DNA from: Alistipes sp.
GTDB taxonomy: Bacteria; Bacteroidota; Bacteroidia; Bacteroidales; Rikenellaceae
Direction of reading: 5' to 3'
DNA length: 64,000 bases
NCBI GenBank assembly: GCA_017398045.1
Contig: JAFQHI010000005.1
Location: forward strand, 38,357-102,356
This document shows, piece by piece, positions 1-64,000 of the stretch. Position numbers and translations under genes: made by a program. The notes beneath the pieces are model-generated. The model did not search any database and was not told the DNA's origin. It saw only the letters and a program-made list of their open reading frames with translations. Position 1 is the stretch's first letter. Each line of letters starts with the position of its first letter.

Positions 1-881
1 TGGAACGAGCCGAGCTTGTGGCCGATGTTCGTACCGGGGTACCACGACACGCCAATCAGGTCGAAATCCGAACCTCCGGCCGCCACGATAGCCTTGGCAT
101 AGGTGTGAATCTTCGAGGGGTCGGCAATGTGGAGCATCGTCTTGACATTCGGGTTGTACTTCTTGGCGTAGTCACGTACCGCCTGGAAGCCCATCTTCAG
201 CAGTTTGCCCGTGCGCGTACCATCCGATGCGGCACTCGAAGAGGGTTTCAAAAAGCCGATATTGACCTCGTTGCCCACGGCCACCACGCGCGGATAAATC
301 GACTCCTTGGCCAACTTTTCGAGCGTCGTATAGACCCACTCGTAGAGCTTCTCACCCAGCGCATCGTCGCCCAGCCCCTTCCAGGCCGTGGGGACGATAT
401 TGTGGTGGGTCGAACTCTCGGTATAGGTGTCGGCATCGGGTTTGAGTGTCAGCAGCACATCGAGCTTATTCGCCTGTGCGCGTTTGGCATCCTTCACCAC
501 CGCCGCATAATCGGCCCACGTAATCGACTGATTGTCGTACTTGGGGAAGGCCTCGAAATTGAGTTGCAGACGGACGATGTTGGCCCCATGGTTCTTCATC
601 GAGAGGTAGGGGTCGGTTGCCGTACCCTGCTCCAGGTATTGCAGGCCGTACTCCTCCAAGAAGGAGACAAACGACATCGTCGAACCCTTCATAAAGCCCG
701 TCGAGAAGTAGCTCGGCGCATCGCTCGGCCCCGGGGTGGGGTCGGGCGTCGGGTCGGGCGTCGGGGTCGGTTCGGGGGTCGGTTCGGGTTGCGGCTCCTC
801 GCCTCCGTCATCACCACCACCGCCACAGGCCACCAGCGCGGCAGCCATCATCACCATCGAAATCCAGCGTCTGAACATCAT
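1..881 (-). CDS. GH53 endo-beta-1,4-galactanase lipoprotein (3' end outside the window)
   Basis: The start at 881 gives a lipoprotein signal ending in LVAC (Cys about 19), followed by a Gly/Asp-rich stretch typical of Bacteroidetes surface export and a Pro-Thr-rich linker of about 20 residues. The rest matches GH53 arabinogalactan endo-1,4-beta-galactosidases: an early GANIVRLQL strand, a TAWKGL segment, and VGNEVN, whose Glu is the family's acid/base residue. A later VSWYPG segment is also family-like. The nucleophile Glu lies beyond the window edge, so the C-terminus is missing. The gene begins 18 bp after the GH13 stop on the same strand, so it is probably the last visible gene of the sus-type operon. 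A second ATG at 878 is equally possible as start. Family assignment is strong; the substrate (beta-1,4-galactan) is inferred from the family. Confidence 0.88.
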   Translation of the reverse strand, partial: MMFRRWISMVMMAAALVACGGGGDDGGEEPQPEPTPEPTPTPDPTPDPTPGPSDAPSYFSTGFMKGSTMSFVSFLEEYGLQYLEQGTATDPYLSMKNHGANIVRLQLNFEAFPKYDNQSITWADYAAVVKDAKRAQANKLDVLLTLKPDADTYTESSTHHNIVPTAWKGLGDDALGEKLYEWVYTTLEKLAKESIYPRVVAVGNEVNIGFLKPSSSAASDGTRTGKLLKMGFQAVRDYAKKYNPNVKTMLHIADPSKIHTYAKAIVAAGGSDFDLIGVSWYPGTNIGHKLGSF

Positions 882-899
882 ATATCGATTGTTACAGAA

Positions 900-3215
900 T
901 TACTTAAGAAGGAATACCACCGTCGAGAAGCCCGGCATCTTGACCGTCTTATCGACAAGGGCGATATCGCCACCGACAACCGCTACAGCCTTATCCACCG
1001 TATCGTTAATCTTGACCTCAATCGGCTGACCGGCCACGTTGTGCATCACAAGCAGCTTCTGGCCCTGGTACTCACGGTAGAAGGCCGAGAGGGCGGCCGG
1101 ATAGGAGGTCGAGTTGTAGCAGGGGGTGAGCGAACCCAACTCCGTCATCGCGGGATAGATGTTTCTCAACTGACCCAGCACGCGGTAGGTGTTGAGAATC
1201 GAGTTAGCCTGCTTGTCCAACCCCGCCACCGAATTCAGCTTCTCGAACGAGGGAAGAATGGCACCCGTATATTTCGGATACTCCGAATCGGACCACTTCA
1301 TCGGCTGGCGGATATGGACATCGCCATTCTCCTTCACGCCCGTGTAACCCAGCTCCTCGCCGTAGTAAACCACCGGACGGCCCGACAAGGTCATCAGCAA
1401 CGCACCGGCCATACGCATACGGTTGATGTTACCATCCAACCCCTGACCGGCACGGTCCTCATCGTGGTTCGTGAGCTTCACGGCATCGATGTAGGTCGAT
1501 TTTGCGGCCGTGAGCTGCTGCTGGATGCTCTTCAGACCCGAAGCGATGTTGCGACCCGTACCGCTGTTCAAACCGGCCGGCAGGACATTCCACCAGAAGT
1601 CGAAGTTGAAGCACGAGAGGGGCGTATTCTTGGCAAAGCCCGCAACCGTACCCGTGCCATCGAAAATCTCGGCTACGAGGTAGAGGTCCTTGCCGTTGTA
1701 CTGCGGCTTGGTCTTGTAGTAGGCGTTCAAATCGGCATGGAAATTCGACCAGAAGGTGTAGTCGCGCGAGTCGATGTTCCAAATGCCATAGACGTGCTTG
1801 GCGGCATCGAGGCGGAAACCATCCACACCCTTATCCAACCAACCCTTGGCCGAGGCGATGATGTGCTGATAAGGCTTGTTCTGGCGCAGGTTGCCAATCA
1901 CACCATAGTTCAACTCGGGCATCCAAAGGCCGAAAATCGGCGCGAAAATCTTGAGCGACTTCATCGTCTCGAACTGAATATCGGCAGCCGTCGAGTTGTT
2001 GAGCGCATACTCTACACCCTCCTTGATGAAGGCACCATTACCGCCCCACTTCGTACCACCTTCCCACGAGGTGTTCGAGGTACGCACCAGGAAGCCCCAG
2101 GGCGAGTTGAAATCGCAAACGAGTTCATAGATGCCGTTGCCCTTGTCGTACATACGGTGGGCCGCACCCTCCGCGCCATACCACAAGAACATATTGACGC
2201 TCGTGTCCGTATTGTCGGTCTGGGCGGCCTCCTCGGTCTTCTCCACCTTCACGGTCGAGGGCTTGCCATTCACGGTCTTCACCGTGAACTTGTAGCGCGT
2301 GGTCGTTGCCGTCGGCTCGGTGAAGCCGTCGGGCGTGTACCAATCGGACGAGGTGTAGCTCGAAATCATCGGGAACTTACCCGCAGCCACATCGGCAGCC
2401 GGATTATACGAGAGGTTGTAGTAGTTCCAGTACGCGCTCTCCTCCCCCTTGGCCAGTGCATCGGTGTACCAGGGGTGACCCTTACCGGTGTGGTTCACAA
2501 CATAGTCGAGGTAGATTTTGATGTTCTTATCGTGGGCCACCTTCACCAGGTTCTCGAAGTCGGCCATCGTACCGAACTGGGGATTCACGGCCGTGTAGTC
2601 CGTCACGTCGTAACCGTGGTACGAATCAGCCGGATGAATCGGCGAGAGCCAAATGGCACCTGCACCGAGCGAGGCGATGTAGTCCATCTTCTGGGCAATA
2701 CCGTTGAAGTCGCCCACACCGTCACCGTTGCTGTCGGAGAAGGCGTAAACCAGCACCTCGTAAATCATCTCACCGCGCGTCTTGCCATCCCACTGGTCGG
2801 GCTGTGCCGTCAGGAAATCCGACGAGGCGGCATTACCGGCCTGCGATACGGGAATCGTCTTCGAGTAGCCACCGGCAGCCGTCACAACCAGCTCGGCCGT
2901 GCGCTCCTTGCCCGCATTGGCCTTAACCAGCACCTTGGTATAGTTCTTACCCTGTCGGCCGCTCTTGCTAACAAGATAGCACCAGTCGGCACTGCTCGTC
3001 GCCTCCCAGGCAGCAGGCGCATCGATGGTCACATCCTGCTGTCCGCCCTCGGCCGTAAAGGTAAACGAGGCGGGCGTTACGACCAGGTCGGTGGGCGTTT
3101 GCGACCCATTGGGGCCATCGGGTTCCTCCGTGCCACCATCACCACCGCAGGCCGTGGTGAAGGCCATTGCGGCTACAAGCAACGTCAGTTGCAGATAATC
3201 AAAAAATCGTTTCAT
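900..3215 (-). CDS. SusG-like GH13 alpha-amylase lipoprotein with BACON domain
   Basis: Predicted surface alpha-amylase of 771 aa. The ATG at 3215 gives MKRFFDYL and a lipobox Cys at about 23; in-frame codons further upstream are not ATG. A BACON-type beta-sandwich (about 45-130) precedes the GH13 barrel. The four GH13 regions are present: DYVVNH (about 237-242), GFRLDAAKH with nucleophile Asp about 470, VAEIFD with acid/base Glu about 516, and NHDED with the third Asp about 585. An insert of roughly 60-100 residues (about 300-400) between regions I and II, with MFLWYGAEG and GFLVRTSNTSW, is placed like the CBM58 insert of B. thetaiotaomicron SusG, but its family is only a guess. It sits between the SusF-like gene and the GH53 gene and is probably co-transcribed with them. 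Alpha-glucan (starch) cleavage is the family expectation. Confidence 0.93.
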   Translation of the reverse strand: MKRFFDYLQLTLLVAAMAFTTACGGDGGTEEPDGPNGSQTPTDLVVTPASFTFTAEGGQQDVTIDAPAAWEATSSADWCYLVSKSGRQGKNYTKVLVKANAGKERTAELVVTAAGGYSKTIPVSQAGNAASSDFLTAQPDQWDGKTRGEMIYEVLVYAFSDSNGDGVGDFNGIAQKMDYIASLGAGAIWLSPIHPADSYHGYDVTDYTAVNPQFGTMADFENLVKVAHDKNIKIYLDYVVNHTGKGHPWYTDALAKGEESAYWNYYNLSYNPAADVAAGKFPMISSYTSSDWYTPDGFTEPTATTTRYKFTVKTVNGKPSTVKVEKTEEAAQTDNTDTSVNMFLWYGAEGAAHRMYDKGNGIYELVCDFNSPWGFLVRTSNTSWEGGTKWGGNGAFIKEGVEYALNNSTAADIQFETMKSLKIFAPIFGLWMPELNYGVIGNLRQNKPYQHIIASAKGWLDKGVDGFRLDAAKHVYGIWNIDSRDYTFWSNFHADLNAYYKTKPQYNGKDLYLVAEIFDGTGTVAGFAKNTPLSCFNFDFWWNVLPAGLNSGTGRNIASGLKSIQQQLTAAKSTYIDAVKLTNHDEDRAGQGLDGNINRMRMAGALLMTLSGRPVVYYGEELGYTGVKENGDVHIRQPMKWSDSEYPKYTGAILPSFEKLNSVAGLDKQANSILNTYRVLGQLRNIYPAMTELGSLTPCYNSTSYPAALSAFYREYQGQKLLVMHNVAGQPIEVKINDTVDKAVAVVGGDIALVDKTVKMPGFSTVVFLLK

Positions 3216-3253
3216 AACCAAAACTGTTTTATTCTTCTTTTTTTCACTTGGTG

Positions 3254-3322
3254 ACCGAGGTGCCGTTCAAAGCACCTCGGCCTAAACACAACCCGCAGCC
3301 TGCTTATCGGCAGGCCGTGGGT
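3254..3322. other. Two intercistronic hairpins between the SusF-like and GH13 genes
   Basis: Two inverted repeats lie in the 119-bp gap: CCGAGGTGC...GCACCTCGG (about 3254-3281) and a GC-rich stem around CAGCCTGC...GCAGGC (about 3292-3322). Neither has a clear T-run in the direction of transcription, so they look like RNA-processing or stability hairpins within the operon rather than full terminators. Function is inferred from position. Confidence 0.5.
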
Positions 3323-3334
3323 CGGGAAATCAGC

Positions 3335-6300
3335 TTACTGGGCCGGCGTCCACTTTACAACGAATACGTTGATGGCACTGCCCTTGCTGTACATATTGAT
3401 GACCGAACCGGCCTTGGCCGACGAGCAATCAACCTTGTAAACCTGGCGAGCCGAACTCTTGTCGGGAGCCTCCAGACCCTCGGCGGGCGTCACCTCCGTA
3501 CCATCGACGGCCACGGCCAGATAACGAGCGGCATCACCACTCGACTGGATATCGACCTCAAGCGTACCCGGGCCGGTTACATCGAGCTGAAGCGTACACT
3601 TCGTGGTGTTACCCGAACCGCCCAGCTGAATACGGTAAGCACCGCTGTTCGAGCCGAACTTGCACTTCGAGCCACCGGCAATAAACTTCAGGCCGTTGCC
3701 CAAATCTACATCAGCCTCGTAGTTGTCACCACCCAGCGAATTGTAGAACTGCTCGAAGAGCGAGCTGCTCCACTCCAGCGTCTGGGCAGGCGTCGAGGGG
3801 GTCTCCGGCTCCGAAGCAATCTTCTCTACCTTAATCTTGGCAGGCTGTGCGGGGATTACACCCTTATCGTCGGTTGCAGGGGTGAAGGTCACCTTGTAGT
3901 TGCCATCCTCGGCTACATACATATTACCCGAACCACCGTCGCAAATCAGGTCGTTATCAACACCCGTCGTCAGCGTTCCTGCAGCGGCAAGGCCCCAATT
4001 AAAGCGGTTATCCCACTCCGTGGCAACCTTACGCACCTTGAAGCCCTGCGAGGTGGTCAGTGCCACGCTCTCGATGGTATAAACACCACCCGACTGCTTC
4101 GTGAAGATGATATCTTCTGCCCAGCTGGTCATATCGCCAATCAGACCAATCGTGATATCCTCACCCTCGGGGGTCGGATAGGTCACCTGACCTACTGCCT
4201 CAATCAGCAACTCGCTCGTTGCAGCATAGAAGGTGATATTGAAGGTACCCGTGGCGGGCATTACGATATTGCCACCGCTGGTCGAAACGGCAAACTTCTG
4301 GTCCAGAGCCACCGTAGCGGCTGCACCATAGGCAACCGTCCAAGCGTAGTCCTCAACAATCTTGAACTCGTCATAGGCTGCCAAAGCAATGTTCGAGAAA
4401 GTATAGGTATCCGCAGCCGAAGCGGTCATCGTGTAGGTCGTATCGGTCTGATTCCAGCCGTTGAACGAACCTACGAGGCTGTAGGTGTGAGCGGCGGGAG
4501 CGGGCGTACCCGGAACCTCACCTGCGTTCATCACATAAGCCGTAGCCGTCGTGGGGTTGAAGTAGATATCAAACGTACCATCCGCAGGAACGGGGATATT
4601 GGCACCCGGCTGAATCAGCGCGATGGCCTCACCGATGGTTACCGTCGTAGCGGCATCCACACCCCAGCAGTCAGCATCGGCCCACGAGTGGTTCTTCTTG
4701 AACTTGAAGCCGTTGCCGGCAGCAATAGCCTGGTTCTTCAGCACGAAGAAGCCATCACCGTTATCGGTCATATCCGTCTCGCCCCAGCTGTTGAAGTCAC
4801 CGGCTACCGAGTAGGTATCGGTCGTCGGAACAACCGGCGTAGCACCCGTCGGGTCATCAGCACCGGCCGTTACAGCGATTACGAGTGCCTCCGTAGCGTT
4901 GAAATAGATATCATACGAACCCTCTGCAGGCAGACCCATGTTGCCACCATTGCCATAAACAGCGGTCGGAACGCCCAACTCGAGCGTCGTACCCGAACCC
5001 CAGTTTACATCCCAGTTACCGGCCTCACGAATCTTGAAACCGTTGCTCGGCTGATCTACCTTGGTCATGGCAACGGCCTTGGCCACTACATAACCGTTAT
5101 TGGCAGCCTCCATCACTACATCCGCAGCCCAATCGTTGAAGGCACCGATCACACCATACGTTGCCGTCGGCTTCGGAAGCTCCGAACCGGCCGTCAGAGC
5201 CAGGAACTCCTTCGTCTCGGCGTTGAAGTAGAAGTCGTACGAACCGGCAGCAATCGACATATTCTTACCGTTGGCAACCAGCGTCGAAGCCTCACCTGCG
5301 GTCAGTGCATAGGGCTCCGTGTCACCTGCGCCACCATAGTTCTCATCCCAAGCGTTGGCGAAACGAACCTTGAACTGATCCTCGGCCGTTACCGTTACAT
5401 TCTTCACAACCGTATAGGCCGAACCCTCTACGGCAACAAACTCCAGGTCGGGCGTACCACCCCACGAGTTGATCGTACCAACCAGACCATAGCTCGACGA
5501 AGGCAGCTCCGAACCGGCTGCAATAGCGATGAACTCCTTGGTCTTGGGATAGAAGTAGAAGTCATACGAACCGGCAGCCATCGACATATTCTTACCACCG
5601 GCTACGAGCGTAACCTTCGTATCAACGGCCAGCGCATAAGGCTCGGTCTCACCCTCGCCACCATAGTTCTCATTCCAATCCTGATCAACGCGGATCTTAA
5701 TCTGATCCTCGGCCTTCAGCGTGACATTCTTTACAACCTTGTAATCCTTGCCCTCAACAGCCTCGAATACCAGGTCGGCCGTCTCGCCCCAGTTGTTGAT
5801 CGTACCAACCAGGCCGTAGTTCTTCGTCATCGGATCCTCGATAACCACATCACCCGTCTTGGCAAAGGTCAAGGCGTAGTTAGCGCTCGTCGAGAGATTC
5901 ATTGTAATATCGTATACACCCGGCTCCGACGGAATATCCGAGCCACCGAAGGTCATATCGTTCGGATCGCCACCCAGGTTGTAGGCATAGGGATCCTCCC
6001 ACGGGTTGCCCCAGTTGTCGTTTACGCGTACCTTGTAAGCACCCTCACCCAGCGTAATGCCCTTGAGCTCCATAGCACCGGTATCGGGGTTGTATTCAAA
6101 GTTCGTCTGGCCATCCCAGCCCTTCTCCGTAGCCGAACCGATCAGACCGATCGACGAAACGGGAGCCATCGTGAGCTGTGCGGCAGCCAAATCGAGGTAG
6201 AATACGAACGTACCCTCAACGCCACCTGCACCATCGGCAACCTGCATCATGTTACCTGCCGAAGCGCTGATCGAGAAGGTGTAAGGCTCGGCCTCCGAAG

Positions 6301-7306
6301 TAGCCGTACCACCCATCCAAACAACCGACTGGTCCTTCGGGTTGGTGTAGATCACCTTGAAGCCCCACTCCTGACCATAGATCGAAACCACACCGTGGTA
6401 AACACCCGTGTTGGCATCGCCCTTGAGGATCGGCAGTGCGCTCTCCGTGTTCCAAGCGTGGCCACCGAAGTCACCGCAAAGCTGTACGAACTCGGGATAC
6501 GACGGGGTATAGGTCGTTACCGTAACCGTCACAGCCTCCGACTCGAGCTGGGGAGCACCCTCACCCTCGAGGTACGACGTAACGATGAACTGAACATCGC
6601 TGGCAGCATCCTTCGGGCAACCCAGAGCGATGAGCGTCGAGTTCAGCGTCGAAGGAGCCATCGAGAACTTCTGGGCAGCCATACCGCTGGCCAGCTCCTG
6701 ACGAGCACCGTCGTTGTAAACGATCTCCACCTTGTAGAGCGGGTTCGTGCCATACTCGAAGCGGGCAGCCGTCCAGTTGATCAGCTCGATATCCTCGGTC
6801 AGGGCATCGGTCAGTACGACACCACCCTCGGCGCCCTCGGCTACCGATACGATGGCGGGTACATAGTCGCCATAAACGAAGACATTCATCGTAATTGCCT
6901 CCGACTTCATGACCGTCAGACCGTTGTCGGCAGCGACATACATACCAATCGAGAAGTTGTCGTTACCCGGCAGGTTGAAACCGGTCAAAAGAAGGTCGCG
7001 CAGGGCCTCTTTGCCGGCCGTAAAGAAAGTTGCATTGGTCGTGGCGAGCGTAGTCTCCTGACCATCGAGCGTAGCATAAAGCGTGTACAACACATCCTCG
7101 CCCATACCGCGGGCAGCCTTCCACGAGAAGGTCACCGTCTCGGTCGTCGAGTTCTCGGTCAACAGGATATCGGCGTGCGAATCCATCACCGGAGCCGTGG
7201 CCTCTACACCGTAGAGATCGGCGGGGTCCTTCTCACAAGCCGTGAAGGCCATCACACCCGCAACCAAGGCTACTAAATATTTGAAAACTTTCATCTTTAT
7301 GTTCAT
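3335..7306 (-). CDS. Giant SusE/SusF-like surface glycan-binding lipoprotein with tandem binding modules
   Basis: A 1323-residue lipoprotein (lipobox TAC, Cys about 24) of the SusE/SusF class. Residues about 30-265 are two Ig-like N-terminal domains of SusE type. Then comes a row of beta-sandwich modules, most opening with a (Y/I)(G/S)(L/V)(I/V)G....W motif: about 270-380, 386-485, 497-601, 606-711, 717-817, 832-932, 942-1040 and 1053-1155. Modules 3 and 4 are near duplicates (both with KNVT, NYGG, TEPYAL, AAGSYDFYF). Residues about 1175-1323 form a different C-terminal domain of unknown role. Known SusE and SusF have about 390-490 residues and two or three starch-binding modules, so this is a large expansion. 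It should bind alpha-glucan at the surface beside SusC/D. The start may also be the in-frame ATG at 7294 (MKVFKYL). Confidence 0.9.
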   Translation of the reverse strand: MNIKMKVFKYLVALVAGVMAFTACEKDPADLYGVEATAPVMDSHADILLTENSTTETVTFSWKAARGMGEDVLYTLYATLDGQETTLATTNATFFTAGKEALRDLLLTGFNLPGNDNFSIGMYVAADNGLTVMKSEAITMNVFVYGDYVPAIVSVAEGAEGGVVLTDALTEDIELINWTAARFEYGTNPLYKVEIVYNDGARQELASGMAAQKFSMAPSTLNSTLIALGCPKDAASDVQFIVTSYLEGEGAPQLESEAVTVTVTTYTPSYPEFVQLCGDFGGHAWNTESALPILKGDANTGVYHGVVSIYGQEWGFKVIYTNPKDQSVVWMGGTATSEAEPYTFSISASAGNMMQVADGAGGVEGTFVFYLDLAAAQLTMAPVSSIGLIGSATEKGWDGQTNFEYNPDTGAMELKGITLGEGAYKVRVNDNWGNPWEDPYAYNLGGDPNDMTFGGSDIPSEPGVYDITMNLSTSANYALTFAKTGDVVIEDPMTKNYGLVGTINNWGETADLVFEAVEGKDYKVVKNVTLKAEDQIKIRVDQDWNENYGGEGETEPYALAVDTKVTLVAGGKNMSMAAGSYDFYFYPKTKEFIAIAAGSELPSSSYGLVGTINSWGGTPDLEFVAVEGSAYTVVKNVTVTAEDQFKVRFANAWDENYGGAGDTEPYALTAGEASTLVANGKNMSIAAGSYDFYFNAETKEFLALTAGSELPKPTATYGVIGAFNDWAADVVMEAANNGYVVAKAVAMTKVDQPSNGFKIREAGNWDVNWGSGTTLELGVPTAVYGNGGNMGLPAEGSYDIYFNATEALVIAVTAGADDPTGATPVVPTTDTYSVAGDFNSWGETDMTDNGDGFFVLKNQAIAAGNGFKFKKNHSWADADCWGVDAATTVTIGEAIALIQPGANIPVPADGTFDIYFNPTTATAYVMNAGEVPGTPAPAAHTYSLVGSFNGWNQTDTTYTMTASAADTYTFSNIALAAYDEFKIVEDYAWTVAYGAAATVALDQKFAVSTSGGNIVMPATGTFNITFYAATSELLIEAVGQVTYPTPEGEDITIGLIGDMTSWAEDIIFTKQSGGVYTIESVALTTSQGFKVRKVATEWDNRFNWGLAAAGTLTTGVDNDLICDGGSGNMYVAEDGNYKVTFTPATDDKGVIPAQPAKIKVEKIASEPETPSTPAQTLEWSSSLFEQFYNSLGGDNYEADVDLGNGLKFIAGGSKCKFGSNSGAYRIQLGGSGNTTKCTLQLDVTGPGTLEVDIQSSGDAARYLAVAVDGTEVTPAEGLEAPDKSSARQVYKVDCSSAKAGSVINMYSKGSAINVFVVKWTPAQ
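5174..5818 (-). repeat. Near-duplicate pair of binding modules inside the SusF-like gene
   Basis: The DNA for residues about 497-711 encodes two consecutive modules of about 105-108 residues. Both contain YGLVGTIN.W, VVKNVT, AEDQ, DENYGG or NENYGG, EPYAL, GKNMS and AAGSYDFYF, then an ETKEF/KTKEF end. They are the most similar pair in the array, which suggests a recent intragenic duplication. The other modules have diverged much further. Confidence 0.8.
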
Positions 7307-7320
7307 TTGTTTTTGAAATT

Positions 7321-7358
7321 CGGGCGGAGCGTCCCTTCACGGGGTCATGCCCCGCCCG
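7321..7358. other. Intercistronic hairpin between SusE-like and SusF-like genes
   Basis: CGGGCGG at 7321-7327 pairs with CCGCCCG at 7352-7358, with more complementary G/C runs inside. It fills most of the 72-bp gap between the two lipoprotein genes. No T-run follows in the minus direction, so it is more likely a stability or attenuation element than a complete terminator. Confidence 0.5.
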
Positions 7359-7378
7359 TATTTCGTTTTACACTTTTC

Positions 7379-8449
7379 TTACTCGGCCTCATAGGTTACA
7401 ACCCACGGCGTGCAGTTGGCGTGCAGGCAAACAACACCCTTCATCGGCGTGAGGATGTTACCGGCACCCTGTACCAACTCGAAGCCATCGGGATACAGCT
7501 CCGAAGCGTCCGTACCACCACCGTAGTTGATGTCCCAGCTGTTGTTCAGACGGAACTTGAACTCCGTACCGGCATCGAGAGCCGACGGACTCTTCCATAC
7601 GTTCGCAGCGGCATCGTACTCCAGTACCATCGGGTTGGCCCAACCATCGAAGCCACCCATGATATCCACCTGCGAGTACTGCTTGGCGTCGATAGCCATG
7701 TTGTTCAGGTCGATGGTGATGTGCCAGATACCGGCGGGCAGCAGCAGGTTACCGTCGCTCGACGACTCGAACTTCGCACCCGTCTGCGAGAAGTTGCTGA
7801 AGCCCATCTCACCACCGTCCCACTGCTGGTTCGGCAGCACCTTGAAGCCCGACATACCCGGCGTGTTGGCAGCGTCCTCGGGAAGCTCAACCAGGGCCTC
7901 GTAGATGTTCGAGCCACCCTTGTTCTCCCAAATCTCGACAGCAGCACCGGCGTTCCAGCCGTTGAACACACCGCAGAGGTGATACTTACGCATGGCAGCC
8001 TTGAAGGTCTGAATCGTGAAGGTAATGATATTCGACTTCTGGGTCGAAAACTCCGACTCACCTGCAAAAGCGATGATGTAGGCGTTAATCGAAGCCGTCG
8101 TATTGGCCTCAACACCCAAATTATTGACCACTTTACCATTCAGGTCCGATTTCTCGACCGTGATGGCGGGATAGTTCGACTCGGCGATGAAAGCCTCCGT
8201 GCCGTCCTTCTCGAAATAGAGTTTGTAGCTCACGGCTACCGGCTGGCCGAAATCGACTGCCGAGCAGGTGAAGGTTACAGCCTCCTTATCGACATTGTCA
8301 CCATTGATGATGATGTCGCCCTGTGCATCCAGCGTAGGAGCCTCCACCTTATCGGCGGGCAACAGCTGAACGCGCTCCACATCCGTCTCACACGAAGCGA
8401 ACGTAAAGGCCGCCATGGCGAGCGTTGCAAGATATTTCATGTATTTCAT
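7379..8449 (-). CDS. SusE-like starch-binding outer-membrane lipoprotein
   Basis: A 356-aa lipoprotein: MKYMKYL start, hydrophobic stretch and lipobox ASC (Cys about 20) followed by Glu-Thr-Asp. Residues about 35-165 look like the Ig-type N-terminal part of SusE. Two beta-sandwich modules follow, one opening with YHLCGVFNGWN and one with IMGGFDGWAN; the second contains FRLNNSWDINYGGG, a motif shared with modules of the giant neighbour. The length is close to SusE (about 390 aa). It lies 41 bp after susD and 72 bp before the giant SusF-like gene, in the usual susCDEF order. It should hold glycans at the cell surface next to the SusCD importer; the exact glycan is inferred from the locus. Confidence 0.88.
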   Translation of the reverse strand: MKYMKYLATLAMAAFTFASCETDVERVQLLPADKVEAPTLDAQGDIIINGDNVDKEAVTFTCSAVDFGQPVAVSYKLYFEKDGTEAFIAESNYPAITVEKSDLNGKVVNNLGVEANTTASINAYIIAFAGESEFSTQKSNIITFTIQTFKAAMRKYHLCGVFNGWNAGAAVEIWENKGGSNIYEALVELPEDAANTPGMSGFKVLPNQQWDGGEMGFSNFSQTGAKFESSSDGNLLLPAGIWHITIDLNNMAIDAKQYSQVDIMGGFDGWANPMVLEYDAAANVWKSPSALDAGTEFKFRLNNSWDINYGGGTDASELYPDGFELVQGAGNILTPMKGVVCLHANCTPWVVTYEAE

Positions 8450-8490
8450 AATTATCTTCTTTTTAAGCGTTTACTATCTTTTCGCTTCGA

Positions 8491-10173
8491 TTAGTAACCC
8501 GGATTCTGTACCAGATTCGGGTTGGCAATCAGGTCGGTGGTGATGATGGGGAACACCTTCAGGTGGTCCGACAGAGCCACCGTACCGGCCTCGATACCAC
8601 CCTTATAGGGCCAGGGATACGATGCCGAGGTGAAGTAGCCGTAGCGAATCAGGTCCACACGACGGTGACCCTCCCAATACAGCTCGCGCGTACGCTCCTT
8701 GAGGATGTACTCCAAATCAATCGTCAGCGGCATATCGGCCTCACCGTTAGCACGCTCACGCAGCTCGGCGATGCGGTTGTAACCGTTGCTCGTCGAGGTC
8801 AGCGTACCGCCATTGAGACGAGCCTCGGCCTCGGCCGAAATCAGGTACATCTCGGCCAGACGGAAAATCGGGAAGTCGGCCGACGAGAACTCGATATCAA
8901 GCTCGATAAGGTTCGGACGGTTGTCGCTCGTCAGCGGCACCCACTTGATGCAGGCCCAACCGGTCGTGATGTCCGATACCTCGTTCTCGAACTGCTGGCT
9001 GAAGCCGGCGTTGGTGAACATGGCACGCTTGTCGTTGGCCTCGCGGTCATAACCCCACGAGTCGCTCTGACCCCACTCAACACCCTGAAGAGCGAAGTTC
9101 TCCTGTACGAACTCATCCGAAACGTGGTAACCGTTCCACTGGTTCTTGTAGATGTCGCTCGAGAAACCGAACATCGACGATACGGTCGTGCGCAGGTCGC
9201 TGTTCACGGCAGCATAGAGCAGGTGCGTCGTACCACCCCAGCTCTGGGTCGTCTGGGCATCGTAAATCGAGGCTACGATGAACTCCTTCTGCGCGCCATT
9301 GGTCGAGTTGTCCTGACGGAACAGGTTTGCATACTCGGGGCAAAGCTCATAACCGCCCTCCGCAATCACCTTCTCGGCAGCATCCTTGGCATCGGCCCAG
9401 CGAGCCGTACCCGTATAGACCTCGGCGTTCAGATACAGACGAGCCAACACGGCCCAGGCAGCACCCTTCGACAGACGCGGATAGGCTACGCGCTGTGCGG
9501 GCAGATACTCATCCTTCGTAAGCTCCAACAACTCGTTCTCCACCCAGGCAAACAGACCCGCACGGCCCAGCTGCTGCGGGAAGTTGGTCGAACCGATGTT
9601 CTCGGGCAACACCAGGGGCGGGTTGCCATAGAGGTCGAGCAGAATTTCGTAGTAGATGGCACGCAGCAGACGCATCTCCGAGCGGTAAGCGCGTACATCC
9701 GAGAGCTTCGACTCGTGGCCACGGCCCGTTACGGCACCGTCACCCGAAACCGACTCGTCGAGGAACTGGTTGCAGATAGCAACACCCTTCAGACCACGCA
9801 GATAGACTGCCATTACGGCAGCATTCGTCGTCGTCCACTTGTTGTATTGCAGACCATCCACATAATCATCACCCCAGATACACTTCAGACCATCGGCCGA
9901 AAGCTCGTTGAGGAACATATACTGACGGGTAAACTCGCTCTGACCGGCATCCGATACGGCGATATCCGACGAACCCGGGTCGCCCTGCGACACGAGCGAG
10001 AAGTAGCTGTACGCATAGTTCACGTACTGGTCGTAGCTCTCCGGCTTCTCGAAGGCCTTATCGGCCGTGATGGTCGTATCAGCCATCGGCTCGGCATCCA
10101 AATCACCCAGACACGAGGTAATCATCGAAGCCGAAGTCAAGAGCGCAACACTATATAATAAGAACTTTTTCAT
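8491..10173 (-). CDS. susD: SusD/RagB family glycan-binding lipoprotein
   Basis: A 560-aa SusD homologue, the lid of the SusC porin. The signal ends at ITSC (Cys about 21). The N-terminal helix bundle (ADKAFEKPESYDQYVNYAYSYF) and tetratricopeptide-like helices (GAAWAVLARLYLNAEVY) are typical, as is the C-terminal ILKERTRELYWEGHRRVDLIRY segment, a strong family signature shown here in part (ERTRELYWEGHRRVDLIR). Length is usual for the family. It starts 19 bp after the susC stop, so the pair is translated from one message. Binding of a glucan or galactan oligosaccharide is inferred from the GH13 and GH53 enzymes nearby. Confidence 0.95.
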   Translation of the reverse strand: MKKFLLYSVALLTSASMITSCLGDLDAEPMADTTITADKAFEKPESYDQYVNYAYSYFSLVSQGDPGSSDIAVSDAGQSEFTRQYMFLNELSADGLKCIWGDDYVDGLQYNKWTTTNAAVMAVYLRGLKGVAICNQFLDESVSGDGAVTGRGHESKLSDVRAYRSEMRLLRAIYYEILLDLYGNPPLVLPENIGSTNFPQQLGRAGLFAWVENELLELTKDEYLPAQRVAYPRLSKGAAWAVLARLYLNAEVYTGTARWADAKDAAEKVIAEGGYELCPEYANLFRQDNSTNGAQKEFIVASIYDAQTTQSWGGTTHLLYAAVNSDLRTTVSSMFGFSSDIYKNQWNGYHVSDEFVQENFALQGVEWGQSDSWGYDREANDKRAMFTNAGFSQQFENEVSDITTGWACIKWVPLTSDNRPNLIELDIEFSSADFPIFRLAEMYLISAEAEARLNGGTLTSTSNGYNRIAELRERANGEADMPLTIDLEYILKERTRELYWEGHRRVDLIRYGYFTSASYPWPYKGGIEAGTVALSDHLKVFPIITTDLIANPNLVQNPGY

Positions 10174-10192
10174 AATTGCAGTCTTGTATGGT

Positions 10193-13100
10193 TTAGAAGT
10201 TAATGTTCAGACGCAGCGTGTAGAGACGCGGACGCGGAATCAGCGTGCTATATACACCGTCGGCGTTGTTCACCTCGGGGTCCAGACCCGAGTAGTCGGT
10301 AATCGTAAATACGTTCTGGCACGAAGCGGCTACACGGATGTTCATCTTCGACTTGCCCACCTCGCGGAAGGTGTAACCAAGGTTGATGTCGTCCAGACGG
10401 AAGAACGAAGCATTCTCGATGAAGAGGTCCGAATAGGCCTGGTCGGTCGAGGGGTCGCCCGTGAAGCCCGTGCGGAAGTTGTACTCGTTCAGGTTCGAGA
10501 GGTAGTTGTAAGCCAACGTACCGATGTAGGCCGACGAGTTATCCACAGCCAGCTTGTTGATGGCGTAGTTGCCAATCGTACCGTGACCGTTGAAGCCGAA
10601 GTCCCAGTTCTTGTAGTTGAGCTGCATCGAGATACCGTAGTAGAAGTCGGGCGTAGCCGAGCGCCCCGTGATGTACTTGTCGTCCTCGGTAATCTGACCA
10701 TCCTCGTTGCGGTCGATGAAGGTGTTCATGATGGGCTTACCGGCAGCATCGTAGGCCTGCTGGTAGAGGTAGAAGGTGTAGGGCGAGAAACCCTTGTAGT
10801 GTACCGACGAGTTACCACCCGTACCCGAGAGCGACGAACCAACCTTCACGAAGTTGTCGTTCAGGTCGCCAATCTCGGTCTGCTGCCACGTACCGTTGAG
10901 GTTGATGGTCCAGTTCCAATCCTCGGTCTGGATGGGGATGAGGTTCAACGAAACCTCGACACCCTGGTTCACCATCTCACCGATGTTCGACATCAGGCGG
11001 TTCGTGAAGTTCGAGCCGGTCGGCACGTCAATCTCCGACAACAGGTCGGTCGTGTGACGATAGTAGTAATCCACGGCACCGTTGATGCGGCCCTGCAAGA
11101 AGCCGAAGTCGATACCGGCGTTGTAGGTCGTCGTGGTCTCCCACTTGATGCCCGAGTTGTAGGCCTGCGGAGCCAGCGTACCACCGATACCCGGCATATA
11201 CTGCGTGTTACCGTTATTTACATACTGGTAGAGCGGAATGTGGGGATAGTAGTTATCACCGATATCCTGCTGACCGGTCTGACCCCAACCCAGACGGAGT
11301 TTCAGAGCCGACAGGGTCTTCGAATCCTGCAAGAACTTCTCCTGGGCGATGTTCCAAGCGAAGGCAGCCGAGGGGAAGAAGCCCCAACGATTATCCTCCG
11401 AGAAGCGCGACGTAGCATCCTCACGCACGGTGAAGGTGAACAGATAGCGCGAGTCAATCGAGTAGTTGATACGACCGAAGAACGAAATCAGGTAGTACTC
11501 CTTCGGATAGGGCTTACGCGACTCCTCGGTCGAGCTCGACGAGTGGAACTGGTCGCGGTCGGCGTTGTAGTACTTCAGGCTCTGCGTCTTCACATAGTTG
11601 CGCTGCCATGAGTAACCACCCATCACATCCAGACGGTGGATACCGAACTCCTTGTTGTAGTTGGCATAGAACTCCAAAAGGGTGTTCGAGTTGAAGGTAC
11701 GCCAATTCGAAAAAGCATCCTCGGCACCCGACTTCAGGTTGGCATACGAACCGAGCGTGTTGTAGCCCGTACCGCGCGACTCGGCCATATCGTAACCGAG
11801 GTTCAGGTTGAGGCGCAAATCCTCCAGACCATGAATCTTATAGTCGAGCTGTACGTTACCAATCGAACGCCAGGTCGAAGAGTAGTTCACGTAGTCGTTC
11901 AGGCTCGACATGGGGTTCGTGTTGGCATTCTTCTCGGGGTTGAAGTTGCCGGCATCGTCAATGATACCCCAGTTGAAGTAACCGTTGGCAATCGAGGTAT
12001 TGATTGAGCCGTCCTCGTTGTAGAAATGAACGGGCTTCGTCGGGTCATACGTAAGGGCATCACCCACGGCGTTGTTCGTCCAATTCGACTTGTTGTAGAG
12101 GCCCTTCACGTTCAAATTCACCGTCAGGTGGTTGTCGAAGAAGGTGGGAGCGAGGTTTACGCTGGCATTCACGCGCGTATTGTCACCACCCTTCACCGTA
12201 CCTTGGTCGTAGTTGGCACCAATCGATACGCGATAGGGGAAGTTGCCCTCCTCGTTGTTACCATACACCGACAGAGCGTGGTCGGTCGAGAAGGCCGTGC
12301 GGTAAATCAAATCCTGCCAATTCGTGTCGTAAATCTTGCCGTTGTGACCCAGCAGCGACTGAATCTTCTCGGCATCGGCAGCACTACCGGCCTGATAGAC
12401 GTTGGTCAGGTAGTCGGCATACTCCTTACCCGACATCACGTCAATCTCGTCGGCGTTGTTCTTCACCGTGTAGGACGAGTTGTAGCTTACCTGCAACTTC
12501 TGACCCTTACCCTTCTTGGTGGTGATGATAATCACACCGTTCGAAGCACGCGAACCATAGATAGCCGTTGCCGAAGCATCCTTCAGCACGGTGTAGGTGT
12601 CGATGTCGTCGGGGTTTACGGTAGCGAGCGGGTTACCCATACCGGCACCGCCGTCGCCCGTTACAGGCACACCGTCAATCACGATAAGCGGGTTGTTCGA
12701 GGCGTTGAGCGAAGCGTTACCACGGATACGAATCTGTGCGCCCGTACCCGGCTCACCCGAAGCGGGCGTCACCAACAGACCCGGCACCTTACCCAGCAGC
12801 AGCTGGTCGGGCGAGGTCACGGCACCACGGTTCACATCCTCGGCCTTGATGGCCACAACCGAACCGGTCATGTCGCTCTTCTTCACGCCACCATAACCAA
12901 TCACGACTACCTCATCGAGGGTCATCAGGTCCTCCTCGAGCGTCAGATTCTTCAGCAACTCCGACGAGGCAACCAACTCAACGGTCTTGTAACCGATGAA
13001 GCTGACCGAGACCACCGAATTGGCGTCTGTTACATTCAGTACGTACTGACCGTCGATGTCGGTCGTCGTACCGTTCACGGTACCTACCTCGATGATTGTA

Positions 13101-13234
13101 GCTCCAATCACGGGGATACCGGCGGCGTCCACCACGACGCCCTTCACCTCGTACTTACCTTGGGCAAGCGCGAGATGCGGGGTTACGATGCCCAGTAGCA
13201 TCAACCCCAAGCACATTGCGAGAAATTTTCTCAT
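10193..13234 (-). CDS. susC: SusC/RagA TonB-linked outer-membrane transporter
   Basis: A 1013-aa TonB-dependent importer. A signal peptide (cleavage near ALAQ) is followed by a carboxypeptidase-regulatory-like domain (about 27-105, GVVVDAAGIPVIGATI), a TonB-box-like VVVIGYG, and a plug domain with the SusC signature (IRIRGNASLNASNNPLIVIDG and ATAIYGSRASNGVIIITTKKG, quoted in part). The beta-barrel runs to a C-terminal NINF. Length is normal for glycan SusC proteins. It lies 78 bp after the MFS transporter stop; no clear -7 element is visible in that gap, so transcription probably comes from the promoter upstream of the transporter. Together with SusD it would import oligosaccharides into the periplasm using TonB energy. 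Confidence 0.96.
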   Translation of the reverse strand: MRKFLAMCLGLMLLGIVTPHLALAQGKYEVKGVVVDAAGIPVIGATIIEVGTVNGTTTDIDGQYVLNVTDANSVVSVSFIGYKTVELVASSELLKNLTLEEDLMTLDEVVVIGYGGVKKSDMTGSVVAIKAEDVNRGAVTSPDQLLLGKVPGLLVTPASGEPGTGAQIRIRGNASLNASNNPLIVIDGVPVTGDGGAGMGNPLATVNPDDIDTYTVLKDASATAIYGSRASNGVIIITTKKGKGQKLQVSYNSSYTVKNNADEIDVMSGKEYADYLTNVYQAGSAADAEKIQSLLGHNGKIYDTNWQDLIYRTAFSTDHALSVYGNNEEGNFPYRVSIGANYDQGTVKGGDNTRVNASVNLAPTFFDNHLTVNLNVKGLYNKSNWTNNAVGDALTYDPTKPVHFYNEDGSINTSIANGYFNWGIIDDAGNFNPEKNANTNPMSSLNDYVNYSSTWRSIGNVQLDYKIHGLEDLRLNLNLGYDMAESRGTGYNTLGSYANLKSGAEDAFSNWRTFNSNTLLEFYANYNKEFGIHRLDVMGGYSWQRNYVKTQSLKYYNADRDQFHSSSSTEESRKPYPKEYYLISFFGRINYSIDSRYLFTFTVREDATSRFSEDNRWGFFPSAAFAWNIAQEKFLQDSKTLSALKLRLGWGQTGQQDIGDNYYPHIPLYQYVNNGNTQYMPGIGGTLAPQAYNSGIKWETTTTYNAGIDFGFLQGRINGAVDYYYRHTTDLLSEIDVPTGSNFTNRLMSNIGEMVNQGVEVSLNLIPIQTEDWNWTINLNGTWQQTEIGDLNDNFVKVGSSLSGTGGNSSVHYKGFSPYTFYLYQQAYDAAGKPIMNTFIDRNEDGQITEDDKYITGRSATPDFYYGISMQLNYKNWDFGFNGHGTIGNYAINKLAVDNSSAYIGTLAYNYLSNLNEYNFRTGFTGDPSTDQAYSDLFIENASFFRLDDINLGYTFREVGKSKMNIRVAASCQNVFTITDYSGLDPEVNNADGVYSTLIPRPRLYTLRLNINF

Positions 13235-13312
13235 AGGGCTTTTTTTAGTGTTAGTTAATAATTAGTTATTGAAATTGTTTATTTAAGTTCCTTGCGGAAT
13301 GAGGGTTCGCTA

Positions 13313-14623
13313 TTACGCCTTCTTGGTCTGAATACCCACCACGGCTACGGCACCCAGCAGGAGCGATACACCGGCCACGACAAGCATCATGATTTGCTCG
13401 CCACCGACCAGTTTCAGCAGCATACCGCCAATCAATGCGGCAATAATCTGCGGCAGGCAAATCGTGCAGTTGAACAGGCCCAGGTAAGCACCCATCGAGC
13501 TACCCGAAAGCGAATTGGTCAACAGGGCAAACGGCATGGCCAGCATGGCAGCCCAACCGCAACCAATCAGCAGGTAGGATATAAATAATAAGTATTGGTC
13601 GTGAATCATGGCCGTCGAGATAAAGCCCAGACCGCCCAGCACGAGGCTCACGGCATAGCCCACCTTGACGTTCTTAAACAGGGGCAGCACCATGGCCCAG
13701 AGAATCGAGCCTACGGCCTGCACGGCAAACAGCACACCGACCCAGTCACCGGCCGCCTGATAGCCTGCCGACGAAACATCGGTCGTACCCCAAATCGTCT
13801 CGGCGATACCGCCGTTCGTGTAGGTCCACATATAGAGGAAGGCAACCCACGAGAAGAACTGCACCAGACCAATCTGCCAGAAGGCCTTCGGGGCGTGCAG
13901 CAACAGGGTCAACAGACCGGGCTTCTGCTCCTTGTCCGTCTCGCTCTGCTCGGACAGGCCGTGGAAAGCGGCATACTCCTTGGGGTCCATCTCCTTCACC
14001 GTGGCACCCGTGTAGAGGACGCAGAGAATCAGGATGGCGGCACCGACATAGAACGAGTAAATCACCGAGTCGGGTACCACACCGGCCGGAGCCACATTCG
14101 AAATACCAATCCAGGTAAAGATGTAGGGGAAGAGGAAGCCCACGAGCGAACCGGCGTTGCACAAGAGCGACTGAATCGAGTAGGCCTTGGCCTTCTGACG
14201 CTCATTGACCATATCGCCCACCATCATCTTGAAGGGCTGCATGGCCATGTTAATCGACGTATCGAGCAACATGAGCATCACCAGACCGAACGACATGGCC
14301 ATCTTCACGGTCAGACCGAGCGAACCGGCATTCGGGAGGAAGGCCATCACGGCCACGGCCACCAGCGCACCGAGGTAGAGGTAGGGCTTGCGACGACCCC
14401 AGCGGCACCAGGTCTTATCGCTCCAGGTACCGACCAGCGGCTGGACAATCATACCCATCAACGGGGGCAGAATCCAAAAGAAACTCAAATCGTGGGGATC
14501 GGCACCGAGGGTGGCGAAGATACGGCTGATGTTGGCACTCTGAAGTGCATAGGCAATCTGAACACCGAAGAAACCGAAGCTCAGGTTCCACATCTGCCAA
14601 AACGACAGGTCACGTTTTTGCAT
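13313..14623 (-). CDS. MFS sugar transporter (SLC45/GPH-like maltose transporter family)
   Basis: A 436-aa inner-membrane protein with about 12 hydrophobic segments. The N-terminal LSFGFFGVQIAYALQSANIS and the loop GTWSDKTWCRWGRRKPYL (charged GRRKPY after helix 2-3) are typical of the SLC45-like family of bacterial glucoside and maltose transporters. It is the first gene of the minus-strand operon and would move maltose or similar products from periplasm to cytoplasm. The ATG at 14623 is followed upstream by a predicted promoter and the LytTR operator-like repeats. Exact substrate is inferred from the linked GH13 enzyme. Confidence 0.88.
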   Translation of the reverse strand: MQKRDLSFWQMWNLSFGFFGVQIAYALQSANISRIFATLGADPHDLSFFWILPPLMGMIVQPLVGTWSDKTWCRWGRRKPYLYLGALVAVAVMAFLPNAGSLGLTVKMAMSFGLVMLMLLDTSINMAMQPFKMMVGDMVNERQKAKAYSIQSLLCNAGSLVGFLFPYIFTWIGISNVAPAGVVPDSVIYSFYVGAAILILCVLYTGATVKEMDPKEYAAFHGLSEQSETDKEQKPGLLTLLLHAPKAFWQIGLVQFFSWVAFLYMWTYTNGGIAETIWGTTDVSSAGYQAAGDWVGVLFAVQAVGSILWAMVLPLFKNVKVGYAVSLVLGGLGFISTAMIHDQYLLFISYLLIGCGWAAMLAMPFALLTNSLSGSSMGAYLGLFNCTICLPQIIAALIGGMLLKLVGGEQIMMLVVAGVSLLLGAVAVVGIQTKKA

Positions 14624-14662
14624 ATTTTAGGTCTTTTTTTGTTAGTTTTCGCGGTTGGACTA

Positions 14663-14693
14663 CAAATATACACGTGCGCGACGAAAAGGCCAA
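14663..14693 (-). promoter_or_regulatory. Predicted promoter of the MFS-sus operon
   Basis: On the minus strand a TTG (14693-14691) is followed after 20 bp by TATATTTG (14670-14663), matching the Bacteroidetes TTTG-N19/21-TAnnTTTG form. The -7 element is 39 bp upstream of the transporter ATG at 14623. A GACGAA half-motif (14680-14688) lies in the spacer, and the 21-bp direct repeats begin about 10 bp upstream of the -33 element. Confidence 0.7.
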
Positions 14694-14702
14694 TCCCGCT
14701 CC

Positions 14703-14753
14703 GACGAACGGACGAATCAAAGCGACGAACGGCCAAACGGGACGGACGAAAGA
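14703..14753. promoter_or_regulatory. Three 21-bp-spaced direct repeats, likely LytTR operator sites
   Basis: GACGAACGG occurs at 14703-14711 and again at 14724-14732; a degenerate third copy GACGAAAGA is at 14745-14753. All three start exactly 21 bp apart, two helical turns. On the minus strand the exact copies read CCGTTCGTC, the core of the published binding site of AlgR, a LytTR-family regulator. The adjacent divergent operon encodes a LytTR response regulator (16221). The sites lie immediately upstream of the -33 element for the transporter-sus operon, an activator-like position. Binding is inferred, not shown. Confidence 0.65.
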
Positions 14754-14794
14754 GTCTCCAAAAGGGCCGTTTTTGGCATGAACAACAAAAAAAT

Positions 14795-14825
14795 TTGCAA
14801 AAACAACAAAAAAGGCCTACCTTTA
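14795..14825 (+). promoter_or_regulatory. Predicted promoter of the LytS/LytTR operon
   Basis: TTTG (14795-14798), a 19-bp spacer and TACCTTTA (14818-14825) fit the Bacteroidetes promoter with one mismatch in the -7 element. The kinase ATG lies 25 bp downstream at 14851. Confidence 0.6.
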
Positions 14826-14850
14826 TTGGTCGGAAACGCGCAAAAGAACC

Positions 14851-16224
14851 ATGAAACACACCACCATATCGACCCCGTGGGTCATCCACCTCTTCGCGCT
14901 GGCACACGCCCTTATCGCCATCTTAAGCCGCATGGCGAACTACGTGGATGATGTCCCCCTGACGGTCCTGACGCTGGCTTTAGTGGTGGTTATCGCCATT
15001 CGCCACGGCCTTCAGGCCGAGCTGATTGCCATCCTTGCACTGGTCGGTACGTTTGCCGGCTATCTCTTCGGTTCGTTCGGTGCCACGCTCGTGGGCAAGG
15101 TGGTTCACGATGAGGTGCTGGCTCCGGCCCTCACCACGGCCCTCTTCACCGAGTTGCTCGGCTGGGGTGTCTATGCCGTTGCCCGCCTGCGCGGAGCGAC
15201 CCTCGAACGTCGCCCGAGCTGGACCCCGCCCATTCCGCAGATTGTGCTGATTGTCCTGGCCATCCTCCTCTTCAGAATCTCTTACACGCTGATTTTCAAT
15301 TCGGACTACTTTCTGCAATCCTCCGTCAGCACGGAGCTGAACCACCTGCTGAAGAACACGGCAGCGATTCTCGTGTTGCTGTGCGGCAATATGCTCTTCG
15401 TGAGTTTCCGCCCCCACCTCGTGGGTCGGGCCGAGTGGCGCATGGCCGGTGGCGTGCTGCTGACCCTCGCCCTCTCGACCTTGGTCACCCTCTTGGTCTA
15501 TTACAACTTCCCGCACGGCACCCTGCGTATTTTTGCCTGGCTCCCCTTCCTGCGGTTGTTTGCCGTCATCCTGTTGTGCGACATTGTGGTCTATACCCTC
15601 TTCAAACTCATTGCTTACGCCCTCATCTCGAATGCCCAGCTGCACGCCGAGCGTGGCAAGAAGCATCAGGCCCAATTCCAATACAACAAGCTCAAGATGC
15701 AGATTAACCCCCATTTCTTGTTCAACTCGCTCAATATCTTGGACTTTCTGGTGCAGGAGCAGGAGACCGAACGCGCCTCGGCCTTCATCCGCAAGCTGGC
15801 CGACTGCTACCGCTATATGCTCAAAAACGAGGACGAACAGCTCGTGACGCTCCGCGACGAGCTGACCTTTGCCCACAAATACAGCGAGTTGTTGCAGGAG
15901 CGTTTCTCGAACGGTTTCCGCGTCGAGTACGCCATTCCCGAAAGCTGCATGAGCCGCCACATTGTCCCGTGCGCCCTGCAACTGCTCATCGAGAACGCCA
16001 CGAAGCACAACGCCGTGAATACCGAAAATCCGCTGCTGGTGAGCATCACCGCCACGGAGCAGACCTTGCGTGTAAGCAACCCCCTCAAACCCCGCTTGAG
16101 CAAGCAACCCTCAACGGGTAAAGGGCTGAAAAACATACGCCAACAGTACCTCGACCTGGCCAATCAGTCGATTCGGGTCGAGCAAACCGAAACCGAATTT
16201 ATCGTAGAACTTCCGCTGATATGA
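14851..16224 (+). CDS. LytS-type sensor histidine kinase (His_kinase family)
   Basis: A 457-aa membrane kinase. About six or seven hydrophobic segments fill residues 10-260, with no recognisable extracytoplasmic ligand domain. A short coiled region (NAQLHAERGKKHQAQFQYNK) leads to the kinase core: LKMQINPHFLFNSLN with phospho-acceptor His about 288, and an HATPase domain with the N-box LLIENATKHNA (about 378-388) and GKGLKNIRQQY. This is the LytS/YehU type that pairs with LytTR regulators. Its stop overlaps the regulator ATG by 4 bp (ATGA), so the two are translationally coupled. It diverges from the sus-type operon, suggesting it senses a signal linked to that locus; the ligand is unknown. 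Confidence 0.92.
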   Translation: MKHTTISTPWVIHLFALAHALIAILSRMANYVDDVPLTVLTLALVVVIAIRHGLQAELIAILALVGTFAGYLFGSFGATLVGKVVHDEVLAPALTTALFTELLGWGVYAVARLRGATLERRPSWTPPIPQIVLIVLAILLFRISYTLIFNSDYFLQSSVSTELNHLLKNTAAILVLLCGNMLFVSFRPHLVGRAEWRMAGGVLLTLALSTLVTLLVYYNFPHGTLRIFAWLPFLRLFAVILLCDIVVYTLFKLIAYALISNAQLHAERGKKHQAQFQYNKLKMQINPHFLFNSLNILDFLVQEQETERASAFIRKLADCYRYMLKNEDEQLVTLRDELTFAHKYSELLQERFSNGFRVEYAIPESCMSRHIVPCALQLLIENATKHNAVNTENPLLVSITATEQTLRVSNPLKPRLSKQPSTGKGLKNIRQQYLDLANQSIRVEQTETEFIVELPLI

Positions 16225-17021
16225 CACCACACTACAACGTCTTGATTGTCGAAGACGAGCTACCGGCACAAGCCAACCTGCGACGCGCACTCGAGCGTCG
16301 TTTCGATGACCTGCAAGTCGTCGGAATGCAAAGCTCCGTGCGCGGAACGCTCGAATGGCTGAACAATCCGGCCAATCATGCCGACATCATCTTCATGGAT
16401 GTCGAACTCTCGGACGGTATGTGTTTCGACATCTTCAACCAATACGAAGTTGAAGCCAAGGTGGTCATCACGACCGCCTATGATAACTATGCCGTGCGGG
16501 CCTTCCGCATCAACAGCATCGACTACCTCTTAAAGCCCATCGACCCCGAGGAGCTGGCCGGTGCCGTGGAGCGTTGCCGACAGGCCCTGAAGAGCAACCG
16601 CACGTCCGCCAAATCCGACTCGCAGCCGATTGATATCGAAGCCCTTAAAAGTGCGCTTACGGGGGGGGGTGAGCAAACTTACCGCAAACGATTCGTGGTT
16701 CGTTTCGGTGACCGTCTGTCGGTCATCGAGACGGCACAAGTGGCCTATTTCTATGCCGAGGACAAGAGTACGCACCTGGTAACCAGCGAGGGGCGACGCT
16801 ACATCCTCGACCAATCGTTGGACCAGCTCGCCGAGGAGATTTCGCCGGCCGACTTCTTCCGCATCTCGCGCAACTGCACGGTCTCGGTACGCGCCATCGG
16901 CGGCATCTCGAGACACCCATCGAATCGACTGAAAGTCAATCTGATACCAAAGCCCGATTTCGAAGTATTCGTATCGCGTTCGCGCACCAACGACTTCATG
17001 GTCTGGCTCGAAGGCAAATAG
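16221..17021 (+). CDS. LytTR-family response regulator
   Basis: A 266-aa regulator. The receiver domain (about 5-122) has the acidic pocket (VEDE, Asp about 12), phospho-acceptor Asp about 60 in IIFMDVEL, and the conserved Lys in YLLKPI (about 105). A linker (about 123-155) leads to a LytTR DNA-binding domain (about 157-262) with VAYFYAEDKSTHLVT and FFRISRNCTVSVRAI. LytTR proteins bind direct repeats two helical turns apart, exactly what is seen at 14703-14753 between this operon and the sus-type operon. The linker codes through a run of nine G bases (16661-16669, giving Thr-Gly-Gly-Gly), a possible slippage site that would cut the protein before its DNA-binding domain. Confidence 0.93.
   Translation: MTPHYNVLIVEDELPAQANLRRALERRFDDLQVVGMQSSVRGTLEWLNNPANHADIIFMDVELSDGMCFDIFNQYEVEAKVVITTAYDNYAVRAFRINSIDYLLKPIDPEELAGAVERCRQALKSNRTSAKSDSQPIDIEALKSALTGGGEQTYRKRFVVRFGDRLSVIETAQVAYFYAEDKSTHLVTSEGRRYILDQSLDQLAEEISPADFFRISRNCTVSVRAIGGISRHPSNRLKVNLIPKPDFEVFVSRSRTNDFMVWLEGK
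16661..16669 (+). repeat. G9 homopolymer inside the response regulator gene
   Basis: Nine consecutive G bases in the codons ACG GGG GGG GGT at the linker between receiver and LytTR domains. Gain or loss of one base would shift the frame and remove the DNA-binding domain, so it is a candidate contingency (phase-variation) tract. Only the tract itself is seen; variation is inferred. Confidence 0.75.
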
Positions 17022-17045
17022 ACAAACTCAACCTTTCATCGCTCC

Positions 17046-18188
17046 ATGAAACACCTTTTTCTAACCTTGTGCGCCCTCTGCGCAACCCTTTCGCTCACGG
17101 CCCAGGAGGCCCTGTGGGAAGGGCCACTGCCCCTCTCGCCCGAACAACACGCCGACCGCTCGGTCACCTTCCGCTACACCGCCCCCGAAGCCGAAAAGGT
17201 GGAGCTTTCGGGCGACTTTGCCGCCCAGCCCCTTCCGATGACACGCAATGCGGAGGGCATCTGGGAGGTAACGACCGAACCGCTCGAATCGGAGCTTTAT
17301 ACCTACTCGTTTATGGTGGACGGGGTGCGGGTCATCGACCCCTCGAACGTACACACCGTGCGCGACATCGCCACGGTGAGCAACCTCTTCATCGTTGCCG
17401 GTGAACGCGGTGACCTCTACAGCGTCCTCCAGACCCCGCACGGCACCCTCTCGAAGGTGTGGTATCCCTCGCCCACGCTCGGCATCGAGCGACGCATGAC
17501 CATCTACACCCCGCCCGGGTACGAGGAGGGCAAGGGCCGTTATCCGGTCCTCTACCTGCTGCACGGCATGGGTGGCGACGAGGAGGCATGGCCCGCCTTG
17601 GGTCGCACGGCCCAGATTTTGGACAACCTCATCGCCCAAGGCAAGGCCGAAAAGATGATTGTCGTGATGACCAACGGCAACGCCATCCAGCAGGCCGCCC
17701 CGGGCCATAGTCCGAAGGGGCTTTACAAACCGCAATTCAAACTCCCGAAGACGATGGAGGGTTCGTTCGAGAAGTCGTTTACGGATGTGGTGGCCTACGT
17801 AGATAAACACTACCGCACCATCGCCAAGCGCGAGAAACGCGCCATTGCCGGCCTCTCGATGGGTGGGTTCCACGCCCTGCACATCTCGCGCACGATGCCC
17901 AAGACGTTCGACTACGTGGGTCTCTTCTCGGCTGCTACGATGCGTGGCGAGGGGGAGGCGTTCTACGGCGATATGGACCAAACGCTGGCCGCACAACGCG
18001 ATAACGGATTGAAAATCTACTGGATAGGTTGCGGTACGGAGGATTTTCTGTGGAAGATGAACGCCCAATTCCGCGCCAAACTCGACCAGCTGGAATTCCC
18101 CTACCACTTCCGCGAAAGCGACGGGGGTCACACCTGGCGCAACTGGCGAATCTACCTCACGGAGTTTTCGCAACTGCTCTTCAAATAG
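17046..18188 (+). CDS. Exported CE1-type esterase with N-terminal E-set/CBM48-like domain
   Basis: A 380-aa secreted protein: signal peptide ending near SLTAQ, a beta-sandwich domain (about 30-118) resembling the E-set domain of glycogen-binding and feruloyl-esterase proteins (VTFRYTAPEAEKVELSGDF), then an alpha/beta hydrolase of the esterase D/feruloyl esterase family. Seen are YLLHGMGGDE, the nucleophile elbow GLSMGG (Ser about 271), GCGTEDFL with a likely Asp, and the C-terminal His in DGGHTW. It starts 24 bp after the response regulator, so it may belong to the same operon, and it is closed by a terminator. It probably removes ester substituents from plant polysaccharide feeding the neighbouring locus; the true substrate cannot be read from sequence. 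Confidence 0.88.
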   Translation: MKHLFLTLCALCATLSLTAQEALWEGPLPLSPEQHADRSVTFRYTAPEAEKVELSGDFAAQPLPMTRNAEGIWEVTTEPLESELYTYSFMVDGVRVIDPSNVHTVRDIATVSNLFIVAGERGDLYSVLQTPHGTLSKVWYPSPTLGIERRMTIYTPPGYEEGKGRYPVLYLLHGMGGDEEAWPALGRTAQILDNLIAQGKAEKMIVVMTNGNAIQQAAPGHSPKGLYKPQFKLPKTMEGSFEKSFTDVVAYVDKHYRTIAKREKRAIAGLSMGGFHALHISRTMPKTFDYVGLFSAATMRGEGEAFYGDMDQTLAAQRDNGLKIYWIGCGTEDFLWKMNAQFRAKLDQLEFPYHFRESDGGHTWRNWRIYLTEFSQLLFK

Positions 18189-18217
18189 GCCGCTTTTCAC
18201 CTTACTTTATACGATAA

Positions 18218-18250
18218 GAGCCTTCTTGTTTGCAGGAAGGTTCTTTTTTT
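18218..18250 (+). terminator. Terminator after the esterase gene
   Basis: An 11-bp stem with one mismatch and G-T pairs (18218-18228 with 18233-18243), a TTTG loop, and a run of T bases to 18250. The TTTG loop (18229-18232) doubles as the -33 element of the next promoter. Confidence 0.8.
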
Positions 18251-18259
18251 GTATCTTTG
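18229..18259 (+). promoter_or_regulatory. Promoter of the K+ transporter operon
   Basis: TTTG (18229-18232), 19-bp spacer and TATCTTTG (18252-18259) form a perfect Bacteroidetes promoter. The ATG is 25 bp downstream. Its -33 element is the loop of the upstream terminator. Confidence 0.85.
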
Positions 18260-18283
18260 TCCTTGTCTCCAACCAACACCACG

Positions 18284-20110
18284 ATGAAACACTTTTCCTG
18301 GAAGCCGCTGTGGCCCTCTACGCAGACCCAACGTCGCATCCGTTTTTGGGTGCAGACGCTCTCGTTTATCGTCTCGGTGGTGGTGCTGGGAGCCTTGTTT
18401 ATCGATTACGGCTACACGTTGAAGCCCCACGAGACGGAATATGTCCATGCCATCTACCACTTCGGCAAACTCTTTTACCTGATTCTCTTCTCGGCCACAC
18501 TGCTGTTGCAGGTGCGTCGGCTGCGACGCAAGGCTATCCTTATGACCCTTATCACGGGGTTGGCACTCTACTCGCTCATGCTCCCCCATTGGTTCCCCCT
18601 CTCATCGGCCGAAAGTCCGCTTCGGGGGCTGTGGCACCTGTTCGAGAACACCTATTACGTCGGGGCCATCCTTGGGCTGTTTGCCACCATGGAGCTTTCG
18701 CGGGCCGTGGTCAATTTCATCAACAAACGCACGAATCCCGCCCTGATGCTGGCCGCAGGATTTGCCGTCATCATTGCAATCGGCACCCTGCTGCTGCTCG
18801 TTCCGCGCTCCACCCTGCCCCACATCCACCTCTCGGTGGTCGATGCCCTCTTTGTGGCCACTTCGTCGGTCTGCGTCACGGGACTTTCGCCCGTTGAATT
18901 GGCCACCACCTTCACCCTCGAAGGGCAGACCGTCATCCTGCTCCTGATTCAAATCGGAGGGTTAGGCGTGATGACCATCACGAGCTTTTTCGCCCTCTTT
19001 TTCATGGGCAACACGGGCCTTTACAACCAATTTGCCCTGCGTGATATGCTCTCCTCGGAGACCTTCTCGTCGCTCGTCTCGGCCCTGCTCTACATCCTGG
19101 GCTTCACCTTCGTTATCGAGCTGTGCGGGGCGGCTCTGATTTGGCACAGCATCCACGGCACGCTCGGCTACTCGCTCCATGAAGAGCTGTATTTTTCGCT
19201 CTTTCATGCCGTTTCGGCCTTCTGCAATGCCGGCTTCTCGACCCTCGAAGGAAATCTGGGCAATGAGCTGATTCTCACCGCCCACAACGGATTCTACCTC
19301 TGGATTTCGCTCCTTATCGTCCTGGGCGGTATCGGATTTCCGATTCTGGTCAATTTCAAAAACATCCTCTTCTACCACCTCCGCATGGCGGCCTACCGCC
19401 TCCTCGGCGTGGGACAGAAGCCGATACGCTACCGCCACCTGACGAACATCAACACGAAAATCGTCCTCTTCATCACCGCCCTGCTGCTGGTCGGCGGCAC
19501 CCTCTGGGTAGGCTGCCTGGAGTGGAACGGAGCCTTCCACGGCATGACTACGGGCGAGAAGCTGACCCAATCGCTCTTCAATGCCGTAGCCCCGCGAACG
19601 GCCGGATTCAACAGCGTGGACCTGCGCGAATTTTCGTTTATGACCCTGCTCGGCTACCTCTTCTTGATGTGGGTCGGTGGTGGTTCACAGTCCACGGCGG
19701 GTGGTCTGAAGGTCAACACGCTCGGTGTGGCGTGGGCCAACTTCCTCTCCGTGATACGCGGACGCGAACGGGTCACCCTCTTCGGCCGCGAGATTCCGGC
19801 CGAATCGGTACGCCGCGCCTCGGCCACCATCTTTGCCTCGATGAGCGCGATACTCACGGCCTTCGTGCTGCTCGTCGCCATCGAACCTTCGATTCACCCC
19901 ACGCGACTGCTGTTCGAGACCATCTCGGCCCTCTCGACCGTCGGGTCGTCGTTGGGCGTAACCCCCGAATTGGGCGAGGCGGGCAAACTCATCCTGACGG
20001 GGTTGATGTTCATGGGTCGTGTCGGCCTGATTACCGTGCTGATGAGCCTCCTGCCTGCACGTCCCGCCCCCAAATATCGCCTCCCGAAAGACAACGTAAT
20101 CATCAACTAA
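18284..20110 (+). CDS. TrkH/KtrB-type potassium uptake membrane subunit
   Basis: A 608-aa K+ channel-like transporter. The ATG at 18284 (MKHFSWKP) is preferred over an upstream in-frame codon because the promoter -7 element ends at 18259. Extra N-terminal hydrophobic segments (about 25-160) precede the four TrkH repeats. The selectivity-filter loops are visible: SVCVTGLSP, AFCNAGFST, RTAGFNSVD and STVGSSLGV, each with the key Gly. A QIGGLGVMT segment is also family-typical. The RCK protein gene follows after 13 bp. The pair would import K+ coupled to Na+ or H+; with a small RCK partner it is closer to the Ktr type. Confidence 0.93.
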   Translation: MKHFSWKPLWPSTQTQRRIRFWVQTLSFIVSVVVLGALFIDYGYTLKPHETEYVHAIYHFGKLFYLILFSATLLLQVRRLRRKAILMTLITGLALYSLMLPHWFPLSSAESPLRGLWHLFENTYYVGAILGLFATMELSRAVVNFINKRTNPALMLAAGFAVIIAIGTLLLLVPRSTLPHIHLSVVDALFVATSSVCVTGLSPVELATTFTLEGQTVILLLIQIGGLGVMTITSFFALFFMGNTGLYNQFALRDMLSSETFSSLVSALLYILGFTFVIELCGAALIWHSIHGTLGYSLHEELYFSLFHAVSAFCNAGFSTLEGNLGNELILTAHNGFYLWISLLIVLGGIGFPILVNFKNILFYHLRMAAYRLLGVGQKPIRYRHLTNINTKIVLFITALLLVGGTLWVGCLEWNGAFHGMTTGEKLTQSLFNAVAPRTAGFNSVDLREFSFMTLLGYLFLMWVGGGSQSTAGGLKVNTLGVAWANFLSVIRGRERVTLFGREIPAESVRRASATIFASMSAILTAFVLLVAIEPSIHPTRLLFETISALSTVGSSLGVTPELGEAGKLILTGLMFMGRVGLITVLMSLLPARPAPKYRLPKDNVIIN

Positions 20111-20123
20111 CACCCTTATAGGT

Positions 20124-20543
20124 ATGAAATATTTAGTCATTGGATTGGGTAACTTCGGCAAAACGCTGGCCGAGGAGCTGACCGAGCAAGGCAACGATGT
20201 GATTGGCATCGACCTGAACGAACACCGCATCGAAGAGGTCAAAAATCGCATTGCGGTGGCCTATATCCTCGATGCCACCGAGAAGGCGGCCCTCAAGGCC
20301 CTTCCGTTGGACGATATCGACTGCGCCATCGTGGCCATCGGCCAGAGCATGGATGCTTCGCTGCGTGCCGTGGCGGCACTCAAAGAGCTGGGTGTAAGAC
20401 AGATTTATGCCCGCGCCCTCGACGCAACGCACCAATCCATCCTTGCCGCCATGTCGATTCGTCGCATCTTCATTCCCGAGAGCTATGCGGCCCGCGCCTT
20501 TGCCCGCAAACTCGGCAACAACGAAGAGGCCGAATTGTTATAA
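20124..20543 (+). CDS. Short KtrA/TrkA-type RCK_N regulatory protein
   Basis: A 139-aa cytosolic regulator of the upstream K+ transporter. It has a Rossmann nucleotide-binding fold: GLGNFGKTLA (Gly motif about 7-12), an acidic residue at the end of strand 2 (GIDLNEHR), DATEKAAL, and VAIGQSMDAS. KtrA proteins are usually about 220 aa with a second RCK_C domain; here the reading frame stops after the RCK_N domain. Only about 50 bp separate the stop from the purC promoter, so no coding remnant of an RCK_C domain is left. It is either a naturally minimal RCK protein or an old truncation. Confidence 0.88.
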   Translation: MKYLVIGLGNFGKTLAEELTEQGNDVIGIDLNEHRIEEVKNRIAVAYILDATEKAALKALPLDDIDCAIVAIGQSMDASLRAVAALKELGVRQIYARALDATHQSILAAMSIRRIFIPESYAARAFARKLGNNEEAELL

Positions 20544-20595
20544 CGCCCGCCTAAAAATTTATGCCGTGAGCGGCTCGTTGCGCCGAATTTTTCAC

Positions 20596-20603
20596 TATCT
20601 TTG
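20596..20603 (+). promoter_or_regulatory. -7 element of the purC promoter
   Basis: TATCTTTG at 20596-20603, 51 bp upstream of the purC ATG. No good TTTG is seen at the usual 19-21 bp further upstream, so the promoter is only half supported. Confidence 0.5.
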
Positions 20604-20654
20604 CGCGGCAACAGTCCCCAAAAAAGAACAATCAAACAAAAACAAGATACCCAA

Positions 20655-21599
20655 ATGGAAGCTATCGTAAAGACCAATTTCAACCTGCCGGGTCAGCAGG
20701 ACCACTATGTAGGTAAGGTGCGTGATGTCTATTCAATCGAGGGCGACTACCTCGTGATGGTCGTTTCGGACCGCATCTCGGCCTTTGATGTTGTACTGCC
20801 GAAGGGCATCCCCTTCAAGGGTCAGGTATTGAACCAAATCGCAGCCAAATTTCTCGATGCCACGTCGGATATTCTGCCCAACTGGAAGATTGCCGTACCC
20901 GACCCGATGGTAACCGTAGGCCATAAGTGCGAGCCGTTCAAGGTCGAAATGGTGATTCGCGGCTACCTCTCGGGCCACGCATGGCGCGAGTATAAGGCCG
21001 GCAAGCGCACCATCTGCGGTGTCGAAATGCCCGAGGGCATGGTCGAGAACCAGAAGTTCCCCACCCCGATTATCACCCCGACGACGAAGGCTGCCGAGGG
21101 TCACGACGAGGATATCTCGAAGGAGGAGATTATCGCCCAGGGTATCGTGAGCCGCGAGGATTACGAGCAGTTGGAGGCCTACACGCGCGCCATCTTCAAG
21201 CGCGGTACGGAGATTGCCGCCAAGATGGGGCTGATTCTGGTCGATACGAAGTATGAGTTCGGCAAGAAGAACGGCGTGATTTACCTCATGGACGAGATTC
21301 ACACCCCCGATTCGTCGCGCTATTTCTACGCCGAGGGCTACGAGGAGCGTCTGGCAAAGGGCGAGAAGCAGAAGCAGCTCTCGAAGGAGTTCGTGCGCGA
21401 GTGGCTGATGGCCAACGGTTTCCAGGGTCTGGAGGGCCAGCAGGTCCCCGAAATGACCCCCGAGATTGTTGAGAGCATCACCGACCGCTACATCGAGTTG
21501 TATGAAAACATCACGGGCGAGAAGTTCATGAAGGCCGAGGGTGACAACATCGAGGAGCGCATCGAGAAGAATGTCACCGAGTGGCTCAACAAGCTCTAA
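20655..21599 (+). CDS. purC: Phosphoribosylaminoimidazole-succinocarboxamide synthase
   Basis: A 314-aa SAICAR synthase, the purine pathway enzyme that joins CAIR and aspartate using ATP. Signatures: GKVRDVY near the start, [14 protein letters not shown], the RGYLSGHAW motif, and [13 protein letters not shown]. It is of the longer type common in Bacteroidetes and eukaryotes (about 300 aa rather than about 240). The ATG at 20655 begins MEAIVKTNF; in-frame codons further upstream overlap the promoter. It stands alone with its own promoter and a strong terminator, not in a pur operon. Confidence 0.97.
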
Positions 21600-21623
21600 A
21601 TCCGCACAAACGCAACCAGTTGA

Positions 21624-21654
21624 AAAGCCACTCCAACAATGGGGTGGCTTTTTT
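21624..21654 (+). terminator. Terminator after purC
   Basis: AAAAGCCACTCC and GGGGTGGCTTTTTT pair around an AACAAT loop and end in T bases. It finishes only 10 bp before the ATG of the next gene. Confidence 0.85.
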
Positions 21655-21663
21655 GAACGCACC

Positions 21664-22662
21664 ATGAACCGCCACGACCTTTTCAAACGCGCCATCGCCC
21701 TCTTTCGAGCCGGCACGGAACACGACCGCGAGGCCGTTTCCTTGCTGCATCGGGCCATGTGCGGTTTTCAGGTACACCCCGCCATACCCGCTTGGATAGG
21801 TTGGGCGCACAAGAACGGGCGCGGTGTACCGAAAGATGCTTACACCGCGCTGATGTGGTATCGCAGGGCGGTGAAAGCACTACGCTACAACGACCCGAAC
21901 GAGGCGTGGATTAAGGAGCGCGTACAACGCCTCGAGGCGCAGAATCCGCAGCCGCAACCCACCCCTAACGAGGTGCATGAGTGGGGATTGGGGCGCGTGA
22001 AAATCAAACGGGGCAAGCAGTACGGCTACCGCCTGCACGACACATACGCCGAAGTTACGCTCACCGAGGTGCCGATGTACGATGAGGCCCTCGTTCGCCT
22101 ATGGAAACTACTCGAAGAGCGCGAAGCGAGGCGCGAAAAGGACCTTTTACCCGCCCTCCTGGATGAAAACCTCAAGCGCGACTACCCCCTCTTCGAACTC
22201 CGCATCGAGCGCGGTCGCGGAGAGCAGTTCAGCCACCGCAAGGAGGGTATCCGCTACACGCTTATCACACCCCACGCCACCCGCTTCGAGGAGCGCATCA
22301 CGCGCGAAGCAATCATCCGCCACGGCTTGCGCCTGATGAAGATGGCGGCCGAGGAGTATCTTCCCAAGCGGCTGAAGGAGCTGTCGGAGCGCGTCGGACT
22401 CGGCTACGCGCATTGCCACATCTCACACGGAAACAAAACACTCGGAAGCTTCTACTATAAAAGCAAAGATATCGACCTCTCCTATCACCTCCTAAAACGC
22501 ACACCAATTCAGGTTGATGCAGTCATCATCCACGAGTTGTGCCACGGGGTCGAGTTCAACCACTACAACGAATTTCATTACACCATGGAGCGATACGGAG
22601 GTGCGGCAATTGCTCATGCCGACCGCCACCTCTACGACCACCACGTCCCGACCGAGATTTAA
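21664..22662 (+). CDS. YgjP-like (DUF45) metallopeptidase-domain protein with N-terminal Sel1-like region
   Basis: A 332-aa protein. Residues about 1-75 resemble Sel1/TPR repeats (AWIGWAHKNGRGVPKDAYTA style). The C-terminal half is a YgjP-like zinc-dependent peptidase domain: SERVGLGYAH, GSFYYKSKDIDLSYHLLK, and the zinc motif HELCH (about 295-299), with a later His-rich NHYNEFHYTM. YgjP-like proteins are widespread, and their substrates are poorly known. The usual YgjP domain stands alone or with restriction genes; here no such neighbours exist. The ATG lies 10 bp after the purC terminator and no promoter is visible, so expression depends on read-through or an unrecognised promoter. Confidence 0.75.
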   Translation: MNRHDLFKRAIALFRAGTEHDREAVSLLHRAMCGFQVHPAIPAWIGWAHKNGRGVPKDAYTALMWYRRAVKALRYNDPNEAWIKERVQRLEAQNPQPQPTPNEVHEWGLGRVKIKRGKQYGYRLHDTYAEVTLTEVPMYDEALVRLWKLLEEREARREKDLLPALLDENLKRDYPLFELRIERGRGEQFSHRKEGIRYTLITPHATRFEERITREAIIRHGLRLMKMAAEEYLPKRLKELSERVGLGYAHCHISHGNKTLGSFYYKSKDIDLSYHLLKRTPIQVDAVIIHELCHGVEFNHYNEFHYTMERYGGAAIAHADRHLYDHHVPTEI

Positions 22663-22737
22663 GGGCCTCGCAACCAATGTATATCCGGGCGCATCGAGGA
22701 ATAATTGAATAAAAAGAACGAAAAAGCGGAGCAAGAT

Positions 22738-22768
22738 TTTGTTTTTTCAAAATTCGTTTCTATCTTTG
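22738..22768 (+). promoter_or_regulatory. Promoter of tRNA-Leu
   Basis: TTTG (22738-22741), 19-bp spacer and TATCTTTG (22761-22768), 27 bp before the mature tRNA 5' end. Confidence 0.85.
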
Positions 22769-22795
22769 CCATCCCGATTCAACGATTATCGGCCT

Positions 22796-22879
22796 GCCCG
22801 GATGGCGGAATCGGTAGACGCGTTGGTCTCAAACACCAATGTCAGCAATGACGTGCCGGTTCGACCCCGGCTCCGGGTA
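22796..22879 (+). tRNA. tRNA-Leu (anticodon CAA)
   Basis: An 84-nt class II tRNA. The acceptor strands GCCCGGA and TCCGGGT pair (with G-U at the first position). The anticodon loop CTCAAAC between TTGGT-like and ACCAA arms gives anticodon CAA. A long variable arm (GTCAGCAATGAC) and the TTCGACC T-loop are present. CCA is not encoded. A terminator follows directly. The last 20 nt plus the terminator are duplicated about 300 bp downstream. Confidence 0.95.
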
Positions 22880-22915
22880 CGAAAGAGAGAAACTTTGGTT
22901 TCTCTCTTTTTTTGT
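22860..22915 (+). repeat. Direct repeat copy 1: tRNA-Leu 3' end plus terminator (56 bp)
   Basis: This 56-bp segment covers the T-arm and acceptor 3' strand of tRNA-Leu and its terminator. An identical copy lies at 23158-23213. Duplication of a tRNA 3' end is the usual mark of an attachment site used by integrating elements. Confidence 0.85.
22884..22913 (+). terminator. Terminator of tRNA-Leu
   Basis: GAGAGAAAC (22885-22893), TTTG loop, GTTTCTCTC (22898-22906) and seven T bases. A perfect copy is present in the second direct repeat. Confidence 0.9.
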
Positions 22916-23157
22916 ATTTTATGGTCGTTGGCGAGGGACTTCGTCCTCCCGCTGATGTGATTGGCTTCTTATGCGTGCAAGCCCGCCAGACGCCAATCAC
23001 ATCAGCGTTTGCCTACGGCAAGCTCGCCACATCCGAACTAATTCGCAAAGTCGCGGCACTCACTCAATAAGGCGGTTGCGCGGACATATAACCTTGATTG
23101 CTCGACCTTCGGTCTGCGCTTGATGGTGTCCGCGCGAGTTCGCAACAAGTTGCGACC
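22916..23157. other. Structured non-coding segment between the tRNA-Leu direct repeats
   Basis: No plausible gene is seen. The 242 bp is packed with inverted repeats: a 16-bp perfect pair (22950-22965 with 22992-23007), an outer TGGCGAG/CTCGCCA pair (22929-22935 with 23022-23028), and short triloop hairpins such as GGACttcGTCC, GCCtacGGC, GACCttcGGTC and GCAACaagTTGC. GCGGACA (about 23077) pairs with TGTCCGC (about 23126). It may be a small non-autonomous element or its remnant, or the DNA form of a folded RNA. Confidence 0.5.
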
Positions 23158-23213
23158 TTCGACCCCGGCTCCGGGTACGAAAGAGAGAAACTTTGGTTTC
23201 TCTCTTTTTTTGT
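23158..23213 (+). repeat. Direct repeat copy 2: partial tRNA-Leu 3' end plus terminator (56 bp)
   Basis: Identical over 56 bp to 22860-22915. It contains only the 3' fifth of a tRNA, so it cannot make a tRNA. It is followed at once by an inverted match, CCGGAGCCGGGGTC (23216-23229), complementary to its own GACCCCGGCTCCGG. Confidence 0.85.
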
Positions 23214-23450
23214 GTCCGGAGCCGGGGTCGCAGCTTCGGTGGCGTCTCGGCAAACAAACTGTCGCCCATGAAATGTGCAGCGTTGCGTTGCAACCACGGG
23301 AGATTGTTTGAGCTAAGTTGCTCAAACAAGTTTGGCATCTGACCTCAAACAATCCCCCTTAAACCTACGGTTTTGCTGCACATTCCCCGGGCTATCGTGT
23401 CTGCACTCGACTGCTGCGAACCTTCGACACCCGCTGTTTAACCAATAGTC
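23214..23450. other. Non-coding hairpin-rich region upstream of the SulP gene
   Basis: No gene is supported. Hairpins include TTGTTTGAG...CTCAAACAA (near 23306-23330) with a further CTCAAACAATC downstream (about 23344), and CGTTGCgttGCAACC. Base composition and style continue those of the segment between the direct repeats. Confidence 0.4.
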
Positions 23451-23490
23451 CCTTTAGTTACCTTTAGCAACCTTTAATCACCTTTAGCCC
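23451..23490. repeat. 10-bp periodic array, CTTTAG(N)4, four units
   Basis: Four consecutive 10-bp units, CTTTAGTTAC, CTTTAGCAAC, CTTTAATCAC and CTTTAGCCCC. Same family as the arrays near 28.8, 33.1, 35.8 and 51.3 kb, but with only one arm. Confidence 0.8.
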
Positions 23491-23531
23491 CCATAAAAAA
23501 ACCTTCCCCTCCTTTAATTCGTCGGTCTTCT

Positions 23532-23562
23532 TTTGAATTTTAAATTAAAATTCATACCTTCG
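23532..23562 (+). promoter_or_regulatory. Predicted promoter of the SulP gene
   Basis: TTTG (23532-23535), 19-bp spacer, TACCTTCG (23555-23562, one mismatch), 43 bp before the ATG. Confidence 0.6.
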
Positions 23563-23605
23563 CGGCTGAAAGTTAGGTTAATAAAAAATTTTAATTTCTG
23601 CATTC

Positions 23606-25300
23606 ATGAATTTGCGCAATGCTATCGACTTCCAACCCAAACTTTTGAGTTGTCTGAAACATTACAACAAAGAGACCTTTTCGCGCGATGTAATGGCCGG
23701 CATCATCGTCGGCATCGTTGCCATTCCGCTCGCCATTGCCTTCGGTATCGCCTCGGGCGTAGGTCCCACGGAGGGTCTTGTAACGGCTATCATTGCCGGC
23801 CTTTTAATCTCCATTTTCGGAGGTTCGAAGGTGCAGATTGGCGGCCCCACAGGTGCCTTTATCGTCATCATCTACGGCATCATCCAACAATTCGGACTGG
23901 GCGGCTTGGCCATTGCGACCATCATGGCGGGTATCATCCTCATTATCATGGGTCTCTGCAAGCTCGGCACGATTATTAAGTTCATGCCCTACCCCATCAT
24001 CATCGGCTTCACGGGCGGTATTGCCATCACGATTTTCTCGACCCAGATGAACGACCTCTTCGGTCTGGGGCTTTCGGACGTGCCGGCCAACTTTATCGAC
24101 AAGTGGATTTGCTATTTCCAGCACCTGAACCAAATCAACTGGTGGGCCTTCGGTGTGGGTATTTTGAGTATTCTGATTATCTGCTACACCCCGAAAATCT
24201 CGAAGAAGATTCCCGGTTCGCTGGCTGCCATCGTGCTGATGACGCTTATCTGCTGGCTCTTAAAGCAGTTTGCCGGTGTCGATTCGATTAAGACGATTGG
24301 CGATTTGTACGAGTTGCCGTCGGGTCTGCCCTCGCTCACGATGCCCGATTTGAGCGCATTGACCTCCTTCGAGTCGATTCAGCAACTCCTCCCCGTTGCC
24401 TTCACGATTGCCATGCTGGGTGCCATCGAGTCGCTGCTGTCGGCCATGGTGGCCGATGGTGTGATTGGCGACCGCCACAACTCGAACACCGAGCTGATTG
24501 GTCAGGGTATTGCCAACGTGGTGGTTCCCTTCTTTGGCGGTATTCCCGCCACGGGTGCCATTGCCCGCACGATGGCCAACATCAACAACGGAGGTCGCAC
24601 GCCGATTGCCGGTGTCGTACATACGGTGGTGCTGCTGATGGTGTTGCTCTTCCTGGGCGGTCTGGTGGGTGCAATTCCGATGCCCTGCCTGGCCGGTGTG
24701 CTGATTATGGTCTCCTACAACATGAGCGGCTGGCGCACGATTCGCTCGATGTGCCGTCAGGAGAAATCGAACGTGCTGGTACTCTTTACGACCCTCTTCC
24801 TGACGGTTATCTTCGACCTGACGATTGCCATCGAGGTGGGTCTGGTAATGGCCATCGTACTCTTCATGAAGCGTATCATGGAGAACACCCATATCTCGGT
24901 GCTGCACAACGAGTTGGAGGTACACCACGACGGTGAGCGCGACGAGCGTCTGACCATCCCCGCCCACACCGAGGTCTATGAGATTGACGGTCCCTTCTTC
25001 TTCGGTATTGCCACCAAGTTCGAGGAGATGGCCCGTATGCGCGATGCCGAGCCGATTCGCATCGTGCGTATGCGCAAGGTGTCGTTCATCGATGCCACGG
25101 GTCTGCACAACCTCGAAATCTTCGTCACCGCCTCCCTGCAACAGGGCCAGAAGGTGATTCTTTCGGGCGTCAACGAGTCGGTTTATCGCGAAATCGAGCG
25201 TGGCGGCATCGTGGAGATGGTGGGCAAGGAGAATGTCTTGGACCACATCCACAAGGCCATCAAACGTGCCGAGGAGTTGTCGAAGGAGTACGACCAATAG
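23606..25300 (+). CDS. SulP-family anion transporter with STAS domain
   Basis: A 564-aa SLC26/SulP inner-membrane transporter. The N-terminal region has the family pattern DVMAGIIVGIVAIPLAIAFG and a QIGGPTGAF segment in transmembrane helix 3; about 12-14 hydrophobic segments reach to about 430. A C-terminal STAS domain (about 445-555) includes RMRKVSFIDATGLHNLE, the conserved loop of anti-sigma-antagonist folds. Members carry sulfate, bicarbonate or other anions; no neighbour (carbonic anhydrase, cys genes) fixes the substrate. Single gene with its own promoter and a strong terminator. Confidence 0.93.
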   Translation: MNLRNAIDFQPKLLSCLKHYNKETFSRDVMAGIIVGIVAIPLAIAFGIASGVGPTEGLVTAIIAGLLISIFGGSKVQIGGPTGAFIVIIYGIIQQFGLGGLAIATIMAGIILIIMGLCKLGTIIKFMPYPIIIGFTGGIAITIFSTQMNDLFGLGLSDVPANFIDKWICYFQHLNQINWWAFGVGILSILIICYTPKISKKIPGSLAAIVLMTLICWLLKQFAGVDSIKTIGDLYELPSGLPSLTMPDLSALTSFESIQQLLPVAFTIAMLGAIESLLSAMVADGVIGDRHNSNTELIGQGIANVVVPFFGGIPATGAIARTMANINNGGRTPIAGVVHTVVLLMVLLFLGGLVGAIPMPCLAGVLIMVSYNMSGWRTIRSMCRQEKSNVLVLFTTLFLTVIFDLTIAIEVGLVMAIVLFMKRIMENTHISVLHNELEVHHDGERDERLTIPAHTEVYEIDGPFFFGIATKFEEMARMRDAEPIRIVRMRKVSFIDATGLHNLEIFVTASLQQGQKVILSGVNESVYREIERGGIVEMVGKENVLDHIHKAIKRAEELSKEYDQ

Positions 25301-25320
25301 ACACAAAACGATATTCCACG

Positions 25321-25351
25321 GCGGGGAGGATTGTTTTCTCCCCGCTTTTTT
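25321..25351 (+). terminator. Terminator after the SulP gene
   Basis: Perfect 8-bp stem GCGGGGAG (25321-25328) with CTCCCCGC (25338-25345), then six T bases. The TTG in its loop is the -33 element of the uvrC promoter. Confidence 0.88.
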
Positions 25352-25360
25352 ATATCTTTG
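25331..25360 (+). promoter_or_regulatory. Promoter of uvrC, giving a predicted leaderless message
   Basis: TTG (25331-25333), 19-bp spacer and TATCTTTG (25353-25360). The uvrC ATG is only 6 bp after the -7 element, so the expected transcript start is at or next to the start codon. Confidence 0.75.
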
Positions 25361-25366
25361 TGGGCG

Positions 25367-27193
25367 ATGAATGCCGACAAAAAAGCGTTGAAAGAGCAGG
25401 TGGCCCTCTTGCCACTCTCGCCCGGGGTCTATCAGTTTGTGGACCGCACCGGCACGATTATCTATGTCGGCAAAGCCAAGAGCCTCCGCAAACGTGTTTC
25501 GTCCTACTTTGTCGAGAGCCGCGAACACTCGGCCAAGGTGCGCGTGCTGGTGAAGCAGATAGTTGAAATCCGCCACATCGTGGTCGATACGGAGCAGGAT
25601 GCGTTGCTTTTGGAAAATTCGCTTATCAAGAGCCTCCAACCACGCTACAACATCCTCTTAAAAGACGACAAAACCTACCCCTGGATTGTGGTGCGGAGGG
25701 AGCCTTTCCCGCGCGTGCAATCGACCCGCCAGGTGTTGCGCGACGGCTCGCAATACTACGGCCCCTACAGCTCGATTTCGATGCAGCGCAGCGTCTTGGA
25801 GTTTATCCGCGAGGTGGTACCTCTGCGCACCTGCAAACTCAATCTGTCGCCCCAAGCCATCGCCCGCGGGCGATACGGGGTCTGTCTCGAATACCACATC
25901 GGCAACTGCAAAGGTCCCTGCATCGGAGCGCAAAGCGAGGAGGAGTATGCCACCCAGCTCGACCTTGTACACGCCATTTTGAAGGGCGACCTGCGCCCCG
26001 TGCGCCAATACCTGACCCGCGAGATGGGACGGGCGGCCGAAAACCTGAAATTTGAGCAGGCGCAACGCTATAAACAGCGGCTCGATGCGCTCGACAACTA
26101 CGCCTCGCGCTCGGTCATCGTGAGTGCGAAAATCAGCGATGTGGATGTCTTCTCGCTCCTGGTCGATGACGATGTGGCCTTCTGCAACTTTGTCCGCATC
26201 CGCCACGGCTCGATTGTGGGCGTTACCACCCTGCGTCTGACGACCGGTATCGAAAGCTCCGAGGCCGAGATGCTCACGCTCGCCATCCAGCACGCTGTCG
26301 AAACGCTCACCGACGGCAAACTCGCCCGCGAGGTGATTGTGCCGTTTCTCCCCTCCACCACGTTGCTCTTCGACGGGGTGACCTTCACCGTGCCGAAGCG
26401 GGGCGAGAAGCTCGACCTGCTGGAGTTTTCGCTCAAGAGTGCGCGTATTTACCGCGCCGAGCAGCTCAAAAACCTCGAAATCAAGCATCCGGAACGCCAT
26501 ACCGAACGGCTTATGGAGGCCATGCGCAAGGAGTTGCACCTCAAGGAGCAACCGCGCCACATCGAGTGTTTCGACAACTCGAACCTGCAAGGCAGCTACC
26601 CCGTGGCCTCGTGTGTCGTCTTCCGCGACGGGAAGCCCTCGCGCAAGGAGTATCGCCACTTCAACGTCAAGACGGTCGAGGGGCCGGACGACTTCGCCTC
26701 GATGCGCGAGATTGTCTATCGTCGCTACTCGCGTCTTTTGGAGGAGGGGCAAGAGCTACCCGATTTGATTATTGTCGATGGTGGCAAGGGGCAACTTTCG
26801 AGTGCCTACGAGGTGCTGTGCGCCTTGGGAATCGAACATAAAGTGCCGATTGTCGGCCTGGCCAAGCGCATCGAGGAGATTTTCTTCCCGGGCGACCCCG
26901 ACCCCTATTACCTTTCACGCACGGGCGAGCCGCTCAAAGTGGTCTGCCACATCCGCGACGAGGCGCACCGTTTCGGCATCACATTCCACCGCCAAAAGCG
27001 CAGCAAAGATTTCATCCACAGCGAATTGGAGCAAATCGAAGGCATCGGCACGAAGAGCATCCAATCGCTTCTCAGCCACTTCCGCACCGTGGAGAAGGTT
27101 CGCACGGCCCACATCGAGGAGCTTTCGGGCATCGTAGGGCAGGCCAAAGCCCGCAAAATCAAGCAACACTTTGATAACAAAACTAATACTTAA
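25367..27193 (+). CDS. uvrC: Excinuclease ABC subunit C
   Basis: A 608-aa nucleotide-excision-repair nuclease that makes both incisions with UvrAB. Domains: GIY-YIG endonuclease (about 15-95, PGVYQF...IIYVGKAKSLRKR), Cys-rich segment with CLEYHIGNCKGPC, UVR motif (about 195-235), RNase H-like C-terminal nuclease (ECFDNSNLQGSYPVAS, IVDGGKGQLSSA), and C-terminal helix-hairpin-helix (IEGIGTKSIQSLLSHF). The ATG at 25367 fits the promoter; in-frame codons upstream fall within the promoter and terminator. First gene of an apparent operon with menA and a CPBP protease (5-bp gap, then 4-bp overlap). Confidence 0.97.
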   Translation: MNADKKALKEQVALLPLSPGVYQFVDRTGTIIYVGKAKSLRKRVSSYFVESREHSAKVRVLVKQIVEIRHIVVDTEQDALLLENSLIKSLQPRYNILLKDDKTYPWIVVRREPFPRVQSTRQVLRDGSQYYGPYSSISMQRSVLEFIREVVPLRTCKLNLSPQAIARGRYGVCLEYHIGNCKGPCIGAQSEEEYATQLDLVHAILKGDLRPVRQYLTREMGRAAENLKFEQAQRYKQRLDALDNYASRSVIVSAKISDVDVFSLLVDDDVAFCNFVRIRHGSIVGVTTLRLTTGIESSEAEMLTLAIQHAVETLTDGKLAREVIVPFLPSTTLLFDGVTFTVPKRGEKLDLLEFSLKSARIYRAEQLKNLEIKHPERHTERLMEAMRKELHLKEQPRHIECFDNSNLQGSYPVASCVVFRDGKPSRKEYRHFNVKTVEGPDDFASMREIVYRRYSRLLEEGQELPDLIIVDGGKGQLSSAYEVLCALGIEHKVPIVGLAKRIEEIFFPGDPDPYYLSRTGEPLKVVCHIRDEAHRFGITFHRQKRSKDFIHSELEQIEGIGTKSIQSLLSHFRTVEKVRTAHIEELSGIVGQAKARKIKQHFDNKTNT

Positions 27194-27198
27194 CACGT

Positions 27199-28101
27199 AT
27201 GAATCGCAAACCCACCTTCAAAGATTGGCTCTTCGCCACCCGTCCCTGGTCCTTCACCGCCTCGGCCCTGTCGGTCGTTGTCGTGCTGGTCTATCTTGAG
27301 TGGCTGACCGGAGCCGTAAATTGGACCAATGGCGTGTTGTCCATTGTCGGCATCATCCTCTTCCACGCTGCGGGCAACACCTGGAGCGACTATTTCGATT
27401 TCCGTTCGGGCGTCGATACGGTCGAGGGAGCCATCAGCGTCGATACGCTTAAGGGGGGACTGTTCCGTCCGGAGCAGATTCGCAACCTCTCGCTCGGTCT
27501 GCTGGTGCCGGGCATCATCATCGGCCTTTGGCTGCTCTTCACGACGGGCTGGACGCTGCTGTGGATTGGGTTGGGTGGTGTTATCTGCACCCTCTTCTAC
27601 CCCCATTTGAAGTACCGCGCACTGGGCGACCTGGTGATTGTGCTGGCCTATGGGCTGCTGCCGGCCCTCGGAACGTCGTGGGTCGCCGTAGGGGAGATTG
27701 ATTGGCGCGTCTTGTGGGCCGCCCTTCCGGTGGCACTGCTGGTCGATTCGATTCTCCACGCCAACAACACGCGCGATGCAAAGACCGACCGCAAAGCCGA
27801 TATCCGCACGATGGCAATGGGCATGGGAGTGCGCGCTTCGGCAATTCTCTACATCCTCGAGCAGCTCTTCCCGTTTGCATGGGTGGTGCTGCTGATTCCC
27901 TTCGGCATCTTCCCCTGGCTCTCGATTTTAGTCACCTTTATTATGCGTTTCGCCATCAACAACGCTCGTTCGATGCGCGAATTCAAGGAGACGGGCGACG
28001 TAGTTACGATTGCCGACCTCGACCAACGCTCGGCCCAGACGCAGTTGCTCTTTGCCGTGGTGCTTTCCTTGTCGTTTGTGATTGATATGCTGCTCCGATG
28101 A
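27199..28101 (+). CDS. menA: 1,4-dihydroxy-2-naphthoate polyprenyltransferase
   Basis: A 300-aa UbiA-family membrane prenyltransferase of the MenA type, attaching the polyprenyl tail in menaquinone synthesis. Seen: an N-terminal RPWSF motif, the first Asp-rich motif NTWSDYFDFRSGVDT, the second NNTRDAKTDRKAD, and about eight or nine hydrophobic segments. Menaquinone is the electron donor for the fumarate reductase encoded 1.5 kb downstream. It begins 5 bp after uvrC and overlaps the next gene by 4 bp. Confidence 0.93.
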   Translation: MNRKPTFKDWLFATRPWSFTASALSVVVVLVYLEWLTGAVNWTNGVLSIVGIILFHAAGNTWSDYFDFRSGVDTVEGAISVDTLKGGLFRPEQIRNLSLGLLVPGIIIGLWLLFTTGWTLLWIGLGGVICTLFYPHLKYRALGDLVIVLAYGLLPALGTSWVAVGEIDWRVLWAALPVALLVDSILHANNTRDAKTDRKADIRTMAMGMGVRASAILYILEQLFPFAWVVLLIPFGIFPWLSILVTFIMRFAINNARSMREFKETGDVVTIADLDQRSAQTQLLFAVVLSLSFVIDMLLR

Positions 28102-28715
28102 AACGACTCTATTTCGCCCTTGCGGTAGCCCTGGTGCTGTGGACGCTGATGTTCTCGCCACTGACCGCTCCGCGCTTCGATTTTTGGCAGATGATGGCCG
28201 GCTCGGCCCTGATTTTGAGCAGTTTGGCAACCCTCTTTGCGCCGGCCTGGTGGAATCGCCTGAAGTTCGACCTACCGAACATCCTCTTCGGTGTGGTGGT
28301 AGCCGTCGTGTTATGGGGCGTCTTCTGGGTGGGCGATAAAGTTGCCTCGTGGATGTTCGACTTCGCCCGTCCGCAGGTCGATTTGATTTACGGCATCAAA
28401 GAGGGCCAATCCCCGTGGGTACTCTCCCTGCTCCTGCTCTTGTTGATTGGTCCGGCCGAGGAGATTTTCTGGCGCGGATACGTGCAGGAGCGCATGGGTA
28501 AAAAGTGGGGGCTGACGCGCGGATACCTCATCGCCACGGCCTGCTATACATTGGTCCATCTGCCCGCCTGCAACTTCATGCTTGTGATGGCCTCGCTGGT
28601 CTGCGGAGCCGCCTGGGGCTTTCTCTACCGCTACTTCCCCGACCGCTTTACGGGCATCGTGATTTCGCACGCCCTGTGGGATGCCGCGGTCTTTGTCTGG
28701 TTCCCCATCATGTAA
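28098..28715 (+). CDS. CPBP-family intramembrane metalloprotease (CAAX/Abi type)
   Basis: A 205-aa membrane protein of the CPBP (Rce1-like) family. Motif 1 is GPAEEIFWRGYVQE (about 115-128); motif 2 is TLVHLPA; motif 3 near the C-terminus is VISHALWDA. These carry the catalytic Glu and the His residues. About six hydrophobic segments. The ATG overlaps the menA stop (4 bp), so it is translated with menA; the functional link is unknown. Substrates of bacterial CPBP proteases are mostly unknown, and some protect against self-made bacteriocins. Confidence 0.88.
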   Translation: MKRLYFALAVALVLWTLMFSPLTAPRFDFWQMMAGSALILSSLATLFAPAWWNRLKFDLPNILFGVVVAVVLWGVFWVGDKVASWMFDFARPQVDLIYGIKEGQSPWVLSLLLLLLIGPAEEIFWRGYVQERMGKKWGLTRGYLIATACYTLVHLPACNFMLVMASLVCGAAWGFLYRYFPDRFTGIVISHALWDAAVFVWFPIM

Positions 28716-28770
28716 AGAAGAGGAAAGAGAAAAGAGCGAAGAGGAAAGATTGAGGATAGATTAGATAAGG

Positions 28771-28872
28771 GGGCTTAAGGGTACTTAAAGTTGCTTAAGG
28801 GTGCTTAAGGGTGTAGAGCCAATCCCTTCAGGAACTTTAAGGCACCTTAAGGTACTTTAAGGCACTTTAAGG
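28771..28872. repeat. 10-bp periodic CTTAAGG array in two inverted arms
   Basis: Left arm 28771-28812 has CTTAAGG or CTTAAAG every 10 bp (four units). Right arm 28831-28872 has the inverted form TTTAAGG or CTTAAGG every 10 bp (four units). The two arms can fold on each other around an 18-bp centre. Purine-rich AGAGGAAAG tracts (about 28724-28750) and CTCTTTC tracts (about 28879-28905) flank the array on either side, also complementary. It fills the 188-bp gap between convergent genes. Confidence 0.85.
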
Positions 28873-28903
28873 CCAACCTCTCTTTCCTCTTTCCTCTTTC
28901 CTC

Positions 28904-29440
28904 TTATCTCACTATTACCTTATCGAGTCTTACATCATGCTCCTCGGTGGGGAGCATCGCAAGGAGTTGGTGTGCATAGCCAACCCCTATCGTGTAGGCT
29001 CTAAAATCGCTTTGAGCCAAGTACTTATCATAATAGCCGCGGCCACGTCCCATGCGCTCACCCGAGGCGGTGAAGGCTACTCCCGGGACAATCATCACAT
29101 CCATGGCTTCGGGCGGACAACACATGGCCTCGGAGTCCGGCTCCATAATACCGAAAGCCCCCGCCTGAAGGCAGGCCGTATCGTAGTAGAAAAAGCGCAT
29201 CGTCTCCCCCTCCACACGCGGCACCGCAACCCGTTTGCCCGCCTCGGCCCAGCGTAGCAAAGCCGCTTCGGTTGCCGGCTCATCGGGCAAGGCACAATAG
29301 GCCGCCACAACGTGCGCCTTTTGAAACGCTTCGACCGCTTCGACCGCACGAAACAACTCCTCGGACACGGCTCTGCGCTGCTCGGGCAGGAGGGTGCGGT
29401 TCAATTGGCGCATCCGGCGTCGAATCTCGGTTTTATCCAT
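28904..29440 (-). CDS. 5-formyltetrahydrofolate cyclo-ligase
   Basis: A 178-aa enzyme (MTHFS/YgfA family) turning 5-formyl-THF into 5,10-methenyl-THF with ATP. Seen: N-terminal IRRRMRQLNRTL, AYCALPDEPAT, the FGIMEP segment, and the signature VPGVAFTASGERMGRGRGYYDKYL (shown here as GERMGRGRGYYDKY) with the ATP-binding loop. Length matches the family. Single gene facing the menA operon; its stop reaches the edge of the repeat-rich intergenic segment, and the sdh/frd promoter diverges from its start. Confidence 0.93.
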   Translation of the reverse strand: MDKTEIRRRMRQLNRTLLPEQRRAVSEELFRAVEAVEAFQKAHVVAAYCALPDEPATEAALLRWAEAGKRVAVPRVEGETMRFFYYDTACLQAGAFGIMEPDSEAMCCPPEAMDVMIVPGVAFTASGERMGRGRGYYDKYLAQSDFRAYTIGVGYAHQLLAMLPTEEHDVRLDKVIVR

Positions 29441-29468
29441 CTCTACACCTATTTTAATAGCTAAAAGG

Positions 29469-29500
29469 TTTGTTATTCCGCAAACAAAAGATTATCTTTG
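29469..29500 (+). promoter_or_regulatory. Promoter of the fumarate reductase/succinate dehydrogenase operon
   Basis: TTTG (29469-29472), 20-bp spacer and TATCTTTG (29493-29500), 48 bp upstream of the first ATG. Confidence 0.85.
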
Positions 29501-29548
29501 TAGGCGAAAATGCAAAATCATTCACAAAAATAACAAATTTTACACATT

Positions 29549-30250
29549 ATGAACTGTTTTCTGTACAATTCATCGGTAGGTAAGAAGCTGGTGATGAGTA
29601 TTTCGGGTTGCGCCCTGGTGCTTTTCATCATCTTCCACATGTCCATGAATCTCACGGCCCTCTTCTCGGCCGAGGCTTACAACATGATTTGCGAACTGCT
29701 CGGTGCTAACTGGTACGCCCTCGTCGGCACGGCCGGTCTGGCTGCATTGGTAGTGGTGCATTTCGTCTATGCCTTGATTCTCTCGATTAACAACTACCGC
29801 GCTCGTGGCGCACAGCGTTATGCCGTCGAGACGAAGGAGCCGGGTGTATCGTGGGCCTCGAAGAACATGCTCGTATTGGGTGTTATCGTGCTGGTTGGCC
29901 TGTTGCTGCACCTCTCGCACTTCTGGGCCAAGATGCAGCTTGTCGAGATTCTCGGTGGTCATGAGTCGGAGGTTGGTGGTCAGATGATTGCCGCCACGGA
30001 TGGTGCCGCCCTGATTCAGTACACCTTCTCGAAGTGGTACAACGTGGTGCTTTACCTCATCTGGTTCGTAGCCCTCTGGTTCCACCTCTCGCACGGTGTA
30101 TGGTCGATGTTCCAGACCGCAGGTTTTGCCAACGACACGTGGTATCCCCGTCTGAAGTGCCTCGCAAACATCGTTTCGACGCTCATCTTCCTCGGCTTTG
30201 CTGCCGTGGTAGTGGTCTTCTTCATCAAGGCCCAGTGCGGTTGCTGCTAA
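29549..30250 (+). CDS. frdC: Fumarate reductase/succinate dehydrogenase cytochrome b subunit
   Basis: A 233-aa membrane anchor of the Bacteroidetes type with about five transmembrane helices and haem-ligand candidate His residues in IFHMSMNLTAL, VVHFVYA, LLHLSHFWAK and WFHLSHGVWSMFQ. It passes electrons between menaquinol and the iron-sulfur subunit. First gene of a three-gene operon (C-A-B order, typical for this phylum). In anaerobic Bacteroidetes this complex mainly works as fumarate reductase in succinate-forming fermentation; the direction is inferred from the likely lifestyle. Confidence 0.95.
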   Translation: MNCFLYNSSVGKKLVMSISGCALVLFIIFHMSMNLTALFSAEAYNMICELLGANWYALVGTAGLAALVVVHFVYALILSINNYRARGAQRYAVETKEPGVSWASKNMLVLGVIVLVGLLLHLSHFWAKMQLVEILGGHESEVGGQMIAATDGAALIQYTFSKWYNVVLYLIWFVALWFHLSHGVWSMFQTAGFANDTWYPRLKCLANIVSTLIFLGFAAVVVVFFIKAQCGCC

Positions 30251-30292
30251 TCAACCCCCATCAACAGTAAAACAAACAAACACACATTCGAT

Positions 30293-32239
30293 ATGGCTTT
30301 CAAATTAGATGCTAAAATTCCTGCCGGCGCACTCGCCGACAAGTGGAGCAACCACAAGGCCGCCATTAAGGTCGTGAGTCCGGCCAACAAACGCAAGCTC
30401 GACATCATCGTCATTGGTACCGGTCTGGGCGGTGGCGCAGCTGCCGCATCGCTCGGTGAGCTGGGTTACAACGTGAAGGTATTCTGCATTCAGGACTCGC
30501 CCCGTCGCGCCCACTCGATTGCTGCACAGGGTGGTATCAACGCTGCCAAGAACTACCAGAACGACAACGACTCGGTATATCGCCTCTTCTACGATACGAT
30601 TAAGGGTGGTGACTACCGCGCTCGTGAGGCCAACGTATATCGTCTGGCCGAGGTTTCGAACCTCATCATCGACCAGTGCGTAGCACAGGGCGTACCTTTC
30701 GCTCGTGAGTACGGCGGTCTGCTGGCCAACCGTTCGTTCGGTGGCGCGCAGGTATCGCGTACCTTCTATGCCCGCGGTCAAACGGGTCAGCAGCTCCTGC
30801 TGGGTGCCTATGCAGCCCTGAACAAGGAGATTGCCGCCGGTTCGGTAAAGAGCTATCCGCGTCACGAGATGCTCGACATCGTGGTTGAGAATGGCGAGGC
30901 CAAGGGTATTATCGCTCGCAACCTCGTAACGGGTGAGATTGAGCGTCACGGCGCACACGCCGTAGTAATCGCCTCGGGTGGTTACGGTAACGTATTCTTC
31001 CTCTCGACCAACGCCATGGGTTCGAACGGTTCGGCCGCCTTCCAGTGCTACCGCAAGGGTGCCGGTTTTGCCAATCCCTGCTTCACGCAGATTCACCCCA
31101 CCTGTATCCCCGTACACGGCACGCAGCAGTCGAAGCTGACGCTTATGTCGGAGTCGTTGCGTAACGACGGTCGTATCTGGGTACCAAAGAAGCTGGAGGA
31201 TGTGAAGGCCCTGCGTGCCGGTACGCTGAAGCCCTCGGAGATTAAGGAGGAGGACCGCGACTACTACCTGGAGCGTCGCTACCCCGCTTTCGGTAACCTC
31301 GTACCGCGTGACGTAGCTTCGCGTGCAGCGAAGGAGCGTTGCGATGCCGGTTTCGGTGTGAATGAGACGGGTCTGGCCGTATTCCTCGACTTCAAGACCG
31401 CCATCGAGCGTCTGGGTGAGGATATCATCAAGCAGCGTTACGGCAACCTCTTCGATATGTATGAGGAGATTACCGACGTAAGCCCCTACAAGGAGCCGAT
31501 GCAGATTTTCCCCGCCGTACACTATACGATGGGTGGTATCTGGGTGGACTACAACCTGATGACCACCATCCCGGGTCTCTACGCCATTGGCGAGGCCAAC
31601 TTCTCGGACCACGGTGCTAACCGCCTCGGTGCTTCGGCCCTGATGCAGGGTCTGGCCGACGGTTACTTCGTACTGCCCTACACGATTGGCGACTACCTCT
31701 CGAAGAAGATTCAGGCTCCGAAGGTAGATGTTAACAGCCCCGCATTCGAGGAGGCAGAGAAGGCCGTGAAGGAGAAGATTCAGAAGCTGATGTCGATTAA
31801 CGGTAAGCAGTCGGTGGATGATATCCACAAGAAGCTGGGTCACATCATGTGGGAGAACGTAGGTATGGCCCGCACGGAGCAATCGCTCAAGACCGCCATC
31901 AAGGAGATTCAGGCACTTCGCAAGGAGTTCTGGAAGGATGTCAAGGTGGTTGGCGACGCGATGTCGTTCAACGTGGAGCTGGAGAAGGCCCTGCGTCTGG
32001 CCGACTTCCTGGAGCTGGGTGAGCTGATGGCTCGCGACGCCCTGAACCGTGAGGAGTCGTGCGGTGGTCACTTCCGCTCGGAGCATCAGACCGAGGAGGG
32101 TGAGGCCCTGCGCCACGACGACAAGTTCGCCTACGCTGCCGTTTGGGAGTACAAGGGCATGGACGAGGAGCCGGAGCTGACGAAGGAGCCGCTCGACTAC
32201 GAGTTCACGCACCGCGCACAGCGTAACTACAAAGACTAA
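30293..32239 (+). CDS. frdA: Fumarate reductase/succinate dehydrogenase flavoprotein subunit
   Basis: A 648-aa catalytic subunit. FAD-binding Rossmann motif [17 protein letters not shown] (about 40-56), the covalent-flavin His (about 74) in [13 protein letters not shown], substrate-site segments QIHPTCIPV and [10 protein letters not shown], and [10 protein letters not shown] near the end of the FAD domain. The length is that of the longer Bacteroidetes/epsilon-type protein. Spacing is 42 bp after the cytochrome b gene. Confidence 0.97.
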
Positions 32240-32277
32240 TCACTTTTGACGTACAACACTTTAACAACACAGAAATT

Positions 32278-33021
32278 ATGAATTTCACCTTAAAGATATG
32301 GCGTCAGAAGGACGCAAAATCGAAGGGCGCATTCGAGACCTACAAGGTTACCGATATCTCGGCCGACACCTCGTTCCTCGAAATGCTCGATATTCTGAAC
32401 AACAACCTCGTACACGAGGGTAAGGATCCCGTCGCTTTCGACCACGACTGCCGCGAGGGTATCTGCGGTATGTGCTCGCTGCACATCAACGGTTTGGCTC
32501 ACGGCCCCGGCCAGAACGCCACGACCTGCCAGATTTATATGCGTAAGTTCAAGGATGGCGACACGATTACCATCGAGCCGTGGCGTTCGGCTGCCTTCCC
32601 CGTGATTAAGGACCTCGTGGTGAATCGTGGTGCTTACGACCAGATTCTCCAGGCCGGTGGTTACGTTTCGGTACGCACCAACTCGGTACCCGATGCCAAC
32701 GCCATTCCGATTCCGAAGGCCGATGCCGACGAGTCGATGGATGCTGCCGCTTGCGTAGGTTGCGGTGCTTGCGCTGCAACGTGTAAGAACGGCTCGGCTA
32801 TGCTGTTCGTGGCTGCCCGCGTATCGTCGCTGGCCAAGCTGCCGCAGGGCCGCGTAGAGGGTGCTCGTCGCGCCAAGGCGATGGTTGCCAAGATGGACGA
32901 GCTGGGCTTCGGTAACTGCACCAACACGGGTGCCTGCCAGGCCGAGTGTCCGAAGGGTATCTCGATTGCGCATATCGCACGTCTCAATCGTGAGTTCTTG
33001 GCTGCAAAGCTGCAGGACTAA
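32278..33021 (+). CDS. frdB: Fumarate reductase/succinate dehydrogenase iron-sulfur subunit
   Basis: A 247-aa subunit with the [2Fe-2S] motif [16 protein letters not shown] (about 60) and its fourth Cys in ATTCQIY, then two ferredoxin-like clusters: [15 protein letters not shown] and [16 protein letters not shown]. It relays electrons between the b-haem anchor and the flavoprotein. Third gene of the operon, closed by a strong terminator. Confidence 0.97.
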
Positions 33022-33038
33022 TTCGACCGTATGCACAG

Positions 33039-33072
33039 AAAAAGCGGCCTTCTTTCGAAGGTCGCTTTTTTA
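33039..33072 (+). terminator. Terminator of the frdCAB operon
   Basis: AAAAAGCGGCCTTC pairs with GAAGGTCGCTTTTT around a TTTC loop, with one G-T pair, ending in T bases. Confidence 0.9.
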
Positions 33073-33090
33073 TTATCGGCTACTCGCTTA

Positions 33091-33208
33091 TGAAGGGTTG
33101 CTAAAGGCGACTAAAGGTTACTAAAGGTTGCTAAAGGTAACTAATGGCCTTTAATTACCCTTAGCTACCTTTAGTTACCCTTAATCTCCCTTATCAACCT
33201 TTAGCCCC
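33091..33208. repeat. 10-bp periodic CTAAAGG array in two inverted arms (about eleven units)
   Basis: From 33091 to 33147 the motif CTAAAGG (variants GAAGGG, CTAATGG) recurs every 10 bp; from 33148 to 33208 its inverse CCTTTA/CCCTTA recurs every 10 bp. The arms meet directly, CTAATGG/CCTTTAATT, so the array can fold as one long imperfect hairpin. It is the longest member of the family in this window and lies just upstream of the hydrolase promoter. Confidence 0.88.
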
Positions 33209-33261
33209 TATTATTTTTAGTAGAAATCCCCCAAAGCTGCGGTTTTCAGCATTTTTTGTTG

Positions 33262-33269
33262 TACATTTG
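33262..33269 (+). promoter_or_regulatory. -7 element before the alpha/beta hydrolase gene
   Basis: TACATTTG at 33262-33269, only 6 bp before the ATG, so a leaderless message is likely. No good -33 TTTG is seen at the proper spacing. Confidence 0.5.
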
Positions 33270-33275
33270 CATCGA

Positions 33276-34052
33276 ATGTTGCACTACAAAACCATAGAGA
33301 AAAGCCCCGAAAGCCCCTGGCTTGTGATGATCCACGGTGCGGGAGGCAGTAGCGCGGTGTGGTTTCGCCAGATTGGCGACTACCGCAACCACTTCAACCT
33401 CCTGCTGGTCGATTTGGTGGGTCATGGCGGCTCGATGGCGCAAATCGTGAGCAAGGAGTTCAGCTTCGAGCGTGCCGCCGAGCAGGTGATGGAGGTGGTG
33501 GATTATGTCGGCATCCGCAAGGCGCACTACATGGGTCTGTCGCTCGGCAGCATCATCGTCCGCGTGATTGCCGAGGAGCATCCCGAGCGGGTCGATTCGA
33601 TGGTGTTGGCGGGTGCGGTGACCCAATTGGGCTGGGAGGCACGCACGTTACTCCGTCTGGCAGATTGGGGCAAACACATCGTTCCCTACCGCCTGTTGAA
33701 GTGGTGCATCGCCAAGGCCATCATCCCGCAACGTCGCTACGGAAAGTCGATGCACCTCTTCTTGGAAAATGCCAAGAAGGTGTCGTTTGATAATTTCCTG
33801 CGCTGGCTGACGCTGAGCGATAACATCACGGGGCGTCTGGGGCGTCTCTTCTCGAAAAAACTCTCGATTCCCACCCTCTACCTCATGGGCGAGGGCGATT
33901 ACCTCTTCCTGCCGCCCGTCTATCTTGCGGCACAGGTTTCGGATGGCTACGCCTCGGTGGTGATTGTTCCCGACGCGGGTCATGTCTGCAACATCGACAA
34001 CAAAAGTTTCTTCAACCGCGCTTCGCTTGAGTGGTTGCAGAACCTCGCATAA
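33276..34052 (+). CDS. Alpha/beta hydrolase
   Basis: A 258-aa alpha/beta-hydrolase-fold protein: VMIHGAGGSSAVW (oxyanion region), VDLVGHGGS, the nucleophile elbow GLSLGS (Ser about 92), an acidic candidate in LMGEGDYLFL, and the catalytic His in PDAGHVCNID. No signal peptide, so cytosolic. The ATG at 33276 is chosen over an in-frame TTG at 33267, which overlaps the -7 element. It is followed after 11 bp by a 2-hydroxyacid dehydrogenase and then an aspartate-dehydrogenase-like gene, making a small operon. The substrate cannot be read from sequence. Confidence 0.85.
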   Translation: MLHYKTIEKSPESPWLVMIHGAGGSSAVWFRQIGDYRNHFNLLLVDLVGHGGSMAQIVSKEFSFERAAEQVMEVVDYVGIRKAHYMGLSLGSIIVRVIAEEHPERVDSMVLAGAVTQLGWEARTLLRLADWGKHIVPYRLLKWCIAKAIIPQRRYGKSMHLFLENAKKVSFDNFLRWLTLSDNITGRLGRLFSKKLSIPTLYLMGEGDYLFLPPVYLAAQVSDGYASVVIVPDAGHVCNIDNKSFFNRASLEWLQNLA

Positions 34053-34063
34053 AACATACCCCT

Positions 34064-34963
34064 ATGAAATTTAAGAAATTGGTTGCCATCGAGCCGGTGA
34101 GCCTTATTCCGTCGGCCGAAAAAGAGTTATACACCTTGGCCGACGAGGTGGTTCTCTACGATGATATCCCCTCCTCGGACGAGGAGATTGCTACGCGCGT
34201 GGGCGATGCCGACGCAGTGCTGTTGAGCTACACCTCGCGCCTGGAGCGTGCGGCCATGGAGCGATGCCCCAACATCCGCTATGTCGGGATGTGCTGCTCG
34301 CTCTATTCGCCCGAGAGTGCCAACGTCGATATTCGCTATGCCGAGAGCCGCGGTATCACCGTGACGGGCATCCGCGACTATGGCGATGAGGGCGTCGTAG
34401 AGTATGTCGTGAGCGAACTGGTGCGCCTTCTGCACGGCTTTGGCGAGGAGCCTTGGGAGGGAATGCCGCGCGAAATCACGGGCCTGAAGGTCGGCATCGT
34501 GGGCCTTGGCAAGTCGGGTGGCATGATTGCCGATGCGATGCGCTTTTTCGGAGCCGAGGTGAGCTATTTTGCCCGCTCGGAGAAGGAGTGGGCCACGGAG
34601 AAGGGCTACCGATTCCTGCCGCTGAAGGAGCTGCTGGCCGAAAACGAGGTTATCTTCTGCTGCCTGAACAAAAACACGGTGCTGCTCCACGAGGAGGAGT
34701 TCGCGGTTATGGAGGGGGCAAAGGTACTCTTCAACACGGGTCTTTCGCCCGCTTGGGACGAGGCTCCGATGCAGGCTTGGCTGGAGAGCAATCCGAAAAA
34801 CCGCCTCTACTGCGACACGCTGGGCGCACTGGGTGGCGAAAAGTGGATGTCGCATCCGCAGGTGCGCACCGTGAATGTCTCGACCGGTCGCACCAAACAG
34901 GCCTTCGACCGCCTGAGCGAGAAGGTACTGCACAATATCAAAGCCTACCTTGACAGGGAGTAA
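34064..34963 (+). CDS. D-isomer-specific 2-hydroxyacid dehydrogenase family protein
   Basis: A 299-aa NAD(P)-dependent oxidoreductase. The central NAD-binding domain has GLKVGIVGLGKSGGMIADAM (GxGxxG), ARSEKEW as the second strand region, FCCLNKNTVLLHEEEF in place of the usual LHxPLT segment, and LFNTGLSPAWDE. The usual catalytic Arg-Glu-His set is not obvious, so it may be a divergent reductase. The ATG at 34064 (MKFKKL) is used; upstream in-frame codons lie in the preceding gene. Middle gene of the three-gene operon. Confidence 0.82.
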   Translation: MKFKKLVAIEPVSLIPSAEKELYTLADEVVLYDDIPSSDEEIATRVGDADAVLLSYTSRLERAAMERCPNIRYVGMCCSLYSPESANVDIRYAESRGITVTGIRDYGDEGVVEYVVSELVRLLHGFGEEPWEGMPREITGLKVGIVGLGKSGGMIADAMRFFGAEVSYFARSEKEWATEKGYRFLPLKELLAENEVIFCCLNKNTVLLHEEEFAVMEGAKVLFNTGLSPAWDEAPMQAWLESNPKNRLYCDTLGALGGEKWMSHPQVRTVNVSTGRTKQAFDRLSEKVLHNIKAYLDRE

Positions 34964-34987
34964 TTCAAAATTAGAGGCGCATTAGCA

Positions 34988-35782
34988 ATGAAAAAGTTAC
35001 GTCTTGGAATTGTTGGCTGCGGTCGTCTGAATCGCATCGTAGCCGAGGCGGTGGCCGATGGTCTGCTGCCCGAATATGAGTTGGTGGGATGCTACTCGCG
35101 CACCTACGAGAGTACCGAAAAGCTCTCATCTGCGATGGCCGAGCGAGGCATCGCCTGCAAGCCCTGCCACACGATTGAGGAGCTGCTGGAGCAACGCCCC
35201 GATATCGTAGCCGAGGCCGCCACACCGGCCGGTATGCGTGCCGTAGCGGTGAAGTGTCTCGAAAACGGCTGCTCGATTGTCTGCCTTTCGATTGGTGCGT
35301 TTGCCGACGAGAGCTTCTATGCCGAGGTACGTGCAACGGCTGCCAAGCACGGCACGAAGGTCTATATGGCCTCGGGCGCGACGGGCGGTTTTGATGTCCT
35401 GCGCACGGCAACGCTCATGGGCGGTGCTACGGCCGAGTTCTTCAACGAGAAGGGCCCCAACGCCCTGAAGGGTACGCCCGTCTATGACGAATCGCTCCAA
35501 CAGGAGCAGCGCGTAGTCTTCCACGGCACGGCTACGGAGGCCATTGCCAAGTTCCCCACGCGCGTGAATGTCACCGTGGCCGCCTCGCGTGCCTCGGTAG
35601 GCCCCGAGAAGATGCATGTCACGATGCAATCCTCGCCCTATTTCCGTGGTGACACGCAACGTGTCGAGATTCGTAACCCGCAGGTACGCGCCACGGTCGA
35701 TGTCTATAGTGCCACGCCCGAAATCGCCGCCTGGTCGGTGGTCGCCGTGCTGCAAAACATCGTCTCGCCCATCGTCTTTTAA
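34988..35782 (+). CDS. Aspartate dehydrogenase-like (NadX family) protein
   Basis: A 264-aa protein with an N-terminal NAD-binding fold (LGIVGCGRLNRIVAEAV) and the C-terminal domain of L-aspartate dehydrogenases: SIGAFADESFY, VYMASGATGGFDVL, FPTRVNVTVAASRAS. NadX makes iminoaspartate for NAD synthesis in organisms lacking NadB, but family members also reduce other substrates. The 24-bp gap after the 2-hydroxyacid dehydrogenase suggests a shared pathway. No nadA or nadC is present in this window, so the role in NAD synthesis is only a family-based possibility. Confidence 0.8.
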   Translation: MKKLRLGIVGCGRLNRIVAEAVADGLLPEYELVGCYSRTYESTEKLSSAMAERGIACKPCHTIEELLEQRPDIVAEAATPAGMRAVAVKCLENGCSIVCLSIGAFADESFYAEVRATAAKHGTKVYMASGATGGFDVLRTATLMGGATAEFFNEKGPNALKGTPVYDESLQQEQRVVFHGTATEAIAKFPTRVNVTVAASRASVGPEKMHVTMQSSPYFRGDTQRVEIRNPQVRATVDVYSATPEIAAWSVVAVLQNIVSPIVF

Positions 35783-35790
35783 GACAAGGG

Positions 35791-35870
35791 GATTAAGGGT
35801 TACTAAAGGTTATTAAAGGCTGTTAAGGAGTTTTCATAGCCCCTTAACAGCCTTTAGTCGTCTTTCAGTT
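35791..35870. repeat. 10-bp periodic TTAAGG/CTAAAGG array in two inverted arms
   Basis: ATTAAGGG, CTAAAGG, TTAAAGG and TTAAGG recur every 10 bp from 35791 to 35828. After a short centre, CCTTAACAGCCTTTAG and TCTTTCAG follow in inverse. AAAGGCTGTTAAGG is perfectly complementary to CCTTAACAGCCTTT. It fills the gap between two convergent operons, where it could also end transcription. Confidence 0.85.
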
Positions 35871-35886
35871 CCGTTTATCGGTGTTT

Positions 35887-36972
35887 CTACTCCGCCAACA
35901 CCTCTTGGATGGTTTCATAGATTTGCTCACCGCGCAAGCCGCGCTCGATGATGGTGCCATCGGGGCCAAAAAGCATCAGGAACGGAATACCGTTGAACCC
36001 ATACACTTCGCTCGGAATACGTTGGGCATTGAGGATTTGCGGCCAGGGAAGGTGCAACTCCTCGATGGCACGTTGCGTAGCCTTCGGTGCATCGCGCACC
36101 GCCACGCCTACCACCTCGAAACGCTCGCCCCGAAACGCATTCCACGCTTTGCGGATAAAGGGAATCTCCTCACGACACGGTACGCACCAGGAGGCCCAAA
36201 AATCGACCAACACATACTTTCCACGCCCCACATAGTCGGAAAGTTTCGCCGTCGAGCCGTCCGGATTGCCCCCTTCAATCGCAAAGTCGGTAAACATCAT
36301 ACCGGGCGAGGTGCGCTTAATAACCTCCATCTCCTCGACACATTTTTGAATGGGGCTAAACCCACGAAGATAGTCGCCGGCGAGGGCGTAAATCGCATCA
36401 AACTCCTCGGGCGAAAGGTGGTTCGTGACCAGATAGGTCCACATGATATAGGCACCCGTGGCATTGTTGCTGTTTTGTCTGATAAGCTCTTTTACCTGCT
36501 CCATCCTCTCGGTGCGCCGTTGCGTAAAAATCGCGACGCGCTTGGCCTGTTGCTCCTCTTCAGAAAGTGTCGTATCGGCCGCAAGGCGGGCGCGCAGCTG
36601 TGCGTTCTCGTTAAAATAGGCATCTTCGGCAGCATCGTAGTCGTTTTTGATGCGATTCTTTTCGCTGCCCGTTGCCCCGCGTCGCTCAAAATCAACCACT
36701 ACATCCTCTCCGCCCTCGACGATGACATTCGCGGATACACGCCCCAGCTCCAAGCGATAGAGCGAATCGCCCCGCATCTTGCCCGAAAAGCAGAACTGCC
36801 CGTTTTCTACAAGCGCGCTATCGACCACCTCGCCCTGAAGATGGTAATCGCTCATATAGACCATTGCTCCATCGTGCGAAGCATCCACCTCACCGCGCAC
36901 GGTGTAGGATTTCATCCTCGGCGCACAGCCCATCAGCGCAACTGCGCAAGCCACTAAAAGTAATTTTTTCAT
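35887..36972 (-). CDS. TlpA/ResA-like thioredoxin-fold lipoprotein (DUF4369 type)
   Basis: A 361-aa lipoprotein (MKKLLLVACAVALMGC, Cys about 16). The N-terminal part (about 20-110) is the beta-rich DUF4369-type domain common in Bacteroidetes TlpA proteins (YTVRGEVDASHDGAMVYMSD); a helical middle follows. The C-terminal thioredoxin domain holds LVDFWASWCVPCREEIPF with the redox pair CVPC, and a cis-Pro segment NGIPFLMLFGPDG. It should reduce or exchange disulfides of exported proteins. The ATG at 36972 is preferred to an in-frame GTG at 36975. It follows a second, similar gene by 34 bp. Confidence 0.88.
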   Translation of the reverse strand: MKKLLLVACAVALMGCAPRMKSYTVRGEVDASHDGAMVYMSDYHLQGEVVDSALVENGQFCFSGKMRGDSLYRLELGRVSANVIVEGGEDVVVDFERRGATGSEKNRIKNDYDAAEDAYFNENAQLRARLAADTTLSEEEQQAKRVAIFTQRRTERMEQVKELIRQNSNNATGAYIMWTYLVTNHLSPEEFDAIYALAGDYLRGFSPIQKCVEEMEVIKRTSPGMMFTDFAIEGGNPDGSTAKLSDYVGRGKYVLVDFWASWCVPCREEIPFIRKAWNAFRGERFEVVGVAVRDAPKATQRAIEELHLPWPQILNAQRIPSEVYGFNGIPFLMLFGPDGTIIERGLRGEQIYETIQEVLAE

Positions 36973-37006
36973 CACTCAATTCTAAATTCTAAATTTTGCA
37001 TTTCGT

Positions 37007-38185
37007 TCACTCGCCCAGCACCTCCCGAATGGTACGTTTCAGGCTTCCTTTGCCGTAGCCCACCCACTGTTTCACCACCACGCCCTCGGGCGAGAGCAGC
37101 GTATAGGAGGGTATTCCGCCCTGGTAGTAGTGGGCATAAATACCCTGCTCGCCACGGCCGTCGTTCCAATTAAACCATGTCATCGGGTGTTCTTGGGAGG
37201 CTTCGCGCCACGTTTTATCCGTGTCGATGCTGATGCTCACCACCGCCAGGCAATCGGCATACTGCGCGGCTATCTCCCCCATTTCGGGTATCGCCATCAC
37301 GCAGGGGCCGCAGCCGTTGCTCCAAAAGTCGAGCAAGATGTATCGTCCCTTCAGCTCACTCAAGGAGTGATTTTCACCCGCCAAATCGAGCATCACACCG
37401 TCGATGAGCTGCTCGCCAACCGCGACCTGCTTGGGAGGGAAGAGACCCATGGCGGCCGCCCGAGCCACGGGGAGCCGGCGTTGCTCCTCGCTCAAGCGGT
37501 CATAGAGTGCAAACACAGCCTCGCGGTGGGGGTAGTTCTCCCCTTCGTAACGCACCATACGCGCCAATCCCTCCAGCTCCTCCAAATATTTATCATCCAC
37601 ATCGCTACGCTGCATGAGTTCGATAACAAGCGCATCAATTCGATGCTTCACACGAAATTCGTACTCTGCCAGGCTATCACGCTTCGCGGCCAACACCTTC
37701 CGCTCCTCCGTAGTGGCCGTTTTTGCCAGGCTGCGCACCCTGCGCTGCTCAATGTTGATGCGGTCGCACTCACCCCAAAGGTCACGCGCCACATCTATAT
37801 AGCGTTGTTCGGCCCGGAGCGCGGGATGCTTACCCTTCACTCGCCAGGTGCGGGTAAGGGTGTTGTTACCCCGAATGCGCACCCGCTCACCCGGTGAGGC
37901 CCACACATGGAGCGTAGCCATCGGGAAGTCAGGATGGTCCGGACAACCCACATAAAAGAGTTCCGGCTCGTCGGAAAGGGGTGTAATCGTCATCGAAAAC
38001 CGTCCATCGCGCAATGTATCCGTCCCAATCGGCTCACCATAATCGCCATTCGAGCGGAAAAAGCGCACGACAACAGAATCGGGGACTTGGTCGATGCGAC
38101 CCTCGATGACGATACGGTCACTCGGCACATCTTGGCAGGCGACAAGGCCGCATAAGGCGGCGAAAAACAAGAGATTTCGTATCAT
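37007..38185 (-). CDS. TlpA-like thioredoxin-fold lipoprotein (DUF4369 type), paralogue
   Basis: A 392-aa lipoprotein (MIRNLLFFAALCGLVAC, Cys about 17) of the same build as the next gene: DUF4369-like beta domain (IVIEGRIDQVPDSVVVRFF), helical middle rich in Arg/Glu, and a thioredoxin domain with LLDFWSNGCGPCVMAIP, where the redox motif is CGPC, and a GGIPSYTLLSPEG cis-Pro region. The two share architecture but differ in redox motif (CGPC against CVPC), so they may have different redox potential. The promoter region has a C9 tract. The ATG at 38185 is the first Met consistent with that promoter. Confidence 0.88.
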   Translation of the reverse strand: MIRNLLFFAALCGLVACQDVPSDRIVIEGRIDQVPDSVVVRFFRSNGDYGEPIGTDTLRDGRFSMTITPLSDEPELFYVGCPDHPDFPMATLHVWASPGERVRIRGNNTLTRTWRVKGKHPALRAEQRYIDVARDLWGECDRINIEQRRVRSLAKTATTEERKVLAAKRDSLAEYEFRVKHRIDALVIELMQRSDVDDKYLEELEGLARMVRYEGENYPHREAVFALYDRLSEEQRRLPVARAAAMGLFPPKQVAVGEQLIDGVMLDLAGENHSLSELKGRYILLDFWSNGCGPCVMAIPEMGEIAAQYADCLAVVSISIDTDKTWREASQEHPMTWFNWNDGRGEQGIYAHYYQGGIPSYTLLSPEGVVVKQWVGYGKGSLKRTIREVLGE

Positions 38186-38206
38186 AGGCGATTGGTTATT
38201 TCGAAA

Positions 38207-38237
38207 CAAAAGTAGCAAATTCAGGGGGGGGGAGCAA
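38207..38237 (-). promoter_or_regulatory. Predicted promoter with a C9 tract in the -33/-7 spacer
   Basis: On the minus strand TTG (38237-38235), a 20-bp spacer, and TACTTTTG (38214-38207) match the Bacteroidetes promoter. Nine consecutive C bases (plus-strand G at 38224-38232) lie wholly in the spacer. Each slippage event would change the -33/-7 distance by 1 bp, a known mode of phase-variable transcription in other bacteria. The ATG is 21 bp downstream. Confidence 0.7.
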
Positions 38238-38428
38238 TTTTTTTGTGTTAAAAAGTGTTAAATAATGTTAATTCGGTCGATAAACAGTTCATCCCGAACC
38301 GGAAACGATGAATCTCTTTCGTTTTTTTGCTGACCAAGCAGAGATTCGACTCTCCGATTCAGGATGATTGTAGCGTTTCAACTTTTTAGACCAACTTCGG
38401 CGCAAAAAGTTACACGGCCGCGTGCCTC

Positions 38429-40240
38429 TTATTTCGTAGCAAAGTCGATGGGCAACGTATATTGCACACGTACCGCTACACCACGCTGACGCCCCGGCTC
38501 CCACTTGGGCGACTGCTTAATCAGTGCAACCACCCCGTCCGAAAGGCGCGTATCGGGCGTGCGACGGGTCTGCACATCACTCACCGAGCCATCCTTCTCG
38601 ACCGTGAACGACACCACGACACGGCCACCGATACCCGTCTCCTGCAACTCCTTGGGATACTGCACGCGCATCTGCACCCACCGACGGAAGGTGTTGATAT
38701 CGCCACCCTCGAATGTGGGCATCGACTCCACAATCATAAAGACCTCCTCATCGGCTGCGGCTTTGGCCTGCTCTGCCTCTGCTTTTGCCTGCACCATCTC
38801 GGCCTTTGCCTGCTCTATCTCTGCCTTTGCCTGCTCTATCTCTGCCTTTGCCGCTTCAAGGTCGGCCTTTGCCTGCTCCCACTCGGCCTTAGCCGTTTCA
38901 AGATCGGCTTTCGAGGTTTCAATATCTGCCTTGGCCTGCTCCATGTCGCGCTTGTGTTGCGCAAGAATCTCCTTCTTTCGCTCCTCATCCACCAGCATAA
39001 AGGGGACAGCCTCCTCCTTGTCGGCAGGCTTTGCCTCCGTCTGTACCGGCTCGGCCTTATAGCGAACCACCTTAATCTCGTCGATTTCGACCTCCTCGTC
39101 CTGCATCGTGAAGGTCAGCTCCTCATCTGACAGCTCGCCTACCACATAGTCGAGGCTCTCCTTGCCAATCATCGAGCAAATCAGTCTGTCGCCCGACGTC
39201 ACGTTTAGGACACCTCGCCCCTGCTTATCGGTGCAGATACCCTCACCCGTCCCCTGTTTCATGACAACAACGCCCATAATCGGTGCGCCCGTCGTGTCCA
39301 CCACGCGCACCTTGAGTTGCGACGCAGTAGCGGGTTGCGAAATTTCATTTTTCGTCGTATCTTTGTCTTTGGATACGACATAAACAGTCTCGGCGAAGGC
39401 CCCCATGGCCACACCGACGAGCGGCAAGAGCAGCAGCACCTTGGCAGCTGCCCACCGCGATGATTGTTTTTGAATCATCATGGTAATACGGTTTTTAAGT
39501 TTACTGTGATTGAAGCTGTTGGCGACCGAGTACCACCTCTCGCCAGCAGCCTTTTTTATAAGCAACAATTGATAGGCGCGCGCATTGAAACCACCCTCCA
39601 GCACCGCACGGTCGGCCTCGTATTCGTGGATGGCCTTCAGCTCGCGTCGCAACAGCCACAACGCAGGGTTGAACCACTGCATGGCCCCCAACACATCGAA
39701 CAACAGCAAATCCCACGAATGGCCTAGGAGAACGTGGGCCTCTTCATGCGCCAGAATCGCATCGCCGTTTTCGTCCAAATCATTCTCACCCACAACCACA
39801 TAGCAAAACCAACTGAAGGGGGCTTGCGGATGGTTACAGCGCACAATTTTCAGCCCCTGCCGCTCGGCACAGGGTTGCGCCTGACGCACCACGCGCCAAA
39901 GGGTGAGGGTTGAACAGACAAGACGCACGACGACACCTAACACCCCGAGCAGAAAGAGCGCACCCAGCACCTCCTGCCACGGGAACGAGCTTTCGAGGGG
40001 CTGCAACGCCTCTACGGGAAGGGCGGGCAGAGTCTCCAGGGCGTTCTCTTCGAGCTGCACCTCCCGATAGATTTTCACCCCGCAAAAGGGCATCACGAAC
40101 GACAAAACCAGCACCGACAACACCACCACCCGATTGAGGCGATGGAAGGTCTCACGGCTCAAAAAGAGCTTAAAGACGAGATAGAAAGCGGCCAGGCAGC
40201 CTCCCGTCTTGAGGGCATAGAGCATCAGGGCGTACAACAT
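38429..40240 (-). CDS. BlaR1/MecR1-like M56 metallopeptidase with coiled coil and TonB-like C-terminus
   Basis: A 603-aa membrane protein. Residues about 1-125 hold three transmembrane segments; the M56 peptidase domain follows with zinc motif HEEAH (165-169) and EYEAD (206-210). A further membrane segment lies at about 265-283. There is no penicillin-binding sensor domain; instead a carboxypeptidase-regulatory-like domain (about 306-370), a long Ala/Lys/Glu heptad coiled coil with EQAKAEI and AKADLE repeats (about 418-496), and a TonB C-terminal-like domain (about 510-600, ending VRVQYTLPIDF) follow. It starts 37 bp after the BlaI-type repressor gene and would cleave that repressor on a periplasmic signal. 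The ligand is unknown. Confidence 0.88.
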   Translation of the reverse strand: MLYALMLYALKTGGCLAAFYLVFKLFLSRETFHRLNRVVVLSVLVLSFVMPFCGVKIYREVQLEENALETLPALPVEALQPLESSFPWQEVLGALFLLGVLGVVVRLVCSTLTLWRVVRQAQPCAERQGLKIVRCNHPQAPFSWFCYVVVGENDLDENGDAILAHEEAHVLLGHSWDLLLFDVLGAMQWFNPALWLLRRELKAIHEYEADRAVLEGGFNARAYQLLLIKKAAGERWYSVANSFNHSKLKNRITMMIQKQSSRWAAAKVLLLLPLVGVAMGAFAETVYVVSKDKDTTKNEISQPATASQLKVRVVDTTGAPIMGVVVMKQGTGEGICTDKQGRGVLNVTSGDRLICSMIGKESLDYVVGELSDEELTFTMQDEEVEIDEIKVVRYKAEPVQTEAKPADKEEAVPFMLVDEERKKEILAQHKRDMEQAKADIETSKADLETAKAEWEQAKADLEAAKAEIEQAKAEIEQAKAEMVQAKAEAEQAKAAADEEVFMIVESMPTFEGGDINTFRRWVQMRVQYPKELQETGIGGRVVVSFTVEKDGSVSDVQTRRTPDTRLSDGVVALIKQSPKWEPGRQRGVAVRVQYTLPIDFATK

Positions 40241-40277
40241 TTCACACGTTTTTTGCGACCTGCGGTCGGTTAATTAG

Positions 40278-40634
40278 CTACTGTTTTTCGATTTTGGCAA
40301 TCAGCTCGCGCAACTCCTCGACCGAGATTTTCTCCTCCTCGACAAGGGCCGAAACAGCTCCGAGATAGGAACGCTCGAAATAGCGGTCGATGACCGAGCG
40401 GAGCGTGAGGCGCGAAAAATCCGCCTCGCTCACCGTGGCATAGTACTGATAGGTACCCCCAAAGACCTTGTGGGCCACATAACGCTTCTGCTCCAGGGTG
40501 CGCACCTGGGTCGAAATGGTGTTGAAGTGGGGCTTCGGGTCGGGCATCATGGCCACAATCTGCTGGACGAACAACGGGCCGTGCTGCCAAAAGAGCTGCA
40601 TCAAGGCCTCCTCGCGTTTGGTCAATTTATCCAT
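40278..40634 (-). CDS. BlaI/MecI/CopY-type transcriptional repressor
   Basis: A 118-aa winged-helix repressor: LTKREEALMQLFWQHGPLFVQQIV, then a recognition region PKPHFNTISTQVRTLEQKRYV and HKVFGGTYQYYATVSEAD, with a dimerising C-terminal helix. The ATG at 40634 fits the promoter at 40665-40694; upstream in-frame codons overlap it. BlaI proteins bind dyads in their own promoter; a 7-3-7 dyad lies between the -33 and -7 elements here. Cleavage by the M56 protein encoded next would relieve repression. It is first in the operon, M56 second. Confidence 0.92.
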   Translation of the reverse strand: MDKLTKREEALMQLFWQHGPLFVQQIVAMMPDPKPHFNTISTQVRTLEQKRYVAHKVFGGTYQYYATVSEADFSRLTLRSVIDRYFERSYLGAVSALVEEEKISVEELRELIAKIEKQ

Positions 40635-40664
40635 AAATTCAGCTGGTTTGAATGGTTGTTGATG

Positions 40665-40694
40665 CAAAGATAACGAAAGTTTTTCGTTTTGCAA
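40665..40694 (-). promoter_or_regulatory. BlaI promoter with an internal operator-like dyad
   Basis: Minus-strand TTG (40694-40692), 19-bp spacer, TATCTTTG (40672-40665). Within it AACGAAA (40672-40678) and TTTCGTT (40682-40688) form a perfect dyad with a 3-bp centre, well placed for autorepression. Confidence 0.75.
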
Positions 40695-40731
40695 CTAATT
40701 TTCATAGTTTTTCAACTAAATATTTTCGTTC

Positions 40732-40762
40732 TTTGAATTTTTCGGGCAAATAACTACCTTTG
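40732..40762 (+). promoter_or_regulatory. Promoter of the ComEA-like gene, giving a predicted leaderless message
   Basis: TTTG (40732-40735), 19-bp spacer and TACCTTTG (40755-40762). The ATG at 40767 is only 4 bp further on. Confidence 0.8.
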
Positions 40763-40766
40763 CCGT

Positions 40767-41858
40767 ATGGCTAACGGATTCACAAAAAGGGAGATGGGAC
40801 AAGCAATCCTGCTGATGGCAATGGCGTTGCTTATCGCTCTTTTGTGGCTGACGGCCAAAGGACGACGTGCGGATGCACCGATAGCGAGTCCTCAACACGC
40901 GGACACTGTAATCGCGGAGGAGCGCGACACCATCCCCGCAACCGCGCCACAACTGCACCCCTTCGACCCCAACACGGTGAGTTACGAGGAGTTGATTGCG
41001 ATGGGCATCAGCCGTCGGGAGGCCGTTTCGCTCCTTAAATTCCGCGCCACGGGCAAGCTCTTCCGGATTCGGGAGGATGTAGCCCTCTGCTACGGCATTA
41101 CGGACTCGGCCTATCAGGTGCTGAAGCCCTATATAAAGATAGGTGAAGCATATCGGATTCAACCCCACGCACATCGCGACGGGCAATACGACCGAAAGGC
41201 AGAAGAGAGTACGACCTACATAACGCCCACGCCGTTTCGCATCGACACGGTTTCGGCCCGTTATCTCCGCGCCATCGGTGCATTTACCAAGCGACAAGCG
41301 GAGGCCTTTATCCGTTGGCGCGACCGCAGCGGTATGCGCGACATGGAGGAGGTTCGCGCCTGCTACGTGGTCGATGATTCGGTAGCAACCGCCTTGGAGC
41401 CGTTTATCATCTTTCCCGAGCGCGACCTCTCGCCCTTTGAGGCACCGGTCGATATCAACACGGCCGACTCGTCACGCCTTGTGGAGGTGGTAGGCATCGG
41501 CCCGAAGACGGCCCATGCCATCATCCGCTACCGCGAACGATTGGGCGGATTTGTCCGCGTCGAGCAATTAGCCGAGGTGCGCGGGGTGTTGGAGGGAAAT
41601 TACGAGAAAATTTTGCAACAAATTTGCTGCAAAGATGTTGAAATTCAAAAAATAGATATTAACTTTGCAACCCCAAGCGAGTTAGACCACCCGTACATCG
41701 GGCCGAAGCTCGTGAGAAAGATTGTAAAACAAAGACAGTTGAAAGGAGGTTGGACCTGCACACAAGAGTTAGTTGAAACGAACATATTGACCAAGGAGGA
41801 GGCCGAAAGGTTGAATCCCTATTTGGTTTTTGGTGTGCAAAGGGCTGAATCCGAATAA
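40767..41858 (+). CDS. ComEA-like helix-hairpin-helix protein
   Basis: A 363-aa protein with one N-terminal membrane segment (about 12-29) and several helix-hairpin-helix units: PFDPNTVSYEELIAMGISRREA, a middle unit around 170-190, VDINTADSSRLVEVVGIGPKTAHAIIRYRE (about 227-256) and IDINFATPSELDHPYIGPKLVRKI (about 300-322), with quoted segments abbreviated in places. ComEA-type proteins bind DNA outside the membrane during uptake, but in Bacteroidetes such genes occur without a known competence system, so the role is open. The start codon is fixed by the promoter 4 bp upstream. Confidence 0.85.
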   Translation: MANGFTKREMGQAILLMAMALLIALLWLTAKGRRADAPIASPQHADTVIAEERDTIPATAPQLHPFDPNTVSYEELIAMGISRREAVSLLKFRATGKLFRIREDVALCYGITDSAYQVLKPYIKIGEAYRIQPHAHRDGQYDRKAEESTTYITPTPFRIDTVSARYLRAIGAFTKRQAEAFIRWRDRSGMRDMEEVRACYVVDDSVATALEPFIIFPERDLSPFEAPVDINTADSSRLVEVVGIGPKTAHAIIRYRERLGGFVRVEQLAEVRGVLEGNYEKILQQICCKDVEIQKIDINFATPSELDHPYIGPKLVRKIVKQRQLKGGWTCTQELVETNILTKEEAERLNPYLVFGVQRAESE

Positions 41859-41942
41859 ACAAACATCACAGCGTAGGCTCCCCACGCAAAAGAGGGGCAA
41901 GAACAAACAAACGATTTAACAAAACAAAAAAAGAATACAACT

Positions 41943-42134
41943 ATGATTATCACGACTGTAAAGGAGGGCGAAAACATCGAGCGCGCCCTGAAGAAGTTTA
42001 AGCGTAAGTACGAGCGCACGGGCGTTCTGAAGGAGCTGCGTCGCCGTCAGTTCTTCAACAAGCCCTCGATGGTAAAGCGTGCCAACAAGATGCGTGCCAT
42101 CTATGTTCAGCACACCTACCACCTCGACGACTAA
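41943..42134 (+). CDS. rpsU: 30S ribosomal protein S21
   Basis: A 63-aa protein, MIITTVKEGENIERALKKFK at the N-terminus, then LRRRQFFNKPSMVKRANK, the standard S21 pattern. Length matches Bacteroidetes S21. It lies 84 bp after the ComEA-like gene and is followed by a strong terminator. In many Bacteroidetes the anti-Shine-Dalgarno region is hidden by S21 and S18, which fits the weak ribosome sites in this window. Confidence 0.97.
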   Translation: MIITTVKEGENIERALKKFKRKYERTGVLKELRRRQFFNKPSMVKRANKMRAIYVQHTYHLDD

Positions 42135-42156
42135 TCAACAGTCCTCGAATAGAGCG

Positions 42157-42196
42157 AAAAGGGGTTGTCCAACAAATTGTTGAACAACCCCTTTTT
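42157..42196 (+). terminator. Terminator after rpsU
   Basis: AAAAGGGGTTGT (42157-42168) pairs with ACAACCCCTTTTT (42184-42196), with further pairing inside (CAAC/GTTG). Confidence 0.9.
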
Positions 42197-42227
42197 CGTG
42201 GCAGTTATAGAAGAGGCCATCATATAA

Positions 42228-42257
42228 AGAGGGGTTGTGGCAACCACAACCCCTCTT
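42228..42257 (-). terminator. Terminator of the M16 protease gene
   Basis: A perfect stem AGAGGGGTTGTGG (42228-42240) with CCACAACCCCTCT (42244-42256) lies 23 bp past the M16 stop on the minus strand. Its stem resembles that of the rpsU terminator facing it. Confidence 0.8.
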
Positions 42258-42279
42258 ACGTTCATTGGCGTAACATCCG

Positions 42280-45180
42280 TTAGTAGCCGAAAATCTCCTC
42301 CTGCGTAACGGTGCGCACCGGTCCGAGCGTGCGCAGGAAATTCATATCCAAATCCTTGATATCGCCCAGGATACCATAAATATAGGTGCGGTCCTTGACC
42401 CACTTCTCCTGCGTGGACTTCACATCCTGAAGGGTCATCGTCGGCAGCTGCTCGTAGAGTGCCTGATCAGGATTGGCCGTTGCGCCCAAATCCTCCATGA
42501 AGATAGCCGTCCACAACTGCTGCTCCTTCACAATGCGCTCTGTGCGGATACGCTCCATCAGGGCCTTCTTGGCCACCTCGAAAGCGGCCTCCGACTCGGG
42601 CATCTCGTTGATAATCTCATCGAAAGCCTCAACAGCCTGCTGCATCTTATCGTTCTGCGTAGCGATGAAGGCCGTGAAGGTGTAGGGGAACTGCTTGTAC
42701 GAAGGCATCGGCATATAGGCCTGTGCCGAATAGGCCAGACCACGCGCCTCGCGCATCTCCTGGAAGACGATGGCATTCATACCACCACCGAAATACTCGT
42801 TGTAGAGGTTGAGTGCGGGATAGAACTGCGCATCATACTGCTCACCACGGTTCGAGAACTGGTAGTAGTAAATCTGCTTGGCGTTGTACTGCGCCAACAC
42901 CACCTCGCTCTTCGGCGTAAGCTGCGGAATGGCAACCTCCAGCGTCAGCTCCTTGCGCTCCTCGGCCACCTTGTGCGACTGCTCCAGGCTCTTCTTCAGC
43001 TCCGACTGCGAGAGGGGGCCATAATAGAGGATGCGGTGGTCACAAGCGGCCCACTGCTGTACGGCATCAATCAGCTCCTTCGATTCGAGGGCCATCAGTG
43101 CTGCGTTCGAGAGCGTGGTACGCTTTACATAGTCAGCACCGTAGTTGATATAGCGACGCAGAGCCGAGAAGTTGGAGGCCTGGTTATGCTTCGCGTTGGC
43201 GCGTTGCTTGATGGTCATCAACTTCACATTCTGCAACACCGCCTCATTCTCCACCGGCGATGATACCTTCTCCTCGTACAGCTCCATCACCTTCGTCATA
43301 TGCTCCGAAAGGCCCGACAGGGTGGCCTGGCTACGGTTGCCGACGGCCGAGAGGCGGAACGAACCGGCAATGTTATACAGCTCGGAGGCCATCTCCTCGG
43401 CCGTGCGCTCCGACGTACCGAGGTAGTCGAGGTATTGGAATGCAATGTTGAGCGAGGGGTTCGCCTCGGCATTCGTCTCATAGAGGTAGGTCAGGCGGAA
43501 GAGGTCGGTCGTCGTATTCTGCTTGTAAAGCACCTCCACACCGTTCGAGAGGGTGAAACGCTCGATATCCTGCTCGCAATCGAAGAACTTCGGCTCGATG
43601 GGCTTTACCTCCGCGTTCTGAATCTCCGCGAGGAAGGCACTCTGCTTGTCGCGGTTCGTCACAATAGGCGTGATGGCGGGCTTCGAAATCTTCTGCTCGT
43701 TGGGGTCGATGCCCTGACGCTTATAGATAACGGCATAGTTCGACGCGCCAAGCTTCTCGTTGGCCCAAGCCACCACCTGCTCCTTCGTAATCTGCGACAG
43801 ACGGTCCACCGCACCAACCACGTTGGCCCACTCCTCGCCATTGACAAAGGCCTCGACGAACATATCGGCACGACCCTCGTTCGAGTCCATCACCTGCATC
43901 ATCTGCGCCTTGAGGTTGTTAATCGAGGCCTCGAGGAGCGACTCATCCCACTCGCCTCGGCGGAGCTTCGCCATCTCGTCCAACATCAAATCGCGCACCT
44001 CATCGAGCGACTGTCCCTGCTTCGGGCGACCCTGCATAATCATCATACCATAGTCGGGCTGCATACTCTCACCGGCAAAGACACCGAGGGTCTTCTGCTG
44101 CTGGTTGATGTTCAAATCCACGAGACCCGCCTTGCGGTTCGAAAGAATCAAACCGGCCACGGCTGCCAGGTCGGCATCCTCGCTCGTCGAGCCACCCAGA
44201 CGCCAGGCCACCGTGACATTCTCGGCCTCGGGACCGAAGACCTCCGTAGCAATCGGCTGCGTGATGGGCTGCTCCGGCTCATACTGCAACGTAGGCAGTG
44301 CGGGATTGGGCTGCATCTGACCGAAATATTTGTCGATAATGGCAATCATCTCCTCGGGGTCGAAATCACCCGAGAGGCAGATGGCCATATTGTTCGGCAC
44401 GTAGTAGGTCTTGTGGTAGTTCTTCACGTTGGTAATCGAGGGATTCTTCAGATGCTCCTGCGAACCCAGTACCGTCTGCTTGCCATAGGGATGGTTCGGG
44501 AAGAGGGTCTTCGACACGGCCTCCCACACCTTGCGCGAATCCTGCGTGAGGGACATATTCTTCTCCTCGTAAATCGTCTCCAGCTCCGTATGGAAACCGC
44601 GAATCACGGGATTCATAAAACGGTCGGCCTCGATTCTCGCCCAATTTTCAATCTGGTTCGAGGGGATATCCTCGATGTAGCAGGTCACATCCTGCGAGGT
44701 ATAGGCATTAGTCCCCTGTGCGCCAATGGCCGACATGAGTTTGTCGTACTCGTTGGGGATGGCAATCTTCGAAGCCTCGTAGCTCACCGAGTCGATGATG
44801 CGATAAATCGCCTTGCGTTCGGCCTCGTCCTCGGTCTTGCGATAGGTCTCAAAGAGTCGCTCAATCTCGGCCAGGAGGGGCTTCTCGGCCTCGTAGTCCT
44901 GCGTACCGAACGAGGGGGTACCCTTGAACATCAGATGCTCGAAGTAGTGGGCCAGACCGGTCGTCTCGGCAGGGTCGTTCTTACCACCCACGCGCACAGC
45001 AATATAGGTCTGAATACGGGGCGTCTCGTCATTGACGGCCATATAGACCTTCAATCCGTTGTCGAGCGTATAGATGCGGCTCTCAATCGGGTCACCCTTG
45101 ACGCTCTCGTACTTGTACTTGCTACAAGCGGTGGTAACCATCGCTGCGATAATCACCACCAGGGTCAGTATGCGTTTCAT
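42280..45180 (-). CDS. M16 family metallopeptidase (pitrilysin/insulinase type), lipoprotein
   Basis: A 966-aa exported protease with two M16 halves in one chain. Lipobox TTAC (Cys about 19). The inverted zinc motif HYFEH (78-82) in GLAHYFEHLMFKGT and the third-ligand Glu region ETIYEEKN (about 201-208) mark the active N-terminal half. The C-terminal half has NAIVFQEMREARGLAYSAQA, the Arg-Tyr-type segment that helps bind substrate. It probably degrades peptides in the periplasm or at the outer membrane. Single gene in a minus-strand run with the DUF456 gene 35 bp upstream. Confidence 0.93.
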   Translation of the reverse strand: MKRILTLVVIIAAMVTTACSKYKYESVKGDPIESRIYTLDNGLKVYMAVNDETPRIQTYIAVRVGGKNDPAETTGLAHYFEHLMFKGTPSFGTQDYEAEKPLLAEIERLFETYRKTEDEAERKAIYRIIDSVSYEASKIAIPNEYDKLMSAIGAQGTNAYTSQDVTCYIEDIPSNQIENWARIEADRFMNPVIRGFHTELETIYEEKNMSLTQDSRKVWEAVSKTLFPNHPYGKQTVLGSQEHLKNPSITNVKNYHKTYYVPNNMAICLSGDFDPEEMIAIIDKYFGQMQPNPALPTLQYEPEQPITQPIATEVFGPEAENVTVAWRLGGSTSEDADLAAVAGLILSNRKAGLVDLNINQQQKTLGVFAGESMQPDYGMMIMQGRPKQGQSLDEVRDLMLDEMAKLRRGEWDESLLEASINNLKAQMMQVMDSNEGRADMFVEAFVNGEEWANVVGAVDRLSQITKEQVVAWANEKLGASNYAVIYKRQGIDPNEQKISKPAITPIVTNRDKQSAFLAEIQNAEVKPIEPKFFDCEQDIERFTLSNGVEVLYKQNTTTDLFRLTYLYETNAEANPSLNIAFQYLDYLGTSERTAEEMASELYNIAGSFRLSAVGNRSQATLSGLSEHMTKVMELYEEKVSSPVENEAVLQNVKLMTIKQRANAKHNQASNFSALRRYINYGADYVKRTTLSNAALMALESKELIDAVQQWAACDHRILYYGPLSQSELKKSLEQSHKVAEERKELTLEVAIPQLTPKSEVVLAQYNAKQIYYYQFSNRGEQYDAQFYPALNLYNEYFGGGMNAIVFQEMREARGLAYSAQAYMPMPSYKQFPYTFTAFIATQNDKMQQAVEAFDEIINEMPESEAAFEVAKKALMERIRTERIVKEQQLWTAIFMEDLGATANPDQALYEQLPTMTLQDVKSTQEKWVKDRTYIYGILGDIKDLDMNFLRTLGPVRTVTQEEIFGY

Positions 45181-45215
45181 AGCTATATAAAAATAATGTA
45201 AGTTGCTTGCAAAGG

Positions 45216-45728
45216 TTAGAAGATGGAGGCCACGGCATCACAAATCGGACTCCAGCAGGCGGCAATCACCACGCCCGTCATCCAGAAGGCGACGATGAGT
45301 TTGATACCGGTACCGACGATGAACGCGAGGAACGAGCCGAAACCGCTCTTGAGAGCCTGATGCGGGGTTCCCGTCTTGCGGCTCATCTCGCCCAGCACGG
45401 CACCGAAGAAGGGGCCGAGAATCACACCCATGGGCGGGAAGAGGAACAGACCGGCAAAGACGCCAATCGTGGCACCCCACTCGCCCGCCTTCGAACCACC
45501 GAATTTGCGGGTCATCCAGGCCGGCAAGACAAAGTCGGCCAACGACACGACACCTACGACCACCAGCCAGATAACGAGCGAGGTCGTATCAATCTCGGCA
45601 TAGGAGGTAAAATAGAGGCAGACAAGGGCGATGTAGTTCAACAAAATACCGGGCAGGACGGGGACAATGCACCCGATGATGCCCACCAGCGACAAGAAAA
45701 AGGCAATGATTGCCAACGTAATATCCAT
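45216..45728 (-). CDS. DUF456 small membrane protein
   Basis: A 170-aa protein of the DUF456 family: hydrophobic start MDITLAIIAFFLSLVGIIG, IVPVLPGILLNYIALV, then a Gly-rich middle GEWGATIGVFAGLF and PMGVILGPFFGAVLGE, and a last membrane segment. About four hydrophobic segments. The ATG at 45728 fits the promoter at 45762-45793; upstream in-frame codons lie in that promoter. Function unknown for the family. It may be co-transcribed with the M16 protease gene, 35 bp further on. Confidence 0.85.
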   Translation of the reverse strand: MDITLAIIAFFLSLVGIIGCIVPVLPGILLNYIALVCLYFTSYAEIDTTSLVIWLVVVGVVSLADFVLPAWMTRKFGGSKAGEWGATIGVFAGLFLFPPMGVILGPFFGAVLGEMSRKTGTPHQALKSGFGSFLAFIVGTGIKLIVAFWMTGVVIAACWSPICDAVASIF

Positions 45729-45761
45729 AGTAATCTCTACTTTTTTCGGTTTTCCTATCTG

Positions 45762-45793
45762 CAAAGATAAAATATATATAGACAAAATTCAAA
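45762..45793 (-). promoter_or_regulatory. Promoter of the DUF456-M16 unit
   Basis: Minus-strand TTTG (45793-45790), 20-bp spacer, TATCTTTG (45769-45762), 33 bp before the ATG. Confidence 0.8.
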
Positions 45794-45880
45794 CATCGAA
45801 TTTGAAATTCCGGCACGCAACACAATTCCGAAGAGCGGCACCTCGTCGATCGCTTTAAGCCGGCCGCCCTTAAAACAACA

Positions 45881-45913
45881 AAAAGGGTGTCCCGATTTTT
45901 GGAACACCCCTTT
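45881..45913 (-). terminator. Terminator of the rpsF-rpsR-rplI operon
   Basis: Inverted repeat AAAGGGTGTCCC with GGAACACCCCTTT around a short loop, 22 bp after the rplI stop, ending in T bases on the minus strand. Confidence 0.85.
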
Positions 45914-45934
45914 GTATCAGAAAGGTAATATTAC

Positions 45935-46381
45935 TTACTCCTCCTCGGCAGCTACGACCGAGAACTTCACCTCTGCCTTCACCTCGCGGTGCAGCTTGGC
46001 AACGGCGATGTACTCACCTACGGTCTTCACAGCCTCAACGGCGATAGCCTTGCGGTCAATCGTTACACCCTTTGCAGCCAAAGCCTCGGCCAGGTCGGTA
46101 GCGGTTACCGTACCGAAGAGCTTGCCCTCCTCGGCCTTGGCCGAGATGGTGAGCTGCAGGTTCGAAATCGTCTCGGCGAGTGCCTGAGCGTCGGCCAGAA
46201 TCTTGGCATCCTTGTGAGCGCGCTGCTTCAGGTTCTCGGCCAGCATCTTCTTTGCCGAAGCCGTAGCAGCCTTGGCAAAACCCTGGGGAATGAGGTAGTT
46301 ATTTGCGTAACCGGGCTTTACGTTTACGATATCGTTGGCGTAACCCAGGTTCTCAACGTCCTTAATCAGAATTACTTCCAT
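45935..46381 (-). CDS. rplI: 50S ribosomal protein L9
   Basis: A 148-aa L9: MEVILIKDVENLGYANDIVNVKPGYANNYLIPQG-type N-terminal domain (the first 20 residues are fully typical), a long connecting helix, and a C-terminal domain with LFGTVTATDLAEAL. Last gene of the rpsF-rpsR-rplI operon, 20 bp after rpsR. Confidence 0.98.
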   Translation of the reverse strand: MEVILIKDVENLGYANDIVNVKPGYANNYLIPQGFAKAATASAKKMLAENLKQRAHKDAKILADAQALAETISNLQLTISAKAEEGKLFGTVTATDLAEALAAKGVTIDRKAIAVEAVKTVGEYIAVAKLHREVKAEVKFSVVAAEEE

Positions 46382-46401
46382 AGTCTTGTCCTCCTTTTTA
46401 A

Positions 46402-46683
46402 TTATTTCATACCATCGGTTACGAAGGGCAGGATAGCCAGGTGGCGAGCACGCTTAACGGCCTGCGCAACCTTCTTCTGGAACTTCTGCGAAGTACCCGT
46501 CAGACGGCGGGGCAGAATCTTACCCTGCTCGTTGAGGAACTTCTTCAGGAACTCACCGTCCTTATAATCTACATACTTAATGCCGAGCTTCTTGAAACGG
46601 CAGTACTTCTTCTTCTTCACGTCAACCGATACCGGGTTCAGGTAGCGGATCTCCGACTGTGCTGCGTTGTTCTCCTGTGCCAT
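46402..46683 (-). CDS. rpsR: 30S ribosomal protein S18
   Basis: A 93-aa S18 with the conserved [17 protein letters not shown] segment, LLKKFL-like helix, and the C-terminal [20 protein letters not shown] typical of the family. It lies 3 bp after rpsF. No ssb gene separates rpsF and rpsR, unlike many Firmicutes and as usual in Bacteroidetes. Confidence 0.98.
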
Positions 46684-46686
46684 AGT

Positions 46687-47031
46687 TTACTCCTCCTGTT
46701 TGTTAGCAAGTTTAGCACGACGCTTGGCCGAGTACTCCACGGCGAACTTGTCCTGCTTGAAAGTTAAGAAACGAATCACGCGCTCGTCGCGGCGATACTG
46801 GGTCTCCAGCTTGTTGATGATTTCGCCCTCAGCAGCGAACTCAATCAGGAAATAGAAGCCGGTGGTCTTCTTCTGAATCGGATAGGCGAGCTTCTTCAGG
46901 CCCCAGTCCTCACGATTCACAATCTGACCGCCGTTCTCGGTGATAACACCCTGGAATTTGTCAGCGACCTCCTGTACCTGAGCATCCGACAGAACCGGCG
47001 TGACAATGAAAACGGTTTCGTAGTTGTTCAT
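46687..47031 (-). CDS. rpsF: 30S ribosomal protein S6
   Basis: A 114-aa S6: [40 protein letters not shown], and [13 protein letters not shown]. The ATG at 47031 is chosen because upstream in-frame codons run into the promoter at 47074-47104. First gene of the operon; S6 binds S18 in the small subunit. Confidence 0.98.
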
Positions 47032-47073
47032 ACTGTTTTTAATTAAAATTAGTTTTATCCCATTTTGGGACGG

Positions 47074-47104
47074 CAAAAGTACATATTATAATTCAGAATT
47101 CAAA
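47074..47104 (-). promoter_or_regulatory. Promoter of the rpsF operon
   Basis: Minus-strand TTTG (47104-47101), 19-bp spacer, TACTTTTG (47081-47074), 42 bp before the ATG. Confidence 0.8.
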
Positions 47105-47143
47105 ATTTAGAATTCAAAATTAAGCATTTAGCCCCAAAAAAAG

Positions 47144-47719
47144 CTATCGAATAGCCTCAATTTCGCGGACGATGCGCCCGAATACCTCCTCGATACTCCC
47201 CTCGCCATCGACCTTTACATATTTATGCTGGGCCTTGTAGTGTTCGGCCACGACGGCCGTCTGCGCCCAATAGACCTCCAGACGCTGGCGGATCACCTCC
47301 TCCGAAGCGTCGTCGGCACGACCCGAATCCTTGCCGCGCAACAAGATACGGCGAATCAGCTCCTGCTCCTCGACCGTGATGCGGACCATCAAATCAACCT
47401 TCAGGCCATTCTCCGCGAGAATCTTATCGAACGCCTCGGCTTGAGCCGTCGTGCGCGGAAAGCCATCATAGATACAACCTTTCGAATCTTTATGCTCGGC
47501 TACGTAGTCGGCAATCATCTTAATCACCAACTCGTCGGGAGCCAACTCACCACGCTCGATGCAGGCCTGCACCTCGCGTCCGAGTTCCGTACCGCGACGA
47601 ATATGGCCACGAATCACCTCACCGGTCGAGACATGCTCGATGCCGAAATGCTCTTTGAGCAATGCTGCCTGGGTACCCTTACCGCAACCCGGCGCACCAA
47701 ATAGAACGATATTGATCAT
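47144..47719 (-). CDS. adk: Adenylate kinase
   Basis: A 191-aa short-type adenylate kinase: Walker A GAPGCGKGTQ (about 8-17), GFPRTTAQAEAFD, and a short LID region (about 125-140) without the zinc Cys residues. It interconverts AMP, ADP and ATP. The ATG at 47719 gives MINIVLFG. Single gene with its own promoter, divergent from thiL. Confidence 0.97.
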   Translation of the reverse strand: MINIVLFGAPGCGKGTQAALLKEHFGIEHVSTGEVIRGHIRRGTELGREVQACIERGELAPDELVIKMIADYVAEHKDSKGCIYDGFPRTTAQAEAFDKILAENGLKVDLMVRITVEEQELIRRILLRGKDSGRADDASEEVIRQRLEVYWAQTAVVAEHYKAQHKYVKVDGEGSIEEVFGRIVREIEAIR

Positions 47720-47748
47720 AGAATAGCCCTTTTTGTTATTTGGCCGGA

Positions 47749-47781
47749 CAAAAATACACTATTTTTTTGTAAGCCCCCAAA
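47749..47781 (-). promoter_or_regulatory. Promoter of adk
   Basis: Minus-strand TTTG (47781-47778), 21-bp spacer, TATTTTTG (47756-47749), 29 bp before the ATG. Confidence 0.75.
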
Positions 47782-47827
47782 GTTTTCGTAATTTTGTAAA
47801 AATTTTTGCAAATTATCTCTGCGAACT

Positions 47828-48865
47828 ATGAATAAGAAGCGTACCGAGATAGCCGAATTGGGCGAATTCGGACTCATCGACCGCCTGACGGCCGACTTCA
47901 AGCAACATCATCCGACAACCCTTTGCGGCGTGGGAGACGACGCAGCCGTTCTATCGACGCGCGAGGATGAGGAGCTGGTACTCACGACCGACTCCTTCTT
48001 CGAAGGGGTGGATTTCGACCTCACCTACTTCCCGCTCAAACACCTGGGTTACAAGGTAGTAACGGCTGTTGTCAGCGACCTGGCAGCCATGAATGCCCGT
48101 CCGCGCCAGCTGATGATTTCGCTCGGCCTCTCGTCGAAGATTCCCGTCGAGGCGTTGGATGACCTCTACGAGGGCATCCGTTTTGCCTGCACGGAGCAGA
48201 AAATCGACCTCGTGGGTGGCGATACGCGAGCCTCGATGACGGGTTTGGTCATCACGGCCACCGCTACGGGTGTGGCCCGCAAAGGGGCTGTCACCTACCG
48301 CTCGGGAGCCAAGCTGCACGACCTGATTTGCCTCACGGGCAGCCTGGGTGCCGCCTACATGGGTCTGCAACTGCTCGAGCGCGAGAAGCGTGTGTTGCAA
48401 GAGGTGGCACTCCCCGAACCGCAGTTCAAGGGGCATGAATACCTGCTCGAAAGATACCTCAAACCGCGTCCGCGCACCGATATTGTCGATGTGTTGGAAG
48501 ACGAGGGCATCACGCCTACGGCCATGATTGACCTCACGGATGGATTAGCAAGCGACCTGATGCAGCTCTGCCGCAGTTCGAAATGTGGCGCACGCATCTA
48601 CTTGGAGCGGATGCCCATCGCGCGCCAGACCTCGGAACTGTGTGAGGAGATGCACATCGACCCCGTCATTGCCGCCCTGAACGGAGGTGAGGACTACGAA
48701 TTGCTCTTCACCGTTCCCATCTCGATGCAGGAGCAGGTGATGCGCCTCGGTGTGGTGGATGTCATCGGCCACATCACGGCCGAGCAGACGGGCTGTTACC
48801 TCGTCACCCCCGATGGCGGTGAAATCCGACTCAAGGCACAAGGTTTTCCCGAAAAAGAGGCATAA
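47828..48865 (+). CDS. thiL: Thiamine-monophosphate kinase
   Basis: A 345-aa ThiL, making thiamine diphosphate from the monophosphate with ATP. Seen: N-terminal ELGEFGLIDRL, GVGDDAAVL (metal and ATP site), TTDSFFEGVDFDL, LGYKVVTAVVSDLAAM, and the later MIDLTDGLASDL and NGGEDYELLFTVP. It is slightly longer than E. coli ThiL (325 aa). A TATCTCTG element ends 6 bp before the ATG, so this message too may have almost no leader, though the -33 match is poor. No other thi gene is close. Confidence 0.95.
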   Translation: MNKKRTEIAELGEFGLIDRLTADFKQHHPTTLCGVGDDAAVLSTREDEELVLTTDSFFEGVDFDLTYFPLKHLGYKVVTAVVSDLAAMNARPRQLMISLGLSSKIPVEALDDLYEGIRFACTEQKIDLVGGDTRASMTGLVITATATGVARKGAVTYRSGAKLHDLICLTGSLGAAYMGLQLLEREKRVLQEVALPEPQFKGHEYLLERYLKPRPRTDIVDVLEDEGITPTAMIDLTDGLASDLMQLCRSSKCGARIYLERMPIARQTSELCEEMHIDPVIAALNGGEDYELLFTVPISMQEQVMRLGVVDVIGHITAEQTGCYLVTPDGGEIRLKAQGFPEKEA

Positions 48866-48897
48866 CGGCCCGTCCGAATGTGTTTAGATTCGCGCTC

Positions 48898-49896
48898 ATG
48901 AAACTTTTTCAGCAACTCAAGGCCGCCTTCAACTACGGATTTTACAGCGAGTACCGCTTTCGTCGCGTGGTGCGCCATCGTTTGATGGGTCACTACTCGG
49001 AGGAGGCTCCGCGAGCCACCAACACCCGCAAAATGGTGATTGCCATGTTTGACGGGCGCAAGCGACACGGCGGATTAGCCGACCGTCTGCGCGGCATCTG
49101 CACCACCTACTGCTTCTGCCGCGACGAGGGGCTGGACTTTCGCCTGCACTTCACCTCGCCCTTCCGACTGGAGGAGTTTTTAGAGCCGAACGGCTACGAT
49201 TGGCGCATCGACGAAAAGGAGATTTCCTACAACTCGCACGATGCCCGCCCCGTCTATATCGCCTCGCAGGACTACGACGAGGAGCGCGACAACCGCTTTC
49301 AGCGTCGCATGGCCAAGAAGTTCTTCAACGAGGATTACAAACAGCTCCACGCCTATACGAATATGCGCTTTGAGGAGGCGCGGTTCGGCCGGACTTTTCA
49401 CGAGTTGTTCCGTCCTGTAGAGTGGTTGCAACGGCTCGTAGATGAGCAGCTTGTCATGCTTGGCGGACGAAAAAACTACATCGCCGTATCGAGCCGCTTT
49501 CTGGAGTCGTTGGGCGACTTTAGCGAACACCGCGAACGCGCCCCGAAGGCCCTGCCCGAGCGCGAGCAGGAGCTGTTACTGAAGCAGTGCGGTGAGCAGC
49601 TCGAAAAGATTCATGCCGCCCACCCCGACGAGCGGATTTTGGTCACTTCGGACAGCGACCGCTTCCTGCGCTACGTGGCACGTTACGACTATTGTCGCAC
49701 CCTGCCCGGCAAGATTGGCCACATGGATGTCGTCGAGGGCGAAAAGGAGGTCCACACGAAGACCTTCCTCGACTTCCTCGTCTTGAGCGAGGCGAAACGC
49801 CACTACTACCTCATCGGCCCCGCCATGTATCGGGGCAACTTCTCACGCCGTGCGGCCCAAATCGGTGAGGCCCCTTTCCATGAAGTTCTCTTTTAG
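48898..49896 (+). CDS. Glycosyltransferase-like protein of unknown specificity
   Basis: A 332-aa cytosolic protein not firmly recognised. FDGRKRHGGLADRLRGICTTY (about 49-68, shown in part) looks like the donor-site loop of O-fucosyltransferase/NodZ-like (GT-B) enzymes, where a GG..DR..G pattern follows a beta strand. Later YIAVSSRFLESLGDF and ILVTSDSDRFL resemble the strand segments near the acceptor and donor sites of the same superfamily. No signal peptide or membrane segment. The ATG at 48898 is used; an in-frame GTG at 48880 is possible. It sits between thiL and a MATE pump (17-bp gap), not in a polysaccharide cluster, so its acceptor is unknown. Confidence 0.55.
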   Translation: MKLFQQLKAAFNYGFYSEYRFRRVVRHRLMGHYSEEAPRATNTRKMVIAMFDGRKRHGGLADRLRGICTTYCFCRDEGLDFRLHFTSPFRLEEFLEPNGYDWRIDEKEISYNSHDARPVYIASQDYDEERDNRFQRRMAKKFFNEDYKQLHAYTNMRFEEARFGRTFHELFRPVEWLQRLVDEQLVMLGGRKNYIAVSSRFLESLGDFSEHRERAPKALPEREQELLLKQCGEQLEKIHAAHPDERILVTSDSDRFLRYVARYDYCRTLPGKIGHMDVVEGEKEVHTKTFLDFLVLSEAKRHYYLIGPAMYRGNFSRRAAQIGEAPFHEVLF

Positions 49897-49913
49897 TTGC
49901 TGTTTCACGGACG

Positions 49914-51269
49914 ATGACCTTTTGGCGTAAATACAAAGAGCAGTACCGCAAAAACCTCGCACTCTCGATTCCCGTCGTGCTGACCCAGCTCGGCCAGATG
50001 CTCACCCAGCTGGCCGATACCATCATGGTCGGACAATACGGCGGTGAGAATCCCCTGCCTTTAGCTGCCGTATCGTTCGGCTCGTCGATGGCCTTTCTGA
50101 TTCTGATTGGCTGTATCGGCATCGCCCTCGGCCTGACACCGCTCATCGGAGAACGATACGTGCGCGGGGAGCATGAGGCGTGCAAATCGCTCCTGAACAA
50201 TGCCGTCATCTTCTACACGCTGTTGGGTCTGGCGGTCGGTGCGGCACAATATGCAGCCTCGCCCCTGCTCTACTACCTCGGACAACCCGAAGAGGTGGTC
50301 ACGGGTGCCATTCCCTACTATCGGATGCTCTCCTACAGCATTCCCTTCATGCTCTGTTTCTTCGGATTCAAATCCTTCCTCGAAGGGGCCGGCAACACCA
50401 AAACGGTGATGATAATCACGCTGATTGCCAACATTTTGAATGTTATTTTCAACTACCTGCTCATCTTTGGCCGTGGCGGATTGCCCGAATTGGGAGCCGA
50501 GGGTGCCGGCCTGGCTACCACCCTCTCGCGTGTGGCCTCGATGGTGCTTATCATCGGCTATTTCCTGCGCCACTCGCGCTATCGGAGCTACCTCAACGGA
50601 TTCCGCCTGCGCCTGCCCGAATGGCAACGCGTCAGACAACTCCTCCGCATCGGATTGCCGATTGCGGGACAGATGTTTCTCGAATCCTCGGCCTTTGTCG
50701 GCACGGCTGTCATGATTGGCTGGCTCGGCACGGTGGCCCTGAGTGCCAACCAGGTGGCCATCACGCTGGGCAACTGCGCCTTTATGGTGATTCTCTCGAT
50801 TGGTTCGGCCGCTACGATTCGCATCTCGCACTGCTACGGGGAGCGTAACAACGAGGAGTTGCGCCTGGCCACCCACGCCACCTACCACCTGGTACTGATT
50901 TGGTCGCTCTTCGCCTCGCTCGTCTTCATCCTGCTGCGACACGATATTCCGCGCCTGTTCACCGACAACGAAGAGGTCATCGCCCTGACGGCCGACATGA
51001 TGTTCTATGTAGCTCTGTATCAGCTGTGGGATGGAATGCAAAACGTATCGGTGGGTATTCTGCGCGGTCTGCAGGACGTGAAAATCATCATGCCCATAGC
51101 CTTCATCGCCTATTGGCTGATAAATATGCCGGCAGGCTATCTGCTGGGCATCACGGCCCAGATGGGTCCCTCGGGCTTCTTCCTCAGCTACTCCTTTGGT
51201 CTGGGTGCCGCCGCCCTGCTGCTCATGGGCCGTATCCGACGGGATATTCGTCAGTTGAAAAAGCAATAA
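49914..51269 (+). CDS. MATE family efflux transporter
   Basis: A 451-aa membrane protein with about 12 transmembrane helices in two homologous halves. Typical segments: LALSIPVVLTQLGQMLTQLADTIMVG at the start (shown in part), GAGNTKTVMIITLIANILNVIFNY in the first half, and LGTVALSANQVAI at the start of the second half. It would export drugs or metabolites with Na+ or H+. 17 bp after the glycosyltransferase-like gene. The substrate cannot be inferred. Confidence 0.93.
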   Translation: MTFWRKYKEQYRKNLALSIPVVLTQLGQMLTQLADTIMVGQYGGENPLPLAAVSFGSSMAFLILIGCIGIALGLTPLIGERYVRGEHEACKSLLNNAVIFYTLLGLAVGAAQYAASPLLYYLGQPEEVVTGAIPYYRMLSYSIPFMLCFFGFKSFLEGAGNTKTVMIITLIANILNVIFNYLLIFGRGGLPELGAEGAGLATTLSRVASMVLIIGYFLRHSRYRSYLNGFRLRLPEWQRVRQLLRIGLPIAGQMFLESSAFVGTAVMIGWLGTVALSANQVAITLGNCAFMVILSIGSAATIRISHCYGERNNEELRLATHATYHLVLIWSLFASLVFILLRHDIPRLFTDNEEVIALTADMMFYVALYQLWDGMQNVSVGILRGLQDVKIIMPIAFIAYWLINMPAGYLLGITAQMGPSGFFLSYSFGLGAAALLLMGRIRRDIRQLKKQ

Positions 51270-51280
51270 ACAGCAATAAG

Positions 51281-51322
51281 GTTTCTTAAGGGAGCTTAAG
51301 GGGGCTTAAAGTTCCTTAAGGG
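51281..51322. repeat. 10-bp periodic CTTAAGG array (single arm, four units)
   Basis: CTTAAGG, CTTAAGG, CTTAAAG and CTTAAGG recur every 10 bp just after the MATE stop. A separate AT-rich tract with three TAATTCTT units (about 51350-51375) follows, before the ricT gene. Confidence 0.8.
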
Positions 51323-51423
51323 TTTCTTTTCCGACCTGCTCAAAACTAATTTTTAATTCTTAATTCTTAATTCTTAATTTTTAATTAAATATTCGTATCT
51401 TTACGCCAAATATACCGACCACT

Positions 51424-52875
51424 ATGGATTTCGAACAAACACAAGATAGCGTCAAAAACTGCTGCTGCCGCCCCGTTGTCGGGCGCGGATGCTGCTTTAC
51501 GGAGGGGGAAAACGGCCCCGAGGCCTTTGCCAAAGAGGGTTGTTTCAAGCTCCACGAGGAGAATTGGCTGGAGGAGTACCCCCAACACGGAGAGGGCGAT
51601 ATTTTCGAGGTACGATTCAAAAATACCCGTCGCGGATTTTACCAGAATGTCAATAACTTGGAGCTTAAGCGCGGTGATATTGTAGCCGTCGAGGCCGCTC
51701 CGGGTCACGATATCGGCATCATCTCGCTGACGGGCGATATGGTCCTCAAGCAGATGCGTCGCACGGGGTTCAACCCCCAAAACGGCGAATTCCGCAAAAT
51801 CTACCGCAAGGCCAAGCCCTACGATATCGAGCGTTGGCAGGAGGCCATCGCCCTGGAGCATGAGACGATGATTCTCTCGCGCCAGATTGCCGCCGATATG
51901 GGGCTTAACATGAAGATTGGCGACGTGGAGTATCAGGGCGATAAAATCAAGGCTATCTTCTACTACATTGCCGACGAAAGAGTCGATTTCCGCGAGCTGA
52001 TTAAGGTCTTTGCCGAGCGTTTCCACATCCGCATCGAGATGAAGCAGATTGGCGCACGCCAGGAGGCGGGTCGCATCGGCGGTCTGGGTGCCTGCGGTCG
52101 CGAGTTGTGCTGCGCCTCGTGGATGTCCACCTTCTCCTCCGTCACGACGGGTGCCGCCCGCGCACAGGACCTCTCGCTCAACCCCCAGAAGTTGGCCGGA
52201 CAATGTTCGAAGCTCAAGTGCTGCATGATGTACGAGTACGACGCCTATGCCGATGCCCGCAAGGCATTACCGCGTGTGCGTGAGCCGCTCCAGACGGTCG
52301 ATGGCGAGTGGTTCTTGGTTAAGACCGATATCCTGGCCGGCCTGATGACCTTCTCGTCGAGCAAGGATACGATGTCGAACCTGACGACCCTCACGGCCGA
52401 CCGCGTCGAGGAGATTCAGGCTGCCAACCGCGCCGGAAAGCGTGTCGAGCAGTTGCAGGATGCCGAGGAGAGCGAGGAGCTGTATGAGGAGCCGACCTAC
52501 CGTTCGGAGGAGGACAGCATCACCCGTTTCGACAAGGCCAAGCGTCGTAAAAAGAAGAGTAAAAATAAGCCGAAGGGCGAACAGCGCAACGACCAAAAGA
52601 GCGACCAAAAGGGCGAGCCGAAGGGTGAAGAACAGCCCAAAGCGGAGCAGAAAGCCGAGCAGAAGGGCGAGTCGCATGGTCAGCAACGTCCCCCGAAGCC
52701 CCACAAGGAGCAACGACAAGCCAAGCGCGAACAGCGTCCCGATACGCAAGGCGAGGCTACGGCCGAGGAGCAGAATACGGCCCCTCGACACAACCACCGT
52801 CGCCCCTTCAACCACCGTCGCAACCGCCCCAACGGAGGCAATAACGGAGGTCAAACGGGTGGCAATCAGGCGTAG
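51424..52875 (+). CDS. ricT: RicT/YaaT-like PSP1-domain protein with disordered C-terminus
   Basis: A 483-aa protein. The PSP1 core (about 55-300) includes RGFYQNVNNLELKRGD, DFRELIKVFAERFHIRIEMKQIGARQEA, GRIGGLGACGRELCCASWM and GQCSKLKCCMMYEYD, abbreviated here, with the Cys clusters known to bind Fe-S in the Bacillus RicT-RicA-RicF complex. An unusual Cys-rich N-terminus (NCCCRPVVGRGCCF) precedes it. Residues about 375-483 are low-complexity Lys/Glu/Gln then Arg/Asn/His-rich, probably disordered and possibly RNA-binding. In Firmicutes the family acts in RNA processing; in Bacteroidetes its role is not established. A TATCTTTA element (51396-51403) lies 20 bp upstream. gldH and trmB follow closely. 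Confidence 0.88.
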   Translation: MDFEQTQDSVKNCCCRPVVGRGCCFTEGENGPEAFAKEGCFKLHEENWLEEYPQHGEGDIFEVRFKNTRRGFYQNVNNLELKRGDIVAVEAAPGHDIGIISLTGDMVLKQMRRTGFNPQNGEFRKIYRKAKPYDIERWQEAIALEHETMILSRQIAADMGLNMKIGDVEYQGDKIKAIFYYIADERVDFRELIKVFAERFHIRIEMKQIGARQEAGRIGGLGACGRELCCASWMSTFSSVTTGAARAQDLSLNPQKLAGQCSKLKCCMMYEYDAYADARKALPRVREPLQTVDGEWFLVKTDILAGLMTFSSSKDTMSNLTTLTADRVEEIQAANRAGKRVEQLQDAEESEELYEEPTYRSEEDSITRFDKAKRRKKKSKNKPKGEQRNDQKSDQKGEPKGEEQPKAEQKAEQKGESHGQQRPPKPHKEQRQAKREQRPDTQGEATAEEQNTAPRHNHRRPFNHRRNRPNGGNNGGQTGGNQA

Positions 52876-52878
52876 GCT

Positions 52879-53340
52879 ATGCAGCGTATCCATCTAATGA
52901 GGCTCTTTTGCTGCTGCACACTCCTCGCATTGATGGGGTGTACGGCTCCCGAAGAGGCCTTTGTCAGCGATGTCACGGCCTTCGACCCCGACCATACGGC
53001 CATCGTAAAGCTGAAGAACCGCGAGGCCGCAGCGCGTGGCGAATTGAAGCTCTTCCTGCGCACGAACGACCGCTTTCGGGAGGACAGCCTGACGGTGCGC
53101 ATCGGTACCTTTACGCCCGATTCGCTACACACCGAGGAGCTGCATCGGCTCATCCTGCCCGCCACGCGCCGCATCAATGCCCTGAAACGGGTGGTGGAGA
53201 TTCCCTATCGTCGAGCCGTCGAATTGCCGCACGCTGGCAACTACTATTTCACCATCACGCCCACCCGACCCACCGAAGGGGTCGAGGCGGTCGGAATCCT
53301 CTTTAGAACCGAGCAAACAGACCATTATGGGAAAAGATAA
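52879..53340 (+). CDS. gldH: GldH-like lipoprotein
   Basis: A 153-aa lipoprotein: the signal ends at LALMGC (Cys about 21), with an alternative in-frame ATG at codon 7. The body is a beta-rich domain with NYYFTITPTRPTEGVEAVGI near the end. Size and place (after the PSP1 gene, before trmB) match GldH, a gliding-motility/type IX secretion-associated lipoprotein that is kept in many non-gliding Bacteroidetes. Assignment rests on size, the C-terminal pattern and synteny. It starts 3 bp after ricT and overlaps trmB by 14 bp. Confidence 0.75.
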   Translation: MQRIHLMRLFCCCTLLALMGCTAPEEAFVSDVTAFDPDHTAIVKLKNREAAARGELKLFLRTNDRFREDSLTVRIGTFTPDSLHTEELHRLILPATRRINALKRVVEIPYRRAVELPHAGNYYFTITPTRPTEGVEAVGILFRTEQTDHYGKR

Positions 53341-54085
53341 ACTGCGTAAATTTGCCGAGAACGAAACCTTTGCCTGCTTCGTGCAGCCGGAGTTCGACAC
53401 CGTATTCCGATGCGACCACCCCCTGAAAGGGAATTGGCGCAAGGAGTTCTTCCACAACGACAACCCCATCATTCTGGAGTTGGGTTGCGGCAAGGGAGAA
53501 TATACGATTGGGTTGGCCGAGCGCAATCCGGACAAGAACTACATCGGCATCGACATCAAGGGGGCGCGTATGTGGCGCGGAGCAAAGACGGCCACCCAGC
53601 GTGGCATGAGCAATGTCGGATTCCTGCGCACGCGCATCGAATTTATCGAGAGCCTCTTTGCCGAAGGCGAGGTGGATGAGCTATGGATTACCTTCCCCGA
53701 CCCGCAGCTCAAGACAAACCGCGCCCGCAAACGCCTCACCTCGCCCCTCTTCCTGGAGCGGTATGCCCGCCTCCTGAAGAGCGACGGCAAAATCAACCTC
53801 AAGACCGACTCGCAACACCTCTACGCCTATACGAAGGGGGTGATTGACCATTTCGACCTTCCGTGCGAGGTGGCCAACGACGATATCTACGGCTCGGGCT
53901 ATGCCGACGAGGTGCTGTCGGTCAAGACCGCCTACGAAAGTCGTTTCCTGGAGATGGGACTCCCGATTACCTACCTGCGTTTCGGGCTGGGTGAGAGACG
54001 CACGTTCCCCTGGTTCGACTGGGAGGGTGACGAGGTTGCCCGCTCGGAAAAGGACAACGAGGAGAACCGCGAACGCGCCTTTTAA
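53327..54085 (+). CDS. trmB: tRNA (guanine-N7-)-methyltransferase
   Basis: A 252-aa SAM-dependent enzyme making m7G46 in tRNA. SAM motif LELGCGKGEYTIGLAERNP (about 44-62), GIDIKGARMWRGA, LWITFPDPQLKTNRARKRLT (family signature), and KTDSQHLYAYT. The start ATG at 53327 lies within the end of gldH (14-bp overlap). Last gene of the ricT-gldH-trmB operon, followed by a hairpin. Confidence 0.96.
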   Translation: MGKDKLRKFAENETFACFVQPEFDTVFRCDHPLKGNWRKEFFHNDNPIILELGCGKGEYTIGLAERNPDKNYIGIDIKGARMWRGAKTATQRGMSNVGFLRTRIEFIESLFAEGEVDELWITFPDPQLKTNRARKRLTSPLFLERYARLLKSDGKINLKTDSQHLYAYTKGVIDHFDLPCEVANDDIYGSGYADEVLSVKTAYESRFLEMGLPITYLRFGLGERRTFPWFDWEGDEVARSEKDNEENRERAF

Positions 54086-54111
54086 CGGCCAAAAGCGACA
54101 AAAAAAGACGT

Positions 54112-54146
54112 GGGGCGTGTCCAACCGGCGAGTTGGGACACGCCCT
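54112..54146 (+). terminator. Hairpin after trmB
   Basis: GGGCGTGTCC (54113-54122) pairs with GGGACACGCCC (54135-54145), with AAC/GTT inside. The T-run after it is weak (TTCCTTATTTT). Confidence 0.75.
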
Positions 54147-54285
54147 TCCTTATTTTAGGTTGCAAAGCAGGTGCAGTCGCAGTTGTCGGGGATACATCAG
54201 ACGATTTCGCGGGTGCGTGGCGGGCTAAAGGGGCCTTGTCGGGCCGCCCTTTTTTGCGCCACACACACATTCTCCGACCAAGAAA

Positions 54286-54316
54286 TTTGCTTACGAGAAA
54301 AATAATAGTAACTTTG
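54286..54316 (+). promoter_or_regulatory. Promoter of the second M56 gene
   Basis: TTTG (54286-54289), 19-bp spacer, TAACTTTG (54309-54316), 39 bp before the ATG. Confidence 0.8.
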
Positions 54317-54355
54317 TAGTAAGAGAGAGCCTATTTCCACTACACACAACCCATT

Positions 54356-56392
54356 ATGTCTGCCTTGCTGCAATATGCACTCGAGACCACCTGCGCGACA
54401 GGCCTTATCTATCTGTTCTATCGCGTGGCACTCTACGGCCGTATCCCCTTTTTGGCCGCCCGCATCTATCTGCTGGGAGCCTTGTTTGTGGGCTGTCTGA
54501 TTCCGATGCTCAAGATTCCCGTATGGCCGGGCGAGGTAATTTGGCTCGATTCGGCACTGCTGACCGAGCTGTCGAATGATGATGTACAACTGCAAGGCAT
54601 TATCGGGACAACGGCCTGGTGGAAGGGGGAAATGACAGGATGGATTATCGAACTCACCGGTGCGACCATCCTCTTCCTTTTGGCTCTGGCGCAGTGCTAC
54701 TTCATCCTCAATCTGCGACACACATCCGAGCGGCAGGAGCGGTCCTTCTACTCGCTGTTTCTGACCCTGCAAAAGATTCCCACCTTCTCGTTCCTGCGTT
54801 CGATTTATATGTGGCGCGAGACCCCTCCGGGCGATTTCTCCACCATCCTTTCACACGAGGAGAGCCACATCCGCCACCACCACTCCATCGAACGACTTGT
54901 GGCCGAGCTGTTCAAATTACTCTATTGGTGGAATCCCTTTGTCTGGATACTCTGCAACCGTCTCATCGAAATCGAGGAGTACGAGGCCGACCGTGATGTA
55001 CTCGATACGGGCATCGCGGCGAGTACCTATATGACCACGCTCCTGCACCAACATAGCGTGAGGCGGGTGTCGCTGACGAACAACCTCTCCGGTTCGCTCA
55101 TCAAGCGTCGCTTCCTGAAGATGACCACGCAGGAGCAACCTCCGCACACCGCACGACGCTTATATGGCGTACTGCCGTTGCTACTCGTACTTATCTGCCT
55201 CTTTTCGTTCACCAAGCAGCCCCCGCAGTACCACATCAAGGCCCTCCTATCGGAGAACGAGCAGCGTGCCAGCCAAGAGGATACGGCGAACCGCGCAGAG
55301 GATATCGTCATCTACGGCCACCAGCTCCACGACGGGGAGTCGGAACCCGCCCTCACGTTACAGACCTTCGAGCATGCCTATGTCGGCAAGCCGTTCCGCA
55401 TATCGTATGTCATCGAGAACATTTCGGACGACTTCCTGCACTTCACGGAACCTCAATTCGAGGGGGTGAAACTGCTGAATCGCAACGTGATGGGACCTCA
55501 CAACGGGAGCATCATCTACACCTACACGCTCCTGAGCGACAAGCCCCAGCAACTGCAATTGCCGCCCAGCGGTTTCTGTTACTGCGATGACCGAAATCAC
55601 AACCACGCCTACACTTTCCGCACGGCCTACATCAACATCCAAGAGGCGCAACCGACTGACACCCCCGCACAGCCGGCTATCGCAACCGGCACGACAACCC
55701 GCCGAGGGCTTCGTCATGCCGAGGTGATGCCCCGCTTCGAAGGGGGCGACTTGGAGCAGTTCCGCCGATGGGTCATGCACGAAATCCGCTTCACGACCGA
55801 GCTGTTGCAGGCCGGTAGCGAGGGTACGGCAACCGCCTCGTTCCTCATCGACGAAGAGGGACAACTCCTGATTCAACAGATTGAGGCTCCCCACGCCTAT
55901 CTGGCCGACGAAATAACCTCCGTACTGCAACGCTCCCCGCGTTGGACGCCGGGCAGCGAATATGGCCTCCCCGTGGCCGTGCAATACACCCTTCCCATCT
56001 CGTTCCGCATCCTGGGCGAGGAGGAAGAGTTGGAGGAGTTGCCCCTGCTGTGGGCCGACAAAATGGCTCAATTCGAAGGGGGCGACTACCGCGATTTTAT
56101 CGCCTGGTTCAACCGCCAGCTCACCGCACAGCTCGACGATGCGGGCAACCCGATTGACGGACTGGTGGTCGCCTCGTTCGTGATTGACGAGCGTGGAGCC
56201 TTGACCGATGTGCAGGTGCTGCGCTCGCCCGACAAGAAACTCTCGGGCGAAGTGAAGCGCATCCTGGCCGCCTCGCCCAAATGGGACCCGGGAATTCAGG
56301 ATGGCGAGCAGGTGCGCCTGAAATACATCCTCCCCGTGCAGTTTGGCGAATCGCTCAAAAAACGACTCCTCTCGCTCCTGCCCGCGCCTTAA
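54356..56392 (+). CDS. M56 metallopeptidase fused to a BatD-like domain and two TonB-C-like domains
   Basis: A 678-aa membrane protein. Three hydrophobic segments and an M56 peptidase domain occupy about 1-285, with zinc motif HEESH (167-171), EEYEADRD (about 207-214) and a fourth membrane helix (about 270-286). The outer part has a domain (about 336-428) reminiscent of the BatD N-terminus (AYVGKPFRISYVIEN, FTEPQFEGVKLLNRN, IIYTYTLLSD), then two TonB C-terminal-like domains (about 456-550 and 570-663), each opening with an (R/Q)FEGGD motif and ending VQYTLPISF or LKYILPVQF. No penicillin-binding domain. A BlaI-type gene follows 170 bp later with its own promoter. The outer domains may sense envelope state or proteins. 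Confidence 0.85.
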   Translation: MSALLQYALETTCATGLIYLFYRVALYGRIPFLAARIYLLGALFVGCLIPMLKIPVWPGEVIWLDSALLTELSNDDVQLQGIIGTTAWWKGEMTGWIIELTGATILFLLALAQCYFILNLRHTSERQERSFYSLFLTLQKIPTFSFLRSIYMWRETPPGDFSTILSHEESHIRHHHSIERLVAELFKLLYWWNPFVWILCNRLIEIEEYEADRDVLDTGIAASTYMTTLLHQHSVRRVSLTNNLSGSLIKRRFLKMTTQEQPPHTARRLYGVLPLLLVLICLFSFTKQPPQYHIKALLSENEQRASQEDTANRAEDIVIYGHQLHDGESEPALTLQTFEHAYVGKPFRISYVIENISDDFLHFTEPQFEGVKLLNRNVMGPHNGSIIYTYTLLSDKPQQLQLPPSGFCYCDDRNHNHAYTFRTAYINIQEAQPTDTPAQPAIATGTTTRRGLRHAEVMPRFEGGDLEQFRRWVMHEIRFTTELLQAGSEGTATASFLIDEEGQLLIQQIEAPHAYLADEITSVLQRSPRWTPGSEYGLPVAVQYTLPISFRILGEEEELEELPLLWADKMAQFEGGDYRDFIAWFNRQLTAQLDDAGNPIDGLVVASFVIDERGALTDVQVLRSPDKKLSGEVKRILAASPKWDPGIQDGEQVRLKYILPVQFGESLKKRLLSLLPAP

Positions 56393-56503
56393 CCCGTGCA
56401 ACGGTGTTTGTCAAAAATCGGAAATCACCCATCCGAAAAATCGGAGCATCGTTCGCTTTTTCTTGCGAGAACCCCTCAAGCGGGTGAATTTCAGCCCACT
56501 TTT

Positions 56504-56535
56504 TTTGCATAAATAAACATTTTACGCTATCTTTG
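56504..56535 (+). promoter_or_regulatory. Promoter of the second BlaI-type gene
   Basis: TTTG (56504-56507), 20-bp spacer, TATCTTTG (56528-56535), 27 bp before the ATG. Confidence 0.8.
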
Positions 56536-56562
56536 TTATCCAACCTCATCATCCATATTATC

Positions 56563-56949
56563 ATGCAAAAAAAGAAACAACTTGATTTGACCCGCGGCGA
56601 GGAGCAGATTATGCAAATCTTGTGGCAACTCGGAGAGGGAAACGTCAATGAAATTATCGCAAAAATGGAGGAGCCTAAACCGGCCTATACGACCGTGGCT
56701 ACCTTCATGAAAATCCTTGAAGAGAAGGATTTTGTAGCACGCAAAATGGGAGGAGGCAGAAGTTTCTGCTACCACCCCACGGTTCGAAAAGCCGACTACG
56801 CACGACGCGTCTTGCAATCGACCCTCGCGGGCTATTTTAATGGTTCGCTCGTGCAACTCGTCTCCTTCTTCACGCAGCACGAAACGCTGAAAGCGGAGGA
56901 AATCGAGGAGCTGAACCAAATCATCGAAGAGGCCAAGGCCGGGGAGTAA
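56563..56949 (+). CDS. BlaI/MecI/CopY-type transcriptional repressor (second copy)
   Basis: A 128-aa winged-helix repressor: DLTRGEEQIMQILWQLGEGNVNEII, the recognition segment PKPAYTTVATFMKILEEKDFV and RKMGGGRSFCYHPTV, and a C-terminal helix. The ATG at 56563 fits the promoter. It lies downstream of its likely partner M56 gene rather than upstream, the reverse of the first pair (40.3 kb). It shares the PKP..(N/T)T recognition pattern with the first copy but little else, so the two probably control different genes. Confidence 0.92.
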   Translation: MQKKKQLDLTRGEEQIMQILWQLGEGNVNEIIAKMEEPKPAYTTVATFMKILEEKDFVARKMGGGRSFCYHPTVRKADYARRVLQSTLAGYFNGSLVQLVSFFTQHETLKAEEIEELNQIIEEAKAGE

Positions 56950-56972
56950 GCGGCCGCATCGACCCACAAAAC

Positions 56973-57015
56973 AAGAGGGCGTGTCACAACTTTTAGTCGG
57001 ACACGCCCTCTTTTT
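56973..57015. terminator. Bidirectional terminator between the second BlaI gene and the GH28 gene
   Basis: AAGAGGGCGTGT (56973-56984) pairs perfectly with ACACGCCCTCTT (57001-57012), with T-runs on the + side and weak ones on the - side. It lies between converging genes. Confidence 0.88.
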
Positions 57016-57032
57016 GGGTACATAGGGAGGGG

Positions 57033-58436
57033 CTACTGCTTGGTATCGCCCTCAAAAACCTTATCCTTTACGCTGGCCGTAGTAGGCACACCGGCATACC
57101 CGCCCAGGTTGCAATCGGTGAAGGTGATAGCCTCGGTATGCTCCATCGAAAGGCCGATGGCGGCCTCGTCCACCTTCACGCGCGTAAAGCACACGTTGTG
57201 AATCTTCTCTTGTTCGGTGCCTTGCAACACAATGGCCGCCGCACGTGCCTTCTGGCAGCTCACATCCTCGACATAGATATCATGCACGGCCGTGAAATGG
57301 TGGTTATCCAACCCCTCGCCGGCATACATCGAGGTGAGGAAGAAGAGGTCCTCCACCTCGCCAAAGGTGCAATTATTGACAAAAATATTGCGAATAAAGC
57401 CACCACGGTCGGGGTTGGTCTTGATGTAAAGGCCACGCTTGCAGTAACCACCATAGGTACAGTTCTCGATAAAGACATCCTCCACACCCGACGACATTTC
57501 GCTACCCAGCACCACACCGTGCAGTCCCTTGAAACGGCAGTTGCGAATCACAATGCCCGACGAGGGGGTTGCCGTCACGCGGCCATCGTCGTCGCGACCG
57601 CATTTGATGGCTACGTTGTCATCTCCGTTGTTGAACTCGATGTTTTGAATCAGCACATCCTGGGCATACTCGGGGTCGATACCGTCGTTATTGACCAACT
57701 TGGCATCGTAGCGCAGGCCGTCGCAAATCACATTCTTCGACTTGAGGAGGTGGACACACCAGAAGGGGGCATTGGTGATAAAGACACCCTCGAGCGTGAT
57801 GCGCTCACATTCGTAAAATTGGATGAGCTGCGGACGGAGGTAGTGTCCCTCCCCAAATACGCGCTCCTCGACGGGCGTCTGCTCATGGTTGTACTTGCGG
57901 CTCAAATCCTTGCTCGGACCTTGCAGCGACTTCCACGTTGCAAAGGTCGTAGCGGCATTGCCGTCAATCGTACCGCGCCCGACAATCGAGACATCCTTCA
58001 GCCCACGCCCATAGATGAAGGGGCTGTAGTTATAGAGGAAGGTACCCTCCCAGCTCGTAGCAACGACGGGGAGGTAACAGCTCGGTTCGGGGTTGAATTT
58101 CAGGGTTGCACCCTCCTGCAATTCGAGGCAGACACGGCTCACGAAGTGAATCGGGCCACAGAGCCAATAGTCGCCAGCCGGCACCACAATACGTGCGCCA
58201 CCCAGCTCCTCGGCGCGTTGCATAGCCCTGTCGAAGGCAGGTTTAGCGTCGGTCACGCCATCCCCCACCGCTCCGAAATCGAGAATCGAGAGCTGCTCGG
58301 TGGGCATCTCGGCACCCGTAATACGAGCAAGAACGGCATCGCGCATGGCCTCGCGGTCGAGCGTTGAAGGGGCCTGCTCCGTGCAGGCCGTAAGCCCCAG
58401 CATGAGGGCTACGAAGAGAAAGAATCGTTTCATCAT
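57033..58436 (-). CDS. GH28 polygalacturonase-like lipoprotein
   Basis: A 467-aa exported right-handed beta-helix enzyme. Lipobox LTAC (Cys about 18). LSILDFGAVGDGVTDAKPAF is the usual GH28/pectate-lyase_3 start. Active-site signatures: NNDGID (Asp about 251), NGDDNVAIK (Asp 272 and 273), LHGVVLGSE (His about 306) and GLYIKT (Lys about 339), matching the NTD, DD, G-H-G and RIK motifs with small changes. It would cleave galacturonan or a related uronide. It starts 2 bp after the ung stop, so it is co-transcribed with a DNA-repair gene rather than a pectin locus. An alternative ATG is at 58433. Confidence 0.9.
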   Translation of the reverse strand: MMKRFFLFVALMLGLTACTEQAPSTLDREAMRDAVLARITGAEMPTEQLSILDFGAVGDGVTDAKPAFDRAMQRAEELGGARIVVPAGDYWLCGPIHFVSRVCLELQEGATLKFNPEPSCYLPVVATSWEGTFLYNYSPFIYGRGLKDVSIVGRGTIDGNAATTFATWKSLQGPSKDLSRKYNHEQTPVEERVFGEGHYLRPQLIQFYECERITLEGVFITNAPFWCVHLLKSKNVICDGLRYDAKLVNNDGIDPEYAQDVLIQNIEFNNGDDNVAIKCGRDDDGRVTATPSSGIVIRNCRFKGLHGVVLGSEMSSGVEDVFIENCTYGGYCKRGLYIKTNPDRGGFIRNIFVNNCTFGEVEDLFFLTSMYAGEGLDNHHFTAVHDIYVEDVSCQKARAAAIVLQGTEQEKIHNVCFTRVKVDEAAIGLSMEHTEAITFTDCNLGGYAGVPTTASVKDKVFEGDTKQ

Positions 58437-58438
58437 TT

Positions 58439-59101
58439 TTACCAGTTAATGGGCGTTTGACCCGTAGATAGTAGATATTCGTTGGCTTTTGAAAAGTGTT
58501 TGCACCCCAAGAATCCGCGATAGGCCGAGAGGGGCGAGGGATGCACGGCCTTCAGGATGCAGTTCTGTTGCGGGTCGGCAATTGCCCCCTTACGCTGGGC
58601 ATAGCTGCCCCACAAGAGATAGACCACCCCGCTCTTACGCTCGGCAATCTTGCGCACCACGGCATCGGTAAATTGCTCCCACCCCCTGCCGGCATGAGAG
58701 GCCGCCTCGTGTTCGCGGACCGTGAGGACTGCATTGAGGAGCAACACCCCCTGCTCGGCCCAACGGTCGAGATTGCCCGAAGCGGGAATAGGCGTACCGA
58801 TGTCGGCAGCCACCTCCTTAAAGATGTTTTGCAACGAGGGGGGATGAGGCACTCCGTCAGCCACCGAAAAACAGAGACCATGCGCCTGTCCCGGACCGTG
58901 GTAGGGGTCCTGACCGATGATAACCACCTTCAGCTTATCGAGCGGACATTTATCGAAGGCACGGAAGATGTTGCTACCGCGCGGATAGATGCGGCGCGTG
59001 GCATACTCCTCCTTCACAAAACGTATCAACTCCTCGAAGTAGGGTTTCGAAAACTCCTCCTCGAGCAGGGCCTTCCAATCGGCCGCAATTCTCACATCCA
59101 T
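58439..59101 (-). CDS. ung: Uracil-DNA glycosylase
   Basis: A 220-aa family 1 uracil-DNA glycosylase removing uracil from DNA. Water-activating motif IIGQDPYHGPGQAHGL (Asp about 65), LLLNAVLTVRE, LWGSYAQRKG, and the DNA-intercalation loop HPSPLSAYRG with the catalytic His. The ATG at 59101 is preferred; an upstream in-frame TTG overlaps a TATCTTTA (-7-like) element at 59125-59118. It diverges from the alkaline phosphatase gene and runs into the GH28 gene. Confidence 0.97.
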   Translation of the reverse strand: MDVRIAADWKALLEEEFSKPYFEELIRFVKEEYATRRIYPRGSNIFRAFDKCPLDKLKVVIIGQDPYHGPGQAHGLCFSVADGVPHPPSLQNIFKEVAADIGTPIPASGNLDRWAEQGVLLLNAVLTVREHEAASHAGRGWEQFTDAVVRKIAERKSGVVYLLWGSYAQRKGAIADPQQNCILKAVHPSPLSAYRGFLGCKHFSKANEYLLSTGQTPINW

Positions 59102-59158
59102 AGACAAAATGTTTTTGTAAAGATACAAAAAAGCGGTACAACTTTCACCCTTTTTTAC

Positions 59159-59166
59159 TAATTTTG
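59159..59166 (+). promoter_or_regulatory. -7 element before the alkaline phosphatase gene
   Basis: TAATTTTG at 59159-59166, 7 bp before the ATG, implying a very short or absent leader. No clear -33 match at the usual spacing. Confidence 0.45.
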
Positions 59167-59173
59167 TCCTACT

Positions 59174-60277
59174 ATGAGATATTTAATGCCCTTTTTCTGC
59201 CTTTTGGCCTGCATCGGATGCGGTCAAGGCCACAGCGACAAACTGCCCGAGGTCAAGAATCTGATTTACCTCATCGGTGACGGCATGGGGTTAGCCCAGA
59301 TGACCATGCTCGAAATTGAGCATGACTACGTCCCCACGGCCTTCTCCGAGGCGGAGCATATCGCGCTCATCACCACCCGCTCGGCCAACAACCGCGTAAC
59401 GGACTCGGCAGCGGCCGGTACGGCCCTCGCCTGCGGTGCAAAGACCAACAACTCGCGCCTGGGGCTTTCGCCCGATTCGGTACGCCTCACCTCGATGATG
59501 GAAATGGCCCGCGACAAGGGAATGGCAACGGGTCTGGTGGTAAGTTGCTACCTGCAACACGCCACGCCGGGTGCCTTCTATGCCCACCAAACGGGACGAC
59601 ACCTCTACGACGCCATTACGGATGATTTGGTTGCCTCGCGTTTCGACGTGATGATTGGTGGCGGTACGCGCTGGCTCACCGATGCACATCGCACCGCGCT
59701 CACCGAGCAGGGTTATACGCTCGCTTTCACCCGCGAAGAGGCCTTGGCTACTACCCAAACGCCCCTGCTGGCGATGGTCGAGCCGGAGTACCTCCCCAAC
59801 GCCCCCGAACGTGGCGACTTTATTCCCCAAGCCACGGCCAAGGCCTTGGAGCTGTTGTCGCAAGACGAGGAGGGCTTTATGCTGATGGTCGAGGGTTCGC
59901 AAATTGATGGAGCAGGCCATGGTAATGATGCACGGTATCTCCTGGCCGAGATGGAGGATTTCGAAAAGGTGGTGCGTCTGGCGGTCGATTTTGCCGACAC
60001 GCACCCCGCAACGCTCGTCGTTGTAGTGGCCGACCACGAGACGGGCGGTCTTTCGATGCCGAGTGGCAAGAGCGACTTCACCCTCTCGGAGAGCGGCATC
60101 GACTACCGCTTCGGCACGGGTTCGCACTCGGCCATTCGCGTTCCGGCCTACCTCTACGGCACCGGCTCGGGTTGCTTCAAGGCGATGATGGACAACACGG
60201 AATTGGCCAACCGCATCATGGAGCTGATGAAGTTGAAAGAGGAGCGTGGCGAGAGCGAAGAGGCAAAAGAAAACTAA
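59174..60277 (+). CDS. Alkaline phosphatase, lipoprotein
   Basis: A 367-aa PhoA-family phosphomonoesterase. Signal ends at LACIGC (Cys about 16). First metal Asp in IYLIGDGMGLAQ, the catalytic Ser (about 78) in VTDSAAAGTALACG, VVSCYLQHATPGAF, VEGSQIDGAGHGND with metal ligands, and VADHETGG and GTGSHSA for the remaining zinc ligands. It is shorter than E. coli PhoA (471 aa) but has all key sites. Single gene. It should release phosphate at the cell envelope. Confidence 0.94.
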   Translation: MRYLMPFFCLLACIGCGQGHSDKLPEVKNLIYLIGDGMGLAQMTMLEIEHDYVPTAFSEAEHIALITTRSANNRVTDSAAAGTALACGAKTNNSRLGLSPDSVRLTSMMEMARDKGMATGLVVSCYLQHATPGAFYAHQTGRHLYDAITDDLVASRFDVMIGGGTRWLTDAHRTALTEQGYTLAFTREEALATTQTPLLAMVEPEYLPNAPERGDFIPQATAKALELLSQDEEGFMLMVEGSQIDGAGHGNDARYLLAEMEDFEKVVRLAVDFADTHPATLVVVVADHETGGLSMPSGKSDFTLSESGIDYRFGTGSHSAIRVPAYLYGTGSGCFKAMMDNTELANRIMELMKLKEERGESEEAKEN

Positions 60278-60287
60278 AGGATATTAA

Positions 60288-60325
60288 AGAGAGAGCGTCA
60301 TCCGGTTGGATGACGCTCTCTTATT
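60288..60325. terminator. Bidirectional terminator between the phosphatase gene and rpoD
   Basis: AGAGAGCGTCATCC pairs perfectly with GGATGACGCTCTCT around a short GGTT-type loop, placed between convergent genes. A CTCTTTAC/CTCTTTCC tract (about 60340-60373) follows toward rpoD. Confidence 0.9.
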
Positions 60326-60375
60326 ATCTAAAAATCTTTGCTCTTCGCTCTTTACTCTTTACTCTTTCCTCTTAA

Positions 60376-61236
60376 TTACCCAAGGTACGATTTCAGCAGC
60401 TTCGAGCGCGACGAGTGGCGGAGGCGGCGGATGGCCTTCTCCTTAATCTGGCGCACACGCTCGCGCGTCAGGTCGAACTTCTCGCCAATCTCCTCCAGGG
60501 TCATCTCCGAGCAACCGATGCCGAAGAAGTACTTGATGATATCGCGCTCACGCTCCGTCAGGGTCTCAAGGGCGCGGTCCACCTCCGTAGCCAACGACTC
60601 GTTAATCAGACCACGGTCGGCGTTGGGCGAGTCGGGATTCACCAACACATCCAACAACGAGTTATCCTCGCCATCGGCAAAGGGAGCATCCACCGAAACG
60701 TGACGACCGGCCACACGCAGCGTGTCGGTCACCTTCTCCTTCGGAAGTTCCAGCTCGTTGGCCAACTCCTCGGGCGACGGAGTGCGCTCATGCTCCTGCT
60801 CGAAACGGGCAAAAGCCTTGTTAATCTTATTGAGCGAGCCTACCTGGTTCAACGGCAGACGCACGATACGCGACTGCTCGGCCAAAGCCTGCAAAATCGA
60901 CTGACGAATCCACCACACGGCATAAGAGATAAACTTAAAACCGCGCGTCTCGTCGAACTTCTCGGCCGCCTTAATCAGACCGAGGTTACCCTCGTTAATC
61001 AGGTCGGGCAGCGAAAGGCCCTGGTTCTGGTATTGCTTGGCCACCGAGACCACGAAACGCAGGTTGGCTTTCGTAAGCTTCTCGAGGGCCTCCTGGTCAC
61101 CCTTCTTGATTCGCTGGGCGAGTTCCACCTCCTCTTCAACGGTGATAAGCTCCTCCTTGCCAATCTCTTGCAGGTATTTATCCAACGAGGCACTCTCACG
61201 GTTGGTAATGGACTTTGTAATCTTTAATTGACGCAT
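60376..61236 (-). CDS. rpoD: Primary RNA polymerase sigma factor (sigma-ABfr type)
   Basis: A 286-aa group 1 sigma factor of the short Bacteroidetes type lacking the long N-terminal region 1.1. Region 1.2 ([15 protein letters not shown]), region 2 ([41 protein letters not shown]), region 3, and region 4 ([22 protein letters not shown]) are complete. This is the factor expected to read the TTTG/TAnnTTTG promoters seen throughout the window. Single gene, convergent with the phosphatase. Confidence 0.97.
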
Positions 61237-61301
61237 ATCTTCACTTTTTAGTCTCTTTCGTGCGGGTTATAAACGCTTTTCCGGCCCCTTTTAGTACGCA
61301 C

Positions 61302-61340
61302 AAAAAAGGACGGCCGGAGAATCAACCAACCGTCCTTTGT
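61302..61340 (-). terminator. Terminator of the DegQ/HtrA gene
   Basis: AAAGGACGG (61305-61313) pairs with CCGTCCTTT (61330-61338); on the minus strand the stem ends in T bases 19 bp after the stop. Confidence 0.88.
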
Positions 61341-61358
61341 CCTTTAACCGGGCCCTCG

Positions 61359-62858
61359 TTACTCTACCAGCACATAGGATGCCGAGCGGCCGTTGGGATA
61401 AATGCCGTCAATCGAGTGAATCTTCCCTGTCAGCTTTTTCAGGTCGGAGAGCGAATAGACGGTGCGATTGTTGATGTGGGTAATCACGAATCCCTCCTTC
61501 ACACGGGCGCGGGCCAGGATGCCATCGGCCTTAATGCCGGCCACCTGCACACCTCCGCGGATATCCAGCTCACGGCACAGCTTCTCGCTCGCATCTACGA
61601 ACTTTCCACCGAGCGACTCGCTCACATCGATATCCTCTTTCGTCAAGAGTTCGGTTTTACCGGCCTTATTACGCAACGTAACCTCAAAAAGTTTCACTTT
61701 GTCGGCTCTTTTTACCGAAATTTTCACCTTATCGTTGGGACTATGGCGGGCAATGCGCTCACGAAACGTACCGGCATCGTTCACCTCCACACCATCGATG
61801 TGGGTGATGATGTCGCCCTTGCGGATTCCCGCCTCCGAAGCGGCTCCGCCCTCCTCGACCGAACCGACATAGATGCCGCCAACCTCTTTGATGCCCGTCT
61901 CTTCGCCCATGTGGTCGATGAAGGTCTGGTCAATAACCTGGAAACCAATACCGAGCAAAGCGCGCTGTACGACACCATACTGCTTCAAATCGACCACCAC
62001 CTTCTTTACGATGGACTCCGGCACGGCAAACGAATAGCCGATGTAGCTGCCCGTCTGCGACTGAATGAGCGTATTGATACCCACCAACTCACCGCGCGTA
62101 TTGACCAGCGCACCGCCCGAATTACCGGGGTTCACAGCGGCATCGGTCTGGATGAAACTCTCAATCGAGAAATCCTCGGGGTCGTTCGAAAGCGCACCCA
62201 GCGAACGCGCCTTGGCACTCACGATACCGGCCGTAATGGTCGATTGCAGGTTGTAGGGCGAACCGATGGCCAGCACCCACTCACCCAGACGCAATGCATC
62301 CGACGAACCAAACGGGAGGGTCGGAAGCCCATCTTGGTCAATCTTCACAAGGGCAATATCGGTAGCCGAATCCTTGCCGACAAGCTCGGCATCAAAGGTA
62401 CGACCATCGTTGAGCGTCACACGCAGCTTCGTTGCTCCATCCACCACATGGTTGTTCGTTACGATGTAGCCATCCTCCGAGATAATCACACCCGAACCAC
62501 CGGCTCTGCGCTCCTGATACTGCGGCTCGGACTGACCGCGACGACCATAGCCCTGCGGAATACCGAAAAATTCGAGGAAGGGGTCATATCCGAACTGCCC
62601 ACGCTGCGGCACCTCGACACGCTGCACCGCCTCGATGTTCACGACCGCCTTCACGGCATTCTCGGCCGCATACGTAAGGTCGGGGTATTTCGACTCCTCG
62701 TAGGCCGTAAAGTGGGTGCCGAGCTGCGTCTGATGCTCGCTCGTAGTGGTGATATACTCAATTTTCGAGGGCATCTGCTCGTTCACATACCAGGCCGACA
62801 CACCTCCGGCTACGGCTGCCACAGCCGCAACCCCTAAAAACATCATTACTTTTCTCAT
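61359..62858 (-). CDS. DegQ/HtrA-family periplasmic serine protease
   Basis: A 499-aa protease-chaperone. One N-terminal hydrophobic segment (about 5-23) anchors or exports it. The trypsin-like domain has catalytic His about 137 (TNNHVVDG), Asp about 167 (SATDIALVKI) and Ser about 247 (NPGNSGGAL). Two PDZ domains follow (about 285-385 and 400-499; KGDIITHIDGVEV and EGFVITHINNRTV). It should degrade damaged envelope proteins. A loop before the protease core (about 85-118) is rich in Gly, Gln and Arg. Single gene. Confidence 0.96.
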   Translation of the reverse strand: MRKVMMFLGVAAVAAVAGGVSAWYVNEQMPSKIEYITTTSEHQTQLGTHFTAYEESKYPDLTYAAENAVKAVVNIEAVQRVEVPQRGQFGYDPFLEFFGIPQGYGRRGQSEPQYQERRAGGSGVIISEDGYIVTNNHVVDGATKLRVTLNDGRTFDAELVGKDSATDIALVKIDQDGLPTLPFGSSDALRLGEWVLAIGSPYNLQSTITAGIVSAKARSLGALSNDPEDFSIESFIQTDAAVNPGNSGGALVNTRGELVGINTLIQSQTGSYIGYSFAVPESIVKKVVVDLKQYGVVQRALLGIGFQVIDQTFIDHMGEETGIKEVGGIYVGSVEEGGAASEAGIRKGDIITHIDGVEVNDAGTFRERIARHSPNDKVKISVKRADKVKLFEVTLRNKAGKTELLTKEDIDVSESLGGKFVDASEKLCRELDIRGGVQVAGIKADGILARARVKEGFVITHINNRTVYSLSDLKKLTGKIHSIDGIYPNGRSASYVLVE

Positions 62859-63015
62859 TTTTCCGTTGTTTAACAGTTATTTAATTGGCGGAAAATTGCT
62901 TCATAGGCATTTAATATCGTTCTCTTTCGCATACACTAACGCAAAGCAAAGCACAAATCGTATGCAGAAAGTAAAAAAGTTGAAAGTTAAGAGCTGAAAA
63001 TAGCCATGCTTATTC
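62859..63015. other. Upstream region of the DegQ gene
   Basis: 157 bp, AT-rich, without a gene. No TAnnTTTG element with proper spacing is visible on the minus strand, so the DegQ promoter may depend on another sigma factor. An AACGCAAAGCAAAGCACAAA run lies near 62940-62958. Confidence 0.35.
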
Positions 63016-63660
63016 TTCGGTCAGCGGCTCGGGCCTGCTAAGAGCAGGCTTTTGCGATTATCTTATCACAGAACAACGGTCGTCAGCTCCAAGGTAAGTC
63101 CCCCTTTTCATAAGGGGGATTTAGGGGGATTGTCTATATAGGTGGCGGCATCATCGCCCGTCAGGAGCGAATGGATGGTGTGTATTAGTGAACTTAACTT
63201 GAGCAACAAAGCCGTTGGCTTTGATTGTTCTTCGGTCGGCGGCGGCTCGGGCCTGCTAAGAGCAGGCTTTTGTGGTTAAGCCTTACAAAGAACTGCAAAG
63301 CCTCCCTTTTCAAAGGGAGGTTTGGAGGGATTGTCTATATAGGAGGCGGCATAATTGACCGTCAATAGCGAGTGAACGGTATGTATTAGTGAGCTTAACT
63401 TGAGCAATAAAGCCAATGGCTTTGATTGCTCTTCGGTCGGCAGCGGCTCGGGCCTGCTAAGAGCAGGCTTTTGCGATTATCATATCACATAACAACGGTC
63501 GTCAGCTCCAAGGTAAGCCTCCCTTTTCAAAGGGAGGTTTGGAGGGATTGTCTATATAGGTGGCGGCATAATTAACCGTCAGTAGCGAGTGGACGGTTTG
63601 TTTTAGTGAGCTTAACTTGAGCAATAAAGCCAAAGGCTTTGATTGCTCTTCGGTCGGCGG
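63016..63660. repeat. Tandem array of three units of about 201-217 bp plus a partial fourth
   Basis: Units begin at about 63016, 63231, 63432 and (partial) 63649, each with TTCGGTC. Each full unit holds GGGCCTGCTAAGAGCAGGCT (hairpin), a palindromic CCTCCCTTTTCAAAGGGAGG or CCCCCTTTTCATAAGGGGG core, GGGATTGTCTATATAGG, GGCGGCAT, and TTAGTG(A/G)(A/G)CTTAACTT, which equals part of the 5S rRNA on the opposite strand. No reading frame is kept across units, so it is non-coding. The array lies downstream of the rRNA operon on the minus strand. Confidence 0.85.
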
Positions 63661-63809
63661 CGGCTCGGCATAGCTCGCGAGCGGCTCTGCGCTCGCCTGG
63701 CACGACCGTCCTCTGTTACACATCGCAGTTAAGCTCACTAATACCTATGAACAACGGCTGCCCGGAAATGGAACAGCCGCCTTCAATTCATACTCGAAAG
63801 GGTATGGAT
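63661..63809. other. Inverted partial 5S/terminator copy facing the rRNA operon
   Basis: Plus-strand AGTTAAGCTCACTAA (63727-63741) is a 5S rRNA sense fragment, and GCCGCCTTCAAT followed by CATACTCGAAAGGGTATGGAT (63778-63809 region) copies the 5S 3' end and terminator in the direction opposite to the true 5S gene. The sequence between these pieces does not look like 5S, so this is a degenerate remnant, not a gene. Confidence 0.6.
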
Positions 63810-63840
63810 AAAAAAAATCCATACCCTTTCGAGTATGGAT
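63810..63840 (-). terminator. Terminator of the rRNA operon
   Basis: On the minus strand ATCCATAC...GTATGGAT (63840-63817) forms a stem and is followed by seven T bases (63816-63810), 6 bp after the 5S 3' end. The region is also one arm of a 21-bp perfect palindrome (63789-63809 with 63817-63837). Confidence 0.9.
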
Positions 63841-63845
63841 TGAAG

Positions 63846-63954
<109 letters not shown>

Positions 63955-64000
63955 AAAAGAACATTTGCTTCATTCTATCGAAGCCTCTCGGATTCATCTG

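Follow-up and report, generated by a model that had tools for sequence, protein, structure and literature searches.

A conserved array of 21-bp direct repeats as a probable LytTR-family operator upstream of an MFS-sus operon in Alistipes

Which regulator, if any, recognizes the short repeats that separate a sus-type operon from a divergent LytS/LytTR gene pair in Alistipes sp., and what would it do there? In the window, that is, the whole 64,000-nucleotide stretch of contig JAFQHI010000005.1 that was analyzed, three 9-bp direct repeats with a step of 21 bp precede the first gene of the operon, which encodes an MFS sugar transporter. On the minus strand they read TCTTTCGTC-N12-CCGTTCGTC-N12-CCGTTCGTC, followed by 8 bp, ATTG, N20 and TATATTTG, and the MFS start codon is reached 79 bp beyond the end of site 3 (Table 1). 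The original prediction for this DNA had described the repeats, their 21-bp steps, a TTG-N20-TATATTTG promoter and a GACGAA at 14680 within the promoter spacer, all of which are right to the base. It had further proposed that these are LytTR-type direct repeats accompanied by a divergent LytS-type kinase and LytTR regulator, which the spacing and the domain matches support.

Table 1 Features of the repeat array, the promoters and the surrounding genes (positions within the window).
Feature	Position	Strand	Remarks
Site 1 (distal)	14745..14753	-	TCTTTCGTC on minus strand, GACGAAAGA on plus strand; 21-bp register kept in relatives
Site 2	14724..14732	-	CCGTTCGTC on minus strand, GACGAACGG on plus strand; 21-bp register kept in relatives
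Site 3 (proximal)	14703..14711	-	CCGTTCGTC on minus strand, GACGAACGG on plus strand; ends 8 bp before the -33 element
-33 element ATTG of the MFS promoter	14691..14694	-	TTG at 14693-14691; ATTG or GTTG at the same offset in L031-L034
-7 element TATATTTG of the MFS promoter	14663..14670	-	32 bp from the end of site 3
Extra TTCGTC (GACGAA at 14680) in the promoter spacer	14680..14685	-	Present in 2 of 8 close loci; not conserved
Probable divergent kinase promoter TTTG-N20-TACCTTTA	14794..14825	+	From sequence
MFS sugar transporter, first gene of the operon	13313..14623	-	
SusC/RagA TonB-linked transporter	10193..13234	-	
SusD-type lipoprotein	8491..10173	-	NCBIfam SusD model 310.7 bits, under the cut-off of 725
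SusE-domain protein	7379..8449	-	
Large SusE-domain protein	3335..7306	-	Operon membership presumed from position
SusG-type alpha-amylase with CBM58	900..3221	-	Operon membership presumed from position
LytS-type histidine kinase	14851..16224	+	His_kinase PF06580; 7 hydrophobic segments
Response regulator, receiver and LytTR domains	16221..17021	+	
CBM48-esterase adjoining the regulator genes	17046..18188	+	

The genes on either side of the array define the two systems involved. A PF06580 kinase and a receiver-LytTR protein are encoded in adjacent genes, the composition of a LytS/LytTR two-component system. The number of hydrophobic segments in this kinase compares with 8, 8, 8 and 6 in four other kinases, and no Pfam sensor domain was matched in it. 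At the locus the NCBIfam BtsR and LytR models match below their cut-offs, and among the 36 chains found at E ≤ 1e-4 in a search of solved structures, only 3d6w aligned over the LytTR part. A run of nine G at 16661-16669, a slippage-prone tract, lies inside the response regulator gene between the receiver and LytTR domains. On the other strand, SusC, SusD, SusE and SusG-type proteins are encoded together, as in a starch utilization locus (sus). The original prediction had named a polysaccharide locus as the target. That target can be narrowed, judging by gene families, to one whose substrate is most likely starch or maltodextrin, because a SusG-type amylase, SusE and SusD-like genes are present and because the second candidate target described below is a CBM48/GH13 gene.

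The frequency of the repeat pattern was assessed in the window, the genome, the genus and the order. Allowing up to two mismatches, the pair pattern matches six times in the window versus 0.75 expected, and none of 100 dinucleotide shuffles reaches six; the only two exact matches are the array at 14703-14753. The strict pair CCRTTCGTC-N12-CCRTTCGTC is found once in the 2.36-Mb genome. Of 101 genus genomes, 11 contain it, each a single time, and the backwards control pattern has no matches. For nine of these 11 genomes, the next ORF lies 66-81 bp on and has an MFS-like start (...LSFWQ...). At the other two loci (L061 and L065) the called ORF begins farther upstream, and identical arrays in L079 and L080 precede MFS matches. 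When 393 genomes across the order, few of them of this genus, were scanned with a relaxed pair pattern, 31 matches were obtained in 27 genomes versus two for the backwards control. Many of these matches lie within ORFs or in a tandem repeat and others mark other genes; except for the window's own, none is followed by an ORF with an MFS-like start. At L154 and L175, a 21-bp tandem repeat has a unit that happens to contain CCATTCATC, giving pattern matches unrelated to promoters.

Conservation upstream of orthologous transporter-sus operons had been named as a check on the original prediction, and this check was run. A first set of 61 genomes (our own, 36 of the genus and 24 of the order) provided stretches around 26 regulator matches and one own-genome paralogue. 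A named-genome set comprised the 80 best-ranking loci among 570 candidates; these belong to Alistipes, other Rikenellaceae, Paludibacteraceae and unplaced Bacteroidales, and several come from the same genomes as the first set. Within these best 80 of 570, 65 loci carry an MFS match and 15 do not. In the 250 bp upstream of the 65 MFS genes there are 128 sense TTCRTC pairs no more than 70 bp apart, of which 76 are spaced at 21 bp and 37 at 42 bp, and there are no antisense pairs in the same regions. A 21-bp TTCRTC pair is present at 44 of the 65 loci, compared with a mononucleotide-shuffle mean of 0.015. A motif (PWM) trained on eight loci was run over each whole locus (up to 14.8 kb, both strands), and its best match was counted if it fell 40-170 bp before the MFS start and on its strand. 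The locus-wide best match was at the MFS promoter in 54 of the 65 loci, and in 46 of the 57 loci without a training array; the 11 missed loci are L113, L115, L120, L125, L129, L131, L138, L139, L141, L145 and L147. With a looser consensus, which was picked after the data had been seen and has mononucleotide shuffles as its only null, all 65 loci beat the shuffles at p ≤ 0.025, and 64 of them lie at the floor of 0.005. By the PWM and the 21-bp pair alike, the repeats are conserved upstream of orthologous operons, and the array is kept even where the transporter belongs to another MFS subfamily (39-43% identity; e.g. L073, L081 and L087).

The position of the array relative to the promoter is likewise fixed. 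A -7-like box (at least five of six matches, sought from +24 to +43) is found at +32 in 43 of 63 loci and at +33 in another 13, a total of 56 of 63. For LytTR systems, the usual gap between repeats is 12 bp, and the distance to the downstream -35 element is 4-11 bp, with 10 bp the commonest value (PMC6193735, available part). The array matches this description in having more than two direct repeats of about 9 bp with about 12 bp between them, in its linked or co-occurring LytTR regulator, and in the 8 bp that separate it from the -33 element in the window, within the range drawn from the accessible part of PMC6193735. In the direction of the kinase gene, a TTTG-N18..21-TAnnTTT string was found in 17 of 21 upstream regions scanned (a raw count), marking a candidate kinase promoter.

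Rearranged loci indicate which gene the array accompanies. The array is found between regulator and MFS gene in L081, L082 and L089, where the two genes are co-oriented with the MFS gene second, and in L083 it accompanies an MFS gene located some 1.7 kb away from the kinase. Where the MFS gene stands apart, no array was found upstream of the kinase (L036h and L037h, which score 13 and 11 of 27; L036 and L037 are the same genomes as L081 and L083). Autoregulation of the kinase through the array was rejected on this basis. In two of the 15 named loci that have no MFS match, L104 (4011-7771) and L112 (4571-7768), the kinase-regulator pair stands beside yicC, and in L104 also beside the guanylate kinase gene gmk, at a distance from the MFS gene; the intergenic stretch at either pair showed no array. 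In the same genomes, the MFS gene found elsewhere carries an array (L207, L206; p = 0.002 each), and these loci, as read, contain no kinase match. That test used the looser consensus, chosen with the data in view and set against mononucleotide shuffles only, and eight of its nine MFS genes reach p = 0.002; the ninth, L208, a match without a gene start, gives 0.331. Three of the MFS genes tested (L201, L202 and L205) adjoin a kinase match of their own. In the L137 genome, a triad recognized by eye precedes a GH13 amylase-cyclomaltodextrinase operon beside the kinase, and a second one precedes a distant MFS gene; a pattern built from both matches those two places only.

Regulator and transporter also occur together. 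Among 22 genomes of the genus with a close regulator (at least 46% identity, our own included), 21 have an MFS gene on the stretch examined, with about 40% identity in four of them, and the exception is a 5.9-kb contig. Of 15 genus genomes lacking a close regulator, 12 have no MFS match, two have weak matches (25-28% identity, covering roughly one quarter of the protein), and in one there is an orthologue (70%), near which no exact 21-bp TTCRTC pair occurs in the 8 kb of contig read. The divergence of the array correlates with that of the LytTR domain after MFS distance is removed (partial r = 0.42, permutation p = 0.001), and the reverse value, for the MFS protein, is -0.11. Once the receiver domain is controlled for, the correlation between array and LytTR domain is -0.03. 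For the non-conserved spacers, the correlation with the LytTR domain reaches 0.52, above the 0.42 of the sites. Because the receiver domain does equally well and the spacers do better than the sites, this covariation is that of shared ancestry of the locus rather than of DNA contacts. The attempt to prove covariation through DNA contacts thus failed.

A triad search of our own genome with up to three mismatches returned one further place, contig C5:53076-53125 (L211), and no matches for the control. This second array is unlinked to the window and precedes a gene with CBM48 and alpha-amylase (GH13) domains, for which 12 strong orthologues, our own included, were found in the 33 chosen genomes searched. 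With the same looser consensus, picked after the data were seen and tested against mononucleotide shuffles only, an array was found before six of the 12 (L214-L219, p ≤ 0.004, L219 having only two good sites) and not before the other six (L220-L225, p 0.31-0.99). The promoter box lies 53 or 54 bp away in four cases, 41 bp away in L216 and, counted from the second site, 42 bp away in L219, unlike the 32 bp at the MFS promoter. The -7 offsets fall into three classes, 32/33, 41/42 and 53/54 bp, with roughly a helical turn from one to the next, which suggests that the promoter is phased to a face of the helix.

Several other explanations of the array have to be weighed against LytTR-mediated activation. 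That the repeats are chance copies with no function would fit the two additional GACGAA copies, since the one at 14711, like that at 14680, is not conserved in the relatives compared, as expected of random copies; with conservation and spacing statistics both contradicting it, the probability of this is negligible. The array could instead be a LytTR operator that represses the MFS operon or controls the divergent kinase gene. It does sit between two divergent promoters, and a LytTR regulator is able to repress, as AlgR does at rhlA (PMC4064291, in the part available), but against this role it has a constant offset upstream of the -33 element on the MFS side, and it is missing upstream of those kinase genes that are remote from the MFS gene (L036h and L037h). 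The sole box that overlaps the promoter, to which the original prediction had given a possible repressor role, is 23 bp rather than 21 bp from site 3, and its occurrence in relatives (Table 1) speaks against that role. We therefore regard repression or kinase control as unlikely. A somewhat less probable reading is that the operator serves another of the genome's seven LytTR proteins or is shared among them. The seven LytTR domains and a covariation that is not specific to this DNA-binding domain leave some room for it, but synteny and co-occurrence are with the linked LytS/LytTR pair, and no exact 21-bp TTCRTC pair was found in the 5.8-15 kb around the LytTR genes on C1, C4, C29, C31 and C55 (exact sites only).

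Regulators of other families were also considered. Control by SusR was rejected on spacing, which is 21 and 42 bp here versus the 67 or 77 bp predicted for its sites (PMC3878776, accessible part). Binding by a hybrid two-component (HTCS, AraC-type) regulator is harder to set aside on spacing, as predicted HTCS tandem sites are direct repeats that average 21 bp apart (same source, same part), and Reg_prop-bearing ORFs are present in the genome, with 14 Reg_prop matches. However, in this assembly (91.5% complete) all 14 lie on contigs other than that of the window, so that no hybrid two-component gene was detected at the locus and an HTCS becomes less likely. Where their length is stated, HTCS units are 12-16 bp and come in pairs (PMC3878776, as far as accessible), whereas here 9-bp units come in threes, and the array tracks the LytS/LytTR pair in both presence and place. 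Taken together, an HTCS is very improbable, more so than either of the alternative LytTR roles. Accordingly, the original prediction of a scheme different from SusR and hybrid systems stands for SusR; for hybrid systems it is favored by the missing Reg_prop match, although the spacing of about 21 bp would suit them.

These results make it likely that the three repeats form a LytTR-family operator through which the linked pair activates the MFS-sus operon and a starch/maltodextrin regulon. In the model we propose from sequence comparison, the membrane kinase would respond to a signal and phosphorylate the response regulator, which would bind head to tail on one face of the DNA in 21-bp steps, 8 bp upstream of the -33 element. 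The bound regulator would then recruit RNA polymerase to the MFS-susC-susD-susE operon, and the SusG amylase downstream would probably be switched on as well. A second operator of like kind would switch on the unlinked CBM48/GH13 gene, so that the pair would run a small starch/maltodextrin regulon. More broadly, we tentatively suggest, with confidence just short of an even balance, that starch and maltodextrin use in Alistipes, as well as in other Rikenellaceae and related Bacteroidales of the gut, may be under a standing master switch that takes the place of SusR. This switch would be a LytS/LytTR pair whose sensor is embedded in the membrane, and it would act through stacked head-to-tail arrays in which three (perhaps four) units of 21 bp follow one another and the promoter stays on one face of the DNA.

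The finding names a putative target DNA, a regulator and two candidate target operons. Its site rule (a 9-bp unit, a 21-bp step, 8 bp to -33 and 32 bp to -7) may be useful for predicting further LytTR targets within the order. Pairs of the 9-bp unit with a 21-bp step, outside called ORFs and with a -7-like box at +31/32, were also seen in other Bacteroidales families (L150, L157, L158, L166, L168 and L170). Those of L157 and L158 precede TonB-receptor-like genes, that of L168 precedes an outer-membrane barrel gene, and that of L150 is near a LytS-type kinase. These pairs may be operators of other LytTR regulators; within the 1.5-kb flanks read, no relative of the window's LytTR regulator was found near them. 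The Bacteroidetes-specific regulators of polysaccharide loci named in the accessible part of PMC3878776 are SusR-like, HTCS and ECF sigma/anti-sigma regulators; control of a starch locus through a conserved LytTR operator would be one more type. Among the titles and abstract openings listed for open-licence papers, none describes LytTR control of a sus operon.

Among known LytTR systems, the closest parallels are YpdA/YpdB and BtsS/BtsR of E. coli, which, as here, combine a LytS-type kinase with a LytTR regulator. The MFS gene yhjX is under the control of YpdB, whose direct repeat GGCATTTCAT has a 21-bp step in the oligonucleotide shown (PMC4847170 and PMC5552118, in part); the CATTTCATA variant at site 2 in L113 and its relatives resembles this repeat, a resemblance only. 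BtsS is described in a paper title as a 7-TM kinase, to be set beside the 7 hydrophobic segments counted in the window kinase and the 6 to 8 in four others. Both E. coli systems respond to pyruvate and use two sites, whereas here there are three sites, a sus operon and Bacteroidetes-type promoter elements. The third repeat, reflected in the TTCRTC pairs at 42 bp, goes beyond the LytTR pairs described in the accessible portions of the published work. The array had been called AlgR-like. This is correct for site sequence, as AlgR of Pseudomonas aeruginosa has the same 9-bp core CCGTTCGTC, but the spacing matches other LytTR regulators; AlgR sites need not occur as direct repeats with 12-bp gaps, and the targets shown for AlgR are algD, algC, fimU and rhlA (PMC4064291, in the part available).

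As here, the direct repeats of the HdrRM and BrsRM LytTR regulatory systems mostly leave 12 bp between them and precede -35 by 4-11 bp (8 bp for HdrRM); in Bacteroides, LRS-like operons carry repeats of 11 bp, separated by 11 bp, upstream of a TATCTTTG box. LytTR regulatory systems pair a regulator with a membrane protein and are autoregulated (all from the accessible part of PMC6193735), whereas here a kinase-regulator pair would target a polysaccharide operon. The locus resembles those under HTCS of Bacteroides in its two-component logic and in having direct repeats with a spacing of about 21 bp upstream of sus genes; an HTCS differs in being a single hybrid protein with an AraC-type DNA-binding domain and longer site units. 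SusR of Bacteroides thetaiotaomicron is a single membrane regulator with widely spaced predicted tandem sites, and it activates the starch sus operon (PMC3878776, as available, for both systems), the same role that is proposed here for the LytS/LytTR pair.
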